Shown here: one piece after another, positions 1-43,480 of the stretch | Position numbering within the stretch: position 1 is the first letter of the stretch | Layout: each line of letters begins with the position of its first letter | The notes under the pieces: generated by a model | What the model was told of the DNA's origin: nothing | What the model saw: the letters and a program-made list of their open reading frames with translations, nothing else | The model's database searches: none | Made by a program: the position numbers and the translations under genes | Assembly: GCA_020148145.1 (NCBI GenBank) | Contig: JAHCRE010000013.1 | Coordinates: forward strand, 1 to 43,480 | Origin: Patescibacteria group bacterium | GTDB lineage: Bacteria > Patescibacteriota > Minisyncoccia > Minisyncoccales > JAHCRE01 | Length of the DNA stretch: 43,480 nt | Direction: 5' to 3'

Positions 1-29
1 GTTCTCTCGAACTTCTCCTTCTTCGCCAT
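1..29 (-). CDS. tuf: Elongation factor Tu, N-terminus only (cut by window edge)
   Basis: Ten codons on the minus strand read MAKKEKFERT, matching the EF-Tu N-terminus (KEKFERTKPHVN in many bacteria). EF-Tu is the GTPase that delivers aminoacyl-tRNA to the ribosome. Only the start is inside the window. A purine-rich stretch (GGGAGGATAAGGA) lies just upstream and can serve as ribosome binding site. The codons end mostly in G or C, unlike most genes here, which fits a highly expressed gene. Upstream on the same strand lie tRNA-Thr, tRNA-Gly and tRNA-Pro, an order that recalls the conserved glyT-thrT-tufB operon. The call rests on a short match plus this synteny. Confidence 0.8.
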
Positions 30-160
30 TGGTCCTTATCCTCCCTCAGTTCCCATGCCTTACCGAGGACATTGTTTACGGGTTGAACGCTTCCGGCGCC
101 CATCCGACTGTTGGCGCGGTGCTACGCAATAAAACCGATCATTGTTAGACACATTCCCTG
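30..160 (-). other. tuf leader region
   Basis: This 131-nt stretch separates tRNA-Thr from tuf on the minus strand. It is more GC-rich than most intergenic DNA here. I see no open reading frame worth calling and no clear -10 box, so tuf may be co-transcribed with the tRNAs. Confidence 0.4.
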
Positions 161-235
<75 letters not shown>

Positions 236-265
236 TTCGTTCCAGCAGACTTTCTACCTTCCTGA

Positions 266-339
266 TGGAGCGGGTGATGGGAATCGAACCCACATCATCA
301 GGTTGGAAACCTGAGGCTTTACCACTAAGCTACACCCGC
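266..339 (-). tRNA. tRNA-Gly(TCC)
   Basis: Full cloverleaf on the minus strand. The acceptor GCGGGTG pairs with CACCCGC, the anticodon loop is TTTCCAA (TCC), the discriminator is T and CCA is encoded. It lies upstream of tRNA-Thr in the tuf-linked cluster. Confidence 0.95.
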
Positions 340-383
340 ATCAGCCTTCAGGCGTTGTAGTCGGTGGCTTTAGTTAATGAAAG

Positions 384-457
384 TCGGAGCGGAGGGATTT
401 GAACCCTCGATCTCCTGCTCCCAAAGCAGGCGCCCTAAACCACTAGGCCACGCTCCG
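384..457 (-). tRNA. tRNA-Pro(TGG)
   Basis: The acceptor CGGAGCG pairs with CGCTCCG, the anticodon stem is CCTGC/GCAGG and the loop TTTGGGA gives anticodon TGG. C1 and A73 are as usual for bacterial tRNA-Pro. CCA is not encoded, so it must be added by the CCA enzyme. Confidence 0.95.
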
Positions 458-510
458 CATCTTTTAATATAACAGCAATCTTTTCCTGTGTCAAAATATT
501 TTAAATATGT

Positions 511-516
511 TATAAT
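511..516 (+). promoter_or_regulatory. -10 box of the kinase gene
   Basis: A perfect TATAAT lies 7 nt before the ATG at 524. A weak -35 match (GTGTCA, 488-493) sits 17 nt upstream. Transcription would start at or next to the start codon. Confidence 0.6.
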
Positions 517-523
517 AAAAATG

Positions 524-1471
524 ATGAACTTCAAGAAAATCCTTGACCAGTTGAATATTCCTGCTCAGTGTAGAAAATATGAAACTCCTCTTTGGCAATG
601 TCCTCAGACCCTTTTTTTGCTCATGGGAGTACTTATTATTGGAACAGTTACCACTACCTATTCAGTAGGTAGAGTTTTTTTTGAGGATCCGGAAATGATA
701 GCCCTAATTGTCCTTTTATTAACCGCGGTTTTATTTACTATCGCCTTTGTCATTACTAGTTCTTTTGAAAGATTGGCTGAAGCCAATCGAATGAAGTCGG
801 AATTTGTTAAAATTGTTTCCCATCAGTTGCGTTCTCCCATTACTAATTTAAGTTGGGGGATTGATGCTTTAATGTCTGGAGAATTAGGAAGCATTAGAGA
901 AGGACAAGTAGAATATTTAAGAATTCTAAAAGAAAATTCAGGCCGGATGAAAGAATTAGTCGAGGATTTACTTAATGTTTTAAGAATTGAGGAGGGATCT
1001 TTACACTTTGGGAAAGAAAAAATTTCTTTAGAAGAAATAATAAAAAACTTAATTTTAAAATTCCAACCTTTTGCTAAAGCTTCAAATGTTAAGATAAAAT
1101 TTAAATCAACTCCAAGTCTACCAGAAGTTTTTACTGACCTTCACCAAATAAAAAACGTGATGGAGAATCTCTTGGATAATGCTATTCGCTATATTAAAGG
1201 AAAAGGAGAAATTGAGATTTATTTAAGGAAAAAGGAAAACGAAATTTTTTTTGAAATCAAAGATAATGGAGTTGGTATTCCTAAAGAAGATCAAAAATAT
1301 ATTTTCCAGAAATTTTTTCGGGCAAAAAACATAAAGAGGTCGGAAATCAAAGGAAGTGGTCTGGGCCTTTTTATTACCAAATCAATTATTGAAAGATTAG
1401 GAGGGAAAATTTGGTTTGAATCTAAGGAGAATAAAGGGACAACTTTTTGGTTCACTTTACCAATTAAATAA
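524..1471 (+). CDS. Membrane sensor histidine kinase
   Basis: The protein (315 aa from ATG 524) has two N-terminal membrane helices (about residues 31-75) and then a histidine kinase core. The HisKA phospho-acceptor is in SHQLRSP. The ATPase domain shows the N box (ENLLDNAIRY), G1 (DNGVGIP), the F box and G2 (GSGLGLFI). It should autophosphorylate on the histidine and pass the phosphate to a regulator, probably the receiver protein encoded next. No PAS or HAMP domain is visible, so the signal is unknown. A GTG at 488 is in frame but lies within the promoter. ATG 521 is also possible. Confidence 0.88.
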   Translation: MNFKKILDQLNIPAQCRKYETPLWQCPQTLFLLMGVLIIGTVTTTYSVGRVFFEDPEMIALIVLLLTAVLFTIAFVITSSFERLAEANRMKSEFVKIVSHQLRSPITNLSWGIDALMSGELGSIREGQVEYLRILKENSGRMKELVEDLLNVLRIEEGSLHFGKEKISLEEIIKNLILKFQPFAKASNVKIKFKSTPSLPEVFTDLHQIKNVMENLLDNAIRYIKGKGEIEIYLRKKENEIFFEIKDNGVGIPKEDQKYIFQKFFRAKNIKRSEIKGSGLGLFITKSIIERLGGKIWFESKENKGTTFWFTLPIK

Positions 1472-1556
1472 CTGATTAGCTTGTAGCTTATTAGCTTATT
1501 AGGAATTTATAACATACTAAAAAGCTAACCGGCTAAGAAGCTAAAAAGCTAAATAT
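1472..1556 (+). repeat. Short AT-rich repeat tract with inverted arms
   Basis: The gap between kinase and regulator is made of repeated TTAGCTTRTTAGCTT-like units followed by their complement (AAAAGCTAA repeated). The two arms can fold into an imperfect hairpin. It may regulate the regulator gene, or just be one of the simple repeats scattered through this genome. Confidence 0.6.
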
Positions 1557-1928
1557 ATGAAAAAAATATTATTTATTGAAGACGAATTAGCTCTTCACCA
1601 AACTTTTGGAAATATTTTAAGAGAGAAGGGTTATGAAATGATTTCGGCCTTTGATGGAGAAGAAGGCCTCAAATTAATAAAAACTGAAAAACCAGATTTA
1701 ATTCTTTTGGACCTTATTTTACCAAAGATCAATGGTTTTGAGGTTTTAAAGAGATTAAAAGAGGAAAAAGAGATAAAGAAAATCCCGGTTATTATTATAA
1801 CTAACCTTGAAGATATGGAAAACATAAATAAAGCCCTTGAATTGGGAGCAACAACTTACTTAGTAAAGGCAAGTTATAGCCCAGAAGAAGTATTAGAGAA
1901 AATCAAAAAAATCTTAGGAGAACGCTAA
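1557..1928 (+). CDS. Single-domain response regulator (receiver only)
   Basis: The 123-aa protein is a complete CheY-like receiver domain with no output domain. Visible residues are the acidic pair in FIEDE, the phospho-acceptor aspartate in LILLDLILP, the threonine in IIITN and the conserved lysine in YLVKA. It probably takes phosphate from the upstream kinase and acts by protein contact. Its position directly before pilB, with a 19-nt gap, suggests a role in pilus control, as with CheY-like regulators of other type IV pili (inference). Confidence 0.9.
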   Translation: MKKILFIEDELALHQTFGNILREKGYEMISAFDGEEGLKLIKTEKPDLILLDLILPKINGFEVLKRLKEEKEIKKIPVIIITNLEDMENINKALELGATTYLVKASYSPEEVLEKIKKILGER

Positions 1929-1947
1929 AAAATTCATAGTTTAGAAT

Positions 1948-3696
1948 ATGAGAATTGAACCAAGACAATTAAAAGCCTTTCTTTTAGATGCTGGTTTGGT
2001 GACTAAAGAGCAATTTGAAAAAGCCCTAAAAAAAGCGGAAAAAAATAGACAGAGGGTCGGCGATGTTTTAGTTTCTGAAGGTTTAATTACCCAGGAGGAA
2101 TTAATCAAGCTCGAGGCCTATATTCTGGGAATTCCCTTTATTGACTTAGAAAAGCAGAAAATCTCACCTGAAATTTTAAAGATTATTCCTGAACCAATTG
2201 CCAGATCCCATAATATTGTTGCTTATAGAAAAAAAGGGAAAAAATTAGAAGTAGCCATGCTAGATCCAGAAGATTTAAGGACTATTGAGTTCATTAAAAA
2301 GAAGGCCAATCTGAGGATTTTACCAAGACTAACCACCCCAGATTCTATTAAAAATGTTTTGCGTCAATACCAAAAGACTTTGGAGGCTGAATTTGGAGAG
2401 ATAATAAAAAAAGAGGTTGGGGAAATAATTCCAATAAGAGAAGAAGAGATGGTGGAAGAAAAAGAGGAACTAAAAAAAGTAGCCGAGGAATTACCAGTCA
2501 TTCGGATTGTTGACACTTTGTTAAAGCACGCCGTTTTACAGAGAGCTTCTGATATTCATATAGAACCAACAGAAAAAGAGGTAATAATTAGATATCGAAT
2601 TGATGGAATTTTACGTGATGCCATGGTTCTTCCAAAACAGGCCAGTTCAGGAGTTGTAGCCAGAATTAAAGTCCTCTCTCGTCTAAAATTGGATGAACAT
2701 CGACTCCCCCAAGATGGCCGGTTTAAAATTGAAACTGAGGAATATCGCTATTCTCTTCGAGTTTCCATTCTCCCAGTTTTTAATGGAGAGAAGATTGTCA
2801 TGAGATTATTACCAGAAAAGGCTAAAGCCTTCACTTTAGAAGGTCTAGGACTGAGGGGGGAAGCCCTAGAAAGAATTCAAACTAATTTAAGAAAACCAGT
2901 AGGAATGATTTTGGTTACTGGCCCTACTGGCTGTGGAAAAACCACAACTTTGTATGCCATGATGGAGATTTTAAATACTCCGGCAGTTAATATTTCAACC
3001 GTTGAAGACCCAATCGAATATCGAATGCCAAGAATCAATCAGACCCAGGTTAATCCCAAGATAGGTTTGACTTTTGCCTCAGGATTAAGAGCTTTTGTTA
3101 GGCAAGATCCAGATATTATTATGGTTGGGGAAATTAGAGATAATGAAACCACTGCCTTAGCTATTAATGCTAGCTTGACCGGACATTCAGTTTTATCAAC
3201 TTTACATACCACTAATGCTGCTGGCGCCGTTCCTCGATTAATCGATATGAAGGCTGAACCATTTCTGATTTCCTCAACTTTAAATTGCATTTTAGCCCAA
3301 AGATTGGTCAGAAGATTTTGTAAAGAAAAAGAAAAATACAATCCATCAGAATCAGAAATAGAAAATTTAAAAAAATATTGCGATTTGGATAGAATTTTGC
3401 AAATTTTAAGAGAAGAAAAGCTGATTAAAAAAGATCAAACCTTTAAAGACATTGAATTTTATCGGCCAAAGTCCTCAAAAGAATGCCCAGAAGGTTATAA
3501 GGGCCGAATTGGAATCTTTGAAGTTTTACCAGTTACTGAAACTATAAAAGAGTTAATTGTGAAACAGGCTACTTCTGACCAGATTCAGGTCCAGGCCCAG
3601 AAAGAAGGGATGAGAACAATGATTGAAGATGGATTTTTAAAGGCTGCCCAGGGAATAACCTCAATCGAGGAAGTGTTAAGAGTTATAATTGAGTAA
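1948..3696 (+). CDS. pilB: Type IV pilus assembly ATPase PilB (GspE family)
   Basis: This 582-aa protein powers pilus extension from the cytoplasmic face of the membrane. The N-terminal 150 residues form a GspE/MshEN-type domain (GLVTKEQFEKAL). The C-terminal ATPase has Walker A (GPTGCGKTT), an Asp-rich segment around EDPIEY and a Walker B region (DIIMVGEIRD). The usual paired CxxC zinc motif is reduced to scattered cysteines (RRFC, KYC, KECPEGYKGR). It starts the pilus operon and is followed by a family A repeat before pilC. Confidence 0.95.
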   Translation: MRIEPRQLKAFLLDAGLVTKEQFEKALKKAEKNRQRVGDVLVSEGLITQEELIKLEAYILGIPFIDLEKQKISPEILKIIPEPIARSHNIVAYRKKGKKLEVAMLDPEDLRTIEFIKKKANLRILPRLTTPDSIKNVLRQYQKTLEAEFGEIIKKEVGEIIPIREEEMVEEKEELKKVAEELPVIRIVDTLLKHAVLQRASDIHIEPTEKEVIIRYRIDGILRDAMVLPKQASSGVVARIKVLSRLKLDEHRLPQDGRFKIETEEYRYSLRVSILPVFNGEKIVMRLLPEKAKAFTLEGLGLRGEALERIQTNLRKPVGMILVTGPTGCGKTTTLYAMMEILNTPAVNISTVEDPIEYRMPRINQTQVNPKIGLTFASGLRAFVRQDPDIIMVGEIRDNETTALAINASLTGHSVLSTLHTTNAAGAVPRLIDMKAEPFLISSTLNCILAQRLVRRFCKEKEKYNPSESEIENLKKYCDLDRILQILREEKLIKKDQTFKDIEFYRPKSSKECPEGYKGRIGIFEVLPVTETIKELIVKQATSDQIQVQAQKEGMRTMIEDGFLKAAQGITSIEEVLRVIIE

Positions 3697-3697
3697 A

Positions 3698-3952
3698 AAC
3701 CCATATCGGAAGAGGGTCGGTCAAGACGCGAGGCTTCTCCGCGAAACCTGCGAAGCGGGTTGAGTCGGAAAGCCCCGTCTGGGAAACCTTTCGGTTTCCC
3801 CGTATAGGAAAATATTAAAAACCGAAGGGACGCGAGAGTTCTTAGCTCTGCGGAAACTCCCGTCCTAGGGTTTTTAAAGAGCGAGCCCGAAACCCAAAGG
3901 GCGCCAGCCGAAGGCTGGGAGAGGGCGAGCGATCTAAATCTGTAGTACCACT
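3698..3952 (+). repeat. Family A structured GC-rich element, copy 1
   Basis: The core is 3698-3935. The remaining 17 nt up to the pilC ATG also resemble copy 2. It is far richer in GC than its surroundings and has no credible ORF. Helices visible include GGGAAACC/GGTTTCCC at about 3780, a long compound stem with outer arms AAAAACC/GGTTTTT, and CCAGCC/GGCTGG near the end. It lies between the pilB stop and pilC start, so it is probably transcribed with the operon. Function unknown. Confidence 0.9.
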
Positions 3953-5176
3953 ATGCCTAAGTATTTTTATACTGCCAAATCTTTTGGAGGAGAAATGAAA
4001 TCAGAAGTTTTGGAAGCCGAAGACCTCCATCAATTAGCCAGAACTCTTCGCCAAGAAGGATATATTTTAATTTCGGCAACTTTGGAGGGAAGGGAGGTTA
4101 AGGAAAGAAAATTTGAGATCTCCCTTCCTTTTTTTGGAGGAGTTTCTCTGATTGAGAAAATGATGTTTACTAGAAACCTTCGGGTGATGATTGCTGCCGG
4201 CGTTTCTTTGCCTCGGGCCTTGGGAACTTTGGCCATACAGTCAAAAAGTAAAAAGTTTAGAGAGGCTTTATTAGATATAGCCGAAGAGATAACTAAAGGG
4301 AAGAATTTTTCTGACTCTTTGGCTAAATATCCTGATATTTTTTCTGAACTTTTCTCCAGCATGGTAAAGATAGGGGAAGAGGCAGGAACTTTGGAAGATG
4401 TTTTAAAAACTTTAACCGGACAGATGGAAAGGGAGTACGAATTATCATCAAAAGTAAAGGGGGCAATGATCTACCCAGCAGTTATCATTTGCGCAATGAT
4501 AGGGATTGGAATTTTAATGCTGGTTATGGTTGTCCCGAGATTAGCCGAAACTTTTGAGGAATTGAATGTTGAACTTCCTCCCACCACCCAATTAGTAATT
4601 TCTTTAGGTAATTTTTTGGCTGAAAAATGGCCCCTTGCTATTTTAATCGTTTTTGCCACTTTATTTTTATTCAGATTGATTTTAAAGACAAAAGAAGGAA
4701 AAAGAATAATCGATACCTTAATTTTAAAAATTCCTATTGTCTCACCCATTATTAGAAAAACTAACTCTGCCTATACAGTCAGAACTTTAAGTTCTCTTAT
4801 CACCTCAGGAGTGCCGATTGTGAGATCTCTAGAGATTACTTCTGGGGCTTTAGGAAATGTTCATTTTCGAGAGGCAATGGCAGCCTCTGCCATAAAAGTT
4901 AGAAAAGGCTCTAAATTATCTAAAGCTTTGAGGCCTTATCAGAATATTTATCCTCCTTTAGTTATTCAGATGATTGAAGTAGGAGAAGAAACCGGCCAAA
5001 CTTCAGATATATTAGCAAAATTAGCTGATTTTTTTGAAGAAGAGGTTACTAATGCTACTAAAAACTTAACGGCAGTTATTGAGCCAGTTTTAATGCTTCT
5101 TATCGGAGCGGTTGTAGGGCTTTTTGCCGTGTCAATGATTCAGCCAATATATTCTATGTTAGGAGCGATAAAGTAA
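3953..5176 (+). CDS. pilC: Type IV pilus inner-membrane platform protein PilC
   Basis: The 407-aa protein has the two repeated GspF/T2SSF domains of this family, each ending in membrane helices (about residues 170-190, 220-240 and 375-400). The two halves share the FLRxLxxxIxxGVPLxxAL-like pattern (here MFTRNLRVMIAAGVSL and YTVRTLSSLITSGVPI). It anchors PilB and the PilM-N-O complex in the inner membrane. Its ATG follows directly on a family A element, whose end therefore forms its 5' leader. Confidence 0.95.
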   Translation: MPKYFYTAKSFGGEMKSEVLEAEDLHQLARTLRQEGYILISATLEGREVKERKFEISLPFFGGVSLIEKMMFTRNLRVMIAAGVSLPRALGTLAIQSKSKKFREALLDIAEEITKGKNFSDSLAKYPDIFSELFSSMVKIGEEAGTLEDVLKTLTGQMEREYELSSKVKGAMIYPAVIICAMIGIGILMLVMVVPRLAETFEELNVELPPTTQLVISLGNFLAEKWPLAILIVFATLFLFRLILKTKEGKRIIDTLILKIPIVSPIIRKTNSAYTVRTLSSLITSGVPIVRSLEITSGALGNVHFREAMAASAIKVRKGSKLSKALRPYQNIYPPLVIQMIEVGEETGQTSDILAKLADFFEEEVTNATKNLTAVIEPVLMLLIGAVVGLFAVSMIQPIYSMLGAIK

Positions 5177-5188
5177 TTAAGGAAAAAA

Positions 5189-6070
5189 ATGAAAAATAAT
5201 TTTGGAGTTACCTTAGTTGAGTTATTGGTAATTATTGGAATTATAATTATTTTAACTCTCATTGCCACTCCAAGCCTTCGCTTCTTTCAAAGAGAATCAG
5301 ATTTAAATAATAGCACCGAGGAAATTATTAATACTTTAAGATTAGCCCAAAATAAAACCTTAGCTTCTGAGGAAGCTAGTCAATACGGAGTCTACTTTGA
5401 TAACACTACCTCGTCTCATCAATACACATTATTTAAAGGCACAGATTTCGCCTCCAGAGATAGTTCTTTTGATGAAATTCATAAATTACCAAAGACAGTA
5501 GAAATTTATGAAATTAATTTAGGTGGAGAAAATGAGGTAGTTTTTATTCGAGTAACGGGAGAAACCGGGCAATCTGGCAATATTTCTTTAAGATTAAAAA
5601 CTGATATTACAAAGGCTAAGGCTATCTATATTGAAAGTTCTGGCCAGGTGGGACTAACTGCCTCCTCAGTTCCTCCTAACGGTCGGATAAGAGATTCCAG
5701 GCATGTTCATTTTGATTTGGGATGGAGTATTCAAAACTCCACTAATTTAAAATTTTATTTTCCCAATGCTCCCCAAACAGAGATTATAGGCATGGCAGAT
5801 TATTTCAATGCTGATAAGACAGAATTTGATTGGGAAGGGATATTCTCTGTAGGTGGAAATGATCAAGTATTCCAGGTTCATACCCATTCTCTTGATGCAT
5901 TTAATACTCTCCTCTGTATTCATCGTGATCGAAACAACGGAAAAAATAACCAAGAAGTAATAATTTATATTGTTGATGGGGGAATAGATAAAGACATTAC
6001 TCATTATTTAGCCGATATAGCAGATAATGTAGAAAAAGGTTTTCATGTTAACACCATGGAAAAACAATAA
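5189..6070 (+). CDS. Prepilin-like protein with long C-terminal domain
   Basis: A short positive leader ends in glycine and is followed by VTLVELL, with the conserved Glu at position 5 of the mature protein, so a prepilin peptidase should cut after that Gly. A 20-residue hydrophobic helix follows. The first 150 residues look GspH/FimT-like. The C-terminal half (to 293 aa) is unrecognised and longer than in most pseudopilins. It is probably a minor pilin. It overlaps the next gene by 26 nt, which suggests coupled translation. Confidence 0.8.
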   Translation: MKNNFGVTLVELLVIIGIIIILTLIATPSLRFFQRESDLNNSTEEIINTLRLAQNKTLASEEASQYGVYFDNTTSSHQYTLFKGTDFASRDSSFDEIHKLPKTVEIYEINLGGENEVVFIRVTGETGQSGNISLRLKTDITKAKAIYIESSGQVGLTASSVPPNGRIRDSRHVHFDLGWSIQNSTNLKFYFPNAPQTEIIGMADYFNADKTEFDWEGIFSVGGNDQVFQVHTHSLDAFNTLLCIHRDRNNGKNNQEVIIYIVDGGIDKDITHYLADIADNVEKGFHVNTMEKQ

Positions 6071-6530
6071 AAAAGGAATATCAATCATAGAGATTTTAAT
6101 AGTTATTGCTATCATTGTCATTGCCTTTGCTAGTCTTTTGGGTGTAGCCACTTTTTCCCTAAGGGTTTCTACTTTAATAAAAGAGACCAATCAGGCTAAT
6201 GTTTTAGCCCAAGAGACAATTGAAGTAGTCAGAAATTTTCGAGATGGGACAGACTGGAATATCAATGGATTGGGGACCTTAACTGTTGAAAATACTTATC
6301 ATCTAGAAAAGACAGCTGATATTCCTCCTCAGTGGAATTTGGTTTTAGGTGAAGAGACAATTAATGGTTTTGTTCGAAAAGTTATTTTTTCAGATGTTCA
6401 GCGAGATGCTAATGATAATATTGTCGAAACCGGGGGAACAAACGATCCTAATACAAAAAAGGTAACTGCGACTGTTTCTTGGAGAGATAAAAAAGTAGAA
6501 ATAGTAACCTATCTGACTAATTGGAGATAA
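6045..6530 (+). CDS. Prepilin-like protein (PilV type)
   Basis: The 161-aa protein has the leader MLTPWKNNKKG followed by ISIIEILIVIAIIVIA, a type III signal with Glu5 and a class IV pilin helix. The ANVLAQETIEVVRNFRD segment after the helix is typical of PilV/PulI-like minor pilins. The start lies inside the 3' end of the previous prepilin gene in another frame. Confidence 0.85.
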   Translation: MLTPWKNNKKGISIIEILIVIAIIVIAFASLLGVATFSLRVSTLIKETNQANVLAQETIEVVRNFRDGTDWNINGLGTLTVENTYHLEKTADIPPQWNLVLGEETINGFVRKVIFSDVQRDANDNIVETGGTNDPNTKKVTATVSWRDKKVEIVTYLTNWR

Positions 6531-6555
6531 TGAACGAGCTATTTCAAAAAAATTT

Positions 6556-6600
6556 TACCCCGCACTTTTCAAATCTTAAAAAGTACCGGTACGGGGATAA
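6556..6600 (+). repeat. Palindromic GC-rich leader element
   Basis: ACCCCGcACTTTT and AAAAAGT...CGGGGAT form an interrupted inverted repeat between the end of one prepilin gene and the ATG at 6605. It could fold in the mRNA just upstream of that start. Confidence 0.5.
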
Positions 6601-6604
6601 CAAA

Positions 6605-7126
6605 ATGAAAGAGGTAGGGTTCACCCTAATGGAAATTTTAGTTTATATTGCCGTTCTTTCTATTGTTATCATCGCTATTTCTTCTTTTTTAATCTGGTCT
6701 ATTCATTCCAATACCAAAGCTAAAGTTATGAGAGAGACTTTAAATAATGCTAGAAGAGTTATGGAAATGATGACTTATGAAATAAAAGAAGCAAAAAGCA
6801 TTTATATCCCTACTAGTGTTTTTAATTCCCATCCCGGTCAACTTTCTTTAGAAACAGTAAAATATTTGCCAGAAGGAGAAAAAAATACTTATATTGATTT
6901 TTATCTTTGTGATACTAAACTCTGTTTTAAAAAGGAATCTCAGGCTTCCTTTGCTTTAACTTCAGATAGTGTGGAAATAGGTAATTTAGTTTTTAGCCGA
7001 GTTGTCTCTGGAGAAACCCCTTCTCTTCAGGTTGACCTAAAGATTGATTATAAAAATCCAGCTAATCGACCAGAGTACCAAGCTTCAGTTAATTTAAAGT
7101 CTACTGTTTCTTTAAGGAATTATTAA
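6605..7126 (+). CDS. Prepilin-like protein (PilW/GspJ type)
   Basis: I place the start at ATG 6605 because it gives a compact leader MKEVG followed by FTLMEILVYIAVLSIVII, a classic prepilin signal with Glu5. The open frame extends upstream to 6521 but that part reads through a palindromic repeat. The protein is 173 aa. The segment NARRVMEMMTYEIKEAKSIY is typical of GspJ/PilW-like minor pilins. It lies within the prepilin run of the pilus operon. Confidence 0.82.
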   Translation: MKEVGFTLMEILVYIAVLSIVIIAISSFLIWSIHSNTKAKVMRETLNNARRVMEMMTYEIKEAKSIYIPTSVFNSHPGQLSLETVKYLPEGEKNTYIDFYLCDTKLCFKKESQASFALTSDSVEIGNLVFSRVVSGETPSLQVDLKIDYKNPANRPEYQASVNLKSTVSLRNY

Positions 7127-7127
7127 A

Positions 7128-8444
7128 ATGTTAAGTCTAAAAAATAATCAGAAAGGATTTGCCGCCTTTTTTATAACCATTTTAGTTTTAGCGGTGATGT
7201 TTGGTATTGCCCTGAGTATTGCCATTTTGACTTTAGGTGAACAGCGAATTTCAGGAAACATTGTTAAATCAAGCCAGGCTTATTATACAGCTGAGGCAGG
7301 GATTGAAGATGCTTTATTAAGGCTTGCCAAAGTAAAGCAATGGTCAAGCCCCTATAATTTGAGTGCCGGCAATGGGACGGCGGCAATCGAGATATCAGAT
7401 ATCATTGGCGGCTCGAGAATAATTACTTCTAATGGCGAAGTAAAAAATCGAGAAAGAAAGATTCAAATAGTTTATCAAATTACTAGCGAGGAAGTCTCTT
7501 TTCATTACGGTGCTCAGGCTGGGAGAGGAGGAATGGTTATGGAGCCTAATAGCAAGATTATGGGGAATGTCTTTTCAAATGGCACTGTTGTTTGTCCCGA
7601 TCCAACTGGCCGAGCTTTTATTACTAATAATCTTATTGTTGCCCGGAATGGACAAAAAATCGAGAGATTAGAAATTGGCGATCCTGATCCGGCTACTCCA
7701 ATTGATAAAGCCCAAGCTCATACTTGTGTTGGTTGCCTAATCCACGGAATTCTTTACTATGTTTCAGAAGGTGGTGGCAGTGCTGGCGATTGTATTGTTG
7801 ATGAAGAAATAAAGGTTCTTCCTAATGAAATCGAAGAAGAAAATTTACCTATTTCTGATGAACAAATTCAAAACTGGAAAAATGATGCTAGCCGTAATAA
7901 TGATCCAGCTTGTATTTATACTGGAGACTATACGATTCCTGGCGGGGTGACAGAATCCCTTGGCCCTTTGAGAATTGAAGGGAATTTGACTCTCGGTAAC
8001 AGTGCAATCTTAATAATGGTTGCCACAATCCACGTAACTGGTAATATTACTATTAATCCCAATGCTATCATTGAACTTGATCCAGACTATGAGTCACTAA
8101 GTGGTCTAATTCTCGCTGATGGAAAAATTATTGTTGAGAATAATGCAATTCTCCGTGGTTCTGGTCAGCCAGAGAGTTATATAATGCTTCTTTCCACCGA
8201 TTCTTCTTTAGACGAAGCTAATCCCGCTATTTATGTAAAGAACTCGGCTGAAGGGGCGATTTTCTATACAACTCAAGGTATAATGCGATTAAGGAATAAT
8301 ATGAAAATTAGAGAAGCTACCGGATATAAAGTTTATCTTGATAATAATGCAGAGATTGAATATGAATCCGGTTTGGAAAAGACTAATTTTAGCAGTGGTC
8401 CTGGAGGTACTTGGACAGTAGTAAGTTGGAGAGAGATAGAGTAG
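7128..8444 (+). CDS. PilX-like pilus protein with repetitive C-terminal domain
   Basis: The 438-aa protein begins with a prepilin-like N-terminus (NNQKG followed by FAAFFITILVLAVM) but lacks Glu5, as do GspK/PilX-type minor pilins. The AYYTAEAGIEDALLRL segment is characteristic of PilX N-terminal domains. From about residue 130 the sequence has short repeats with N-I-x-V/I and G-N-x-T patterns (for example IHVTGNITINPNA), suggesting a beta-helix. Several cysteines may form disulfides outside the cell. It may be a pilus tip or adhesive subunit (inference). Confidence 0.75.
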   Translation: MLSLKNNQKGFAAFFITILVLAVMFGIALSIAILTLGEQRISGNIVKSSQAYYTAEAGIEDALLRLAKVKQWSSPYNLSAGNGTAAIEISDIIGGSRIITSNGEVKNRERKIQIVYQITSEEVSFHYGAQAGRGGMVMEPNSKIMGNVFSNGTVVCPDPTGRAFITNNLIVARNGQKIERLEIGDPDPATPIDKAQAHTCVGCLIHGILYYVSEGGGSAGDCIVDEEIKVLPNEIEEENLPISDEQIQNWKNDASRNNDPACIYTGDYTIPGGVTESLGPLRIEGNLTLGNSAILIMVATIHVTGNITINPNAIIELDPDYESLSGLILADGKIIVENNAILRGSGQPESYIMLLSTDSSLDEANPAIYVKNSAEGAIFYTTQGIMRLRNNMKIREATGYKVYLDNNAEIEYESGLEKTNFSSGPGGTWTVVSWREIE

Positions 8445-8471
8445 AGTCCCTAGAGATCTGAAACTATAAAC

Positions 8472-8491
8472 GTGGCTTAGAGCCACTTTTT
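8472..8491 (+). terminator. Rho-independent terminator
   Basis: GTGGCT and AGCCAC form a 6-bp stem with a TAG loop, followed by TTTTT. It closes the pilB-to-PilX transcript before a new promoter for pilM. Confidence 0.8.
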
Positions 8492-8510
8492 GTTCTTATT
8501 TTTTTAATGA

Positions 8511-8516
8511 TATAAT
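8511..8516 (+). promoter_or_regulatory. -10 box of the pilMNO operon
   Basis: A perfect TATAAT lies just after a terminator and 11 nt before the pilM ATG, leaving a leader of only a few nucleotides. Confidence 0.6.
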
Positions 8517-8527
8517 TTAATTAGTAA

Positions 8528-9655
8528 ATGTTTGAATTTTTTACTTTAAAACCAGAAGCCTTTGGGCTAGACATTTCTGATTTATCTTTAAAGATTATCA
8601 AGCTCAAAAAAAAGAGGGGAGTTTTAAATTTGGTCTCTTTCGGGGAGTTTCCGATAAAACCAGGCGTAATTGAGGGAGGAGAAATTAAAAATGGGGAGGC
8701 TTTGGTGGAGATTATAAAAGAAGCAATTTCCAAGAACAAAAGGAAATTAAAAACAAATTATGTTATTGCTTCTTTGCCCGAGGAAAAAGCCTTTTTGCAG
8801 GTGATTCAATTTCCAATAATGAAAGAAGAGGAATTGAAAAAAGCTATTTACTTTGAAGCAGAGAATTATGTTCCCTTGCCAATCAAAGAGGTTTATTTAG
8901 ATTCCCAAATAGTTAAGCCCCTTTATAATCATTTAGATCACATTGACGTCTTTATTGCCGCCCTACCAAAAAAAACAATTGATCCTTATGTACCTTGTCT
9001 TAAAAAAGCTGGGCTTATTCCCAGGGTTCTTGAAATTGAATCTTTAGCTATTATTAGAGCTCTAATAAAAAATGAGGTATCACCTTTTCCTGTTTTAATA
9101 ATTGACCTTGGGGCAACCAGAACTAGTTTTATTATTTTTTCAGGTTACTCTTTAAGATTTACAAGCTCTATTCCCATTTCTTCACAGAATTTAACCCAAG
9201 CTATTTCCAGAAGCCTGAAAGTTGATTTGAAAAAAGCTGAAGAATTAAAAATAAAGTATGGATTACAAGAAAGGTATCGGTTAAAAATTGAAAATGGTAC
9301 AAAAAAAGAAGCAGAAAGAGGAGAAATTTTTGAGGCGATGGCCCCGGCCTTAACCAGTTTAGTTGAAGAAATTAAAAAATATTTAAGCTTTTATCGGTCT
9401 CATGCTTCCCATGAACATTTGCCTCCCGACGGAAAAAGAGTGGAAAAAATTCTTCTTTGTGGAGGAGGCGCTAACCTTAAAGGGCTTTCTGATTTTCTTT
9501 CCCTGGAACTAAAAATTCCCGTTGAACTAAGTAATCCCTGGATAAATATTTTACCAGAACCCCTCAAGGAAGTACCGGGATTACCTTTTAAAAAATCTCT
9601 TAGTTATACTACTGCTTTAGGTTTAGCATTAAGAGGGATAGAAAACTATGATTAA
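8528..9655 (+). CDS. pilM: Type IV pilus assembly protein PilM
   Basis: The 375-aa protein has an actin-like ATPase fold: the phosphate-1 loop region GLDISDLSLKIIKLKK, a second phosphate motif LIIDLGATRTSFIIF and the adenosine motif LLCGGGANLKGL. PilM sits on the cytoplasmic side and binds the N-terminus of PilN, linking it to the PilB/PilC motor. It overlaps pilN by 8 nt and is the first of two PilM-like proteins in the window (the other starts at 42291). Confidence 0.93.
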   Translation: MFEFFTLKPEAFGLDISDLSLKIIKLKKKRGVLNLVSFGEFPIKPGVIEGGEIKNGEALVEIIKEAISKNKRKLKTNYVIASLPEEKAFLQVIQFPIMKEEELKKAIYFEAENYVPLPIKEVYLDSQIVKPLYNHLDHIDVFIAALPKKTIDPYVPCLKKAGLIPRVLEIESLAIIRALIKNEVSPFPVLIIDLGATRTSFIIFSGYSLRFTSSIPISSQNLTQAISRSLKVDLKKAEELKIKYGLQERYRLKIENGTKKEAERGEIFEAMAPALTSLVEEIKKYLSFYRSHASHEHLPPDGKRVEKILLCGGGANLKGLSDFLSLELKIPVELSNPWINILPEPLKEVPGLPFKKSLSYTTALGLALRGIENYD

Positions 9656-10187
9656 TCTTTTGCCACCAAAGGAAAAAACGGATTTAATCCAGGAAGAAAA
9701 CTGGAAACTAGTTTTAATTTTAGGAATTTTAGTTTTAATTTCTCTTTTTTGTTTAGCCTCAATTCTATTTGCAATTAAAATTAATATTTCTGGAAAAGTT
9801 GAATTTCAAAAAACTCTAGTAGATCGAGAAGAAAAGAAATTTAAAACTTTTGAAATCGAAGCTCTTCGAGAAAAGATTACTTCAGCTAATCAGGATCTCT
9901 CAAAATTAAATTCTTTTTACCAGAGTCAAACCAATTTAACTGAAATTTTGGAAAAAATTTCTGGAGTTTTTCCTGAAGGAATGTATTTAAACTCTCTTTC
10001 TTATCAAAAAGAAACTTCCCAAATTTCTCTTTCCGGATTTGCCCAAAACAGAGAGACCCTGTTCGATTTTAAGAAAAATCTTGAAAAGGAGAAAAGGGTT
10101 AGTGAAATTTATTTTCCACCTCAAAACTGGGTTAAACCAACAGAAATTGATTTTCAGGTAAATTTCAAAATTACAAGTAGCTTATGA
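9648..10187 (+). CDS. pilN: Type IV pilus assembly protein PilN
   Basis: The 179-aa protein begins MINLLPP, the conserved PilM-binding motif (INLLP). One membrane helix (about residues 22-45) is followed by a coiled coil and a ferredoxin-like domain ending in a FxVNF strand. It forms the alignment subcomplex with PilM and PilO. The order pilM-pilN-pilO is standard. Confidence 0.92.
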   Translation: MINLLPPKEKTDLIQEENWKLVLILGILVLISLFCLASILFAIKINISGKVEFQKTLVDREEKKFKTFEIEALREKITSANQDLSKLNSFYQSQTNLTEILEKISGVFPEGMYLNSLSYQKETSQISLSGFAQNRETLFDFKKNLEKEKRVSEIYFPPQNWVKPTEIDFQVNFKITSSL

Positions 10188-10226
10188 CCTCCGTTTCACT
10201 ACGGTCACCCATTTCTAGTGGGGCTA
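10188..10226 (+). repeat. Short double-hairpin insert between pilN and pilO
   Basis: Two small inverted repeats follow each other, CCGTttcactACGG and CACCCatttctaGTGGGG. The GC-rich patch contrasts with the AT-rich flanks and looks like an inserted repeat. Confidence 0.4.
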
Positions 10227-10248
10227 AAAAAAGTAATTAGATTATTTA

Positions 10249-10809
10249 ATGAAATTGGAGCCCAAGAGAAAAATTTATCTATCTTTAGCAATTTTTGGAA
10301 TAATAACTATTTTATTAATTGTTTTAATAATTTACCCCTTTTTTGAAGAGATTAAAAAAAACTCTAAAGAGTTAATTTCCCAAAAAAAGAGGCAAATTTC
10401 ACTTCAAGAAGAAATAAAAAGCTTCAAAGAAATAGAATCTCTTTATAAAACTTATCAATCAAATATAGAAAAAATTGACGATCTCTTTGCCGAGCCAGAA
10501 GCCCCAATTGAATTTATTAATTTCTTAGAAAAAAATGCCGAGAAATCTCAACTCTCAATTGAAATTTCCCCAATGGCTGAAAAAGAAACAGGGCCTTGGC
10601 CTAGTCTTTTTTTTCAAATCTCAACTATTGGTTCTTTTTCTAATTTCTTAAAATTTTTAGAGAAATTAGAAACCGGCCCTTATTTAATTGAGATTTCAAA
10701 TTTGAATGTAAGAAAAATAACCGAGAAAGAACTACGAGTAAAGAGATTCGAAACTTTCTCCCTTAGCGATACTAACGCTCTGTTTTTAATAAAAGTTCTT
10801 ACTAAATAA
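10249..10809 (+). CDS. pilO: Type IV pilus assembly protein PilO
   Basis: The 186-aa protein has one N-terminal membrane helix (about residues 9-30), a coiled coil and a C-terminal domain with the FFQISTIGSFSNFLKFLEKLE pattern typical of PilO. It pairs with PilN in the periplasmic-side alignment complex. Confidence 0.88.
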   Translation: MKLEPKRKIYLSLAIFGIITILLIVLIIYPFFEEIKKNSKELISQKKRQISLQEEIKSFKEIESLYKTYQSNIEKIDDLFAEPEAPIEFINFLEKNAEKSQLSIEISPMAEKETGPWPSLFFQISTIGSFSNFLKFLEKLETGPYLIEISNLNVRKITEKELRVKRFETFSLSDTNALFLIKVLTK

Positions 10810-10814
10810 GCAAA

Positions 10815-11144
10815 ATGAAATTATTTTCACAAATAAAACTCAAAAAAATCAAAGAATTCTTTAAAAAAATTCCAGAGATTATTAAAGAGCATATTTTTTT
10901 AAGTTTTTTTGTCCTCTTTTTTTTGGTTTTAATTTCTGGCGGTTTTATTTTTTATAAATATAGTTTTTTGGCAGAAAAAGTAAAACCTCAGGTTACCGAG
11001 GAACCCCTTAGGTTTGAAGAAAGCCTTTTCAGGGATATCTTGAAAGAGTGGGAAAGTCGGGAAAAAAGATTTAAAGGAACTGAAGAAAAAGAATATTCTA
11101 ATCCATTTCTGATACCTGCTCCAGTTGAAGAGTTAGTTGACTGA
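10815..11144 (+). CDS. Small single-pass membrane protein at the PilP position
   Basis: The 109-aa protein has one membrane helix (about residues 29-48) after a lysine-rich cytoplasmic segment, then a short acidic tail ending in NPFLIPAPVEELVD. Its place right after pilO, 6 nt away, corresponds to pilP in other operons, but no PilP domain is visible. The NPF motif resembles the PilP N-terminal tail that binds PilN/PilO, so a reduced PilP-like role is possible. Confidence 0.6.
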   Translation: MKLFSQIKLKKIKEFFKKIPEIIKEHIFLSFFVLFFLVLISGGFIFYKYSFLAEKVKPQVTEEPLRFEESLFRDILKEWESREKRFKGTEEKEYSNPFLIPAPVEELVD

Positions 11145-11179
11145 ATAGATAAATTTTTCTATAATAGTAAGGCATAAAA

Positions 11180-11253
11180 GCCCTCGTAGCTTAATTGGAT
11201 AAAGCAGGACCCTTCTAAGGTCAAGAGTGCAGGTTCAACTCCTGCCGAGGGCA
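11180..11253 (+). tRNA. tRNA-Arg(TCT)
   Basis: The acceptor GCCCTCG pairs with CGAGGGC and the anticodon loop CTTCTAA gives TCT. The T arm is intact. CCA is not encoded. Confidence 0.95.
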
Positions 11254-11258
11254 CTTAT

Positions 11259-11331
11259 GGTGGCTATAGTGTAATGGTTAGCACTGGAACCTGTGGAGTT
11301 CCCGGAGGCGGTTCGAATCCGCTTAGCCACC
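11259..11331 (+). tRNA. tRNA-His(GTG)
   Basis: The anticodon stem GGAAC/GTTCC encloses CTGTGGA (anticodon GTG). The acceptor GTGGCTA pairs with TAGCCAC. The extra G at -1 and C73, both identity elements of tRNA-His, are present in the DNA. Confidence 0.95.
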
Positions 11332-11343
11332 TGCCGTTAGTAG

Positions 11344-11368
11344 CCCCGAGAGTTTTTCTCGGGGTTTT
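11344..11368 (+). terminator. Terminator after tRNA-His (repeat unit copy 1)
   Basis: CCCCGAGA and TCTCGGGG form a perfect 8-bp stem followed by TTTT. The same hairpin and the 25 nt after it, up to and including a TATAAT, recur at 13027-13076. A variant is at 12315. Confidence 0.9.
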
Positions 11369-11387
11369 GGTTTGCGGGCGAGTAGGG

Positions 11388-11393
11388 TATAAT
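11388..11393 (+). promoter_or_regulatory. -10 box of the gene at 11407
   Basis: TATAAT lies 13 nt before the ATG. A Shine-Dalgarno-like AAAGGAG lies between the two, unlike most genes here. Confidence 0.6.
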
Positions 11394-11406
11394 AAAGAAA
11401 GGAGAT

Positions 11407-12279
11407 ATGACTACAAAAACAAAAATCTTAATTGGGATTTTAGTAGTTATTAATATTTTGATCTTTGGAAATTTAATATATTGGATTGTTATTCCACCAC
11501 CTCCACCCCTTCCTCGTGCGCAAGATGCACGCGCAATCGCTGATATGAGCCAAATGAAAGTTAAAGCCGAAATGGTTTATGAGGAAGAAAGAAACTATAC
11601 TAGTCTCGATTGTGACCACGACGAGGATATGAGAATGTTGTGCAACGATATTGAAAAACAAGTAGGCGTTAAACCAACTATCCATCAATCTGAAAAAGAA
11701 TACTGTGCTTATGTTAAGTTGAATAAGGGAGAATATTTTTGTATAGATAGTGCTGGAACCATTGAAGAAACTATCATAAATCCTGGTAAAATAAACTACT
11801 GTGATGGTACGACTTTTATCTGCCTAAGAAAACAAGAACCAGAAAATGAAACTGCTGATTGGAAGACTTATAGGAATGAATTATGGGGTTACGAGATTAG
11901 GTATCCTGAGAAATTTTATTTAATAGAGGATAAACGCTTCAGTATTAGAATTAGTAATGTGTCAGATCCATGGCCTCAAGATCTAGGTCCCCACGAAAAA
12001 GCTACTATAGATATTTACCGTTTTCCAAATGAAGAAAATCATTCTTTGGACTATCTTCTTTCTCATCAAGTCGATTTTATAGGAGGCAAAAAAATTATAA
12101 TAGGAAAAGAAACCGCAGTAAGAAAAATTAACGAAGAATTCCCTGGGATATTTACATATTTTGTGCAAGACGATGGTTATATCTATGTGTTGCGTGGAGC
12201 AAGTAGCACTGAGGAGAATTTTGCCCAATACCGTGAATTAATTGAGAAAATCGAGGATACTTTTAGATTTTTATACTAA
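11407..12279 (+). CDS. Membrane-anchored protein with pilin-like segment and C-terminal domain
   Basis: I do not recognise a named family for this 290-aa protein. An N-terminal helix (about residues 6-29) is followed by a proline run and ARAIADMSQMKVKAEMVYEE, which resembles the region after the helix in type IV pilin-like proteins, but no prepilin cleavage site is seen. Six cysteines lie between about residues 68 and 138. The C-terminal part begins WKTYRNELWGYEIRYPEKF, a pattern common in surface lipoproteins and PsbP-like domains of Parcubacteria. It is likely exported and attached to the membrane. It is the first gene of a run of separately promoted membrane genes. Confidence 0.7.
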   Translation: MTTKTKILIGILVVINILIFGNLIYWIVIPPPPPLPRAQDARAIADMSQMKVKAEMVYEEERNYTSLDCDHDEDMRMLCNDIEKQVGVKPTIHQSEKEYCAYVKLNKGEYFCIDSAGTIEETIINPGKINYCDGTTFICLRKQEPENETADWKTYRNELWGYEIRYPEKFYLIEDKRFSIRISNVSDPWPQDLGPHEKATIDIYRFPNEENHSLDYLLSHQVDFIGGKKIIIGKETAVRKINEEFPGIFTYFVQDDGYIYVLRGASSTEENFAQYRELIEKIEDTFRFLY

Positions 12280-12302
12280 ACAGGTTCTAACATCGTCCAC
12301 TA
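12278..12302 (+). repeat. tRNA-end-like repeat, copy 1
   Basis: AAACAGGTTCTAACATCGTC followed by CACTA overlaps the stop codon of the upstream gene and leads directly into a C-rich stretch and terminator. The same sequence recurs at 13276 and 14063. Confidence 0.8.
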
Positions 12303-12314
12303 CCCGCCGCCCGC

Positions 12315-12340
12315 CCCCCGAGAGTTTTTCTCGGGGGTTT
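12315..12340 (+). terminator. Terminator (repeat unit variant)
   Basis: CCCCCGAGA and TCTCGGGGG form a 9-bp stem followed by TTT, a variant of the hairpin at 11344. Confidence 0.85.
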
Positions 12341-12347
12341 ATTGTGC

Positions 12348-12353
12348 TATGAT
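12348..12353 (+). promoter_or_regulatory. -10 box of the gene at 12362
   Basis: TATGAT ends 8 nt before the ATG, so the transcript should be leaderless. Confidence 0.55.
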
Positions 12354-12361
12354 AGAAGAAT

Positions 12362-12916
12362 ATGAAAAGAGAAAATAATCAAATATTAAAGATAGTTAAA
12401 AAACCAGAAAGCATCTTTTTGTTATTATTAGTGACCCTGGGTTTGTTACCACAATTAGCTTTAGCGGATATTATTTTAATTCCAAATGACATATGGCCCC
12501 AGTTTCATATTCTTATCTTATTTTTAGCCATTGATATAATATTCAATTTTTTTGTAGCAGCTAAATTTTTCTCATTATTTGGGGAAAATATTTCAGCTAA
12601 AAGAACTTCTATTTATTTTATTGCTATTCTCATTATCACACTAAGTGGCATAGTAATTAATTGGTTTGTAGGCCCAATAATTGGATGGAGAACGGGGGTT
12701 TTTGGGCGTGATTACATTATTAATCTTATAAGGAGAGCAGTTATGTCTGTTGGACAAATTATCCTCTTCCCACTTGTGTTTCCTTTATTCAAACTCAGTA
12801 ATAAGAAAACCGCTTTCAAGGTAGGCTTAGCTACCGTAATTATTGGATTTCTAGTGGGTTGTGTGATAGCAGTCTTTTATATCGGCCCAGGAATAACGCC
12901 AATAATGGGGCTATAA
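12362..12916 (+). CDS. Multi-pass membrane protein, unknown function
   Basis: The 184-aa protein has about five hydrophobic segments (near residues 18-36, 48-70, 80-103, 124-142 and 154-175). The first ends in LALADI and could be a cleaved signal peptide. No family motif was recognised. It has its own promoter and no ribosome binding site, and stands in the cassette-like run between 11332 and 14400. Confidence 0.7.
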   Translation: MKRENNQILKIVKKPESIFLLLLVTLGLLPQLALADIILIPNDIWPQFHILILFLAIDIIFNFFVAAKFFSLFGENISAKRTSIYFIAILIITLSGIVINWFVGPIIGWRTGVFGRDYIINLIRRAVMSVGQIILFPLVFPLFKLSNKKTAFKVGLATVIIGFLVGCVIAVFYIGPGITPIMGL

Positions 12917-13014
12917 TCTTACATAATTTCTAATAATTCCTTCATTTGCCCTAAAATCACCTCAGGATATTCGTATATTTTCATCCATCTCAAGGAGAGA
13001 AAATCGTCCCACCC
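12917..13014 (-). pseudogene. Possible gene remnant on the minus strand
   Basis: The minus strand here translates to an open, protein-like tail that includes DDFLSLRWMKIYEYPEVI and ends at a TAA. No upstream part exists, because the frame runs into a C-rich repeat. It may be the 3' end of a lost gene. The parent family is not recognised and the call is weak. Confidence 0.3.
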
Positions 13015-13026
13015 GGGGAGCCGTCA

Positions 13027-13051
13027 CCCCGAGAGTTTTTCTCGGGGTTTT
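13027..13051 (+). terminator. Terminator (repeat unit copy 2)
   Basis: It is the same CCCCGAGA/TCTCGGGG hairpin with TTTT as at 11344, and the match continues through the TATAAT of the next promoter. Confidence 0.9.
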
Positions 13052-13070
13052 GGTTTGCGGGCGAGTAGGG

Positions 13071-13076
13071 TATAAT
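13071..13076 (+). promoter_or_regulatory. -10 box of the gene at 13085
   Basis: A perfect TATAAT ends 8 nt before the ATG. It is part of the repeated terminator-promoter block also found at 11344-11393. Confidence 0.6.
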
Positions 13077-13084
13077 TAAACAAT

Positions 13085-13273
13085 ATGAACTTCCTAAAAC
13101 CAGACTGGAGAAAGATTGTGATATTTGTAATTTTATTTTTTATCAGTATTTTACTCCAACCTGTTGAACCTCAGCCTTCTTTAATGAGCTATGTTGTATT
13201 TGGTTTAATTCCTTCATATCTCCTTTCCTGTCTCACAATCTGGATTTACGACAAAATCACGAAGAAACCTTAA
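13085..13273 (+). CDS. Small two-helix membrane protein
   Basis: The 62-aa protein has two hydrophobic helices (about residues 11-24 and 36-55) and lysine-rich ends. Its start, MNFLKPDWRK, resembles that of the 35-aa protein at 14221 (MNLLKDQRTDWK), so the two may be related. Function is unknown. Confidence 0.6.
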   Translation: MNFLKPDWRKIVIFVILFFISILLQPVEPQPSLMSYVVFGLIPSYLLSCLTIWIYDKITKKP

Positions 13274-13274
13274 T

Positions 13275-13307
13275 CAAACAGGTTCGAACATCGTCCACTA
13301 GGGGACC
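13275..13307 (+). repeat. tRNA-end-like repeat, copy 2
   Basis: CAAACAGGTTCGAACATCGT followed by CCACTAGGGGACC. The GTTCGAA core and the ACCA at the end resemble a T loop and a tRNA 3' end, but no T stem forms. Confidence 0.8.
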
Positions 13308-13322
13308 AATCGAAAAAAGAAT

Positions 13323-13342
13323 CGCCAAGAAGGCGGTTTTTT
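13323..13342 (+). terminator. Short terminator
   Basis: CGCC/GGCG stem with an AAGAA loop and a run of six T residues, placed between the repeat and the next promoter. Confidence 0.65.
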
Positions 13343-13344
13343 GG

Positions 13345-13350
13345 TAGAAT
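13345..13350 (+). promoter_or_regulatory. -10 box of the gene at 13359
   Basis: TAGAAT ends 8 nt before the ATG, the same spacing as at 13071 and 14207. Confidence 0.5.
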
Positions 13351-13358
13351 AGGATAAT

Positions 13359-14018
13359 ATGGAACAGGCTAGACTACCGATAAAAACAAAGATTGCCGCC
13401 TGGTGGATGATGGCAATCGGAGGACTAGGTTCAGTTGTATCTATAAGGACGGCAATAATGGGAAGACTTGGAGGCGTATTGATATTACCTAGCTTATTTT
13501 TCCTTCTTCTCCCCGGCTTTTTTCTTTTGCAAAGAAAAAAATGGGCTTGGACCTATGCTACTATAATACTTTTTATAGGAATAGCAATATTTACTTACGT
13601 TGTTATTGATAATTTTTTGTTTTTCGGTTTTGAGTCAGACTTTCTTTTTTTTATTTTTCCGCTTGTTATCCTTTTACCTTCCTTTATTCTCTTACTTCTT
13701 GACCGCAAGAATTATTGGGAAACTGCTGTTCCGTCAATGGTTGGATATGAACCAATCATTAAAATAACGAAGGCTGTAGAAAAAGGCCAGCTATCAACAG
13801 GAAGAAGAATTGCTGGTTGGATAATGGTAGTTTTTGGAGGGTGCGGAATACTAGGTGGTTTAGGAGCGCTCTTTTTTGCATTTCTAGGATCGTGGCATGT
13901 TGCGGGAGCGGGGGTAGGCATCTTCGTCCTCTCCTTATTGATTATAGGATTTATATTAGTTTTTATAGGGTCATTACTTTTTATTTGTGGCCTCCTTCTT
14001 TTAAGAAGAAAAATATGA
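13359..14018 (+). CDS. Multi-pass membrane protein, unknown function
   Basis: The 219-aa protein has about six hydrophobic segments in two groups of three, separated by a polar stretch (about residues 112-150). Each group begins similarly (IKTKIAAWWMMAIGGLGSV and STGRRIAGWIMVVFGGCGIL), which suggests an internal duplication. No catalytic motif is visible. It belongs to the cassette-like run of membrane genes. Confidence 0.65.
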   Translation: MEQARLPIKTKIAAWWMMAIGGLGSVVSIRTAIMGRLGGVLILPSLFFLLLPGFFLLQRKKWAWTYATIILFIGIAIFTYVVIDNFLFFGFESDFLFFIFPLVILLPSFILLLLDRKNYWETAVPSMVGYEPIIKITKAVEKGQLSTGRRIAGWIMVVFGGCGILGGLGALFFAFLGSWHVAGAGVGIFVLSLLIIGFILVFIGSLLFICGLLLLRRKI

Positions 14019-14061
14019 GCTTGGCGAATTTCAACCCTTCCTTTTTTATTTAAACCCCCAC

Positions 14062-14095
14062 CAAACAGGTTCTAACATCGTCCACTAGGGGACCC
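14062..14095 (+). repeat. tRNA-end-like repeat, copy 3
   Basis: CAAACAGGTTCTAACATCGT followed by CCACTAGGGGACC, near-identical to the copies at 12278 and 13275. Confidence 0.8.
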
Positions 14096-14119
14096 CCTTT
14101 TAATTTCGCTCAGGATAGG

Positions 14120-14190
14120 CTACTACCCGAGAGGTTAAGGACCCGCTTATGGAAGGGTGATCGGGAGGATTGTAGTCTCGGACTTTTGTT
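14120..14190 (+). other. Possible degenerate tRNA-like sequence
   Basis: GGCTAC and GTAGTC can pair as an acceptor-like stem (one G-T pair). Between them lies CCCGAGAGGTTAAGG, typical of the D arm of long-arm tRNAs, and a stem ACCC/GGGT. No T arm is present, so it is probably a decayed tRNA. Confidence 0.3.
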
Positions 14191-14206
14191 TTGTAGATAA
14201 TTAAGT

Positions 14207-14212
14207 TATAAT
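14207..14212 (+). promoter_or_regulatory. -10 box of the small gene at 14221
   Basis: A perfect TATAAT ends 8 nt before the ATG. Confidence 0.55.
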
Positions 14213-14220
14213 AAAACAAT

Positions 14221-14328
14221 ATGAATCTTCTAAAGGACCAACGAACTGACTGGAAACTTCTTTTAGTTGTGGCTGTTTTAGCCACTATTGTTGGGGGATG
14301 GACCTTGTGGTTGTCAGTCTCAATTTAA
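14221..14328 (+). CDS. Very small membrane protein (35 aa)
   Basis: The frame encodes MNLLKDQRTDWK, then a single hydrophobic helix (LLLVVAVLATIVGGWTLWL), then a stop. It has a promoter with the same geometry as its neighbours and an N-terminus similar to the protein at 13085. It may be a real small protein or a truncated paralogue. Confidence 0.5.
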   Translation: MNLLKDQRTDWKLLLVVAVLATIVGGWTLWLSVSI

Positions 14329-14363
14329 ACTCCGGATAATTGCTGGTATAATATTCAAGACTT

Positions 14364-14388
14364 AGAACCTGTTTACCAAATAGGTTCT
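14364..14388 (+). repeat. Inverted partial copy of the tRNA-end-like repeat
   Basis: AGAACCTGTTT is the reverse complement of the start of the repeats at 12278, 13275 and 14062. It pairs, with one mismatch, with AAATAGGTTCT just after it. It marks the right end of the cassette-like run. Confidence 0.55.
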
Positions 14389-14470
14389 TTGCCTTCATTT
14401 CCTCCCCCGCTAAAGCTTCAAAGAACAAGAGAACTTTGGCGAATAAAGTAATATCGTTCAGTCAAAAATA

Positions 14471-14496
14471 AAAATAGCTCGCTAGCGAGCTATTTT
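14471..14496. terminator. Bidirectional palindrome/terminator
   Basis: AAAATAGCTCGC and GCGAGCTATTTT form a perfect palindrome between convergent genes. It probably ends the minus-strand htrA transcript. A second A/T-rich hairpin follows at about 14493-14516. Confidence 0.75.
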
Positions 14497-14523
14497 AAAA
14501 ACTAAAGTTTTTAAAAAGAAATC

Positions 14524-15552
14524 TTATTTTTTCTCTCCGAGTTTTATTTTTAATATTATTTCTTTCCCTTCTCTTAAAATTTTTAAAGAAACCTCATCAC
14601 CAATTTCGTGTTGTTGTAAAATATCAGCCAAGGTATTTTCTTCACTGATTTTTTTTCCATCACATTCTAAAATTATATCATATTCTTTCAGGCCTGCCCT
14701 ATCAGCCGCTGACCCTTTAATCACTGGACTTTCTCCTAAACTTTCTCTAACAATTAATGCTCCATAATCTACTGGAAGTTTATTTGTTTTTGCTATTACC
14801 TTGTTTAAAATAAAATATCTCACTCCTAAAAATGGTCTTTTTATTTTTCCGTATTTCATCACCTCGTCCAAACTTCTTTTTGCATAATTTATAGGTATGG
14901 CGAAACCAATATTTTGAGCTCCCATTACCATTACCGTATTGATTCCAATTACTTCCCCTTCCATATTCACCAAAGGTCCTCCAGAATTCCCGGGATTAAT
15001 TGCGGCATCAGTTTGAATTAGACCCCTTAAACTAGTTGCTTTAAAGGGTATTCTCCCATAGGCAGTAATCTTCCTGCTTAATCCCGAGACAATTCCAGCT
15101 GAGATTGTGTCTTCAAATTCTCCTAATGGATTTCCAACTGCTATTACCGTTTCTCCCAATTCAATTTTCTTTGAATCACCCAATTCTAGATGGGAGAGAT
15201 TTTTAGCGTTTATTTTTAAAACAGCTACATCAACTAAGGGATCCTTAGCTAAAATCTTTGCTGAATATTTTTTTGTAGGTCCTACAATTACTGTATAATC
15301 TGCTTCCGGATCTCCAACCACATGACTGCAAGTTATAACGTAACCATCTGGAGAAACTATAAACCCTGAACCTCCACCAATTTTAGTTCTCTCTTTTTTA
15401 CCTTTTTCAACTCGAGGGATAATAAATCGTTGGTTACCAAATGGGAAGAGGTAAAAACTCTCAATTTTTGGCAGGTCTTTAGAAATAATAATAGTAATTA
15501 CTGCTGGACAGACTTTTTTTGCCGCTTCAATTATTGGTGATTTTTCTGGCAT
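14524..15552 (-). CDS. HtrA/DegP-type serine protease with PDZ domain
   Basis: The 342-aa protein is a trypsin-like protease with the catalytic triad His in VITCSHVV, Asp in DPLVDVAVLKI and Ser in INPGNSGGPL, followed by one C-terminal PDZ domain (about residues 235-335; GSAADRAGLKEYDIIL). HtrA proteases degrade misfolded envelope proteins. No signal peptide or membrane anchor precedes the protease domain, which is unusual and suggests a cytoplasmic form. The -10 box TAAAAT (minus strand, 15560-15565) is 7 nt before the ATG, so a longer N-terminus is unlikely. Confidence 0.9.
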   Translation of the reverse strand: MPEKSPIIEAAKKVCPAVITIIISKDLPKIESFYLFPFGNQRFIIPRVEKGKKERTKIGGGSGFIVSPDGYVITCSHVVGDPEADYTVIVGPTKKYSAKILAKDPLVDVAVLKINAKNLSHLELGDSKKIELGETVIAVGNPLGEFEDTISAGIVSGLSRKITAYGRIPFKATSLRGLIQTDAAINPGNSGGPLVNMEGEVIGINTVMVMGAQNIGFAIPINYAKRSLDEVMKYGKIKRPFLGVRYFILNKVIAKTNKLPVDYGALIVRESLGESPVIKGSAADRAGLKEYDIILECDGKKISEENTLADILQQHEIGDEVSLKILREGKEIILKIKLGEKK

Positions 15553-15559
15553 ATAATAT

Positions 15560-15565
15560 ATTTTA
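15560..15565 (-). promoter_or_regulatory. -10 box of htrA
   Basis: TAAAAT on the minus strand ends 7 nt before the htrA ATG. Confidence 0.5.
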
Positions 15566-15616
15566 GCACAAAAGACCTTGTCAAGAAAAGGAAAAGTTGA
15601 TAAAATGATTTCGATT

Positions 15617-15688
15617 GCCCCTGTAGCTCAATGGATAGAGTAAGAGTTTCCTAAACTCTAGATATAGGTTCAACTCCTATCAGGGGCA
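15617..15688 (+). tRNA. tRNA-Arg(CCT)
   Basis: The acceptor GCCCCTG pairs with CAGGGGC, the anticodon stem AGAGT/ACTCT encloses TTCCTAA (CCT), and the T arm ATAGG/CCTAT is intact. CCA is not encoded. It is followed 1 nt later by tRNA-Ala. Confidence 0.93.
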
Positions 15689-15689
15689 C

Positions 15690-15765
15690 GGGCCCATGGC
15701 GCAGTTGGTAGCGCGCATGTATGGCATACATGAGGTCGCGAGTTCAAATCTCGCTGGGTCCACCA
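15690..15765 (+). tRNA. tRNA-Ala(GGC)
   Basis: The acceptor GGGCCCA pairs with TGGGTCC and includes the G3-T70 wobble that marks tRNA-Ala. The anticodon loop ATGGCAT gives GGC. CCA is encoded. Confidence 0.95.
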
Positions 15766-15788
15766 CGTCAGGCATAGCCCATTGTTTT

Positions 15789-16766
15789 ATGAAAATATTA
15801 GTTACCGGAGCAACTGGTTTTCTCGGTCACCATCTTACTAAAAGGCTGGTAAAGGATGGTTTTAATGTTAGGATTTTTAAAGAAAAATCAGCCCCAATGG
15901 ATTTACTTGAAGGTTTAAAATTAGAAGTGGTAGAAGGTGACATTAGAGATTTTGAAGCGGTTAAAAGAGCAGTTAAAGAGTGTGAAGTTGTTTTCCATTT
16001 AGCAGGATTGATTTCTTATTGGGATAGATTAAATTCTCTTCAGTATCAAATAAATGTCGATGGTACTCGTAATATAGTTTTAGCCTGCCTCAAAGAGGGA
16101 GTTTCCCGTCTAATTCACACCAGTTCAACGGTAGCAGTTGGGATTGAGCCTGGAGGAAAACTGGCCAATGAGGAAACGAGTTTTAATCTCTGGGATCTCG
16201 GTGTAAGCTATTGCAACACCAAATATTTAGGAGAAAGGGAGGTTTATAAAGGAATAGATAAAGGATTAGATGCGGTAATTATTTGCCCAGCCTCAATGTA
16301 CGGTCCTGGAGATATAAGAAGAATTAAGGAAGATCCAATTTATCCTAGAGGAATCTTTAGTTTATTTTATATAAAAGGAGGATTAGCAACTGTTGATGTT
16401 GAGGATGTGGTTGAAGGTGAAATTTTGGCCTGGAAAAAAGGAAAATCAGGTCAAAGATATTTATTAGTGGGGGAAAACCTGAGCTTTTTTGAAATTAGGA
16501 AAACAATTTCTGAAGTTTTAGGAAAAAGGCCACCTAGAATTCGTCTTCCCTACCCAATTTTTTTAACAATTGCCCATATCTCAAATTGGTTATCTTTTTT
16601 AACTAAAAGAAAACCAAAGATTACTCCGGCCAGGGCTCGTTTCAATAAAATTTATTTTTATTTTTCAGCAAAAAAAGCCAAAAAAGAACTGGGAATAAAA
16701 TTTAGACCCTTTCGGGAATCAATTGAGAGGGCAGTGGATTGGTATAAAAAACACGGCTATTTGTAG
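15789..16766 (+). CDS. NAD-dependent epimerase/dehydratase (extended SDR)
   Basis: The 325-aa protein begins MKILVTGATGFLGHHL, the TGxxGxxG NAD(P)-binding motif of extended short-chain dehydrogenases. The catalytic YxxxK is SYCNTK and a conserved serine pair is in HTSSTVAVG. Such enzymes modify nucleotide sugars or related alcohols. It most resembles the dihydroflavonol-reductase/HpnA-like branch, but the substrate cannot be told. The open frame extends upstream through tRNA-Ala; ATG 15789 is the first start that gives the domain. Confidence 0.85.
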   Translation: MKILVTGATGFLGHHLTKRLVKDGFNVRIFKEKSAPMDLLEGLKLEVVEGDIRDFEAVKRAVKECEVVFHLAGLISYWDRLNSLQYQINVDGTRNIVLACLKEGVSRLIHTSSTVAVGIEPGGKLANEETSFNLWDLGVSYCNTKYLGEREVYKGIDKGLDAVIICPASMYGPGDIRRIKEDPIYPRGIFSLFYIKGGLATVDVEDVVEGEILAWKKGKSGQRYLLVGENLSFFEIRKTISEVLGKRPPRIRLPYPIFLTIAHISNWLSFLTKRKPKITPARARFNKIYFYFSAKKAKKELGIKFRPFRESIERAVDWYKKHGYL

Positions 16767-16779
16767 AATATTTTCAAAA

Positions 16780-16862
16780 GGTGGGTTGGCAGAATGGTAA
16801 TGCGCTGGCTTCGAAAACCAGTGGGGTTTAATCCTTTGTAGGTTCGAATCCTACACCCACCG
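16780..16862 (+). tRNA. tRNA-Ser(CGA)
   Basis: A long-variable-arm tRNA. The acceptor GGTGGGT pairs with ACCCACC, the discriminator is G73 as in tRNA-Ser, and the loop TTCGAAA gives anticodon CGA. One mismatch closes the anticodon loop. CCA is not encoded. Confidence 0.9.
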
Positions 16863-16869
16863 CAGTTTT

Positions 16870-17232
16870 ATGTTTAATTTTTTTAAAAAAAGAAAAAAAG
16901 AGCCAAAAAATTTCAAAGAGATTTTAGTTTATCTCAAGGATTTAGAAAAGAATTTTGAGAAGCTTTCTGAAGAATTAGAAAAATTGAAAAAAGAAAGCGA
17001 ATTTTCTTTACAAAAAGTAGGAATAGTAAGATTTAATCCTTTCTCTGGAGTTGGTGGTGATCAGAGTTTCTCTGTGGCTTTACTTGATAAAAGTAATACC
17101 GGAGTGGTTGTCACCAGTATTTATGGTCGGGAAGGAAACCGAGTTTATGCTAAATCCATTGAAAAAGGCAATTCCCAACATCCTCTTTCTGACGAGGAAA
17201 AAGAGGCTATAGAAAGAGCGATAAAAAGTTAA
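16870..17232 (+). CDS. DUF4446 family protein
   Basis: The 120-aa protein has a basic N-terminus, a coiled coil (about residues 14-48) and the conserved DUF4446 core VGIVRFNPF, GGDQSFSVALLD and GVVVTSIYGREGNRVYAK. The function of this family is unknown. It is common in Firmicutes and CPR bacteria. It lies between tRNA-Ser and infB and is probably co-transcribed with infB and rbfA. Confidence 0.85.
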   Translation: MFNFFKKRKKEPKNFKEILVYLKDLEKNFEKLSEELEKLKKESEFSLQKVGIVRFNPFSGVGGDQSFSVALLDKSNTGVVVTSIYGREGNRVYAKSIEKGNSQHPLSDEEKEAIERAIKS

Positions 17233-17276
17233 TAAAAATGAGGAGTCAGATAATAAAGATTAACAATCTATTTTTT

Positions 17277-18836
17277 ATGGCTAAAAAAAAGGAAAATTTA
17301 ACCCGCCTGCCAGTATCTTCGATGCAAGCCGATGACGGACAGGTGTCTCGAGCTCCGGTGGTGGTAGTTTTAGGACATATTGATCATGGCAAGACAAGTT
17401 TACTTGACCGGATAAGGAAAACCCATATAGCTGAAAAAGAATCAGGCGGCATTACTCAACATGTTGGAGCCTATGAAATTGAGTACCAAGATAAAAAGAT
17501 TACCTTTATTGATACCCCTGGTCATGAGGCTTTTTCGGCTATGAGATCTCGAGGAGCTAAAGTAGCTGATATCTCAATTTTAGTAATTGATGGTTGTAAG
17601 GGGGTAAAAGCTCAGACCAAAGAGGCTATTTCTCATATAAAAAAATCTCAAATTCTAATGATTGTAGCTATAAATAAAATAGATAAGCCTGAAGCTGATC
17701 CAGGAAAAGTTAAAAGAGAATTAGCAAAAGAAAATATTTTAGTTGAATCAATGGGAGGAAAAATCCCTTCGGTTGAGGTTTCAGCTAAAACTGGAAAAGG
17801 AGTCAAAGACCTTCTGGAATTAATATCGCTATTAGCTGAAATGGAAAATCTCAAAGGAGATATCTCAAAACCGGCCGAGGGAGTAGTAATCGAGTCTTAT
17901 TTAGATGATTTGCGAGGCCCAACCGCTACTTTACTTTTAAGAGACGGAGTTTTAAAAATTAGTGATATTGTTGGAACTTTTTCAACTTTTGGTAAAACTA
18001 GGATTTTAGAAAATTTCCAAGGCCAGCCAATCAAAACTGCTCTACCTTCAATGCCAGTTATTTTGCTCGGTTTTGAAAATGTCCCCCTGGTTGGAGAAAA
18101 ATTTAGGGTTTTTGATGAAATTCAGTCAGCTAAAGATTATCTTCAGAAACCGGAAAAGAGAAAAGCTGGAAGGGTATTTTTTATTGAACCTGGTAAAAAA
18201 GTTTTAAATTTAATTTTGAAAACTGATGTTTTAGGATCGATTGAGGCGATCGAGGAAGTTTTAAAAAATCTTCCTCAAGAAAATGTTATTCTAAGGATTT
18301 TAAAAGCTGAAGCTGGAGATATCAACGAGTCTGATGTTAAGTTAGCTAAATCAGCCAGGGCAAAGATTTTAGGTTTTCGGGTAAAAACAAATCCGATTGC
18401 TCAAAATTTAGCTGAAAGAGAAAGAATTAAAATAATGGGGTTTGATATAATTTACGATTTAGTCCAGGGAATCCGTCAGGTCATGGAACGTTTAATTAAA
18501 CCAGAATTAGTAAGAGAAAACTTAGGAAAAGTAAAAATTTTAGTAATTTTTCGGACTGAAAAAAATCGCCAGATTGTAGGTGGAAAAGTTATTGAGGGAG
18601 AAGTCAAGAAGGGAGTTTTAATTGAAATCTTTAGACCCGCTTCGCCCGCAAAGCGAGGCGAGAAAGAAGAAAAAATTGGCCAGGGCAAGTTGATTTCTCT
18701 TCAAAAAAATAAAAGAGATATTGAAAGGGCTATTAAAGGAGAGGAATGTGGGATATTATATGAGGGGCCAGAAAAAATTGAGGAAGGTGATGTTTTGCTA
18801 ATATATATTGAGGAAAAGAGAAAAAGAGAGCTGTAA
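17277..18836 (+). CDS. infB: Translation initiation factor IF-2
   Basis: The GTPase binds initiator tRNA and joins the ribosomal subunits. The G domain shows G1 (GHIDHGKTS), G2 (GGITQHVGAYE), G3 (DTPGHEAF), G4 (NKID) and G5 (SAKTGKG), followed by domains II to IV. From ATG 17277 it has 519 aa and lacks the long N-terminal region of E. coli IF-2. Two GC-rich patches interrupt it in frame: about 17301-17347 before the G domain and 18636-18662 (RPASPAKRGE) near the C-terminus. An ATG at 17238 is in frame but adds only unconserved residues. Confidence 0.95.
   Translation: MAKKKENLTRLPVSSMQADDGQVSRAPVVVVLGHIDHGKTSLLDRIRKTHIAEKESGGITQHVGAYEIEYQDKKITFIDTPGHEAFSAMRSRGAKVADISILVIDGCKGVKAQTKEAISHIKKSQILMIVAINKIDKPEADPGKVKRELAKENILVESMGGKIPSVEVSAKTGKGVKDLLELISLLAEMENLKGDISKPAEGVVIESYLDDLRGPTATLLLRDGVLKISDIVGTFSTFGKTRILENFQGQPIKTALPSMPVILLGFENVPLVGEKFRVFDEIQSAKDYLQKPEKRKAGRVFFIEPGKKVLNLILKTDVLGSIEAIEEVLKNLPQENVILRILKAEAGDINESDVKLAKSARAKILGFRVKTNPIAQNLAERERIKIMGFDIIYDLVQGIRQVMERLIKPELVRENLGKVKILVIFRTEKNRQIVGGKVIEGEVKKGVLIEIFRPASPAKRGEKEEKIGQGKLISLQKNKRDIERAIKGEECGILYEGPEKIEEGDVLLIYIEEKRKREL
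18636..18662 (+). repeat. GC-rich in-frame insert in infB
   Basis: A 27-bp patch beginning CCCGCTTCGCC sits in AT-rich coding DNA and encodes PASPAKRGE. It shares the GCGAAGCGGG theme (here as its complement) with the intergenic GC-rich elements. Confidence 0.45.
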
Positions 18837-18858
18837 AGTTTAAATTTTCTTCACTTTT

Positions 18859-19209
18859 TTGTCCAAACGCATCCAAAAAGTTAATGAACTCCTAAAAAGG
18901 GAATTAAGCCAGATCCTTCTCAGGGAAGCTGAGTTCCCTCAAAATACTTTAGTTACCATAACTCGAGTTGAGGCTTCAGTTGACTTAAGAGAGGCTAAGG
19001 TATTCTTTAGTGTAATACCAGAAAGCCAGATTAAAGAAATTTTACAAATTTTAAATCGAGAAATTTACAAATTTCAGCAAAAAATTAACAAAAGATTGAA
19101 AATGAGACCGGTTCCTAAAATAAAATTCTTTAAAGAAATAAAAACCAGTGAAGCAGCTAGGGTTGAGGAAATTTTAGAAAAAATAAAAAAATTTGAAAAA
19201 AAAATTTAA
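18859..19209 (+). CDS. rbfA: Ribosome-binding factor A
   Basis: The 116-aa protein has the RbfA layout: N-terminal helix KRIQKVNELLKRELSQIL, VTITRVEASVDLREAKVFFSV and the C-terminal PVPKIKFFKE. RbfA acts in 30S subunit maturation. It follows infB as in many bacteria. The frame opens with TTG 18859 and no ATG is near, so TTG is probably the start codon. Confidence 0.92.
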   Translation: MSKRIQKVNELLKRELSQILLREAEFPQNTLVTITRVEASVDLREAKVFFSVIPESQIKEILQILNREIYKFQQKINKRLKMRPVPKIKFFKEIKTSEAARVEEILEKIKKFEKKI

Positions 19210-19228
19210 ATTGATAGAATAAATTAGT

Positions 19229-19301
19229 GGCCTGGTAGCCAAGTAGCAAAGGCAACTCTCTGCAAAAGAGTTATACGTGGGTGCAATTCCCGCCCAGGCC
19301 T
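19229..19301 (+). tRNA. tRNA-Cys(GCA)
   Basis: The acceptor GGCCTGG pairs with CCAGGCC, the discriminator is T as usual for tRNA-Cys, and ACTCT/AGAGT encloses CTGCAAA (GCA). CCA is not encoded. Confidence 0.95.
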
Positions 19302-19339
19302 CAGCTTAAACGTTGGCGGGTGAGCAAAATTGCTATAGG

Positions 19340-19369
19340 CAAATGCAAATCTCGCCATAGCCTCAAAAT
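19340..19369 (+). pseudogene. tRNA-Cys 3'-end remnant
   Basis: TGCAAATCTCGCCATAGCCT followed by CA lines up with the end of the intact tRNA-Cys (TGCAATTCCCGCCCAGGCCT followed by CA). Only the 3' part is present, so it looks like a decayed partial duplicate. Confidence 0.5.
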
Positions 19370-19371
19370 CT

Positions 19372-19457
19372 GCCGCGGTGCTGGAATTGGTTTACAGGAC
19401 AGACTTAAAATCTGTTGGGTATATTTACCCGTGTGGGTTCGAGTCCCACCCGCGGCA
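19372..19457 (+). tRNA. tRNA-Leu(TAA)
   Basis: Class II tRNA. The acceptor GCCGCGG pairs with CCGCGGC, ACAGA/TCTGT encloses CTTAAAA (TAA) and a long variable arm is present. No intron, unlike in many cyanobacteria. CCA is not encoded. Confidence 0.95.
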
Positions 19458-19460
19458 CAT

Positions 19461-19490
19461 AAAAAACCGCGCCATATGGCGCGGTTTTTT
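19461..19490. terminator. Bidirectional terminator
   Basis: AAAAAACCGCGCC and GGCGCGGTTTTTT form a perfect palindrome between the plus-strand tRNAs and the minus-strand gene at 19503. Confidence 0.92.
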
Positions 19491-19502
19491 TCTTTAATAA
19501 CC

Positions 19503-20033
19503 TTAGCCTTCCAATATTTCAATATAAGTTCTTTTCGCTCCAAAATTTAGAGCCTCCCAATAGGAGGGAAACCAGATGTCTATATGGAAATTCCCTTTTT
19601 TCCAATGCATTCTGTCTTCAACAACAAAAATTTTTTCTCCATAAATTTCTGGTATTCTGACTTTTGTTCCAAAAGACAAAAGATTATTTGCCACAATTCC
19701 TTCTTTAACCCAGGTTCCAGCAGCAGTCAAATAGGGATTATTATCAGTTTCCCGGGCCGAAGAAGAATAAGCCGTAACAATTACTTTTATCTTTCGAGCG
19801 ACTTTTGGTTCAGGACCGAGGTGGTCAGATATTGGTAAAAGGCTATTTTCCTGAATAATAGCCAATTCATCTTCTAAAACTTCTTCAATAAAAGAATCAG
19901 ATAAATTAGCATCTATTTTTTGAGTTCTAGCCTCAAATATAGACCCACCGCCAATAAAAAAACCAATTCCTATTAAAACAATAATTAAGATATTTTTGTC
20001 CTCAAAATTGAGGTGTTTTAAGTTCTTACTCAT
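19503..20033 (-). CDS. 3D-domain protein (putative peptidoglycan hydrolase)
   Basis: The 176-aa protein has one N-terminal membrane helix (about residues 14-31), a linker and a C-terminal 3D domain: VTAYSSSARETD, ANNLLSFGTKVRIP, VVEDRMH and HIDIWF with the conserved aspartates. 3D domains form the barrel of lytic transglycosylases of the MltA/YuiC type, which cut peptidoglycan. The protein is probably anchored to the membrane with its catalytic domain outside. It follows a minus-strand tRNA cluster. Confidence 0.85.
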   Translation of the reverse strand: MSKNLKHLNFEDKNILIIVLIGIGFFIGGGSIFEARTQKIDANLSDSFIEEVLEDELAIIQENSLLPISDHLGPEPKVARKIKVIVTAYSSSARETDNNPYLTAAGTWVKEGIVANNLLSFGTKVRIPEIYGEKIFVVEDRMHWKKGNFHIDIWFPSYWEALNFGAKRTYIEILEG

Positions 20034-20038
20034 CTTAA

Positions 20039-20058
20039 AACCCCTTTTTGGGGTTTTA
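20039..20058. terminator. Hairpin before the 3D-domain gene
   Basis: AAACCCC and GGGGTTT flank a run of five T. It lies 5 nt upstream of the minus-strand ATG at 20033 and may act as attenuator or terminator. Confidence 0.5.
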
Positions 20059-20079
20059 CCATATTAACTTATCCACAAG

Positions 20080-20141
20080 GTGGTGTCAACCCCTTCGGTG
20101 GAGTCCACAGTCGATGCTGAACTTATCGAAGTATCAAAAAT
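20080..20141. repeat. Short inverted repeats between gene and tRNA cluster
   Basis: GGTGGTGTCAACCCC...GGTGGAGTCCAC is partly self-complementary, and GATgCTGAACTTATCGAAGt followed by ATC is an imperfect palindrome of a type (CTGAACTTATCGAAG) that I recall as common in CPR intergenic DNA. No gene is seen. Confidence 0.35.
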
Positions 20142-20180
20142 AAAAAAAGAGCGGGCCGCCCGAATGGGCGAGCCTCGCTC
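20142..20180 (-). terminator. Terminator of the minus-strand tRNA cluster
   Basis: On the minus strand GAGCG-GGC-CGCCC-type arms fold into a long GC-rich stem (20149-20180), followed by seven T residues. Confidence 0.85.
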
Positions 20181-20190
20181 AGTAAAGATG

Positions 20191-20262
20191 AGCGGGAGAC
20201 GGGACTTGAACCCGCGATTTTCTCGTTGGCAACGAGACGTTCTACCACTGAACTACTCCCGC
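20191..20262 (-). tRNA. tRNA-Gly(GCC)
   Basis: The acceptor GCGGGAG pairs with CTCCCGC and TCTCG/CGAGA encloses TTGCCAA (GCC). CCA is not encoded. Confidence 0.95.
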
Positions 20263-20301
20263 ACTGTACCATGTCTAACGTGGCTACCGCTTTCGAGGCG
20301 G

Positions 20302-20374
20302 TGCCGGGGGAGGGAATCGAACCCTCGACCTCTTCTTTTTCAGAGAAGCGCATCTACCACTGAGCTACCCCGGC
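20302..20374 (-). tRNA. tRNA-Phe(GAA)
   Basis: The acceptor GCCGGGG pairs with CCCCGGC and CTTCT/AGAAG encloses CTGAAAA (GAA). The next bases are CCG, so CCA is not fully encoded. Confidence 0.95.
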
Positions 20375-20418
20375 TAATTTTACTCTATCACATTTTTCAA
20401 AAATTTAACCTAATTTTA

Positions 20419-20491
20419 TGGGCGGCATAGGACTCGAACCTATAACCTCCTGAATGTAAGTCAGACGCTCTAACCATTGAGCTAGCCGCCC
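20419..20491 (-). tRNA. tRNA-Val(TAC)
   Basis: The acceptor GGGCGGC pairs with GCCGCCC and the loop CTTACAT gives TAC. T arm ATAGG/CCTAT. CCA is not encoded. Confidence 0.93.
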
Positions 20492-20503
20492 TTTTTTACT
20501 TGT

Positions 20504-20590
20504 TGGTGCCCAGGGCGGGAGTCGAACCCGCACGCTCTTACGAGCACAGCACCTCAAGCTGCTGCGTATACCAAATTCCGCCACCTGGGC
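20504..20590 (-). tRNA. tRNA-Leu(GAG)
   Basis: Class II tRNA with acceptor GCCCAGG/CCTGGGC, anticodon stem GCAGC/GCTGT around TTGAGGT (GAG), and a long variable arm. CCA is encoded. It lies 4 nt downstream of the rplS stop. Confidence 0.93.
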
Positions 20591-20594
20591 TTAT

Positions 20595-21038
20595 TTATTT
20601 TTCTTTCTTTTCCTCAACTTTTTCGCCTTTTTTCTCTACAGCTTTTTCTAGCTTTGCTACAACTTTATCGGATAATCTAACCTTTTCTTTTAATTCAATT
20701 TTTTTCAATCTTGCCTTTTTCCCCTTAGCCTTTCTTAAATAATAAAGTTTTGCTCTTCTTACTTTTCCTCTTTTTAAAATATCTATTCTTTCAATAGTAG
20801 GGGAGTGGATTGGAAAAATTCTCTCTACTCCAATTCCAGAAATTACTTTTCTAACTACAATTGTTGCCCCAATTTCTTTGCCATGTTTTCTAGCTAAAAC
20901 TAAGCCTTCAAAAGTTTGAGTTTTTTCTTTTTCTCCTTCTTTAATTTTTTGGTAAATCCGAACAGTGTCACCCGGACGGATGTCAGGCAGGTCTTTTTTT
21001 AAAAATGGTTGGAAAAAAGTTTCAAGTTTAGGAGCCAT
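20595..21038 (-). CDS. rplS: 50S ribosomal protein L19
   Basis: The 147-aa protein shows the L19 core: RPGDTVRIYQKI, EGLVLARKHG, ATIVVRKVISGIGVERIFPIHSP and the C-terminal RRAKLYYLR. It lies at the 30S-50S interface. A lysine- and glutamate-rich tail of about 35 residues extends it beyond the usual 115 aa. Its start overlaps the end of the pseudouridine synthase gene by 11 nt. Confidence 0.96.
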   Translation of the reverse strand: MAPKLETFFQPFLKKDLPDIRPGDTVRIYQKIKEGEKEKTQTFEGLVLARKHGKEIGATIVVRKVISGIGVERIFPIHSPTIERIDILKRGKVRRAKLYYLRKAKGKKARLKKIELKEKVRLSDKVVAKLEKAVEKKGEKVEEKKEK

Positions 21039-21744
21039 AGGAGATTAAATTTTTTAATATTTTTTTTAGATCCTCTGGTAATTTTGATTTTAACTCTTTC
21101 TCCTTTCCATCAGGCAATTTTATCTTTAAATAACTAGCATGTAGGAACTGTCTTTTCAAATCCTTAGGTCTTGGCTGATTTTTAAATCTATATAATTCAT
21201 CTCCGGCAATGGGATGGAAAAGATAAGCGAGATGAGTTCTAATTTGGTGGTGTCTCCCAGTTTTAGGAACCACTTCAACTAAAGTATAGTTTTTGAATCT
21301 TTTTAAAACTGAATATTCGGTAATTGCTAATCTTTTACCTCTTTTCTTCGCCCGAGGTTCGTGAATTAAATAAGCTCTTTGTTTTTTTCGATTTTTCAGA
21401 GATCTACCAATTAAAGTTTTAATTTCGCCAAAATTTTGTTTAATGTTTCCAATGACCAAGGCTAAGTATTTTTTGGTTACTTTTCCTTCTTTAAACTGTT
21501 TTTGTAAAAAATTTAAGGTTTTATTGTTTTTGGCTATCAATAAAATTCCCGAAGTATCTCTATCTAAACGATGGATGATTCCATACCTGGGAGCCTTACC
21601 AACATTTTTTAAATCAGGACAATTTTTTAAAAGATGATCAATTAAAGTTTTTTCAACAATAGGTCTTTCAGGATAAACAATGATTCCCGCCGGCTTCTCA
21701 ATTCCTAAAATATTTCCATCTTCATATAAAATTTTCAATTCCAT
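21028..21744 (-). CDS. RluA/RluD family pseudouridine synthase
   Basis: The 238-aa protein has the catalytic motif HRLDRDTSGILL with the essential aspartate and the family motifs KKYLALV and GRHHQIRTHLAYL. It should convert specific uridines in 23S rRNA (RluD-like) to pseudouridine. The N-terminal S4 domain is missing. The ATG begins 1 nt after the tRNA-Val gene ends, so processing of the tRNA 3' end would leave a leaderless mRNA. Confidence 0.9.
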   Translation of the reverse strand: MELKILYEDGNILGIEKPAGIIVYPERPIVEKTLIDHLLKNCPDLKNVGKAPRYGIIHRLDRDTSGILLIAKNNKTLNFLQKQFKEGKVTKKYLALVIGNIKQNFGEIKTLIGRSLKNRKKQRAYLIHEPRAKKRGKRLAITEYSVLKRFKNYTLVEVVPKTGRHHQIRTHLAYLFHPIAGDELYRFKNQPRPKDLKRQFLHASYLKIKLPDGKEKELKSKLPEDLKKILKNLISYGS

Positions 21745-21745
21745 G

Positions 21746-21818
21746 TGGGCGCGACAGGACTTGAACCTGTGACCTCCTCAATGTCAGTGAGACGCTCTAA
21801 CCTCTGAGCTACGCGCCC
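21746..21818 (-). tRNA. tRNA-Val(GAC)
   Basis: The acceptor GGGCGCG pairs with CGCGCCC and TCTCA/TGAGG encloses CTGACAT (GAC). CCA is not encoded; the next bases run straight into the ATG of the downstream synthase gene. Confidence 0.95.
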
Positions 21819-21819
21819 T

Positions 21820-21895
21820 TGGTGCGCACGGGTGGACTCGAACCACCGACCCCAGACTTATAAGGTCTGTGCTACTACCACTGAGCTACGTGCGC
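21820..21895 (-). tRNA. tRNA-Ile(TAT)
   Basis: The acceptor GCGCACG pairs with CGTGCGC, CAGAC/GTCTG encloses CTTATAA, and CCA is encoded. The anticodon TAT reads AUA directly, whereas most bacteria use a CAT anticodon modified to lysidine. It lies 3 nt after the ftsH stop. Confidence 0.9.
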
Positions 21896-21898
21896 ATT

Positions 21899-23815
21899 TT
21901 ATTTTATTTCTCTTACTTTCAGAGAGCGAATTTTGGGAATTTTAGTTTTCTTTTTTCGGGGGATTTTCTTTTGGGCTTGTCTTCGACGAGAGGAGGTGGT
22001 GTGGCCTTTTACCAATCTCTCAAACTCTTCTTTTTCAATTGTTTCTTTTTCAATCAAAGTTCTAGCGATTTTTTCCAAAAGCCTTCTTTTTTTAATTAGA
22101 ATCTTTTTTGCCTGCTTTTGGGCATTCTTAATAAAGCGATCTACTTCCTTATCAATTTTGGCTGCTACTTCTTCTGAATAATTCCTTTGTTCTGAAATCT
22201 CCTTTCCCAAAAAGACCAACCCTTCTTTTTCGCCAAAAGAGACCGGCCCTAAAGATGACATTCCATATTCCTTAACTAACTTTCTCGCCAGTCTAGAAGC
22301 TTTCTCTAAATCATTACTGGCTCCAGTAGTAATTTCCCCAAATCTCAATTTTTCTGCTGTGTAGCCGCCAAGCAAAGTTGTCATTTCAGCCAAAAATTGG
22401 GACCTAGTCTTCATTTTTCTTTCCTCAGTAGGCACCCTGAGAGTATAACCTAAAGCTAAACCTCGAGCAATAATTGAAATTTTCCTAACCGGTTCAGTCT
22501 CGGGAAGCAAAACAGAGACTAGGGCATGACCTGCTTCATGATAGGCGGCAATTTCCTTTTCTTTTTTAGATAGAATATGGCTTTTTCTTTCTGGTCCCAA
22601 TAAAACCTTTTCAATTGATTCCAGTATTTCTTCTTGATAGACCTGAGCTTTATTTTTTCTGGCTGCTAAAATCGCTGCTTCATTAATTGCGTTGGCTAAA
22701 TCGGCCCCAGAAAATCCTGGAGTTCTTTCAGCAATTTCCCGTAGATTTGCATTTAAAGCCAAGGGTTTTCCCCGACAGTGGATTTTTAAAATCGCCTCTC
22801 TCTCATTGATATCTGGTAAATCTAGAACCACTCTTCTGTCAAATCTTCCCGGTCGGAGCAAGGCAGGATCCAAAATATCGGGTCTATTGGTGGCTGAAAC
22901 AACTATTAAATTTGTATCTCTTTCGAAACCATCCATTTCAACCAAAATTTGATTTAGAGTTTGTTCTCTTTCATCGTGACCTCCTCCAATTCCTGCTCCC
23001 CGATGACGACCAATGGCATCCAGTTCGTCAATGAAAATTATTGCCGGAGCATTCTTTTTGGCGGTAGAGAATAAATCTCTTACTCTAGCTGACCCTACCC
23101 CAACGAACATTTCTACAAATTCTGATCCCGAGATTGAGAAGAAAGGAACATTGGCCTCACCAGCTACCGCTCTTGCCAGTAAAGTTTTTCCAGTTCCTGG
23201 AGGTCCCATTAGTAAAACTCCTCTGGGAATTCTCGCCCCCATTTTCAAAAATTTTTTTGGGTTTTTTAAAAAATCAACAATTTCTTTTAATTCTTCTTTT
23301 GCTTCTTTTAGACCAGCCACATCTCTGAAAGTAATTTTTTCTTTAGGATGTCCTTCAGCCCCAAAGAGTCGTGCCCGAGCTCTAGTAAAGTCAAAAGTTT
23401 GGGTTACCCCGGCCTTGGCCTGGCGGAAGATAAACCAGAAAATAAGGAAAAAAAATAAAAAAGGAAGAAAATATAGAATTGGACCGAGCCAGGTTAAGAT
23501 TCCCCCTTCTTCTTTTATTTCAATTGCCACTTTTTTTAGTTTCTCAACGTCTACTCCATAATTTAGCAAAAATTGGGATAAATCTATCTCTGCTTCTTTT
23601 CTTGACTTGGCTTTTGTTTCGTCTCGATAGGTTATTTGTAGTTCATTACCAGAAATAATAATTTTTTTAATCTTTTCTTGATTGATTTCTTCGACTAACT
23701 GGCTTAAAGGAAGTTGTTTCTCTTTTTCAAAAGGTTGGAAAAATAAACTAAAAATAGCTGAAATAATCAAAAAAATGAATAAAATAACTATAAAATTTTT
23801 GATTAAATTTTTCAT
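21899..23815 (-). CDS. ftsH: Membrane-bound ATP-dependent zinc metalloprotease FtsH
   Basis: The 638-aa protein has two N-terminal membrane helices (about residues 7-27 and 108-131), an AAA ATPase domain with Walker A (GPPGTGKT), Walker B ([11 protein letters not shown]) and the arginine region RPGRFDRR, and a protease domain with the zinc motif HEAGH. It degrades membrane and short-lived cytosolic proteins. A run GGGG just before the ATG may serve as ribosome binding site. It heads a minus-strand unit with two tRNAs, the pseudouridine synthase, rplS and more tRNAs. Confidence 0.97.
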
Positions 23816-23868
23816 TTCCCCTTTTTAGGATAGCAAAGGTTTTCTAAAAAATCAACTTTTTTGAAATT

Positions 23869-23897
23869 AAAAAACGACTTAATTTTGGAGCCGTTTT
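23869..23897 (-). terminator. Terminator of the S1-domain gene
   Basis: On the minus strand AAAACGGCT and AGTCGTTTTTT form a stem with one G-T pair, ending in a T run, right after the stop at 23905. Confidence 0.8.
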
Positions 23898-23904
23898 CAA
23901 TTTT

Positions 23905-24960
23905 CTACTTAACTAATTTTAGGCTCATTCGATGCTCAGTTGGTTCAATTGATAAAATCTCAAAATCATATTTTTTACCAATTTCTAAAATTTCTGCCAT
24001 TTTTTTCTGAGAGCCAAATTCAGAAATATGGCATAATCCTTGGATTTTTGGAGTGATTTTGATAAAAGCACCGAAGGGATTAAATTTAGTAACTTCACCT
24101 GAAATTTTATCTCTTTTTTTGTATTTCTTTTCGATATTTTTCCAGGGGTCTTTCTTTAAAGCCTTTAAAGATAAAAAGACCTTTTCCTCAGAAATCTTAA
24201 TAATTTTTACCTTTACTTTCTGGTTGATTTTGACTATTCCTGAAGGATCTTCTATTATTCGCCAATCGAGTTCAGAGATATGAATTAATCCTTCTAAATT
24301 CTCTTCTCCGAATTTAATAAAGGCTCCGAAATCTAAAATAGCGGTGATTTCGCCTTCAACTACATCTCCGACTTTATAGTTTTTTAAGGTTTCTTTTATT
24401 CTTCCGGTTTCTGTTGCCTTTTCTGACAGAATAAGCTTTTTTTCCTTTTGATCGAGGTCAAAAATTTTCACCTCCAATTCCTTACCAATAAATTTTTGGA
24501 GTTCTCTTAAAATTTTTGCACTGTCTCCTCCTTCTACCCTGGGATAATGCTCTACAGATAATTGGGAGACCGGTAGAAAGCCCGAGATTCCTGAGATTTC
24601 TGCCAATAACCCTCCTTTATTTGCTCCCAAAATTTTCACTTTTAGAGTTTCATCCCCTTCCCTTTTTTGTTTAAGTGTTTCCCAGGTTAATTCTTTTCCC
24701 GCTTGGCTTACTGAGAGTTCAATATAGCCTTCTTCATTTTCAAGGTCTATTATTTTAGCGAAGATATTCTCTCCAGTCTTAAAGTCTTTTAAGATCTCCT
24801 TCGTTTCATAAAACTCTTTCCCATAAATTATTCCGGTCCCTAAGGCCCCTAAATCCAAAAAGACCGCCGATCTCCCCTTACCAATGATTTTACCCTTGAC
24901 AATTTCACCTATTTTTGGAGGCATTAATAAATTACCCTGAGTTTTTAAAATCTTTTTCAT
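23905..24960 (-). CDS. S1 RNA-binding domain protein (ribosomal protein S1 type)
   Basis: The protein (351 aa from ATG 24960) has four S1 domains at about residues 17-85, 102-175, 190-260 and 275-350. The typical GxVVxxxxxGAFVxxxxxxGLxHxSE pattern is clear in the third and fourth (GEITAILDFGAFIKF and GEVTKFNPFGAFIKI). It matches the short ribosomal protein S1 (RpsA) of many bacteria, which helps load mRNA on the 30S subunit. A TTG start at 24996 is in frame but adds only unconserved residues. Confidence 0.88.
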   Translation of the reverse strand: MKKILKTQGNLLMPPKIGEIVKGKIIGKGRSAVFLDLGALGTGIIYGKEFYETKEILKDFKTGENIFAKIIDLENEEGYIELSVSQAGKELTWETLKQKREGDETLKVKILGANKGGLLAEISGISGFLPVSQLSVEHYPRVEGGDSAKILRELQKFIGKELEVKIFDLDQKEKKLILSEKATETGRIKETLKNYKVGDVVEGEITAILDFGAFIKFGEENLEGLIHISELDWRIIEDPSGIVKINQKVKVKIIKISEEKVFLSLKALKKDPWKNIEKKYKKRDKISGEVTKFNPFGAFIKITPKIQGLCHISEFGSQKKMAEILEIGKKYDFEILSIEPTEHRMSLKLVK

Positions 24961-24996
24961 ACTCTTTAATTTAAAATAAATTTTTAATTTTGGCAA

Positions 24997-25057
24997 GCCC
25001 TGTTAGAAAACTGAAGAGCATGATTTTTAGATTATCTAGTGATTTCTCTAACGGGGC
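24997..25057. repeat. Long-armed inverted repeat
   Basis: GCCCTGTTAGAAAA at the left and TTTCTCTAACGGGGC at the right can pair over about 13 bp around a 32-nt loop. It lies upstream of the S1-domain gene. Its role is unknown. Confidence 0.5.
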
Positions 25058-25110
25058 AAGGGTTGAAGCTAAAATAAATTCATGGTAAAATAAAATTAAA
25101 TTCTAATAAC

Positions 25111-25366
25111 AACCCAAATCGGAGAGGGGTCGGTCAAGACGCGAGGCTTCTTCGCGAAGCCTGCGAAGCGGATTGAGTCGGAAAGCCCCGCCTGGGAGAA
25201 CCTTCCGGTTCTCCCGTGTAGGAAAATATTAAAAACCGAAGGGACGCGAGAGTTCTTAGCTCTGCGGAAACTCCCGTCCTAGGGTTTTTAAAGAGCGAGC
25301 CCGAAGCCCAAAGGGCGCCAGCCGAAGGCTGGGAGAGGGCGAGCGATCTCTCTATGTATTACTACT
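25111..25366 (+). repeat. Family A structured GC-rich element, copy 2
   Basis: The core 25111-25349 matches copy 1 at about 94-95% (about 13 differences). The hairpin near 25195 is GGGAGAACC/GGTTCTCCC here against GGGAAACC/GGTTTCCC in copy 1, so the two arms change together. The last 17 nt before the ATG at 25367 also resemble those before pilC (TAYYACTATG-like ending), so the element reaches the start codon. Confidence 0.9.
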
Positions 25367-26020
25367 ATGCAAATTATTTGGCATGGTCAATCCTGCTTTC
25401 AAATTATTGCCAGTTTTGGAAAAGGGAATAGAGTAAATATTATCGTTGATCCCTTTTCAGAAGATATTGGATTAAAACTTCCTTCATTGGAAGCTGATAT
25501 TTTACTTGTTAGCCACTATCATCACGATCATGATAATGTTAAGGCAGTAAAGGGCTCGCCATTTTTAATTACAGGGCCTGGCGAATATGAGATAAAAAAT
25601 GTATTTATTCAGGGAATTCCGGCCTTCCACGATGATTCCAAAGGCCGAAAAAGAGGAGAGGTGACAATTTTCACTATTGAAACTGAAGGAATGCGACTTT
25701 GCCACTTAGGAGATATTGGTCAAAGGGAATTGAACCCTGATCAACTTGAGAAAATTGGCCAGATTGATATTTTAATGATTCCTGTAGGGGGAATTTATAC
25801 GATTTCTTCTAAAGAAGCCTCAAAAATAATTTCTCAAATTGAGCCAAAAATTGTTATTCCCATGCACTATCAAGTTCCCAGATTGAATATAAAATTAGAA
25901 AGTTTGGATAAATTTCTAAAGACTATGGGTCAAAAATCAATTGAACCTTTAGTTAAATTATTTGTCAAGGAAAAAAACCTACCCACCGAAGAAATGAAAA
26001 TTGTAATCCTGAAACCATAA
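25367..26020 (+). CDS. Metallo-beta-lactamase fold hydrolase (UPF0173/UlaG-like)
   Basis: The 217-aa protein has the metal-binding HxHxDH motif in SHYHHDHD, further ligands in LCHLGDIGQ and IPMHYQVP, and the ITGPGEYEI segment typical of this small family. It is probably a cytosolic metal-dependent hydrolase; the substrate is unknown. Its ATG is set by the end of a family A element, and it starts a unit with the next membrane protein and gyrA (gaps of 2 and 1 nt). Confidence 0.85.
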   Translation: MQIIWHGQSCFQIIASFGKGNRVNIIVDPFSEDIGLKLPSLEADILLVSHYHHDHDNVKAVKGSPFLITGPGEYEIKNVFIQGIPAFHDDSKGRKRGEVTIFTIETEGMRLCHLGDIGQRELNPDQLEKIGQIDILMIPVGGIYTISSKEASKIISQIEPKIVIPMHYQVPRLNIKLESLDKFLKTMGQKSIEPLVKLFVKEKNLPTEEMKIVILKP

Positions 26021-26022
26021 AA

Positions 26023-26343
26023 ATGAGTGATTTTTTAAAAAGAATTCAAGGTCTGCCATTAATTAAAAGAAAAATTATTTTATGGTCAATAGTAGTTATT
26101 TTAGGATTGATTTTAGGCACTCTTTGGGTAAAAAGTGCCCAAAAAAGAATTAGAGGTTTTCAAAAAGAAGAATTTTTTGAAGAATTAAAATTACCTGAAC
26201 TTGAAGAAGAACTCGAAGAAGAACTTAAAGAAGAATTAGAAAAGCTACCAAAAAATGAGATTGAAGAAGAACTGGAAAAATCCATAGAAGAGATGGAAGA
26301 ATTAATAAAAGAGGCTGAGAAACAATCTCTAGAAGAAAAATAA
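26023..26343 (+). CDS. Small membrane protein with acidic coiled coil
   Basis: The 106-aa protein has a membrane helix (about residues 17-36), then a long charged segment dominated by glutamate and leucine that should form a coiled coil. No family is recognised. It is tightly packed between the hydrolase gene and gyrA. Confidence 0.65.
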
Positions 26344-26344
26344 A

Positions 26345-28846
26345 ATGCCAAATAAATCTCAAAAACAAAAAATTGAAATAGGCTATATTAAACCTCGGGA
26401 GATAACAAAAGAGATGGAAGAATCTTATATTGATTATGCAATGTCAGTGATTATCTCCCGGGCCTTACCTGATGTCAGAGATGGGTTAAAGCCAGTCCAT
26501 CGCCGAATTTTATATGCAATGCATGAAATGGGATTAAAACATGACTCGAAATTTAGAAAATCAGCCACAGTAGTTGGATTTTGCCTTGGCCATTACCATC
26601 CCCATGGTGATCAGGCAGTCTATGATGCATTAGCTAGAATGGCTCAAGATTTTTCTTTAAGGTATCCCTTAATTCAAGGTCAGGGAAATTTTGGTTCGAT
26701 TGATAATGACCCTCCGGCCGCCCAACGCTATACAGAATGCAGGCTTTCAAAAATTGGCGAGGAGATGCTTAAAGATATTGGCAAGGATACTGTTGATTTT
26801 GTTGAAAATTACGACGGAACAAGAAAAGAACCAATTGTTTTGCCTTCTCCCCTTCCTCAACTCTTATTAAATGGTTCTCTTGGAATTGCGGTTGGGATGG
26901 CAACTAATATTCCCCCTCATAATCTTTCTGAGGTTTGTGATGCTCTAATTTATTTAATTTCCCACCCCAAAGCTGATACCGAAGACCTTTTCAAATTTAT
27001 TAAAGGCCCAGATTTTCCAACTGGAGGGCAGATTTTTGATCAAAAAGGAATAATTACTGTCTATTCCCAAGGGAAGGGACCAATTGTCATTAGAGGAAAG
27101 GCAGAAGTGATTAAGGCCGAGCGAGGTAAAAGTCAAATTATAATTACTGAAATTCCTTTTCAAGTCCAGAAGTCAACTTTGGTTGAGCAATTCGCCAAGG
27201 TTTATCAGGAAAAAAGGGTTGAAGGGATAAAAGATATTAGAGACGAGTCCGACAAAGAAGGTTTAAGAATTGTTATTGACCTTTCTCGAGATGCCTATCC
27301 CCAGAAGATTTTGAACCAACTTTATAAATTCACTGATCTTCAGAAAACCTTCCATTTAAATATGATAGCTTTGGTTGACGGAATCCAACCTAGGGTTTTA
27401 AATTTGGTAGAAAATTTAAATTATTATCTTTTACATCGAAAAGAAGTAATTTTAAAAAGAACAAAATTTGAATTAGAAAAAGCTAAAAAAAGAGTTCATA
27501 TTTTGAAAGGATTAGCTAAGGCACTTTCAAAAATTGACCAAGTTATTAAAACTATAAAAGCTTCAGCTGATAGAGAACAAGCTCAGAAAAATTTAATAAA
27601 AAGATTTAAATTAACCCTACTTCAGGCCGATGCTATTTTAGAAATGAAACTATCTGCCTTAGCAAGATTAGAAAGAAAAAAAATTCAAGAGGAACTTAAG
27701 GAAACTTTAGTTAGAACCAAAGAGTTCCAAGCCATTCTAAAAAGTCCCAAAAAGATAAAAGAGGTTATCAGAGAGGGGTTAAAGGAAATAAAAGAAAATT
27801 TTGGCGATGAAAGAAAAACAAAAGTTTTTGCTAGAAAGATCGGGGAGATTCCTGAAAAAGACTTAATCCCTATTGAAGAAACAATTATTACTCTGACTCA
27901 GGGTGGTTACATTAAAAGAATAAAGCCGGCTACTTACAAACGTCAAAAAAGAGGAGGAAAGGGAATTTTGGGGATGAAAACCATTGGGGAAGATATTGTT
28001 GAGCATTTTCTAATAGTAAAAACCCACGATTCTTTGTTGTTTTTTACTGACTCGGGAAAGGTTTTTAAAACTCTGGTTTATGAAATTCCCCAAGGAACCA
28101 GGGTAGCCAAGGGCCGAGGACTTCTTAATTTCTTAGAGATTTCTCCCCAAGAAAAGATTTTATCACTAATTTCTTTGGGGAAGAATGATCAAAGTCTGGG
28201 GATAAAATATCTGGTAATGGCGACTAAGGATGGTATAATTAAAAAAACAGCTTTGAAGGATTTTGAAAATATTAGAAAATCAGGACTAATTGCTATCACT
28301 CTTAAAAAAGGAGATACCTTGAGAGGTGTTCAGAAAACAAGTGGTGATAATGAAATTATTTTAGTGACAAAGAAGGGTCAGGCTATAAAATTTAAGGAAA
28401 AAGAAATAAGGTCCATGGGGAGAAGTGCTGCCGGGGTGAAAGGGATAAGATTAAGAAAAGGAGATGAGGTGATAGGGATAGACATAATAAAATCAAAAAT
28501 CAAAAATCTCGTCGCAGGCGAAGCGGACCAAGGGCGGCAAAAATCAAAAATTCTATTGGTGGTGAGTAAAAATGGGTTTGGGAAAAGAACAGATTTAAAA
28601 GAATATCGATTGCAAAAAAGAGGAGGTTCCGGGATAAAGACAGCTAAAATTACTAAAAAAACCGGAAATTTAATTGTTTCAAAGATTCTATTTGGTTTAG
28701 AGGAAGATTTAATTGTTATTTCTCAAAAGGGCCAGGTAATTAGGACTAAAATTGCCTCGATTCCAAAGATTTCCCGAGCCACCCAGGGAGTAAAAATTAT
28801 GAGGCTAGAAGAAGGAGATAAAGTAGCCTCAGCAACTTGTATCTGA
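26345..28846 (+). CDS. gyrA: DNA gyrase subunit A
   Basis: The 833-aa protein cuts and rejoins DNA during supercoiling. The active-site tyrosine is in AAQRYTE, and the GyrA box is KRGGKG (at about 27948), which separates it from ParC. The resistance-determining region reads [15 protein letters not shown], with Gln where E. coli has Ser83. The C-terminal domain carries an in-frame GC-rich insert at 28508-28538. No gyrB is in the window. Confidence 0.96.
28508..28538 (+). repeat. GC-rich in-frame insert in gyrA
   Basis: A 31-bp GC-rich patch is flanked by CAAAAATC-type repeats on both sides and ends CCAAGGGCGGCAAAAAT, a 17-nt match to the insert in valS. It encodes [10 protein letters not shown] between two copies of KSKI. 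Confidence 0.65.
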
Positions 28847-28854
28847 TTCACTTG

Positions 28855-28990
28855 GACCCCTTTCTTCAAAAGACTACAACCCGCCCACCCATTCTCCCAA
28901 GCTTCGCTTGGGCCCCTAGGTGTCCAACCGCCAAAGAAATATAAGGTGTCGTTCGCCCGGGACCTTATAACCCGTGGCTCACGACAGGAT
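28855..28990 (-). repeat. Degenerate family B-like element, reverse orientation
   Basis: The minus strand contains GGGGCCCAAGCGAAGCTTGG followed by GAGAATGGGTGGGCGGG. This lines up with the family B 5' domain GGGGGCCCGCGAAGCGGGAG followed by GGTGGCGGG; the hairpin is lengthened by AA/TT on both arms. A second hairpin TATAAGGT/ACCTTATA lies nearby. The rest of the B element is not recognisable. Confidence 0.5.
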
Positions 28991-28998
28991 CTATAACT

Positions 28999-29526
28999 GT
29001 GGAAAAGGGATTTCTAAATCCAAAAAAAGTTTTAAATCAAATTAAACTAAGGAAAAATATGATTGCTGCTGATTTTGGCTCAGGTTCTGGTGGTTGGGCA
29101 ATACCTTTGGCGAAAAGGTTGAAAGATGGAAAAGTTTTTGCTATTGATATCTTAGAGGAGCCTTTATCGGCCTTAAAAAGTAAAGCCGAAATTGAGAGGA
29201 TTTCAAATATTGAGACAGTTCTCTCTGATGTGGAAAGGGAAAATGGTTCAAAATTAGCTAATAATTTTTTAGACTTGGTTTTAATGACCAATCTTTTATT
29301 TGAGATAGAGGATAAAAAATTAGTAATGTCTGAGGCTAAAAGAGTATTAAAAAAAAGAGGGAAAATTTTGATTGTTGATTGGAAACCTGAGGTTTCTCTA
29401 GGTCCAAAAAAAGGAAGAGTTGCCCTAAAAGATATAAAAAAAATAGCCGAAGACCTTGATTTAAAATTAAAAAAAGAGTTTACAGCTGGGGCTTACCATT
29501 ATGGATTAATATTTTCTAAGCCATAA
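28999..29526 (+). CDS. Class I SAM-dependent methyltransferase
   Basis: The 175-aa protein has the SAM-binding glycine loop DFGSGSGGW (motif I), an acidic residue after the second strand (VFAIDI) and the motif IV/post region LVLMTNLLFEI. The substrate is unknown. The frame begins with GTG 28999. The last nine codons (HYGLIFSKP) are echoed 3' of the adjacent family B element as HYGLIFTRT with a stop. Confidence 0.85.
   Translation: MEKGFLNPKKVLNQIKLRKNMIAADFGSGSGGWAIPLAKRLKDGKVFAIDILEEPLSALKSKAEIERISNIETVLSDVERENGSKLANNFLDLVLMTNLLFEIEDKKLVMSEAKRVLKKRGKILIVDWKPEVSLGPKKGRVALKDIKKIAEDLDLKLKKEFTAGAYHYGLIFSKP
29495..29520 (+). repeat. Left copy of the tail duplication at B copy 1
   Basis: These 26 bp encode the C-terminal HYGLIFSK of the methyltransferase. 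They match 29674-29699 at 22 of the first 24 positions. Confidence 0.85.
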
Positions 29527-29530
29527 TGGC

Positions 29531-29675
29531 ACAGAGGGGGTCGGGGAGATTGGGTAGGGGCCCGCGTCTGAAGCGGGAGGGTGGCGGGTGGGTGGCGCGT
29601 CCCCGTATAGGAAAACAGCGAGCGAATGAAATGAGCGAGAGTTAGAAACCGTGGGTTTCTAAGGAGCAAAGCGAC
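29531..29675 (+). repeat. Family B structured GC-rich element, copy 1
   Basis: It begins ACAGAGGGGGTCGGGG and ends GGAGCAAAGCGAC. Visible helices are CCCGC/GCGGG, TTAGAAACC/GGTTTCTAA, and the end-to-end pair GGTCG/CGACC. It contains the core CCCCGTATAGGAAAA shared with family A. It lies directly after the methyltransferase stop codon. Confidence 0.85.
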
Positions 29676-29705
29676 CATTATGGCTTAATATTTACTAGAA
29701 CTTAG
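29674..29705 (+). repeat. Right copy of the tail duplication at B copy 1
   Basis: It reads CAT TAT GGC TTA ATA TTT, then ACT AGA ACT TAG, encoding HYGLIFTRT and a stop. It begins immediately after the GCGAC end of the element. Confidence 0.8.
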
Positions 29706-29712
29706 TTTATGC

Positions 29713-29718
29713 TAAAAT
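29713..29718 (+). promoter_or_regulatory. -10 candidate of the pilin gene at 29730
   Basis: TAAAAT lies 11 nt before the ATG. A TATAAT at 29721 is also present but only 3 nt from the ATG, probably too close. Confidence 0.4.
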
Positions 29719-29729
29719 AATATAATTTT

Positions 29730-30071
29730 ATGAATCTCCGTCTTAAAAAAACAATTTTCTTTTCATTTCTATTTTTTCTTTTGATGCCCTTATTGGCTGA
29801 AGCGATAGAAATAGAAAATCCTCTTAAATATGATACATTTGAAGAAATAGTAGAGGGGATTATTGATTTTATTTTTGTGATTGCTGTAGCCTTAGTTCCT
29901 TTAATGATTATTGTAGCTGGTTTTTATTTTGTAACCGCAGGTGGTGATCCGGGAAGAATTCGGACTGCCAAGCAGATAATGTTCTGGACAATAATCGGAT
30001 TTGCTATAGTTTTACTTGCCAAAGGACTAATTACTGTGATAAAACAAATACTAGGAGTACCTGAAGGTTAA
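29730..30071 (+). CDS. TrbC/VirB2-like small pilin protein
   Basis: The 113-aa protein has a signal peptide (about residues 1-25, ending LAEAIE) and two membrane helices with a glycine-rich turn (FVTAGGDPGRIRTAKQIM). This layout is that of VirB2/TrbC-type pilins found widely in CPR bacteria. It is the most divergent of three such genes in a row. No other type IV secretion genes are in the window. Confidence 0.75.
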   Translation: MNLRLKKTIFFSFLFFLLMPLLAEAIEIENPLKYDTFEEIVEGIIDFIFVIAVALVPLMIIVAGFYFVTAGGDPGRIRTAKQIMFWTIIGFAIVLLAKGLITVIKQILGVPEG

Positions 30072-30131
30072 AAGTCGAAAAAAGTAAAAAAATAAAGGTC
30101 GAATAAAAACAAAAAATAGAAAATAAAAAAT

Positions 30132-30530
30132 ATGAGTAAAGTCATTTCAGTTCTAGTCTTAGTAAGTCTTTTGACTTTTTTGGTATTGCCAATGGTAGCC
30201 CTAGCCCAGGACACATGTACCTTAGAGGAAGATTTGTCTGATATTCATCCAGATTGTACAGCAGGTTCAGAAGTAGACCTAGATACGTATGGGATGTGTT
30301 GTTTAGTGAATTCAATCTATGTTGTTACTAAATGGTTAACCTTTATTATAGGGGGTGTTGTTGGGCTTATGATAATTGCCGGAGCATTTATGATTGTAAC
30401 AGCAGGTGGTAATCCAGAGAAAGTGACCTCTGGAAGAAATCTTATTTTGTATGCAGTAATAGGTATGGTAGTTGCCCTTTTTGCCAGGGCTATTCCAGCC
30501 ATTGCAAAGGCAATTCTAGGAATAGGATAA
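30132..30530 (+). CDS. VirB2-like small pilin protein, paralogue 1
   Basis: The 132-aa protein has a signal peptide ending in ALAQ, a mature N-terminus with four cysteines (DTC, PDC, MCC) and two helices around VTAGGNPEKVTSGRN. It is closely related to the next gene, including long stretches of identical DNA. The cysteines suggest disulfides or a metal site outside the cell. Confidence 0.75.
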   Translation: MSKVISVLVLVSLLTFLVLPMVALAQDTCTLEEDLSDIHPDCTAGSEVDLDTYGMCCLVNSIYVVTKWLTFIIGGVVGLMIIAGAFMIVTAGGNPEKVTSGRNLILYAVIGMVVALFARAIPAIAKAILGIG

Positions 30531-30642
30531 AATTAGAGGATAGAGATAGAAAAATTAGTAAGATTTTGACCTTCTGTTCGGAAAGAACGAGAGATTTTGA
30601 TTAAATTTAAACTATAGAGAGGGTTGAGTAAAAATAAAAAAT

Positions 30643-31032
30643 ATGAACAAAATTATTTCGGTTTTAGCTCTGGTAGGTCTTTTAGTTTTGCCAATGGTAG
30701 CCCTAGCCCAAGATACATGTCACTTAGAGGAAGATTTGACCGAGATTGACCCGACCTGTACAAGCGGTTCAGACGTAGATCTAGATACGTATGGGATGTG
30801 TTGTTTAGTGAATTCAATCTATATTCTTACTAAATGGCTAACTTTTATTATAGGGGGTGTTGTTGGGCTTATGATAATTGCCGGAGCATTTTTGCTTGTG
30901 ACGGCAGGTGGAGCACCTGATAAGGTAAGCACTGGGAGAAATTATATTTTGTATGCAGTAATAGGTATGGTAGTTGCCCTTTTTGCCAGGGCTATTCCAG
31001 CCATTGCCAAAAGGCTAGTAGGAATATACTAG
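30643..31032 (+). CDS. VirB2-like small pilin protein, paralogue 2
   Basis: The 129-aa protein has the same layout as its upstream neighbour: signal peptide, four cysteines, two helices. The centre (TYGMCCLVNSIY and FIIGGVVGLMIIAGAF) is almost identical, while the N-terminal loop and C-terminus differ. The 3' flanks of the two genes also match in part (CGGAAAGAAC), so the duplication included the downstream region. A strong terminator follows. Confidence 0.75.
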   Translation: MNKIISVLALVGLLVLPMVALAQDTCHLEEDLTEIDPTCTSGSDVDLDTYGMCCLVNSIYILTKWLTFIIGGVVGLMIIAGAFLLVTAGGAPDKVSTGRNYILYAVIGMVVALFARAIPAIAKRLVGIY

Positions 31033-31090
31033 TAGGATTGAAAGTTGGAGGAGATTTTCTTATCGGAAAGAACAATAGTGATTTCAATTT

Positions 31091-31121
31091 AATCAACCCC
31101 GCCAGGCGGGGTTGATTTTTT
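31091..31121 (+). terminator. Strong terminator of the pilin genes
   Basis: AATCAACCCCGCC and GGCGGGGTTGATT form a perfect 13-bp stem followed by a T run. Confidence 0.93.
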
Positions 31122-31149
31122 GATTTTAAAAAGATAAGATAATTAAGAT

Positions 31150-31183
31150 GTCCTTGTGGCAGAACTGAAATACGCATCCCCAA
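31150..31183 (+). pseudogene. tRNA-Leu 5'-half remnant
   Basis: GTCCTTGTGGCAGAACTGAA followed by ATACGC resembles the 5' half of the intact tRNA-Leu starting 40 nt downstream, including the typical Leu D arm. The anticodon arm and 3' half are missing. Confidence 0.5.
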
Positions 31184-31189
31184 CTTTTT

Positions 31190-31271
31190 GTCCCTGTGGT
31201 GAAATTGGTACACACGTGTGGTTTAGGACCACATCCCGAGAGGGTTGCAGGTTCGAATCCTGCCAGGGACA
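31190..31271 (+). tRNA. tRNA-Leu(TAG)
   Basis: Class II tRNA. The acceptor GTCCCTG pairs with CAGGGAC and TGTGG/CCACA encloses TTTAGGA (TAG). CCA is not encoded. Confidence 0.95.
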
Positions 31272-31272
31272 C

Positions 31273-31305
31273 AAAAAACCGCTGCCTCAAACACAGCGGT
31301 TTTTT
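31273..31305. terminator. Bidirectional terminator
   Basis: AAAAAACCGCTG and CAGCGGTTTTTT pair around a 9-nt loop between tRNA-Leu and the convergent hsp20 gene. Confidence 0.9.
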
Positions 31306-31328
31306 GATAAATCAGTTAATGATTAATT

Positions 31329-31802
31329 TTAGCCTTTTACTACTATCTTTCTTTTCCTCTCCTTTTCAATCTTTGGTATTTTTATAGTTAAAATTCCTTT
31401 TTCCATTGAGGCTTCAGCTCTTGAGGGGTCAACTTCCACTGGTAAGATGATTTCTCTAGAAAACGGTCCCCAATAACATTCCTGATAAAAATAATTTTGC
31501 TTAACTTCCTCAGCTGGTTTTTCTCTATTTCCTTTTATCATCAATACATCATTTTCTATTGAAATATCCAAATCTTCAGATTCTACTCCCGCAATAGCAG
31601 ATTGAATAACAAGATTATCGTCTGTTTGGTAAACATCAACTGCCAATTGCCCTTTTGCTTTAAGCCACTTTTCTTTTGATTTCTCAACTTTTTTTGGTTC
31701 TTCTTCTACTTCTAACTTTTTAACTTTTTCTGACTCTTTTTTTATTTTTTCTTCAACTTCCATTTCCCCTTCCTTTTTTAATTTTTCAAAAAAAGACACC
31801 AT
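31329..31802 (-). CDS. Hsp20 small heat-shock protein
   Basis: The protein (157 aa from ATG 31802) has a charged N-terminal region (about 50 residues, mostly Lys and Glu) and an alpha-crystallin domain: LAVDVYQTDDNLVIQSAIAG, DISIENDVLMIKG and the GILTIKIPK strand. It is a chaperone that holds unfolded proteins. An in-frame GTG at 31823 lies inside prsW, so the ATG after the prsW stop was chosen. Confidence 0.88.
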   Translation of the reverse strand: MVSFFEKLKKEGEMEVEEKIKKESEKVKKLEVEEEPKKVEKSKEKWLKAKGQLAVDVYQTDDNLVIQSAIAGVESEDLDISIENDVLMIKGNREKPAEEVKQNYFYQECYWGPFSREIILPVEVDPSRAEASMEKGILTIKIPKIEKERKRKIVVKG

Positions 31803-31806
31803 ATTA

Positions 31807-32517
31807 TTAAATTTTACAGACACTGGCCATTTTCTCTAGTTTTTTAAAACCTAAAGAAACAAATAGGGCTAGTCCAATTAAAATGATTATTGGTATTATT
31901 AATCTTAAATTTCCTTCTATTACTATTATAGAAAAATTATAAAGCCCATGCAAGATTATAGCTAGCCCTAAGCCTTGAGCAATTAATTTGCCCTGACTTT
32001 TTGTTTCAAAAAAAGACAGGGCAAGAAAATAACCTATCAGCCCTGAGGAAAGAGCATGTAAAAATGTGGCAGAAATAAAACGGAAAGAGGCTAAGACTAA
32101 AGTTTCCTCAAGGGGTAAAAAAAATATTTTCGGAGACAAAAAAATTAAGATATTTTCTAGGGCGGCAAAGCCCAAAGCTGAAATTATCATATAAAGCATA
32201 GCATCTAATGGTTCATCAAATTCTGGATTAGACACCACTTTTTCTTTAACTACTAAATATTTTAAAATTTCTTCTACTAAGGCAATTCCGATAAAGAAAT
32301 TTAAGACTTGAATCAAAATTGGGGAAAGATTCAATTTTAAAAATCCTTTTAAAATTACCATTTCAATAAAAACTGCTGGTATAGCCACTAACATCCCATA
32401 AAAGAAAATTTTTAAAATCATTCTCTTGGACTCAGGGTGAACATCTTTTCTTAAAAAAAATAAAAGCCAGATAATACTGGGTAAAAGACCAAAGATAAGA
32501 TAAAGAGGATAATTCAT
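31807..32517 (-). CDS. PrsW-like intramembrane metalloprotease
   Basis: The 236-aa protein has about seven membrane helices and the family motifs VEEILKYLVV (EExxK), FRFISATFLHALSSGLIGY and ILHGLYN, with histidines and glutamates that would bind zinc. PrsW in Bacillus starts the cleavage of an anti-sigma factor; the target here is unknown. Its start is 2 nt from the valS stop, so the two are co-transcribed with hsp20. Confidence 0.85.
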   Translation of the reverse strand: MNYPLYLIFGLLPSIIWLLFFLRKDVHPESKRMILKIFFYGMLVAIPAVFIEMVILKGFLKLNLSPILIQVLNFFIGIALVEEILKYLVVKEKVVSNPEFDEPLDAMLYMIISALGFAALENILIFLSPKIFFLPLEETLVLASFRFISATFLHALSSGLIGYFLALSFFETKSQGKLIAQGLGLAIILHGLYNFSIIVIEGNLRLIIPIIILIGLALFVSLGFKKLEKMASVCKI

Positions 32518-32518
32518 A

Positions 32519-34681
32519 TTAGCAAATTACGCGTTGGGGCCATTCTTCAATCATTAAACATTTCTTTTTATTTTTCAATAATAATTTCTGGTAAATTTCT
32601 TCAGTTATAAAAGGTATAAAAGGGTGTAAAAGTTTCAAAGAATTTAATAAAACATAAAGTAAAATTTTTTCGGTCTCTTTTTGACATTTAATATTTGACA
32701 TTTGATATTTACTTTTTTCAATATATTCATCGCAAAAATCATGCCAGAAAAAATTGTAAAGTTTATGGCTGGCCTGACCAAAAAGAAAATTTTCTAAATC
32801 TTTGTTAATCGATTTTATTGTTTTATTTAATGCTTTTAATATTCTTTTATCAGCCTGGGTAAATTTTCTTTTATTTAATTTTTTAATCTCGATTTGTATT
32901 TTTGCTTTTTTATTTTTGCCGCCCTTGGCGAGCCTCCCGCCGAAGGCGAGGTTCGCCCGAGGCGACGCCTCTGGCGGGATTTTTGACTCCAAGATTTGTT
33001 GCAAGATAAATCTCGCGGCGTTCCAGATTTTATTACAGAATTTTTTTCCCATTATTATATTATCTTCAATAAATCGAATATCCTGACCTCCCATGACTTG
33101 CCAGATTATTCCGAATCGGGTGGCATCAGCCCCATATTTTTCAATAAGATTTATTGGATCAATCCCAGTACCAAGGGATTTTGACATTCTTTTCCCTCCT
33201 TTGGTTAAGACGGTGGGATGAATATAGACTGTTTTAAAAGGATTTTTTTTCATAAATTCCATTCCAGAAAAAATCATTCTAGCCACCCAAAGATTAAGAA
33301 TATCCCGGCCAGTACTTAAAACATCGGTTGGATAAAATTTCTTAAGATCTTTTGTTTTTTTGGGCCAACCAAGGGTAGCGAATGGCCAGAGGGCTGAAGA
33401 GAACCAAGTATCTAAAACATCATTTTCACCTTTAATCGGGATTTTATGTCCCCACCAGATTTGCCGAGATATACACCAATCTTTTATATTTTTCAACCAG
33501 TCAAAATAGACCTTCTTCCATCTTTTTGGATGAAATTTTATTTTACCAGTTTTTACAGCTCCAGTTGCGAGTTTTGCCAGACCTTTCATTTTTAAAAACC
33601 ATTGATCAGAAGGAATTAACTCAATTTTGGTATTGCATCGATAACAGCGTGGAATTTGATGGACATAATCTTCAATTTTCTTCAAGAGACCTTGATTTTT
33701 TAAATTTTCAACAACTTTTTTTCTGGCCTCGAGAATAGTTAATCCTTGATAGGGAAGAGGAGCTTCTTTTGTGATTTGACCTTTTTCATTAATAACCTGT
33801 CGAATTTCTAAATTATGACGCAATCTGATTTCAAAATCTTTTAGATCATGGGCAGGAGTAACCTTAACTGCTCCAGTTCCAAATTTTGGATCAACTAGCG
33901 AATCTTTAATAATAGGAACTTCTCTATTGGTTAAGGGCAAAATTGCTTTTTTCCCAATAAAATTTTTATATCTCTCATCTTTTGGATTTACAGCCACCGC
34001 CGTATCTCCTAACATGGTTTCTGGCCTAGTGGTGGCAATAACAATATAGGATTTAGTTTTTAGCGGATAGCGAATATACCAGAGTTTCCCTTTTTCTTCT
34101 TTATATTCTAACTCAAGATTTGACAAAGAAGTCCCACATCTTTTGCACCAATTTATAACTCTTTTCCCCTGATAAATCCAGCCTTTTTTAAAATAATGTA
34201 AAAAAGCCCTTTTTACTGCTTGGCAATAATTCTTATCCATAGTAAATCTAGTTCTTGACCAGTCACAACTAGAACCTAGCTTTTTTAATTGGTCTAAAAT
34301 AATATTTCCATATTTTTCTTTCCAACACCTTGCTCTTTTAATAAATAATTCTCGCCCTAAATCAAATCGAGTTTTACCTTCTTTTTTTAATTCTCTTTCA
34401 ACTACGTTTTGAGTAGCAATCCCGGCATGATCTGTTCCCGGGAGCCATAGAGTTTTAAAACCTCGAAGACGTTGCCAGCGAATTAAAATATCCTGAACCG
34501 TTGCATTTAGGGCATGGCCCATATGAAGGGTACCTGTAATATTCGGTGGAGGAATCAAAATGGTGTATGGTTTTTTATGCCGAGGAGGTAATTTATCAGG
34601 ATTAAAAAAACCTGACCTTTGCCAGAGATTATAAATTCTTTCTTCAACTTTTTTAGGATTGTAAACTTTTGAGAGTTTCAT
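32519..34681 (-). CDS. valS: Valine-tRNA ligase
   Basis: The 720-aa protein charges tRNA-Val. The HIGH motif is HMGHA and the KMSKS motif is RMSKS. The editing domain follows the Rossmann fold (TTRPETMLGDTAV, GTGAVKVTPAHD). It is shorter than E. coli ValRS: the segment between WWGHKIP and DVLDTWFSS is nearly absent and the C-terminal coiled-coil arm is not seen. A GC-rich in-frame insert (32918-32979) and an AT-rich repeat (KYQMSNIKCQ) interrupt the anticodon-binding region. Confidence 0.96.
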   Translation of the reverse strand: MKLSKVYNPKKVEERIYNLWQRSGFFNPDKLPPRHKKPYTILIPPPNITGTLHMGHALNATVQDILIRWQRLRGFKTLWLPGTDHAGIATQNVVERELKKEGKTRFDLGRELFIKRARCWKEKYGNIILDQLKKLGSSCDWSRTRFTMDKNYCQAVKRAFLHYFKKGWIYQGKRVINWCKRCGTSLSNLELEYKEEKGKLWYIRYPLKTKSYIVIATTRPETMLGDTAVAVNPKDERYKNFIGKKAILPLTNREVPIIKDSLVDPKFGTGAVKVTPAHDLKDFEIRLRHNLEIRQVINEKGQITKEAPLPYQGLTILEARKKVVENLKNQGLLKKIEDYVHQIPRCYRCNTKIELIPSDQWFLKMKGLAKLATGAVKTGKIKFHPKRWKKVYFDWLKNIKDWCISRQIWWGHKIPIKGENDVLDTWFSSALWPFATLGWPKKTKDLKKFYPTDVLSTGRDILNLWVARMIFSGMEFMKKNPFKTVYIHPTVLTKGGKRMSKSLGTGIDPINLIEKYGADATRFGIIWQVMGGQDIRFIEDNIIMGKKFCNKIWNAARFILQQILESKIPPEASPRANLAFGGRLAKGGKNKKAKIQIEIKKLNKRKFTQADKRILKALNKTIKSINKDLENFLFGQASHKLYNFFWHDFCDEYIEKSKYQMSNIKCQKETEKILLYVLLNSLKLLHPFIPFITEEIYQKLLLKNKKKCLMIEEWPQRVIC
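32918..32979 (-). repeat. GC-rich in-frame insert in valS
   Basis: A 62-bp GC-rich patch in AT-rich DNA encodes PPEASPRANLAFGGRLAKGG. It has complementary ends (CCGCC/GGCGG) and is flanked by CAAAAAT on both sides. Its 3' end CCAAGGGCGGCAAAAAT is identical to that of the gyrA insert. Confidence 0.7.
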
Positions 34682-34690
34682 CTTAGGTTT

Positions 34691-34696
34691 ATTTTA
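34691..34696 (-). promoter_or_regulatory. -10 box of the valS-prsW-hsp20 operon
   Basis: TAAAAT on the minus strand ends 9 nt before the valS ATG. Confidence 0.5.
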
Positions 34697-34705
34697 ACAT
34701 AACAT

Positions 34706-35914
34706 TTAGTTTATTCTCAGGTTTGCTTTAACTTTAATTTCTCGCCAAGTTCTCTTTTTTCCTTTTAGCAAATGGCAATAGGCAGTTATTCCTGTCATTA
34801 CCGCATTATCAGTGCAGTATTTAGTATCAGGTATCAAGCATTTGGTATTTGGCAAATTTTTCTTAATAATTTTTTGGAATTGTTTGCGCAATTCTTCGTT
34901 AGCAGTAACCCCACCGCCAAGCATTATAGTTTTTACTTTATATTCTTTAGCTGCCCTGAGAGTTTTTCTAATTAAGACATCAATTATTGCCTGTTGGGTT
35001 TCAGCACACATTTTTCGGATATATTTTTTTGACCTCTGGGTTTTTTCAGATTGACTTTTAAAATTATATAAAACTGCCGTTTTTAAACCAGAGAAGCTGA
35101 AGTCATAATCTTTAGAATTAATCATCGGTCTTGGTAACTTAATTCGGTTATTGGTCATTGGGGTGGGGGATTTCCATTGCTTGGCAATCTGGGCAATAGC
35201 TGGCCCTCCGGGGTAGCCAAGCCCTAAAATTCTGGCTACTTTGTCAAAGCATTCTCCAGCCGCATCATCCCTTGTCTCGCCTAAAATTTTGTATTTTCCA
35301 AAACCTTTCATTAAAATCAGCTGAGTGTGTCCGCCACTTACCACTAAACAAACCGCAGGAAAAATATTTTTGAGATTTGAGATTTGCCACCTGAGATTTG
35401 AGCTAACTGGTGGAAGCCAGTTAGCGAGGATGTGAGCCTCAATATGATTAATTGGTAAAATTTTTAATCCCCAGAAATAAGCTAGGGCCTTGGCAAAGTT
35501 TACTCCTACCCACAGACAAGGTTCTAGTCCTGGCCCAATTGTTATCGTAATTAAATCAATTTTTGGTTTTTTATAATCCCTTAAAAATTTTTTTAATTTT
35601 TCAAAAAGATATTCTTCTCGCTCCAAAATTTTTTCTAAATTTTTAATTCTAAGTTTATTTTTTACTTTTTGATTTTTGATATTTGATTTTAGTAATCTCG
35701 ATTCCATTAAGACCTGTTTTAATACTGGAACAAGATTGTGCTGATGTTCTCGTTTAGCCAAACTTGGATAGACTCCCCCCCACTTTCTGTGAATTTTTAC
35801 TTGGGACGAGACAATATTGGATAAAATTTTAAAGCGAAGCCTTTTTTTTCCTAAAGCTAAAATTAAAGCAATACAAGTATCGTCACAGGATGTCTCAATT
35901 GCTAAAATAATCAT
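34706..35914 (-). CDS. tsaD: tRNA threonylcarbamoyladenosine synthase subunit TsaD
   Basis: The protein (402 aa from ATG 35914) makes the universal t6A37 modification of ANN-decoding tRNAs. Motifs are MIILAIETSCDDT, GGVYPSLAKREHQHN, the metal site HIEAH, and the glycine-rich VVSGGHTQL and MLGGGVTANEEL. It is longer than the usual 340 aa because of two AT-rich insertions (around LLKSNIKNQKVKNKLRIKN and SNLRWQISNLKN); a third repeat-like tract at 34823-34858 encodes NTKCLIPDTKYC. An upstream in-frame start at 35953 adds only a lysine-rich tail. Confidence 0.94.
   Translation of the reverse strand: MIILAIETSCDDTCIALILALGKKRLRFKILSNIVSSQVKIHRKWGGVYPSLAKREHQHNLVPVLKQVLMESRLLKSNIKNQKVKNKLRIKNLEKILEREEYLFEKLKKFLRDYKKPKIDLITITIGPGLEPCLWVGVNFAKALAYFWGLKILPINHIEAHILANWLPPVSSNLRWQISNLKNIFPAVCLVVSGGHTQLILMKGFGKYKILGETRDDAAGECFDKVARILGLGYPGGPAIAQIAKQWKSPTPMTNNRIKLPRPMINSKDYDFSFSGLKTAVLYNFKSQSEKTQRSKKYIRKMCAETQQAIIDVLIRKTLRAAKEYKVKTIMLGGGVTANEELRKQFQKIIKKNLPNTKCLIPDTKYCTDNAVMTGITAYCHLLKGKKRTWREIKVKANLRIN
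35365..35405 (-). repeat. AT-rich repeat inside tsaD
   Basis: The tract is built from repeated GAGATTTG units (plus strand) and encodes SNLRWQISNLKN. A related tract lies at 35655-35705 and a similar one in valS at 32690-32720. Confidence 0.55.
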
Positions 35915-35983
35915 ATATATACCTATCTTAAATTTTTCCTTGCCTTTTTTCAATCTTTTTGCTAAATTTAATTTAGCAAAAAA

Positions 35984-36149
35984 ACAGAGGGGGGTCGGGG
36001 GAACTGGGTGGGGGCCCGCGAAGCGGGAGGGTGGCGGGTGGGTGGCGTCCCCCGCATAGGAAGACAGGGAGGAGTGAAGCGACGACTGCCAGAAACCGAG
36101 GGTGTCTGGGGAACGGTGTTAGTGGAGCAAAGCGACGCGTACCGCGACC
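35984..36149 (+). repeat. Family B structured GC-rich element, copy 2
   Basis: It has the same 5' domain (GGGGGGTCGGGG, CCCGCGAAGCGGG) and the hairpin CCAGA/TCTGG, but the right end is longer and repeats GCGAC twice. The flanks show no clear tail duplication, so it may be an older copy. It lies between the divergent tsaD start and the tRNA block. Confidence 0.8.
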
Positions 36150-36174
36150 TTTGAGTTAAAATTTTAAAGGGAAT

Positions 36175-36205
36175 GGTGCCATCGTCTAGTGGCTAGGACA
36201 AGGGG
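36175..36205 (+). tRNA. 5' half of an interrupted tRNA
   Basis: GGTGCCA, TC, then the D arm GTCTAGTGGCTAGGAC, A26 and AGGGG (27-31) are in exact tRNA register. The acceptor and anticodon strands pair with the 3' half at 36327-36360. The D arm is of the Gln/Glu type. The decoded amino acid cannot be told because the loop is interrupted. Confidence 0.7.
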
Positions 36206-36234
36206 CTTTTTTAACCCTGCATCAATCTTTGACT

Positions 36235-36306
36235 GGCCTCGTCATCTAGTGGTTAGGATACGACTCCTTCAAAGTCGAAATACGGGTTCGACTCCCGTCG
36301 AGGCCA
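36235..36306 (+). tRNA. tRNA-Glu(TTC), nested inside the interrupted tRNA
   Basis: The acceptor GGCCTCG pairs with CGAGGCC, CGACT/AGTCG encloses CCTTCAA (TTC), and the T arm ACGGG/CCCGT is intact. CCA is not encoded. Confidence 0.95.
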
Positions 36307-36326
36307 TAAATTTGGTGCGGGGCAAG

Positions 36327-36360
36327 TCCCTAAACACGGGTTCGATTCCCGTTGGCGCCA
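36327..36360 (+). tRNA. 3' half of an interrupted tRNA
   Basis: TCCCT (39-43) pairs with AGGGG of the 5' half. A 4-nt variable region (AAAC), the T arm ACGGG/CCCGT and the acceptor TGGCGCC with A73 follow. TGGCGCC pairs fully with GGTGCCA at 36175, with one G-T pair. Confidence 0.7.
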
Positions 36361-36385
36361 TAGAGATTTTTCAGAGCTCAGCTCT

Positions 36386-36391
36386 GATAAT
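36386..36391 (+). promoter_or_regulatory. -10 box of the glycosyltransferase gene
   Basis: GATAAT ends 8 nt before the ATG at 36400. A small palindrome AGAGC/GCTCT precedes it. Confidence 0.5.
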
Positions 36392-36399
36392 TTTTATTA

Positions 36400-37953
36400 A
36401 TGGAAGAAGATTATTATCTTAAAGTTAATCGGGCCTCTGATTTAAAGGATTCAAAAGAAAGGGCGCTTTTTAGGTTTTTTGAGATTTTTCCAGGATTGAT
36501 ATCCTGGGGAACATTAATTTTAGTAATTATTCTCTCCTGGCAGAAACCTTTTTTTGTTGCTATTTTTATTATTTTTTTCGTGATATACTGGTTTTTCCGA
36601 ACAATTTATCTTTCCTTTCACCTTCGATCTGGGTTTAAAAGAATGAAAGAGCACGAGAATACCAATTGGCTAGAGAGACTTAATCAACTGAAAAATAGAA
36701 ATTGGAAAAATATTTATCATTTGATCATTTTCCCAATGTATAAAGAGCCTCTGGAAATTGCTAGGGAGACTTTTAGAGCCTTAGAAAATACTGATTATCC
36801 TAAGGATAAAATGATTGTGGTTTTAGCTTGTGAAGAAAGAGCAGGGGAGAAAGCAAAAAAAACAGCTAAAATTATTGAAAAAGAATTTGGAAAAAAATTT
36901 TTTAAATTCTTAATCACTTTTCATCCAGCAAATTTACCAGGAGAAATTGCTGGTAAGGGTTCAAACGAAGCCTGGGCGGCAAAAAGGGTAAAAGAGCTTT
37001 TAATAGATCCTCTAAAAATTCCCTATCGAAATATCATTTTTTCTTCTTTTGATACTGATACCTGTGTTTTCCCGAAATATTTTAGTTGTTTAACCTATCA
37101 TTATTTAACCTTAAAGAGGCCCGCTAGAACCAGTTTTCAACCTGTCCCCCTTTTCATTAATAATATCTGGCAGGCCCCTAGTATTTCTCGAATTTTTTCT
37201 TTCTCCTCAACTTTCTGGCATACTATGAACCAAGAAAGGCCAGAAAAACTGATTACTTTTTCTTCCCATTCAATGAGTTTTAAAACTCTAGTTGATGTTG
37301 ATTTTAAACAAAAAAATGTTGTTTCAGACGATTCAAGAATTTTTTGGCAGTGCTTTCTGAAATATGATGGAGATTATAATGTTCAACCTCTCTATTATCC
37401 AGTTTCAATGGATGCTAATGTAGCCAAAAGTTTTTGGAGAACATTAATTAACATTTATAAACAACAAAGGAGATGGTCTTATGGAGTAGGGGATATACCC
37501 TATTTTCTTTTTGGCTTTTTTAAAAATAAAAAAATCCCAATATCCAAAAAATTTTCTCTGGGATTTGAGTCAATTGAGGGTCACTGGTCTTGGGCCACTG
37601 CCTCTATTTTAATCTTTCTCTTGGGGTGGCTACCTTTGATTTTAGGGGGAGAAGAGTTTTCCCAAACCTTAATTTCTTATAACTTACCAATAATAACAAG
37701 AAATATCTTGACCATAACTATGATAGGTTTAGTAGGTTCTGCTTATTTTAGTCTCCTTTTACTTCCTCCTCGGCCACCCAAATATGGTCGGTTTAAATTC
37801 TTGATTTTAATCTTCCAATGGTTGTTCCTGCCCTTGACTATGATATTTTTTAGTTCCCTTCCAGCCTTAGATGCTCAGACCAGGTGGATGTTAGGGAAAT
37901 ACATGGGTTTTTGGCCGACCGAGAAAATCCGAAAGAATTTCGAAGGAGGCTAA
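36400..37953 (+). CDS. Membrane glycosyltransferase, family 2
   Basis: The 517-aa protein has two N-terminal membrane helices (about residues 32-68), a cytosolic GT-A domain and three or four C-terminal helices (from about residue 395). Catalytic features are SSFDTDTC (DxD), the acid in VVSDDSR and QQRRW, the motif of cellulose-synthase-like enzymes that add sugars to a growing chain at the membrane. The product is unknown. Its C-terminal FWPTEKIRKNFEGG is echoed as FWPTEKIRQ with a stop after the following family B element. Confidence 0.85.
   Translation: MEEDYYLKVNRASDLKDSKERALFRFFEIFPGLISWGTLILVIILSWQKPFFVAIFIIFFVIYWFFRTIYLSFHLRSGFKRMKEHENTNWLERLNQLKNRNWKNIYHLIIFPMYKEPLEIARETFRALENTDYPKDKMIVVLACEERAGEKAKKTAKIIEKEFGKKFFKFLITFHPANLPGEIAGKGSNEAWAAKRVKELLIDPLKIPYRNIIFSSFDTDTCVFPKYFSCLTYHYLTLKRPARTSFQPVPLFINNIWQAPSISRIFSFSSTFWHTMNQERPEKLITFSSHSMSFKTLVDVDFKQKNVVSDDSRIFWQCFLKYDGDYNVQPLYYPVSMDANVAKSFWRTLINIYKQQRRWSYGVGDIPYFLFGFFKNKKIPISKKFSLGFESIEGHWSWATASILIFLLGWLPLILGGEEFSQTLISYNLPIITRNILTITMIGLVGSAYFSLLLLPPRPPKYGRFKFLILIFQWLFLPLTMIFFSSLPALDAQTRWMLGKYMGFWPTEKIRKNFEGG
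37909..37934 (+). repeat. Left copy of the tail duplication at B copy 3
   Basis: These bases encode FWPTEKIRK at the end of the glycosyltransferase and match 38110-38135 at 23 of 26 positions. Confidence 0.85.
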
Positions 37954-37957
37954 AAAC

Positions 37958-38109
37958 CAGAAAGGGGGTCGGGGGAACTGGGCAGGGACCCGCGAAGCGG
38001 GAGGGTGGTGGGTGGGTGGCGTCCCCCGTGTAGGAAAACAGCGACTCTCCGAAGCCTTAGCGAAGGATGAAAGCGCCAGAAACCGTGGGTGTCTGGGGAG
38101 CGAAGCGAC
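37958..38109 (+). repeat. Family B structured GC-rich element, copy 3
   Basis: It has GGGGGTCGGGG, CCCGCGAAGCGGG, the core CCCCGTGTAGGAAAACAG, the hairpin CCAGAAACC/GGTGTCTGG and the end GGAGCGAAGCGAC. It starts just after the glycosyltransferase stop codon. Confidence 0.85.
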
Positions 38110-38139
38110 TTTTGGCCGACTGAGAAAATTCGACAATAA
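38110..38139 (+). repeat. Right copy of the tail duplication at B copy 3
   Basis: Directly after GCGAC the sequence reads TTT TGG CCG ACT GAG AAA, then ATT CGA CAA TAA, encoding FWPTEKIRQ and a stop. Two of the differences from the left copy are synonymous (ACC/ACT, ATC/ATT). Confidence 0.85.
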
Positions 38140-38140
38140 T

Positions 38141-40276
38141 CTATTCCAGGTGGACCCTTTTTTGAACCCTCTTTAATTTCTCCCTCAGTAGGGGATATTT
38201 TTTTAACCCTGGATCTTTTCTTAAGATTTCCTTTGCTGCCTCTCGGGCTTTTTCGACTAAAAGTATATCTTTTAAAGAATCCATAGCCAGATCAGGAATT
38301 CCCCATTGTCTTGTTCCAAAAAAATCACCTGGGCCCCGAATTTTTAAATCTTTCTCAGCTAGCTCAAAACCATTCTCTGAGGATACTAGGGCTTTTAATC
38401 TCAAATTTGTTTTTTTAGCCGGTGAATCAGTAAACAAAAAACAAAAAGATTGATATTTAGATCTTCCTACTCTTCCCCTAAATTGGTGAAGTTGGGCTAG
38501 GCCAAATCTTTCGGCTCCTTCAATCATCATTACTGTGGCATTAGGAACATCAATTCCTACTTCAATTACCGAAGTTGAAACTAGAATATCAATTTTTTTA
38601 TTTTTAAAATCTAACATTTGCTTTTCTTTCTCTTTAGTTTTCATTCTTCCATGTAACATCCTCACTTTTAAATCGGGAAAGACTTTTTTTGATAATTTTT
38701 CATATTCTTCCTTAACTGCCTTTACCTCTGCCCAACCCAAAATCTCTTCTTTTGATTTTCGATTTCCCTCTGTAGATTTTTGATTTGGTTCAATTCTTGG
38801 ACAGATTACAAAAACTTGTCTTCCCTTTTTGATTTCTGATCGAATAAAATCATAGGCTCCTTTTCGATTGGCCGGAGCCACAACTTTAGTAACTATTTTT
38901 TTTCTTCCTTTAGGTAATTCATCAATTATTGATAAATCTAAATCTCCATAAATAGTTAAAGCTAAGGTTCTAGGAATAGGGGTGGCAGTCATTGATAATA
39001 AATGGGGAATAAGTTTTTTCCCTGAATCTTGACAGAGGCGAGCTCTTTGCTCAACTCCGAATCGATGTTGCTCATCTAAAATTACTAGAGCTAAATTTCC
39101 AAATTTTACTTTTTCCTGAATTAAGGCATGGGTACCAATTAAAATATCAATATTTCCTTTTACTACTTTCTCTAAAAGTTTCTTTCGAGAAATTTTTAAT
39201 ACTTCTCTCTTTGCTTTTTTTGAGATAATTTTACTTTCTTTACCGGTCAAAAAACCGATATTTAAATTAAAATCTCTTAAAGTCTTAGAAATTTCCTGAA
39301 AATGTTGTTTAGCTAGAATCTCAGTTGGACACATCATGGCTATTTGATAGCCAGCTTTTGTTGTATTCAAGGCGGCCATAACCGCTACCACTGTTTTACC
39401 CGAGCTGACATCGCCCTCTAAAAGCCTGTTCATTGGTCGAGACCTTTCCAAATCCTTTAAAATCTGCCAGACTGATTTTTTTTGGGCATTTGTTAATTTA
39501 AAAGGCAAGGCCTTAGTGAAATCCTGAATTAATTCAATGTTTAAGGGTATAGGTAAAGAATTTCTCTGGGAAATTTTTACTCTCTCTCTTAAAACCAAAA
39601 GAGAAATAAAAAATAGCTCCTCAAAAGAGAATCGCTGTCGGGCCTTTTTCGCTAATTTTAAGGAATTAGGAAAATGAATTTGCCAGATTGCCTGCTCGAT
39701 GGGGAAAAGTTGATACTGTTTTCTTATTTTCTCAGGCAACGGATCAGGAATTTTATTTTGAAATTTAATTAAAAGAGGTCTTAGAATCCACCTTAGCCAC
39801 CTGGAAGATAATCCCTCAGTTTCTGGATAAACTGGAACAATTCTTCCGGTGTGAATTAAGTCAGCCTTTTTGCTAATTTTTTCATAAGTTGGATTTGATA
39901 AATAGATCCCTTTATCTCCCAAGACCACTTTCCCTGCCAAACAAACAAAACCTTTTGGCTTTAAAACTTTTATTAAATAAGGTTGATTAAACCAGACTAC
40001 CTTTATTGCTCCGGATTCATCTTCAATAATAGCCTGAGTTAAAATCATTCTTTTTTTCCAGGTTCTGGTATTTTCTATTTCTAGAATTTTCCCCTGAATG
40101 CAGCAGGTTTCATTAAGTTTTACTTTGGCAATAGGAATTATTTTTGAAAAATCCTCATAACGATGAGGAAAGTGAAAAAGAAGGTCGTCAATTGTTTTAA
40201 TTCCCAATTTCTTCAACCTCTTTTGGTATCTAGGACCTACTCGAGGCAGACTCTCAATTGGAGTAGAAAGATTCAT
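38141..40276 (-). CDS. recG: ATP-dependent DNA helicase RecG
   Basis: The protein (711 aa from ATG 40276) remodels stalled replication forks. The N-terminal wedge/OB domain (about residues 60-160) is followed by helicase motifs: Walker A (LLEGDVSSGKTVVA), DEQH (ILDEQHRFG), SMTATPIPRTLAL, and the C-terminal HQFRGRVGRS and GPGDFFGTRQWG. The open frame extends upstream through tRNA-Arg, which is not coding. Its ATG is 41 nt downstream of the tRNA. Confidence 0.95.
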   Translation of the reverse strand: MNLSTPIESLPRVGPRYQKRLKKLGIKTIDDLLFHFPHRYEDFSKIIPIAKVKLNETCCIQGKILEIENTRTWKKRMILTQAIIEDESGAIKVVWFNQPYLIKVLKPKGFVCLAGKVVLGDKGIYLSNPTYEKISKKADLIHTGRIVPVYPETEGLSSRWLRWILRPLLIKFQNKIPDPLPEKIRKQYQLFPIEQAIWQIHFPNSLKLAKKARQRFSFEELFFISLLVLRERVKISQRNSLPIPLNIELIQDFTKALPFKLTNAQKKSVWQILKDLERSRPMNRLLEGDVSSGKTVVAVMAALNTTKAGYQIAMMCPTEILAKQHFQEISKTLRDFNLNIGFLTGKESKIISKKAKREVLKISRKKLLEKVVKGNIDILIGTHALIQEKVKFGNLALVILDEQHRFGVEQRARLCQDSGKKLIPHLLSMTATPIPRTLALTIYGDLDLSIIDELPKGRKKIVTKVVAPANRKGAYDFIRSEIKKGRQVFVICPRIEPNQKSTEGNRKSKEEILGWAEVKAVKEEYEKLSKKVFPDLKVRMLHGRMKTKEKEKQMLDFKNKKIDILVSTSVIEVGIDVPNATVMMIEGAERFGLAQLHQFRGRVGRSKYQSFCFLFTDSPAKKTNLRLKALVSSENGFELAEKDLKIRGPGDFFGTRQWGIPDLAMDSLKDILLVEKAREAAKEILRKDPGLKKYPLLREKLKRVQKRVHLE

Positions 40277-41085
40277 GAATTCAAAAAATTGCTCCGATAT
40301 AACATCGAAGCGCTTGTGCGCCCGGCAGGAGTCGAACCTACAACCTTCTGATCCGCAATCAGATGCTCTTTCCATTGAGCTACGGGCGCATTTTTGCATA
40401 TAAATTTTTGTAAAACACGACCTATCTCTAGTAATTCTTTTCCTATACTACTATCTTTATAATGGATACTACAAATTCCCGCAAAGTTTTTTCTAAATCG
40501 CTTTGTTTTGCTGCGTTTTTTTACAGAAACTTTATAGAACTGGCTTAATGGGACATTAAATAGTTTTGACCAGAAGTTTTTAATCTTTTTTATTGAATGA
40601 TAATAATGTACACGTAACCAAATGCTGAATTTACTTTCGTCAATATCGTAGCACTTTCTGAGCAACGTTATATATAGAAGTAACAAGTTGGGGTCAGTGT
40701 TAATAAATGTCGTCTTACTTACACCCTTATATTTACTCCCTTCTGTCCAATATAACATAGCGAGCAATGATTTATAAAACCCAATATCTCCTAAAGGATA
40801 GCTTTCTATTTCTTTTTCTATTTTTTCTTTTAGTAATCGAGCCCCTTCTTTCCTTTTCTTCTTCCATTTATTTTTTAAAGCAACCACCGCTAATTTGCGT
40901 ATTTTGGCGAGATGCTCTAACATTGCCTTTCTAGTAATTGGTTTTTTTATCGTTTTTCCAAACCAAGTACTTATAGTGCTTTTCGGTACACCTAAAAGTT
41001 CTCGTATTTCTCGATAACTTTTCCCAGCTAATATCAATTGCTTTACTTCTTCCTTCTCTTTTAGTGTATATGATTTTTTTTGCAT
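40273..41085 (-). CDS. HTH protein with LAGLIDADG-like C-terminal domain, overlapping a tRNA
   Basis: From ATG 41085 the frame has 270 aa. An N-terminal helix-turn-helix (YREIRELLGVPKSTISTWF) is followed by a basic region and a domain with LLAMLYWTEGSK, TTFINTDPNLLLLYITLL and ICSIHYKDSSIGKELL, which resembles homing-endonuclease-like domains common in CPR bacteria; the family call is uncertain. The last 35-40 residues are the translation of tRNA-Arg, so the native stop seems lost. The -10 box at 41114 rules out the upstream start at 41142. Confidence 0.6.
   Translation of the reverse strand: MQKKSYTLKEKEEVKQLILAGKSYREIRELLGVPKSTISTWFGKTIKKPITRKAMLEHLAKIRKLAVVALKNKWKKKRKEGARLLKEKIEKEIESYPLGDIGFYKSLLAMLYWTEGSKYKGVSKTTFINTDPNLLLLYITLLRKCYDIDESKFSIWLRVHYYHSIKKIKNFWSKLFNVPLSQFYKVSVKKRSKTKRFRKNFAGICSIHYKDSSIGKELLEIGRVLQKFICKNAPVAQWKEHLIADQKVVGSTPAGRTSASMLYRSNFLNS
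40317..40389 (-). tRNA. tRNA-Arg(GCG)
   Basis: The acceptor GCGCCCG pairs with CGGGCGC and TCTGA/TCAGA encloses TTGCGGA (GCG). Most bacteria use an ACG anticodon (inosine) for CGN codons instead. The T arm GTAGG/CCTGC has one G-T pair. CCA is not encoded. Confidence 0.92.
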
Positions 41086-41113
41086 TTTTTGATTTGAACG
41101 GATAGTTTTAAAT

Positions 41114-41119
41114 ATTATA
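41114..41119 (-). promoter_or_regulatory. -10 box of the HTH gene
   Basis: TATAAT on the minus strand lies 28 nt before the ATG at 41085, giving a leader of about 20 nt. Confidence 0.5.
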
Positions 41120-41184
41120 CTATATTCTGTTCGAATACACAACCCAGATTGACTTAATTAATTTTAATAGATAGAATATAAACT

Positions 41185-41269
41185 GGAGGAGTGTCCGAAT
41201 TGGCAAGGAAGTGGCTTGCTAAGCCATGACGGTTAATCCCGTCTGTGGGTTCGAGTCCCACCTCCTCCG
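41185..41269 (+). tRNA. tRNA-Ser(GCT)
   Basis: Class II tRNA. The acceptor GGAGGAG pairs with CTCCTCC, G73 is present, and GTGGC/GCCAT encloses TTGCTAA (GCT). Confidence 0.94.
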
Positions 41270-41274
41270 CTTTG

Positions 41275-41359
41275 GGCGGGATGCGAGAGCGGTTTATTCG
41301 GCCTGTCTTGAAAACAGGTGTACCGTAAGGTACCGGAGGTTCGAATCCTCCTCCCGCCG
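41275..41359 (+). tRNA. tRNA-Ser(TGA)
   Basis: Class II tRNA. The acceptor GGCGGGA pairs with TCCCGCC, G73 is present, and CCTGT/ACAGG encloses CTTGAAA (TGA). The variable arm TACCG/CGGTA-like stem is strong. Confidence 0.94.
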
Positions 41360-41360
41360 C

Positions 41361-41390
41361 AAAAGTGCGGGGTAATTCCCGCCCTCTCCG
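41361..41390 (+). pseudogene. tRNA-Ser 3'-end remnant
   Basis: GCGGGGTAATTCCCGC looks like a T arm and is followed by CCTCTCCG, a Ser-type 3' acceptor strand with G73. No 5' half is present. Confidence 0.4.
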
Positions 41391-41396
41391 TTAAAT

Positions 41397-41422
41397 CAAA
41401 AACCGGCTTCCGCCGGTTTTTT
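41397..41422. terminator. Bidirectional terminator
   Basis: AAAACCGGC and GCCGGTTTT pair around a short loop with T/A runs on both sides, between tRNA-Ser and the convergent comF gene. Confidence 0.9.
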
Positions 41423-41453
41423 GTTAACTATTTAATAATATAGCTGTTAATTT

Positions 41454-42179
41454 CTATCCTCTAGCCACTGCTGTTCCCCAGACTTCTTTAGCGCCTGATT
41501 CCTTCAAAACTCGGGCGCCCTCATTCATGGTAGCACCAGTTGTATAGACATCATCCACCAAGAGAATTTTTCTCCCTTTTATTTTTTCTTGATTTTGGCA
41601 AAGAAATACCCCTAAAATATTTTCTTTCCTCTCTTCTTTATCCTCAATCTCAACCTGGGGAAGGGTTTCCTTGATTTTTATTAGAGCATCTTTTAAAACA
41701 GGAATTTTTAAAGATTTCGAAAGTAAAATTGCAATCTCAGCTGCTTGATTAAATCCTCTCCATTTTAACCTCTTTCTATCCAAAGGAATAGGGATAATTA
41801 GAAATTCAGAATCTGAAAATTCTTTGTCAAGAATTAAAAAATGAGTTATTATTAAAGAAGCTAAAGGCTTGGCCAGTTCTTTTATAAAAGGTTGGTATTT
41901 AAATTGACTAATTATTTTTTTTACGAGATAATCTTGATAAGGAGCAGCAAAGTAAAGCCCATTTAGTTTTATAAATTCTTTACAGCCCCGGCAGGTTTCT
42001 CCATTTATTACTCTTTTCTGGCAGCCAGGACAGAATTGATATTCTAAAATTTCAATTATTGAACAACAATCTTCGCAAAGGTATTTTCCCTCTCGGCCAC
42101 AACCTAGACAAGATTTTGGAAAAAAGAGTTCTAATAAAAAATTTTTCAATTTAGCAAAAATTCTCATAATGAGAAGCAT
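41454..42179 (-). CDS. comF: ComF family phosphoribosyltransferase-like protein
   Basis: The 241-aa protein has an N-terminal zinc-finger-like region (CLGCGREGKYLCEDC, CPGC, CRGC) and a C-terminal phosphoribosyltransferase fold with the PRPP-binding motif ILLVDDVYTTGAT. ComF proteins take part in DNA uptake in naturally competent bacteria, which would fit the type IV pilus genes here. An alternative start is ATG 42167. Confidence 0.9.
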   Translation of the reverse strand: MLLIMRIFAKLKNFLLELFFPKSCLGCGREGKYLCEDCCSIIEILEYQFCPGCQKRVINGETCRGCKEFIKLNGLYFAAPYQDYLVKKIISQFKYQPFIKELAKPLASLIITHFLILDKEFSDSEFLIIPIPLDRKRLKWRGFNQAAEIAILLSKSLKIPVLKDALIKIKETLPQVEIEDKEERKENILGVFLCQNQEKIKGRKILLVDDVYTTGATMNEGARVLKESGAKEVWGTAVARG

Positions 42180-42277
42180 TCCAATTTCTTCTATTTTAGG
42201 TTATAATTTAATATATCATAATAATTCACCAATTTTAAAAACTTAATTTTCAGATAGCATTTTCTACTTTAAAATGG

Positions 42278-42283
42278 TATTAT
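42278..42283 (+). promoter_or_regulatory. -10 box of the second pilM
   Basis: TATTAT ends 7 nt before the ATG at 42291. Confidence 0.45.
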
Positions 42284-42290
42284 AGAAAAG

Positions 42291-43355
42291 ATGATTCGAT
42301 TCCCTTTTAAAATCGCATCTAAAAGATGTTTGGGGATAGATATTGGAACATCGAGTATCAAAATTGTTGAGTTGTCTCTCCGGGGAGAGAAAGTAAAATT
42401 AGAAAGATATGGTGAAATAGCGGTTCAAACCCTTTATGAAAAACCATTCCGAACTTCTGAAAAAAGTACCCTTTTACTCTCTAGTCGAGATATTGCCCGG
42501 GCAATCTCAGCTGTTTTAAAAGAAACAAAAATTTCAGAAAGAAAAACTATTTTCTCCATTCCTGATTTCTCCAGTTTCTTTACCAATTTTGAACTGCCAC
42601 CAATGACTAAAGAAGAAATAGCCGAGGCAGTAAGATTTGAGGCCCGACATCATATTCCTCTTCCTTTATCTGAGATAGTTTTAGACTGGTCAATAGTCGG
42701 AGGAGTAGTTGACCAAAAAAAAACTCCTCTGAAAATATTATTAGTCGCCGTTCCAAAAAGTATTATTTCCCAATATCAACAAATAGCAATTCTGGCCAAT
42801 CTCGAAATTAAAGCCCTAGAGGCAGAAGCATTTGCACTGGTAAGATCTTTAGTTAAAGAGGATAAAAGAGTAATTGCCTTGTTAGATATTGGAGCCCAGA
42901 GTACTACCGTCAGCATTATTGATCAGGGAATTTTAAAAATATCACATAGCTTTGATGTTTCAGGAAATGAATTGACCCAAATGATATCTAAATCTCTGAA
43001 TGTTGATTATAAAAAAGCAGAAAATTTAAAAAAAGAATACGGGTTAATACCTTCAGAGAGAAATATTAGAGAAATTTTAATCCCCTTGATTGATTTAATT
43101 TTAATTGAAATGGAAAAAACCTCTCGGACCCTATATGGAGCTGAAAAAAAAGAAATCCAAAAATTTATTATAGCTGGAGGAATAGCCTTGCTTCCTGGTC
43201 TAAAAGAATATCTCACAGAAGGTCTCAAAAAAGAAGTAGAAATTGCTAATCCCTTTTCCAATATTTTATATCCCCCAATCCTTGAAAAAACTTTAAAGGA
43301 AATAGGGCCTAGTTACGCAATAGCAGTAGGTGTGGCTCTAAGGGGACTAGAATAA
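42291..43355 (+). CDS. Second PilM-like type IV pilus protein
   Basis: The 354-aa protein has the same actin-like fold as the pilM product at 8528: LGIDIGTSSIKIVELS, ALLDIGAQSTTVSIID and IIAGGIALLPGLKEYL. The conserved RFEARHHIPLPLSEIVLDW segment also matches PilM. Identity with the first copy is moderate, so it is a diverged paralogue. A family A element begins at its stop codon. Confidence 0.88.
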   Translation: MIRFPFKIASKRCLGIDIGTSSIKIVELSLRGEKVKLERYGEIAVQTLYEKPFRTSEKSTLLLSSRDIARAISAVLKETKISERKTIFSIPDFSSFFTNFELPPMTKEEIAEAVRFEARHHIPLPLSEIVLDWSIVGGVVDQKKTPLKILLVAVPKSIISQYQQIAILANLEIKALEAEAFALVRSLVKEDKRVIALLDIGAQSTTVSIIDQGILKISHSFDVSGNELTQMISKSLNVDYKKAENLKKEYGLIPSERNIREILIPLIDLILIEMEKTSRTLYGAEKKEIQKFIIAGGIALLPGLKEYLTEGLKKEVEIANPFSNILYPPILEKTLKEIGPSYAIAVGVALRGLE

Positions 43356-43480
43356 TCGGAGAGGGGTCGGTCAAGACGCGAGGCTTCTCCGCGAAGCCTG
43401 CGAAGCGGATTGAGTCGGAAAGCCCCGTCTGGGAAACCATTCGGTTCTCCCGTATAGGAAAATATTAAGAACCGAAGGGA
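43354..43480 (+). repeat. Family A structured GC-rich element, copy 3 (cut by window edge)
   Basis: The visible 127 nt match copies 1 and 2 from AATCGGAGAGGGGTCGGTC onward, including GGGAAACC/GGTTCTCCC and the core CCCGTATAGGAAAATATTA. The first bases overlap the TAA stop of the second pilM. Confidence 0.88.

What the first reader, a model, noticed from the sequence alone, without database searches (positions are those of the whole stretch)
3698..3952. Family A: a 239-bp highly conserved, highly structured intergenic element
Copies at 3698, 25111 and 43354 are in the same strand orientation. Copies 1 and 2 differ at only about 13 of 239 positions, far more conserved than expected for neutral spacer DNA. 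One hairpin changes on both arms (GGGAAACC/GGTTTCCC versus GGGAGAACC/GGTTCTCCC). There is no ORF and no match to an RNA family that I recognise (it is not RNase P, tmRNA, SRP RNA or a tRNA).
Basis: partly seen in the sequence, partly recalled or inferred. Interest (0 to 1): 0.78.

Follow-up and report, generated by a model that had tools for sequence, protein, structure and literature searches.

The report
Mobile folded element in tiny bacteria
The repeated 255-bp spacer is one member of an undescribed family of short, gene-less, hairpin-forming DNA elements that insert at the edges of genes across the Patescibacteria, often beside a foreign copy of the gene's own end and a short arm complementary to the target, so it looks like a new sort of mobile element rather than an ordinary spacer.

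Summary
The three window copies belong to a family with 41 copies in this 0.81-Mb genome, in 83 of 247 genomes of its order and in other Patescibacteria classes. It has no Rfam match, no ORF, and no hit in phages, plasmids or viral contigs. All share a folded core (two hairpins around TAGGAAAAYA) with 14 of 18 pairs showing compensatory changes and almost no G-U.

There are two kinds of site. The window's family A sits between a stop codon and the next ATG and carries its own start leader (TATTACCACT|ATG). A sister genus has the empty site (e.g. TAAAATG), so it was inserted. The other copies sit at ends of genes and tRNAs as T / short inverted copy of T / core / T'. T and T' are two gene ends that differ mainly at synonymous positions, so one is foreign.

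I conclude that this is a gene-less integrating element family whose insertion preserves gene function. The enzyme is unknown: no reverse transcriptase, Y1, IS110 or TnpB was found. My preferred mechanism is recombination of a folded single strand whose stem is made of target sequence; that step is inferred. Mobility is well supported, mechanism not.

The parts
3698..3952 (+). Family A copy 1, complete: inserted between the stop of the gspE/pilB-like gene (ends 3696) and the ATG of pilC (3953)
   Evidence: empty site TAAAATG in sister genus G001
3781..3800 (+). Hairpin P2 of copy 1 (GGGAAACC TTTC GGTTTCCC)
   Evidence: covariation in A3, 8 of 9 pairs with changes on both sides
3801..3814 (+). 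Conserved linker CGTATAGGAAAATA
   Evidence: near-invariant in 112 members
3815..3877 (+). Hairpin P3 (TTAAAAACC 3815-3823 with GGTTTTTAA 3869-3877) holding a nested optional hairpin module of about 41 bp
   Evidence: covariation; the module is absent from other copies
3921..3952 (+). 3' end GAGGGCGAGCGAT plus start leader ending TAGTACCACT directly before the ATG
   Evidence: same end in all family A copies and in other genera
25111..25366 (+). Family A copy 2, complete, directly before the ATG (25367) of a metallo-hydrolase (Lactamase_B_3) gene
   Evidence: site empty in G001; a diverged member at the orthologous gene in L169
43355..43480 (+). Family A copy 3, cut by the contig end, directly after pilM; the rest is probably the start of contig C5, before pilN
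   Evidence: G001 has pilM-TAAAATG-pilN
29496..29529 (+). T (gene end, about 29496-29519) followed by the inverted arm GCCATAATGG (29520-29529) of the member at 29530
29530..29675 (+). Gene-end member of the family
   Evidence: same insertion at the orthologous gene in G001
29676..29699 (+). T' (displaced second gene end CATTATGGCTTAATATTTACTAGA)
   Evidence: decayed in G001
35984..36148 (+). Family member beside the start of the reverse-strand gene 34706-35953
37909..37957 (+). T (3' end of gene 36400-37953) running into the short inverted arm AAAAAC
37958..38109 (+). Gene-end member of the family
   Evidence: site empty in G001
38110..38133 (+). T' (second copy of the gene end, TTTTGGCCGACTGAGAAAATTCGA; identical to the sister's gene end over these bases)

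Best explanation
This is a family of gene-less integrating DNA elements of about 80-260 bp in Patescibacteria. SHOWN: a folded core (hairpin P2, linker CGTRTAGGAAAAYA, hairpin P3, end ...GCGAY) is conserved with compensatory changes; nested hairpins expand it. SHOWN: the family occurs in many copies at gene edges and at tRNA T-loops, and many of the same sites are empty in a sister genus. SHOWN: gene-end copies read T - inverted copy of the first 7-16 nt of T - core - T'. T keeps the gene complete and T' is a displaced second gene end; T and T' diverged under coding constraint, so one of them came from another lineage. SHOWN: family A is a start-adjacent subtype, inserted exactly before start codons and bringing its own leader. 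INFERRED: the integrating unit is [gene end T + target-complementary arm + core], entering as horizontally acquired DNA. In single strands the arm pairs with the target sequence on the other side of the core, giving one long hairpin with the core as its cap. A recombinase acting in trans (possibly the resident Xer-type enzyme) recombines this folded strand with the homologous gene end. Because the unit restores the gene end or supplies a start leader, insertion into essential genes is tolerated.
For: 41 copies in this genome, 83 of 247 genomes of the order, 23 of 379 phylum genomes. Empty sites in G001 for family A (gspE-pilC, pilM-pilN, rpsN, pilT, rpoA, dcd, rplP, rpsQ, hydrolase) and for most gene-end copies with an ortholog there. 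Direct repeats T/T' scoring >=16 in 43% of non-A copies versus 1% in mismatched pairs. Arm complementary to T (score >=9) in 86% of 36 cases versus 7% in controls, fitting T better than T' 29 to 2. 14 coding T/T' pairs: 70 synonymous versus 28 non-synonymous codon changes where unconstrained change predicts 83% non-synonymous. Core covariation 213 compensatory cells versus 62 in shuffles, with G-U absent in P3 against 3.6-5.6% in tRNA stems. tRNA copies are cut in the T-loop, as integrase sites often are. Tandem units at L036, L122, L160.
Against: No dedicated recombinase identified; the genome has one Xer-like tyrosine recombinase and one with a single weak relative in the order sample. No excised or circular form seen. 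Family A copies lack the arm and the T/T' pair, so the two site types may not share one mechanism. Which of T and T' is foreign is not settled: T is closer to the sister for three genes, T' for one, two ties. The G-U argument is indirect and the sequences are related. No gene-bearing form was found within 5 kb.
Confidence: 0.55

Rival explanations
1. Host-domesticated cis element: the copies, family A above all, are 5' leader or intercistronic RNAs that control translation or RNA processing of the next gene, and their spread is ancient rather than ongoing movement.
For: Family A always lies in sense directly before an ATG with a conserved leader and without a Shine-Dalgarno sequence; a few orthologous genes carry it in several genera; the structure is kept at a shared old site.
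Against: Empty sites in the sister genus; gene-end and tRNA copies downstream of or antisense to genes; unrelated target genes; near-absence of G-U.
Confidence: 0.25
2. Retroelement of SINE type: a structured RNA is copied into a nicked target by a reverse transcriptase in trans; a staggered nick duplicates T, and snap-back of the cDNA end onto the target makes the inverted arm.
For: Explains the inverted copy of the target and T/T' with no ORF in the element; some T/T' pairs are identical (L178 41 nt, L122).
Against: No RVT_1 protein in the genome. T/T' of coding sites diverged at synonymous positions, which a duplication made in place does not give. At several tRNA sites the sequence after T has no counterpart after T'.
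Confidence: 0.1
3. Guide-directed homing: the arm is a guide (RNA or single-stranded DNA) that directs a nuclease or recombinase in trans to the uninserted gene end, followed by repair copying from the donor allele, as with homing endonucleases, wRNA systems or IS110 bridge RNAs.
For: The arm is target-specific, sits next to a conserved scaffold, and follows the codon choice of each genome's own gene end (rpsG in three genomes). Foreign gene ends at the site are the expected trace of homing.
Against: T still contains the intact target, so a nuclease would cut the inserted allele too. No IS110, TnpB/Cas12f or Y1 protein in the genome. The arm is only 7-16 nt. Family A has no such arm.
Confidence: 0.15
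4. Passive repeat: the elements are not mobile by themselves; they are spread by ordinary homologous recombination of gene-plus-spacer DNA taken up from relatives, T' serving as the right homology arm.
For: Explains heterologous T/T' and the patchy difference in trxB (L161: 42 and about 28 identical nt around a diverged patch) without any enzyme.
Against: Does not explain more than 20 family A copies before unrelated genes in one genome, the target-matched arms or the tandem units.
Confidence: 0.2

Closest known systems
Gene-end-replacing mobile ORFs (mORFs) of fungal mitochondria (atp6, atp9, cox2, nad3; PMC3630166)
   Same: A foreign C-terminal coding piece is joined to the host gene and the native C-terminus is displaced downstream; differences are largely synonymous.
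   Different: Those elements encode a homing endonuclease; ours has no ORF, is about 80-260 bp, has a conserved folded core and a target-complementary arm, and also uses tRNAs and start codons.
Integrase islands and phages at tRNA or gene 3' ends (general knowledge)
   Same: T and T' look like attL and attR; the tRNA T-loop is a target.
   Different: One family with many different target sequences, no integrase gene, and an inverted copy of the target beside the core.
Integron attC sites and the CTXphi folded attP (general knowledge)
   Same: A hairpin with an unpaired, conserved cap between two inverted arms at the exchange point.
   Different: No integron core motifs recognised; the stem sequence changes with the target gene; recombination not shown.
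REP/BIME, MITEs and Rickettsia palindromic elements (general knowledge)
   Same: Short, ORF-free, palindromic, multi-copy repeats that would need enzymes in trans.
   Different: No Y1/RAYT transposase in the genome, no constant terminal inverted repeats seen, heterologous gene ends at the sites, and a conserved two-hairpin core.
IS110 bridge RNA and TnpB/IscB wRNA
   Same: A structured scaffold beside a short target-matching sequence.
   Different: No IS110 or TnpB protein in the genome; one arm of 7-16 nt; no Rfam match, HEARO included.

Membership tests
Rfam RNA families | Covariance-model score above the gathering threshold | tested here: not met
   Only tRNAs in the window; no family at E<=10 for the element
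REP / RAYT and IS200/IS605 | Y1 (HUH) transposase in the genome | tested here: not met
   PF01797 absent from G000, controls positive
IS110 bridge-RNA elements | IS110-type recombinase | tested here: not met
   PF01548 absent
TnpB wRNA elements | TnpB/Cas12f-like protein | tested here: not met
   PF07282 absent; IscB-specific models were not run
Retroelements (group II, SINE-like) | Reverse transcriptase in the genome | tested here: not met
   PF00078 absent from the 96%-complete genome
Integrase-type integrative element | attL/attR-like repeats with a restored gene end | tested here: met
   T/T' pairs
Integrase-type integrative element | Own integrase gene | tested here: not met
   No ORF in the element; no gene-bearing form within 5 kb
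Folded single-strand recombination site (attC / CTXphi-like) | Conserved fold with the target or core site in the stem | tested here: met
   Covariation; arm complementary to T; only for gene-end copies
Folded single-strand recombination site (attC / CTXphi-like) | Strand exchange at the hairpin by a tyrosine recombinase | not testable with these tools
   Needs biochemistry or a culture
Fungal mORF-type gene-end replacement | Foreign gene end joined to the host gene, native end displaced | tested here: inconclusive
   One of T/T' is heterologous, but which one is not settled

The most novel reading that the evidence does not exclude
A phylum-wide class of gene-less mobile elements that carry a replacement piece of the gene they enter plus a short arm complementary to the target. 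They integrate as folded single strands, using host recombination, so essential genes can be entered without harm; a domesticated subtype acts as a portable start-codon leader.
Probability: 0.35. Interest if true: 0.92.

Novelty: new variant of a known kind. Interest (0 to 1): 0.76.

Why it matters
Patescibacteria have very small genomes, and this genome lacks the common transposase families tested here, yet it holds at least 41 copies of this element, some inside ribosomal operons. If the model holds, it shows how a mobile element can enter essential genes harmlessly by bringing the gene end with it; it moves gene ends between lineages (which would disturb gene trees); and it may reveal a target-complementary integration route that needs no transposase gene in the element. 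The start-adjacent subtype also makes testable how genes without Shine-Dalgarno sequences start translation in this phylum.

Tried and rejected
Ordinary Rfam RNA: rejected. Leaderless promoter in TGTATTACCACT-ATG: the most conserved bases (ACCACT) lie outside a -10 box and the critical second base is mostly G, so not favoured. RNA splicing that joins the gene body to T': rejected, because T' has decayed with an in-frame stop in G001 and some tRNA T' copies carry mismatches. Plain target-site duplication followed by neutral decay: rejected for the coding sites by the synonymous pattern. TIGR-Tas arrays (PMC12045711): the element is not an array and I saw no box C/D layout. Dedicated integrase on contig C24: only one weak relative in 246 genomes. 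Virus or plasmid vector: no hits. Long autonomous units: none within 5 kb. Alignment A1 contained one hand-typed row that is not a natural sequence and was discarded; A2, used for the model, contains one duplicated row. Literature searches found no description of the family in the open-access library; most subscription papers were not searchable.

Full report
Observation. The three copies exist as described. BLAST of copy 1 against its own genome gives about 13 copies at 90% identity or more plus partial ones, several at contig ends, because the repeat breaks the assembly. Copies 1 and 2 differ by 16 substitutions and 3 gap columns. Both fold better than shuffled sequence. Rfam finds nothing for it.

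The family. Comparing copies from this genome and from relatives showed a shared core: purines-GGGGTCGG, hairpin P2, linker CGTRTAGGAAAAYA, an optional hairpin, hairpin P3 (YTARAAACC-GnG-GGTTTYTAA), RGAGCG, variable hairpins, GCGAY. A covariance model of it finds 41 copies in this 809-kb genome, copies in 83 of 247 genomes of the order and in other classes of the phylum (23 of 379 genomes at E<=1e-6). A strict pattern scan of 84,980 species genomes gave 58 stretches; every record title that names a group names Patescibacteria. Three other repeats in this window (29530, 35984, 37958) are members of the same family. Viral contigs, phages and plasmids gave no hits.

Structure. In 112 aligned members 97.6% of pair cells are standard pairs, 14 of 18 pairs change on both sides, and 213 cells are compensatory, against 62 with an s.d. 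of 12 in shuffles; sliding the partners destroys the signal. G-U is absent in P3 and rare in P2, whereas tRNA stems from related loci show 3.6-5.6%. I read this as a fold selected, or maintained by hairpin copying, at the DNA level; it is suggestive, not proof.

Family A: insertion before start codons. Nearly all family A copies run with the downstream gene and end exactly at its ATG with consensus GCGAYTAACTTTGTATTACCACT|ATG. In the sister genus G001 the orthologous junctions lack the element: gspE-TAAAATG-pilC (copy 1), pilM-TAAAATG-pilN (copy 3), TAAGATG before rpsN, and the hydrolase, dcd, rplP, rpsQ, pilT and rpoA sites; the fusA site holds a different, truncated member. The element is therefore an insertion directly before start codons, and it replaces coupling, promoter or Shine-Dalgarno context with its own leader. 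A few family A sites recur in other genera (hydrolase in L169, rpsN in L124, nusG in L132).

Gene-end copies. Most remaining copies have the order T - arm - core - T'. T is the end (or, for reversed copies, the start) of the neighbouring gene; the arm is the reverse complement of the first 7-16 nt of T; T' begins right after GCGAC and is a second version of the same gene end. tRNA genes are cut in the T-loop. Controls: T/T' direct repeats scoring >=16 occur in 43% of these copies against 1% of mismatched pairs, and arms complement T in 86% of 36 cases against 7% of controls. Fourteen coding T/T' pairs differ by 70 synonymous and 28 non-synonymous codons; without constraint 83% would be non-synonymous. 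T and T' therefore spent most of their divergence as coding sequence in different lineages, and one of them is foreign. Most of these sites that have an ortholog in G001 are empty there. One (29530) is shared; there T' has decayed in G001 while the core was kept, with a changed but still paired P3. So T' itself is not needed.

Mechanism. The T/T' layout matches integrase junctions at gene ends (general knowledge) and the gene-end-replacing mobile ORFs of fungal mitochondria (PMC3630166). What is different is the absence of any ORF and the target-complementary arm. The genome has no RVT_1, Y1, IS110 or TnpB protein and only an Xer-like recombinase plus one with a single weak relative in the order sample. 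I therefore favour integration of a folded single strand: arm and target pair to make a stem, and the core caps it, as in attC or CTXphi sites. This step is inferred. Alternatives (reverse transcription with snap-back, guide-directed homing, passive recombination, a host regulatory RNA) are weighed in the Rival explanations section. Which of T and T' is the newcomer is not settled: against G001, T is closer for three genes and T' for one, while the arm fits T better in 29 of 36 cases and the nusG site suggests that T' is the older functional start.

Verdict. The finding is real, larger than reported, and mobile; no match to a described family was found with these tools. The mechanism is open. 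Confidence that it is a mobile or integrating family is about 0.85; confidence in the folded-strand mechanism is about 0.4.

Noticed in passing
window 11259-14420: After tRNA-His there is a cassette-like array: terminator CCCCGAGAG..CTCGGGG, a TATAAT promoter, an ORF of unknown family, and the repeat AAACAGGTTCTAACATCGTCCACTAGGGGACC, which resembles a displaced tRNA 3' end; three copies of the repeat at 12267, 13265 and 14052. It looks like gene cassettes added in series.
   Followed up: partly
window 30132-30530 and 30643-31032: Two adjacent small ORFs are diverged tandem duplicates (300 nt at 86%).
   Followed up: no
G000:C24:7365-8420 (L218/L219): A 352-aa tyrosine recombinase with only one weak match in 246 genomes of the order and an N-terminal relative on C17; possibly a virus, plasmid or contaminant contig.
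   Followed up: partly
L191:7743 (- strand) and L177:2666: rpmF and an Rrf2-type regulator gene start with the family A leader (TGTAATACCACTATG, TGTATTACCACTATG) without a recognisable core upstream: possible relics or a native start motif.
   Followed up: partly
contig ends C13/C5 and C12/C6 of G000: Contigs break inside family A copies; gene order (pilM-pilN, rpsC-rplP) suggests how they join.
   Followed up: partly
window 3824-3868; L030, L035, L044: A palindromic module of about 41 bp (GGGACGCGAGAGTT..CGGAAACTCCCGTCC) occurs in the P3 loop, elsewhere in the element, and alone (G000:C9:27657), as if it were itself a nested repeat.
   Followed up: no

Follow-up and report, generated by a model that had tools for sequence, protein, structure and literature searches.

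Why should a gene be followed, on the far side of a short GC-rich element, by a second version of its own last codons? The question is raised by a class I SAM methyltransferase gene (named relatives: a Patescibacteria MAG, 63%; a Candidatus Nealsonbacteria MAG, 48%) on contig 13 of the draft genome G000 (809,197 bases), within the 43,480-nucleotide stretch of DNA that was analysed as a whole and is referred to as the window. The initial annotation had described tails reading HYGLIFSKP-stop and HYGLIFTRT-stop on either side of a 145-bp element, and the open reading frames and coordinates bear this out (Table 1). The two tails share 22 of 24 bases (29495–29518 compared to 29674–29697), and their differences are those described, a synonymous GGA/GGC and a TCT/ACT (Ser/Thr), followed by AAG/AGA (Lys/Arg). 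The second tail, HYGLIFTRT-stop, is encoded by CATTATGGCTTAATATTTACTAGAACTTAG (29676–29705) and ends 24 bases before a T4SS pilin gene. A further component had gone unmentioned: the nine bases before the element are the reverse complement of the start of the tail, and this arm, CCATAATGG, includes the stop codon of the working gene (TAA, 29524–29526). The nonamer that opens the left copy, CCATTATGG, also opens the right copy immediately past the element (29675–29683), giving the layout X-Y-X^rc-B-X'-Y', in which XY is the gene end, X^rc the reverse complement of X, B the element and X'-Y' the second gene end. The best ungapped score between the left and right flanks was 18, compared to a maximum of 16 over 1,800 swapped flank pairings.

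Table 1. Coordinates of the two duplicated tails in the window and of the features around them.
Feature	Position	Strand	Evidence or remark
Methyltransferase locus			
Class I SAM methyltransferase gene, 175 aa, working copy, ends HYGLIFSKP-stop	28999–29526	+	ORF; Pfam Methyltransf_31, E 1.1e-14
Left tail copy, 24 nt	29495–29518	+	left-right score 18 vs null maximum 16
X = CCATTATGG, opens left copy	29496–29504	+	
X^rc = CCATAATGG, reverse complement of X	29521–29529	+	DNA fold shows hairpin
Element body B, 145 bp, GC-rich, CACAGAGGGGGTCGGGG to GCAAAGCGA	29530–29674	+	DNA search; covariance model R1
Four G-tracts GGGAGGGTGGCGGGTGGG inside nested short repeat (about 29555–29597)	29575–29592	+	
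Conserved hairpin TTAGAAACC-GTG-GGTTTCTAA	29642–29662	+	helix 2: 94.4% of cells paired; both-side changes in 2/9 pairs
Right tail copy, 24 nt, begins at the element's GCGA end	29674–29697	+	flank comparison
Right tail X'-Y', (C)HYGLIFTRT-stop, read as stranded native gene end	29675–29705	+	resembles tail of element-free G020 (FTKD-stop)
Next gene, T4SS pilin	29730–30071	+	Pfam
Tail of the 517-aa gene			
Left copy TTTTGGCCGACCGAGAAAATCCGA, tail of 517-aa gene (36400–37953)	37909–37932	+	score 18
X^rc GGCTAAAAACC, partner GGTTTTTGGCC	37948–37958	+	one mismatch
Element body B, second case	37959–38109	+	DNA search; covariance model
Right copy TTTTGGCCGACTGAGAAAATTCGA, reads FWPTEKIRQ-stop	38110–38133	+	

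The arrangement is repeated once more in the window, at a 517-aa gene whose tail reads FWPTEKIRK... to the left of the element and FWPTEKIRQ-stop to its right. Beyond the window, a DNA search returned 26 matches in G000, and a covariance model (R1) built from 10 copies of the B core returned 27 at E 0.01 or better. Matches to R1 occurred in 20 of the 60 genomes searched, G000 included, and in a wider sample of the phylum five of 286 genomes were matched at 1e-6, all from the same class. The element begins with CA(C/G)A..GGGG and ends with GCGA(C), and its core hairpin is backed by compensatory changes (covariation score 0.253 compared to 0.108 in shuffled alignments, 0/500). RNA folding energies of the two window copies revealed no excess stability (z = -0.23 and +1.15, with G-quadruplexes outside of the model); values of -3.19 (L088) and -2.90 (L089) were obtained for folded stretches that start in the element and run into the right-hand DNA. 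No Rfam family was matched on B in the window at positions 28000–40000 (E up to 1) or in 11 loci (E up to 0.1; the L10 leader match at L063 lies outside of B), and B was not found in phages, plasmids, or viral contigs by two pattern searches and blastn. The four G-tracts GGGAGGGTGGCGGGTGGG, judged from their sequence, may confer G-quadruplex potential, and the short repeat that holds them is also found alone elsewhere.

Several related observations accompany the family. The short repeat (~40 bp; AGGGGCCCGC-loop-GCGGGAGGGTGGTGGGTGGGTTGGAGTCC, with four G-tracts) is nested in many B elements, and at L042, L048, L049 and L050 of G000 it lies inside apparent conserved-gene frames that stay open. 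Circularly permuted B elements, with the first-stem strand GGGGTCGGGG after the last hairpin, were seen at L136, L137, L140, L141, L142, L146, L149 and L151, and would fit a circular intermediate. Within the window, a GC-rich stretch between two AAAAATCAAAAAT repeats lies inside gyrA with the frame open (28495–28551), another GC-rich element, in which the core of the short repeat is reversed, directly follows gyrA (28847–28995), and a B element at 35984–36200 has a near-perfect hairpin, TTTTTTGCTAAATTTAATTTAGCAAAAAA, at its left and an apparent broken tRNA 5' part at its right, followed by an intact tRNA (36235–36306). A separate repeat family of 126–172 bp, with weak matches to the B model, occurs at 3705–3956, 25118–25370 and 43355–43480, and two neighboring pilin genes (30132–31032) are tandem duplicates (DNA 86% identical over 300 nt).

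The left and right flanks of each copy were compared with swapped flanks. From 104 model matches, 18 were dropped (repeats in overlapping loci, two in L118, and six weak matches at E 5e-5 or worse); of the remaining 86, one was a duplicate and 13 lacked a recognizable left core (permuted or at contig ends), leaving 72 copies. Duplicated tails did occur at other B elements, with 13 of the 72, including the two described in the window, exceeding the maximum of the 1,800 swapped pairings, and most B-type copies had no right copy detectable by the flank comparison. The duplications are 15 to about 93 nt in length, and the targets are mostly gene 3' tails, sometimes a gene start or a tRNA 3' end. 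Clear cases, with the names of the protein genes read from translations, include gapdh of G000 (L087), fusA of G023 (its tails do not differ over the 75 nt that run to the stop codon), a probable PBP-type gene of G039 and L066, among others, as well as tRNA-Arg and tRNA-His of G021 and tRNA-His of G042 (L072). At the S15-like gene of G000 (L096) it is the gene start that is duplicated and the element is reversed relative to the gene; the duplication at rpmJ of G039 (L069) is clear by eye, the scored stretch having been cut short.

The inverted arm has its own distribution. A related ‘leader’ subtype (..ATCGGAAGGGGGTCGGGG...GGGCGAGCGATTAACTTTGTATTACCACT-ATG) is located directly before start codons (L099 and L101–L106 in G000; L063, L082, L083, L085, and others in relatives), had no Rfam match in the copies scanned, and may act as a promoter module or as a structured 5' leader. 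This subtype, which as a group lacks both arm and duplication, served as an internal control. For 15 of the 41 B-type copies and one of the 31 leader copies, X^rc matched its own left flank above the control 99% point, and for seven and one of them, respectively, its own right flank did so, a split that counts L087 as leader and L100 as B-type, both misfiled; L087 was the sole leader-filed copy above the control maximum in the left-right test. In the clear cases the boundaries of X^rc and X' agree within a few bases, and in G001 the pairing between X and X^rc is no longer complete.

Which of the two ends belonged to the gene originally can be addressed where relatives lack the element. The fusA of G060, a genome of the same genus as G023 (protein 93% identical in the searched part), has a single tail and no element, and by eye the DNA downstream of its stop codon can be aligned to that following the right tail in G023; this is an empty site. 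The methyltransferase was compared among 26 homologues. Three of these (G000, G001 and G002) have the element, and in the 23 that lack it no second tail was scored (the sole pattern match, L013, is unrelated by eye). The right tails read FTRT-stop (G000) and FTKL-stop (G001 and G002, the right half in G002 being read from another contig), compared to FTKD-stop in element-free G020, and the left tails read FSKP-stop (G000 and G002) and FIKP-stop (G001). At gapdh the right tail, EFAEFIGKKL, with an F common to many relatives and a terminator-like hairpin after it, gives a weak indication, as no genome of the same genus is available to polarize it. Taken from these alignments, the right-hand end looks like the native gene end and the left-hand end like the newcomer. 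Of the original proposal that the element inserted near the 3' end and duplicated the tail, insertion with a duplicated tail is upheld by the recurring layout and the fusA empty site, and the right tail looks like the resident copy, not the new one. As the element occupies the same methyltransferase site in three genomes, this insertion is probably old.

A direct indication that sequence beside the element can be foreign comes from gyrA of G002. Its stranded start is identical at 54 of 60 positions to the intact start of G001, a genome of the same genus, and its working start, MKEKNKTMEIGYVKPREIT, at 36 of 54. Identity between the G002 and G001 genes is 76.5% in the 135 codons beside the element and 88.0% beyond (up to codon 600), while the pair G001–G000, from different genera, is flat across the same two parts (76.8% and 76.9%). 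The change point for G002–G001 falls at codon 123 and was reached by none of 2,000 permutations; the control pair G000–G001 has a weaker change point at codon 398 (1/500) in the opposite direction, so gyrA does vary in rate along its length, though not on the side of the element. The drop in identity and the change point together indicate that one side of the element is occupied by a foreign start and a foreign gyrA tract of about 400 bp, and that native DNA begins immediately on the other. By these sequence comparisons, the working end of this mosaic gene is foreign and its stranded start native, an argument limited by the element being circularly permuted here (GGGGTCGGG segment last) with no X^rc arm seen. 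A second check for import, at murC of G002, found no match in G001.

The two copies also differ in a manner that retains their coding sense. Across 11 coding pairs, left and right copies differ by 36.0 changes per 110.3 synonymous sites and 30.0 per 450.7 non-synonymous sites (pN/pS = 0.20); 30 or fewer non-synonymous changes have P = 0.00023 under a ratio of 0.5, near the expectation if one copy had drifted freely. Two pairs are contrary (L088, pS = 0.22, pN = 0.18; L086, a single change, non-synonymous), and the methyltransferase pair of the window is neutral with respect to constraint (2.0 per 4.8 synonymous sites compared to 2.0 per 19.2 non-synonymous sites). The second tail had been termed ‘re-coded’, and the preservation of coding sense holds, though the pairs are better read as two functional copies that diverged before they met. 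Differences between tails first appear at a distance from the end adjoining the element (Fisher p = 4.6e-9, an optimistic value because the end points were chosen by the author and detection favors exact runs).

On balance, it appears probable that the Patescibacteria harbor in B a small mobile element, non-coding, that spreads by homing with one-sided co-conversion and arrives joined to a replacement gene end; that its layout is found at further genes and again in related species suggests a mobile element of a kind little known so far. A resident allele would be broken just before X, after which the gene-body side would be repaired by copying a donor allele that bears the element (gene body, X, Y, X^rc and B) and the other broken side, starting at X, would be rejoined unchanged. 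The product would consist of a donor gene-body tract, the donor X-Y, X^rc and B, then the resident X-Y without a tract, and the resident end would remain stranded, its first base directly adjoining the element's far end. We infer the break, the enzyme that would make it, a role for X^rc and, at the methyltransferase locus, the import of the left tail, the evidence for import being that of the one locus, gyrA of G002. The tRNA genes of G021 bear on what may move. The tRNA-Arg(CCT) gene carries a tandem array (L124:1130–1620) of two identical units of 163 bp, each made of tRNA 3' end, flank, X^rc and B, plus a partial third, so that X, Y, flank, X^rc and B behave as a unit. Units of the same composition, at least two in tandem, were also seen at tRNA-Glu (L118), where the contig ends. 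The arm itself may be a guide, or the fold-back product of a single-stranded end, an origin that would explain why X^rc and X' have approximately the same stopping base. That B and its arm (7–19 nt) act as RNA scaffold and guide, pairing with X of an empty allele so that a nuclease cuts before X and donor repair installs the element and the replacement end, seems doubtful; it draws on a G021 element type with the arm GAACCC(C) that is found at tRNA genes for His, Arg(CCT), Arg(TCT) and Glu, which have the T-arm sequence GGGTTCG or GGTTCG in common. A right copy was looked for at tRNA-Arg(TCT) and none was found.

The duplication could instead have arisen in place, a reading that we regard as possible, if less than likely. 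B, or X^rc-B, would insert after a nick before X and a second nick 25–105 bp downstream, XY would be copied locally with both copies drifting afterwards, and the single-stranded XY end would fold back on X and be extended to the 5' limit of X, giving X^rc. The variable length of the duplication, the boundaries of X^rc and X', which in clear cases lie at most a few bases apart, and the local flanks carried by the tRNA repeat units of G021 all agree with such an origin, as does the identity of the G023 fusA copies over 75 nt, which is equally compatible with local duplication and with an import out of the same lineage. It is opposed by the foreign gyrA sequence adjoining the element in G002, by the low pN/pS between copies, and by the lack of a match to reverse transcriptase (PF00078) or Y1 transposase (PF01797) in the carriers G000 and G021; the former was likewise unmatched in the carriers G022 and G023, all four being draft genomes. 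Over the 60 genomes, the presence of Y1_Tnp, RVT_1 and Phage_integrase does not track B, and no nuclease, integrase or transposase was tied to the element in the searches for these three families.

A minicircle of X, Y, X^rc and B, integrated by a tyrosine recombinase with the crossover in X as for integrative elements at the 3' ends of tRNA and other genes, would place a replacement gene end on one side and a stranded native end on the other, and would accommodate the T-arm targets and the tandem units of G021. This is nevertheless improbable, given that X is different at every gene, leaving no fixed core site, that the foreign gyrA tract reaches about 400 bp past X, and that tyrosine recombinase (PF00589) is represented by a single protein in most of the 60 genomes, including the carriers G021, G023 and G002, and by none in the carrier G030. 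The initial annotation had also offered removal of the element, at the level of DNA or RNA, such that the right tail provides an alternative C-terminus. Both tails of G000 are in frame relative to X, and a deletion from X to X' would restore the native gene. The second methyltransferase tail, however, stays open in G000 only: the right tails of G001 and G002, which keep the element, have an in-frame stop (CAT-TAG), so the right tail is not needed there. With no splicing or other RNA family matched and no excised state seen, removal is very unlikely. Least credible of all is an ordinary small palindromic repeat beside chance similarity or an assembly artefact; contigs of G000 and its relatives do break inside such repeats (G002, C13/C21), but the layout recurs across many genes and genomes with its own pairings above swapped pairings, and the fusA empty site contradicts it.

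In the literature searched at the level of titles and abstracts, no earlier description of the layout X-Y-X^rc-B-X-Y was found, and homing with a replacement gene end overlaps in part with several known systems. Integrative elements, including prophages, ICEs, and SGI1 at trmE, insert at the 3' ends of tRNA and protein genes, and B resembles them in placing an element-borne replacement end on the working gene, stranding the native end on the far side, and using tRNA T-arms as targets. It differs in being 145 bp without genes or a tied recombinase (carriers of B had no integrase beyond the single PF00589 protein in G021, G023 and G002), in a target that differs for each gene, in using gene starts as well, and in carrying the reverse complement of the target. 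Rickettsia palindromic elements sit within reading frames, as does the short repeat nested in the B family, whereas B itself occupies gene ends and has a duplicated end beside it. Target-primed retroelements such as R2 and SINEs produce target duplications of variable length that are defined at one side, as are those of B, but the hosts of B are bacteria and the four carriers searched had no reverse transcriptase match. Homing introns leave co-converted tracts in the flanking exon (PMC5378118). They and inteins are like B in targeting conserved genes and in having foreign sequence in the host gene adjacent to the insertion, while B lies outside of the reading frame, is not removed, replaces a whole gene end, and has no internal endonuclease gene. 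MITE, ERIC, RUP, and BOX repeats (PMC2229807 and PMC3049150) are similarly short, structured, intergenic, and present in dozens of copies; compared to these, B has no fixed terminal inverted repeat or fixed short target duplication. The inverted arms outside of B instead differ between copies, each matching its target gene.

If this interpretation is correct, a 145-bp non-coding element swaps gene starts, gene tails, and tRNA ends, with the old end persisting as a fossil. Because the stranded ends date and polarize the events, horizontal exchange at fusA, gyrA, gapdh, and tRNA genes would become directly readable. The inverted arm, derived from the target at each insertion, would hint at an unrecognized insertion mechanism, and minimal bacterial genomes could gain foreign gene ends without the loss of the gene.

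Follow-up and report, generated by a model that had tools for sequence, protein, structure and literature searches.

The window analysed here, a stretch of 43,480 nucleotides from a Patescibacteria group bacterium, contains a tRNA gene whose anticodon loop is interrupted by DNA holding a second, complete tRNA gene. The question raised by this locus is whether the nest represents a tRNA lodged in the removable intron of another one, as a sequence-only reading had proposed, or a disrupted gene that acquired its replacement together with the disruption. The genome to which the window belongs measures 809 kb and is 96% complete; its closest relatives by the protein encoded downstream of the nest are Patescibacteria records, many of which bear the name Nealsonbacteria.

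Structure of the interrupted gene

The two halves of the outer gene had been read as lying in exact register, and every stem of the cloverleaf was confirmed from the acceptor to A73. The acceptor stem is formed by GGTGCCA (36175-36181) and TGGCGCC (36353-36359), with 7 of 7 pairs including one G.U, and the anticodon stem by AGGGG (36201-36205) and TCCCT (36327-36331), again with one G.U; the D arm lies at 36184-36199, the variable loop comprises 4 nt, the T arm occupies 36336-36352 and A73 stands at 36360. Both ARAGORN and Rfam detected the whole tRNA-Glu(TTC) noticed inside the anticodon-loop insert (36235-36306), which carries C33 in place of U33, as does the intact relative L099. With introns allowed, ARAGORN also returned the outer gene (36174-36361, intron of 112 nt), mislabelled as Ala. 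The suggestion that the outer gene was a Gln or Lys tRNA proved wrong, and both were ruled out, since its halves match the intact tRNA-Glu of relatives; comparison with 184 tRNAs likewise identified it as tRNA-Glu. Outer and inner tRNA of the window differ markedly from each other, the closest match of the inner one being a tRNA of another family.

In the joint fold the second cloverleaf is borne on the first (-74.7 kcal/mol, z = -4.2), and none of 200 shuffles folded as well. The anticodon stem is prolonged by one C-G and one U-A pair, followed by an asymmetric 6/1 internal loop and then by the helix of the insert. That the insert has a helix of its own next to the anticodon stem had been noticed correctly, and the version given for it (CCCTGC/GCGGGG) was too short: the two arms form 11 pairs, two of them G.U (Table 1).

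Table 1. Position of the parts of the nest and of two solitary palindromes in the window
Feature	Position	Strand	Comparison or source
5' part of the outer tRNA-Glu, from the acceptor through the D arm to the 5' strand of the anticodon stem	36175..36205	+	Homologous to the intact tRNA-Glu of relatives
Residual loop CTTT and left junction of the insert, TTTAA	36206..36214	+	Intact loop of G001, CTTTCAA
Inverted repeat, left arm CCCTGCATCAA	36215..36225	+	Solitary relatives elsewhere in the genome
Complete inner tRNA-Glu(TTC), loop CCTTCAA	36235..36306	+	Sole intact Glu-TTC gene found in the genome
Inverted repeat, right arm TTGGTGCGGGG	36312..36322	+	Comparison with solitary palindromes
Conserved CAAG at the right end of the palindromic element	36323..36326	+	Excess of GGG-CAAG in the genome; same end in the class scan
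3' part of the outer tRNA-Glu, from the 3' strand of the anticodon stem through the variable loop and T arm to the acceptor and A73	36327..36360	+	Sequence
Solitary palindrome with CAAG at either side	24998..25056	+	Hairpin scan of the genome
Solitary palindrome with GGG-CAAG end	31991..32021	+	Hairpin scan of the genome

A comparison with close relatives had been proposed. In relatives whose downstream protein is 79-80% identical, this position is occupied by one intact tRNA-Glu and no nest, and the nest is therefore probably the derived state at this locus. The nest of genome G101 occupies the same locus as that of the window, upstream of the same gene. Among relatives, then, some have only one tRNA here, but no insertion polymorphism was seen at the level of strains.

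Recurrence of the nests and their palindromes

Scans of the same GTDB class found the nest layout in about 30 or more genomes and in at least eight isotypes; Met, Val, Leu, Ala, Glu, Gly, Ile, Ser and Arg were nested, along with others. The first search pattern, two Glu D arms spaced too closely, gave three nests when run on 247 genomes of the order and five more elsewhere in the class. The second one joins GGGCAAG, with which the insert ends on the right, to a T arm; it is blind to both the isotype and the content of the insert and matched 43 of 383 genomes, as compared with 3 hits for a reversed control pattern; most of the matching loci that were read corresponded to nests and a few to ordinary tRNAs or chance. 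Nest counts are lower bounds for the patterns searched, and the parsed set is biased towards intact T arms. Since the arrangement recurs in many genomes it is not due to chance, and for the same reason an assembly error, possible at any single locus, is unlikely as a general cause.

Judging by body similarity, 19 of 25 outers share the isotype of their inner tRNA, the calls for the outers being based on residual loop bases and on this similarity. The exceptions were three Met nests, with an outer body unlike the inner one and both apparently CAT, and three Val or Ile outers with scores near those of their own isotype. In the Met(CAT) nests L455, L505 and L508 the bodies read GTAGTTCAACGG vs. 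GTAGCTCAG for outer and inner, respectively, and the two might be different CAT tRNAs. Triple nests were found at L466 and L490. Most outers kept 7 of 7 acceptor pairs and their cloverleaves are mostly intact; damaged ones occurred in G264, L476, L477 and L512, and the inner tRNA was retained where the outer one was lost or broken (G264, G611, and G594). At L614 (G594:C41), a complete tRNA-Glu is followed by a right arm and then by another 3' half whose T loop bears a hairpin, the outer 5' half being absent; this arrangement is possibly an intermediate or a relic.

Inserts usually followed one rule, by which a loop X-CA-Y becomes X-TTCA-CCC (left arm), inner tRNA, (right arm) GGG-CAAG-Y, so that the CA of the host loop is what the insert replaces. 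Host loops were split at this dinucleotide in Val (TTTA-CA-C), Glu (TTCT-CA-T), Met (CT-CA-TAA), Val-CAC (TT-CA-CAT), and Ala (TTCG-CA-T). The window and G574 presented the left-junction variant TTYAACCC, and Gly nests carried CAAG on both flanks; in G101 and G005 the palindrome stands in place of the anticodon arm itself, with the outer elbow retained.

The inverted repeat of the insert is a member of a dispersed palindrome family. Its arms match solitary palindromes elsewhere in the same genome, where hairpins ending in GGG-CAAG were observed 10 times (nest included) vs. 1.5 expected. One palindrome, GGTGCGGGG-CAAG at C16:118232, lies in frame within miaA/IPPT (HPAPEQVRCGAS) and another one, TTCACCCGCCC...GGGCGGGCAAG at C16:170885, in frame within a nucleotidyltransferase, NTP_transferase (SPAQILKKTWAGK). 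Both reading frames stay open across their palindromes, which on this basis would count as in-frame insertions in the sense used for RPE-like elements. Where a palindrome lacked a tRNA, its host was for the most part an outer or redundant gene and its site a D or T loop, as would be expected if live single-copy genes tolerate only inserts that bear a replacement. Another palindrome family, CCCCGAGAG-TTTTT-CTCGGGG, is frequent in the genome and occurs in the window at 11341-11366, 12314-12337, and 13025-13048.

No transposase was found, and Y1_Tnp was absent from the genome of the window, on which ground single-strand transposition by a Y1 transposase was rejected. A phage source was discarded because the phage search yielded one ordinary tRNA-Glu, and a plasmid source because the plasmid matches spanned a single tRNA only. 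The exact junction of the Val nest did not appear in viral contigs, and no clear nest was present among the loci checked from two broad viral scans; a viral source was thus rejected as well.

Decoding and the fate of the outer gene

In the genome of the window, Glu-CTC is encoded at another place, and for Glu-TTC no intact gene other than the inner tRNA was found. A second intact tRNA with the acceptor and D arm of the outer gene had been named, together with the lack of a spliced product, as the finding that would refute the intron reading; literally none was found, and the inner tRNA provides the same isoacceptor. One Glu isoacceptor comes from the inner tRNA and the other from another locus in G005, G264, G277, G485, and G574; in G101 the inner tRNA was the only Glu found, and in G472 the inner CTC was the only clear Glu gene. 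Three near-complete genomes (G400, G327, and G272) displayed an intact gene for nearly every isoacceptor when inner tRNAs were counted, mostly as single copies in G400 and G327 and with several duplicates in G272. For the nests checked in these three genomes the inner tRNA was the sole intact gene of its isoacceptor, and no isoacceptor was seen in them that was present only as a palindrome-interrupted gene. In G400, no Lys-TTT or Arg-CCG was recognised, and the only form of Thr-GGT has a predicted 212-nt intron of a different kind.

Some other tRNA genes deserve mention. A tRNA-Ile(TAT) lies at 21820-21895 of the window (minus strand); only two CAT tRNAs were found, so that a tRNA-Ile(CAT) of the usual lysidine type is apparently lacking. 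A gene resembling tRNA-Thr(GGT) lies at 172-228 of the window (minus strand), its acceptor stem and D arm separated by about 13 additional bases; an intact Thr-GGT is present on another contig. The tRNA-Asn(GTT) of the same genome contains a group I intron (C21:57332-57662; L328 17732-18062; RF00028, 88.7 bits), and tRNA-Asn would seem to be lacking if this interrupted gene were disregarded; it provides an example, from this very genome, of a genuine tRNA intron. RF00028 had no match in the window, so a group I intron in the nest was discarded.

The fold next to the anticodon stem had been likened to those recognised when tRNA introns are removed, a likeness that did not hold. The bulge-helix-bulge (BHB) motif, a 4-bp helix between two 3-nt bulges at the splice sites, does not occur cleanly in the predicted fold, and PF01974, corresponding to the tRNA-intron endonuclease EndA, had no match in the 96% complete genome, with four archaeal controls positive. 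Excision in the window would join CTTT and CAAG into a loop of 8 nt, one base too many; any single excision in the Val, Met, and Glu nests leaves 9 nt, with two extra bases, and an exactly normal loop resulted only in the Gly, Ser, and Arg cases. A BHB intron was ruled out by the missing EndA, the fold, and the loop length taken together.

One nest, at the same locus, is common to the related species G554 and G578, whose flanks are 73% identical over 1.8 kb. Between both species the outer halves (67/67), the inner tRNA (73/73), and both arms are identical, and the spacers differ; the chance of an unchanged outer gene under neutrality is 0.73^67, about 1e-9. Outer and inner tRNA are also near-identical to each other, the outer with T55 and the inner with C55 in both species, C55 being normal in that lineage; this shared difference disfavours gene conversion as the full cause of the identity. 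The comparison indicates that the outer gene and the arms are under constraint, at least in these two species, which would be compatible with a spliced or structural role of the outer gene.

We lean towards the explanation that a palindromic mobile element bearing a tRNA landed in the matching single-copy tRNA gene, so that the inner tRNA works and the outer gene is a non-decoding husk; we consider this somewhat probable. A hairpin element with a matching tRNA in its loop would have inserted into the anticodon loop of the single-copy tRNA-Glu(UUC) and inactivated it, an insertion that would survive only through the inner tRNA taking over. From the common transcript, RNase P and the 3'-processing enzymes would free the inner tRNA; the outer gene would remain, its decoding lost, and repeated events would generate double and triple nests. 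Such an element would be hard to lose, because breakage of the gene and its rescue are a single event. The dispersed palindromes with their GGG-CAAG excess and their two in-frame copies in protein genes, the recurrence across isotypes well above the control, the nearly complete sets of intact isoacceptor genes in G400, G327, and G272 with the inner tRNAs counted, the inner Glu that complements the other Glu gene in nested genomes where both were found, the placement of inserts without a tRNA mainly in outer or redundant genes, the damaged outers, the single intact tRNA-Glu of close relatives and the missing EndA all speak for this husk. Arguing against it are the outer gene of G554 and G578, since a dead husk should have changed, the complete acceptor stems of most outers, the unlike bodies in the three Met nests, the lack of a transposase, and the acquisition of a matching tRNA by the element, for which it does not account.

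Splicing is not our first choice, because EndA, a bulge-helix-bulge and, in most nests, a 7-nt loop are lacking, and because intron status would not explain a tRNA of the same isotype inside. As a true intron, the insert would be cut out of the outer pre-tRNA; after RNase P and 3' processing had released the inner tRNA, the arms would keep the outer halves together, similarly to split archaeal tRNAs, and a ligase would join them, giving two tRNAs per transcript. The constraint in G554 and G578, the mostly intact outer cloverleaves, the preference for the anticodon loop with constant junctions (X-TTCA-CCC / GGG-CAAG-Y), and the loops exactly restored in Gly, Ser, and Arg nests argue in its favour; we nevertheless regard it as unlikely in view of the two extra bases in Val, Met, and Glu nests, the anticodon arm made of element sequence in G101 and G005, and the three near-complete genomes, none of which was found to rest on a palindrome-interrupted gene for any isoacceptor. 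Cast as a new bacterial tRNA intron class, in which RNase P and 3' cleavage of the inner tRNA open the precursor, the palindromic arms hold the halves, and a ligase seals them to yield two tRNAs without EndA, the idea is doubtful, slightly more so than splicing as such. The nest put forward as a tRNA within the intron of another is real and recurrent, with a constrained outer gene in G554 and G578, and its splicing found no support in the genome. The joint conservation of outer gene and arms in these two species, as well as the elbow kept in G101 and G005 when the anticodon arm was replaced, would also fit an outer domain kept as structural, non-decoding RNA, its acceptor, T, and D arms forming a tRNA-like cap that stabilises the inner tRNA or aids its processing; such a cap is quite improbable, the inner tRNA being still there in G264, G611, and G594 with outers lost or broken, and the structure being absent from most relatives. 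We give equally little credit to neutral duplication, in which tRNA copies would fall into or beside each other by recombination between palindromes, with neither a mobile element nor a replacement role: the near-identity of outer and inner in G554 and G578 and the complete tRNA followed by a right arm and second 3' half in G594 agree with it, but not the precision with which junctions and inverted arms recur among unrelated isotypes, nor the markedly different pair of the window, whose inner tRNA is closest to that of another family.

Relation to known systems and meaning

No description of tRNA nests in bacteria, or of tRNA introns or nests in Patescibacteria, was found in the open-access literature. 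Archaeal BHB introns and split tRNAs resemble the nests in the interruption of the anticodon loop and in halves held by a helix, whereas the nests have no EndA, no clean BHB, and a whole tRNA in the insert. Group I introns share the anticodon-loop position, as in the tRNA-Asn of the same genome, but the nest insert is a hairpin plus a tRNA with no group I match. Integrative elements can regenerate a tRNA gene at their attachment site; like them, the nests combine insertion into a tRNA gene with restoration of a functional copy, and unlike them they contain a complete second tRNA inside the broken one, in an insert that encodes no integrase. Rickettsia palindromic elements are short palindromes scattered over a reduced genome, where they lie within RNA genes and, in frame, within protein genes; the nest palindromes resemble them in dispersal and in-frame insertion, a likeness by description and not by sequence, and the Rickettsia elements are not known to us to carry tRNA genes. 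In Lak megaphages, one tRNA-Thr(TGT) has an intron that may encode a tRNA (2019, PMC6784885). There, too, a tRNA is predicted within the intron of another, but it is a single case in a phage genome, reported as an intron, whereas the nests occur in bacterial chromosomes and many isotypes, with inverted-repeat flanks and with inner and outer mostly of one isotype.

The nests also bear on tRNA annotation, in that interrupted genes are overlooked or wrongly labelled in many Patescibacteria. If the outer genes were spliced, the nests would represent a processing-driven class of bacterial tRNA introns not seen before. If the outer gene is a husk, the nests would be self-entrenching elements, a single step being enough both to disrupt an essential single-copy gene and to provide its substitute; in this simple way a mobile repeat could make itself indispensable, and one tRNA allele could be exchanged for another.

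Follow-up and report, generated by a model that had tools for sequence, protein, structure and literature searches.

The window analysed here, a stretch of 43,480 nucleotides from a Patescibacteria group bacterium (contig JAHCRE010000013.1), contains a gene whose coding end is present twice, on the two sides of a short non-coding element of a family named B, raising the question of how such an element comes to lie in a gene end and what keeps both copies of that end in coding shape. The open reading frame at 36400-37953 ends with ..FWPTEKIRKNFEGG-stop, and its tail is found again across the third B copy of the window, as the sequence-only reading had placed it: positions 37909-37934 and 38110-38135 (TTTTGGCCGACCGAGAAAATCCGAAA and TTTTGGCCGACTGAGAAAATTCGACA) are identical at 23 of 26 bases, the element lies in between, and two of the changes are synonymous (ACC/ACT and ATC/ATT). 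The GCGAC closing the element occupies 38105-38109 and is directly followed by the detached gene end, encoding FWPTEKIRQ-stop (38110-38139); the related genome G001, whose gene is unoccupied, has the same bases over the first 24 nt of this end. Regarding the product, that reading had called it a glycosyltransferase, a label that finds no support above the cut-off in Pfam or NCBIfam; the family is not confirmed, and a GT2-like membrane protein is still plausible.

The element begins further upstream than the earlier description, which had overlooked the arm in front of the core. The attached end at 37909-37953, read from the sequence, comprises a short stretch T, the rest of the tail and the stop codon, joined to the gene body. 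The 5' arm of a hairpin, GGTTTTT at 37906-37912, was also read from the sequence together with family-wide statistics, and its reverse complement T', AAAAACC at 37952-37958, overlaps the stop codon. The core then runs from 37958 to 38109, having two covarying hairpins, as seen from hairpin pair counts, and the conserved GCGAC right end; a covariance model (R1), based on 13 copies that DNA searches had located, matches 37958-38102. Nested inside the first hairpin of this core is a G-rich insert of about 42 nt, the C element (ACCCGCGAAGCGGGAGGGTGGTGGGTGGGTGG..., 37984-38024). All these features lie on the plus strand, as do those of the other B copies of the window.

The other case mentioned in the sequence-only reading, placed there at 29495, was verified as well. 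B copy 1 lies at the end of a methyltransferase gene (28999-29526), whose attached end at 29496-29526 is duplicated at 29676-29705, the detached end HYGLIFTRT-stop; the T' of this copy, CCATAATGG at 29521-29529, is the complement of CCATTATGG at 29496-29504, and its core, matched by R1, occupies 29530-29675 and ends with GCGAC. B copy 2 (35956-36139, R1 match) is formed by the hairpin TTTTTGCTAAA/TTTAGCAAAAA and a core, and adjoins the 5' end of tsaD on the minus strand; a clear coding duplication is absent there. Separately, two adjacent small genes carry a tandem 300-nt direct repeat (30178-30477 and 30680-30979) with 86% identity.

The minimal B core has about 80 nt and follows the plan CACAGAGGGGGTC - hairpin - GTGTAGGAAA - hairpin - GGAGCGAAGCGAC. 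Both hairpins carry many compensatory pairs: five variable pairs of the first are canonical in 93-97% of 107 copies, with exchanges between G-C and A-T, and the outer pairs of the second use up to four pair types. The model also matches a related A type, which starts with TCGG, has the right end ..TATTACCACT(ATG), is intergenic and lacks both T' and the end duplication, then serving as an internal negative control for these two features. A-type relatives with a B-like core plan are located at 3705-3956, 25118-25370 and 43355-43480 of the window, and at L053-L057 and L128-L142 elsewhere, with the conserved right end TATTACCACT directly 5' of a start codon or tRNA; they are possibly a cis-acting leader or a mobile family with fixed ends.

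As a control for chance, upstream flanks were paired with downstream flanks belonging to other elements and scored without gaps; the two flanks of B copy 3 reach a score of 18, compared to 12.6 at the 99th percentile of this pairing. The comparison proposed in the earlier reading, of the DNA after GCGAC with the 3' end of the preceding gene, gave a positive outcome for B and a negative one for the A type. In the 53 copies whose duplication is coding, the two ends differ synonymously at 186 codons and non-synonymously at 140, whereas equally many changes placed at random yield 53 synonymous (maximum 73) and 285 non-synonymous (minimum 267). Flank pairing and codon tests agree with the earlier claim that the duplication derives from the local gene and varies by gene, far beyond chance and as a rule of the B family.

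The order gene body, tail, stop, element, tail, stop, which had been put forward as a rule, does hold for B copies such as this one but is too narrow, as gene 5' starts in the antisense orientation and tRNA 3' ends (L118, L245, L249 and others) are also targeted. Thirty-eight of the 53 scored copies lie at gene 3' ends in the sense orientation and 15 are antisense at gene 5' starts, duplicating the beginnings of RNase H, L14, S15, L16, DnaX, LepA and L32 (outside the window, gene names at B sites are the authors' reading of the peptides). After trimming, the ratio of synonymous to non-synonymous differences is 155/103 in the sense copies, compared to 41/220 expected, and 31/19 in the antisense copies, compared to 10/44, so that both ends are under protein-level constraint in both orientations.

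When compared with unoccupied orthologues of other genera, the attached ends match at 506 of 652 positions and the detached ends at 509, indicating equal constraint on the two; the idea, first suggested by the L14 case, that detached ends are generally nearer to the native orthologues was thus rejected. The two ends are closer to each other (identity 0.83) than to the orthologues (0.78 and 0.77), which points to a duplication from the local lineage, both copies being equally constrained since. A generally foreign composition of the attached ends was likewise rejected, as GC3 is 0.37 in attached ends, 0.36 in detached ends and 0.36 in the gene body; of 132 informative synonymous differences, 79 give the attached end the higher GC, a weak tendency (p 0.03).

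The T' arm consists of the bases directly 5' of the core and is the reverse complement of the first 7 to 19 or so bases of the attached end, that is, of T. Besides GGTTTTT/AAAAACC and CCATTATGG/CCATAATGG in the window, the longest pairing seen elsewhere has 19 bp (EF-G, L124). Over the 53 coding copies, the mean complementarity of T' is 13.2 to the attached T, 10.6 to the detached T and 6.4 to unrelated elements, with the attached T exceeding the control in 51 copies. The attached T is the better fit in 42 copies, the detached one in two, and nine are equal, a comparison partly biased because the copies were picked by similarity. Moreover, T and T' co-vary between genomes at the S9 site (AGACAGTG/CACTGTCT, AGACAATG/CATTGTCT and CCCACAATG/CATTGTGGG) and at the DnaX start (GGTCTATATTTTCT/AGAAAATATAGACC and GGTCTGTATTTTCT/AGAAAATACAGACC). 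Some T' arms are decayed, as are some detached ends (for example, MT in G001). Besides the carried end, only T' varies with the target, which makes it most likely a determinant, or a record, of target specificity.

The insertion sites are shared over long distances. Identical codons are occupied in distant genomes in GAPDH, S10, EF-G, S9, S7, GT (the gene described here), a glycoside-hydrolase-like protein (GH-like), a solute-binding protein (SBP), MurC, PGK, L16 and DnaX. Cores at the same site are more similar across genomes than expected by label permutation (0.66 compared to 0.60, p 0.003), and core subtypes differ within one site, indicating that cores are exchanged. In S9 (L215), two complete units stand in tandem 5' of the displaced tail, each having its own tail and T', and tandem units with their own tail and T' are also found at the tRNA site L118.

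Four sites (GT, MT, NusG and CTP) are occupied in two or three genomes, then allowing the ends to be compared. For GT, the attached end at 37909-37953 agrees at 39 of 45 positions with the same site in G002, having AATTTCGAAGGAGGCTAAAAACCA in common, whereas attached and detached ends within a genome agree at 29/45 and 26/45. The corresponding values are 25-27/30 between genomes compared to 23/30 and 19/30 within for MT, and 24/27 compared to 20/27 and 14/27 for NusG. This likeness of attached ends between genera extends into the untranslated flank and T' (AATTTCGAAGGAGGCTAAAAACCA; CATATAAATATGCCAAAAC), so that each of these three sites seems to own an element-borne end. CTP is the exception, with 40/51 within a genome compared to 38/51 between genomes and no element-borne end. 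Consequently, the earlier statement that no fixed sequence came with the element is right across genes but fails within one gene at GT, MT and NusG; likewise, the earlier interpretation as a whole had the duplication right and was incomplete with respect to T', orientation, tRNA targets and element-borne ends.

Regarding polarity, the detached end and its outer flank represent the ancestral arrangement in NusG and CTP, as seen from the orthologues in G001 and G002. Empty sites were compared in one close genome pair, G001 and G002, with about 90% identity. In L14 (L148 in G002, L149 in G001), the 5' UTR and the detached head, together more than 100 nt, show 100% identity to the empty site of G001, compared to only 86-91% in the neighbouring coding DNA, which suggests a recent exchange between the two genomes; the stretch is thus, alone, no proof of a foreign attached end. 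The local origin and equal constraint of the two ends, on the one hand, and the likeness of attached ends between genera, on the other, both fit gene-specific cassettes which retain an end of their own and switch back and forth between occupied and empty sites or genomes.

With about even chances, then, B elements are gene-specific non-coding mobile cassettes that enter, and probably leave, at T by DNA-level machinery. Such a cassette comprises T, the rest of the gene end, the stop (or start), T' and a structured core of about 80-150 nt ending with GCGAC, and it directly precedes the T inside the native gene (or tRNA) end, T being short and conserved. The gene runs on into the cassette's own end, its native end being displaced to the far side; as the gene is intact in the occupied and in the empty state alike, purifying selection continues to act on both ends. 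Entry, and sometimes exit, at T would be a DNA-level process acting in trans, presumably reversible, and passage between related genomes would amount to homing. An excision product or circle was not seen, which counts against this cassette, as do the CTP pattern, the decay of some T' arms and detached ends, and the copies L251, L245 and L208, which look like plain fresh target duplications with a T' that fold-back synthesis could have made. The equal distance of both ends to the natives also fits a local duplication in which both copies are constrained for another reason.

A more specific form of the cassette reading is tentative and possible at best: T', as RNA or folded single-stranded DNA, would lead an enzyme acting in trans to the T of an essential gene, the recoded end would repair the gene on arrival, and specificity would shift when the unit takes a new gene, thus making a nucleic-acid-guided homing cassette with built-in rescue. 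If true, this would be a naturally occurring counterpart of a targeted gene drive that includes rescue, and with T' as the guide, a compact reprogrammable insertion system in Patescibacteria, a phylum with little-known mobile elements. In any case, the family offers an unusually clear natural case of a very small non-coding element whose insertion into essential genes is tolerated because it carries the gene end, with a variable arm matching each target. Guide or not, the long-term protein-level constraint on the displaced end calls for a process that is reversible.

The freshest copies (L208, L144, L124, L251, L245 and L034) have duplications of 30-112 nt: 112 of 112 aligned bases are identical in L208, exact duplications span 89 nt in L144 and 75 nt in L124, and the 32-nt duplication of L251 is abutted by T'. 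In L245, the six nucleotides CGGGAT directly preceding the new T' bases belong to the native sequence too, as though they had primed a copy of T; in both L251 and L245 the T' bases continue native bases that were complementary to T beforehand, and they end at the T edge, as in fold-back synthesis, which may be how a unit gains T' on a new target. L237, another fresh copy, has two mismatches between T' and T despite a perfect 30-nt duplication, in agreement with a T' older than the insertion.

Such copies, with T' and the detached copy ending at the same edge, argue for a one-way insertion with a long duplication of the target site (30-110 bp), in which a staggered cut would leave a 3' overhang whose fold-back allows T to be copied into T' as far as the cut edge, the core would be copied in from the other 3' end in a target-primed manner, and detached ends would be conserved because they are young. 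This course of events is rather unlikely, as old copies are near-saturated with synonymous changes and have few replacements (18 synonymous and three non-synonymous in 25 codons of EF-G, L242), and neutral decay of the detached copy would not predict two ends equidistant from the natives. In addition, it leaves unexplained the same-codon recurrence in distant genomes and the attached ends shared between genera; the duplications of the fresh copies span 30-112 nt, yet the sites recur at fixed codons, and a reverse transcriptase (PF00078) was not found in the own genome, G000 (present in nine of 40 relatives).

It is improbable that no dedicated machinery exists and that rare insertions spread by natural transformation and ordinary homologous recombination, keeping the detached ends native-like. 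The mosaic L205, with 63 exact nucleotides and then synonymous change up to the stop, and the identical L14 stretch both favour it, but T' and the structured core would be left without a role, and a separate origin would be needed for the roughly 30 copies per genome. Very unlikely is a new kind of RNA intron, in which T-to-GCGAC would be spliced out with T' aligning both T copies and the carried tail would keep unspliced mRNA functional: T does occur on each side of the segment, either copy being open to pairing with T', the core is structured with compensatory pairs and the detached tail keeps its coding sense, but the antisense copies show the same constraint where mRNA splicing cannot act, ruling it out as a general explanation, mid-gene copies, where splicing would be needed, were not seen, and Rfam at gathering and relaxed thresholds gave no family and no group I or II intron.

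As for the enzyme, TnpB, IS110 recombinase (PF02371), Y1 transposase and serine recombinase were not found in G000 either; among the 40 genomes, PF02371 is present in two, Y1 transposase in 21 without association with element presence, and the Nop domain of TIGR-Tas (PF01798) in none, a Pfam model possibly too distant for Tas. Tyrosine recombinases of the Xer kind are found in nearly all genomes and are thus uninformative, and G030 has nine model matches with no PF00589 (tyrosine recombinase) match. The enzyme may be an ordinary host recombination protein.

Phages, integrative conjugative elements and islands, such as SXT/R391 at prfC, insert into the end of a gene or tRNA and regenerate that end. 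B resembles them in the short identity block T at both junctions, the constrained end supplied by the element and the displaced native end; it differs in being about 150-250 nt long, non-coding and without its own tyrosine or serine integrase, with dozens of copies per genome, a different target for each copy and T'. Homing introns and inteins also occupy the same codon of conserved genes repeatedly across distant genomes, but B has no endonuclease ORF, is commonly antisense, and carries the gene end instead of being spliced. MITEs, REPINs and Rickettsia palindromic elements are short, non-autonomous and multicopy with palindromic ends, as is B, whose ends are target-derived, T' varying per target, instead of fixed terminal inverted repeats, and which has carried gene ends and a structured core. 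Finally, IS110 bridge-RNA elements have a conserved non-coding scaffold and a variable part complementary to the target (PMC11208160), a likeness to B that extends to the IscB/TnpB guide-RNA systems; in B, T' varies from copy to copy and matches a T that the element also carries, and G000 has neither an IS110 recombinase nor TnpB. Literature searches did not yield a description of such elements, and the B family looks unlike any described element among those compared.

The own genome (809 kb, assembly 96% complete) has 31 covariance-model matches of the B and A types at E 0.01 or better, and matches occur in 17 of 40 relatives. A degenerate core pattern found 77 stretches among about 85,000 species genomes (one per species), essentially all Patescibacteria by record title, including Staskawicz-, Nealson-, Wildermuth-, Kaiser-, Zambryski-, Vogel-, Yanofsky- and Portnoybacteria; one is in a record titled Euryarchaeota, possibly by a binning error. 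The pattern had no match in 2.9 million viral contigs, and a viral origin was rejected.

Other elements accompany the family. A B-like subclass at L109, L112, L123 and L143 has a conserved left hairpin (TTGTATAGGAATTT../..AAATTCCTATACAA) and a right hairpin (GAACATAG../..CTATGTTC), apparently without a target-derived T. The C element, about 42 nt, G-rich and quadruplex-like (GGGGCCCGC..GCGGGAGGGTGGTGGGTGGGTTGGAGTCC), is nested in B cores and is also found alone inside genes; besides 37984-38024, it is located at 36012-36050 of the window and at L009, L010, L012, L015, L018, L019, L021, L024 and L026. By reading, genes with an in-frame copy include ribosomal protein L3, UvrB and an MBL-fold gene, such in-frame insertions resembling Rickettsia palindromic elements.
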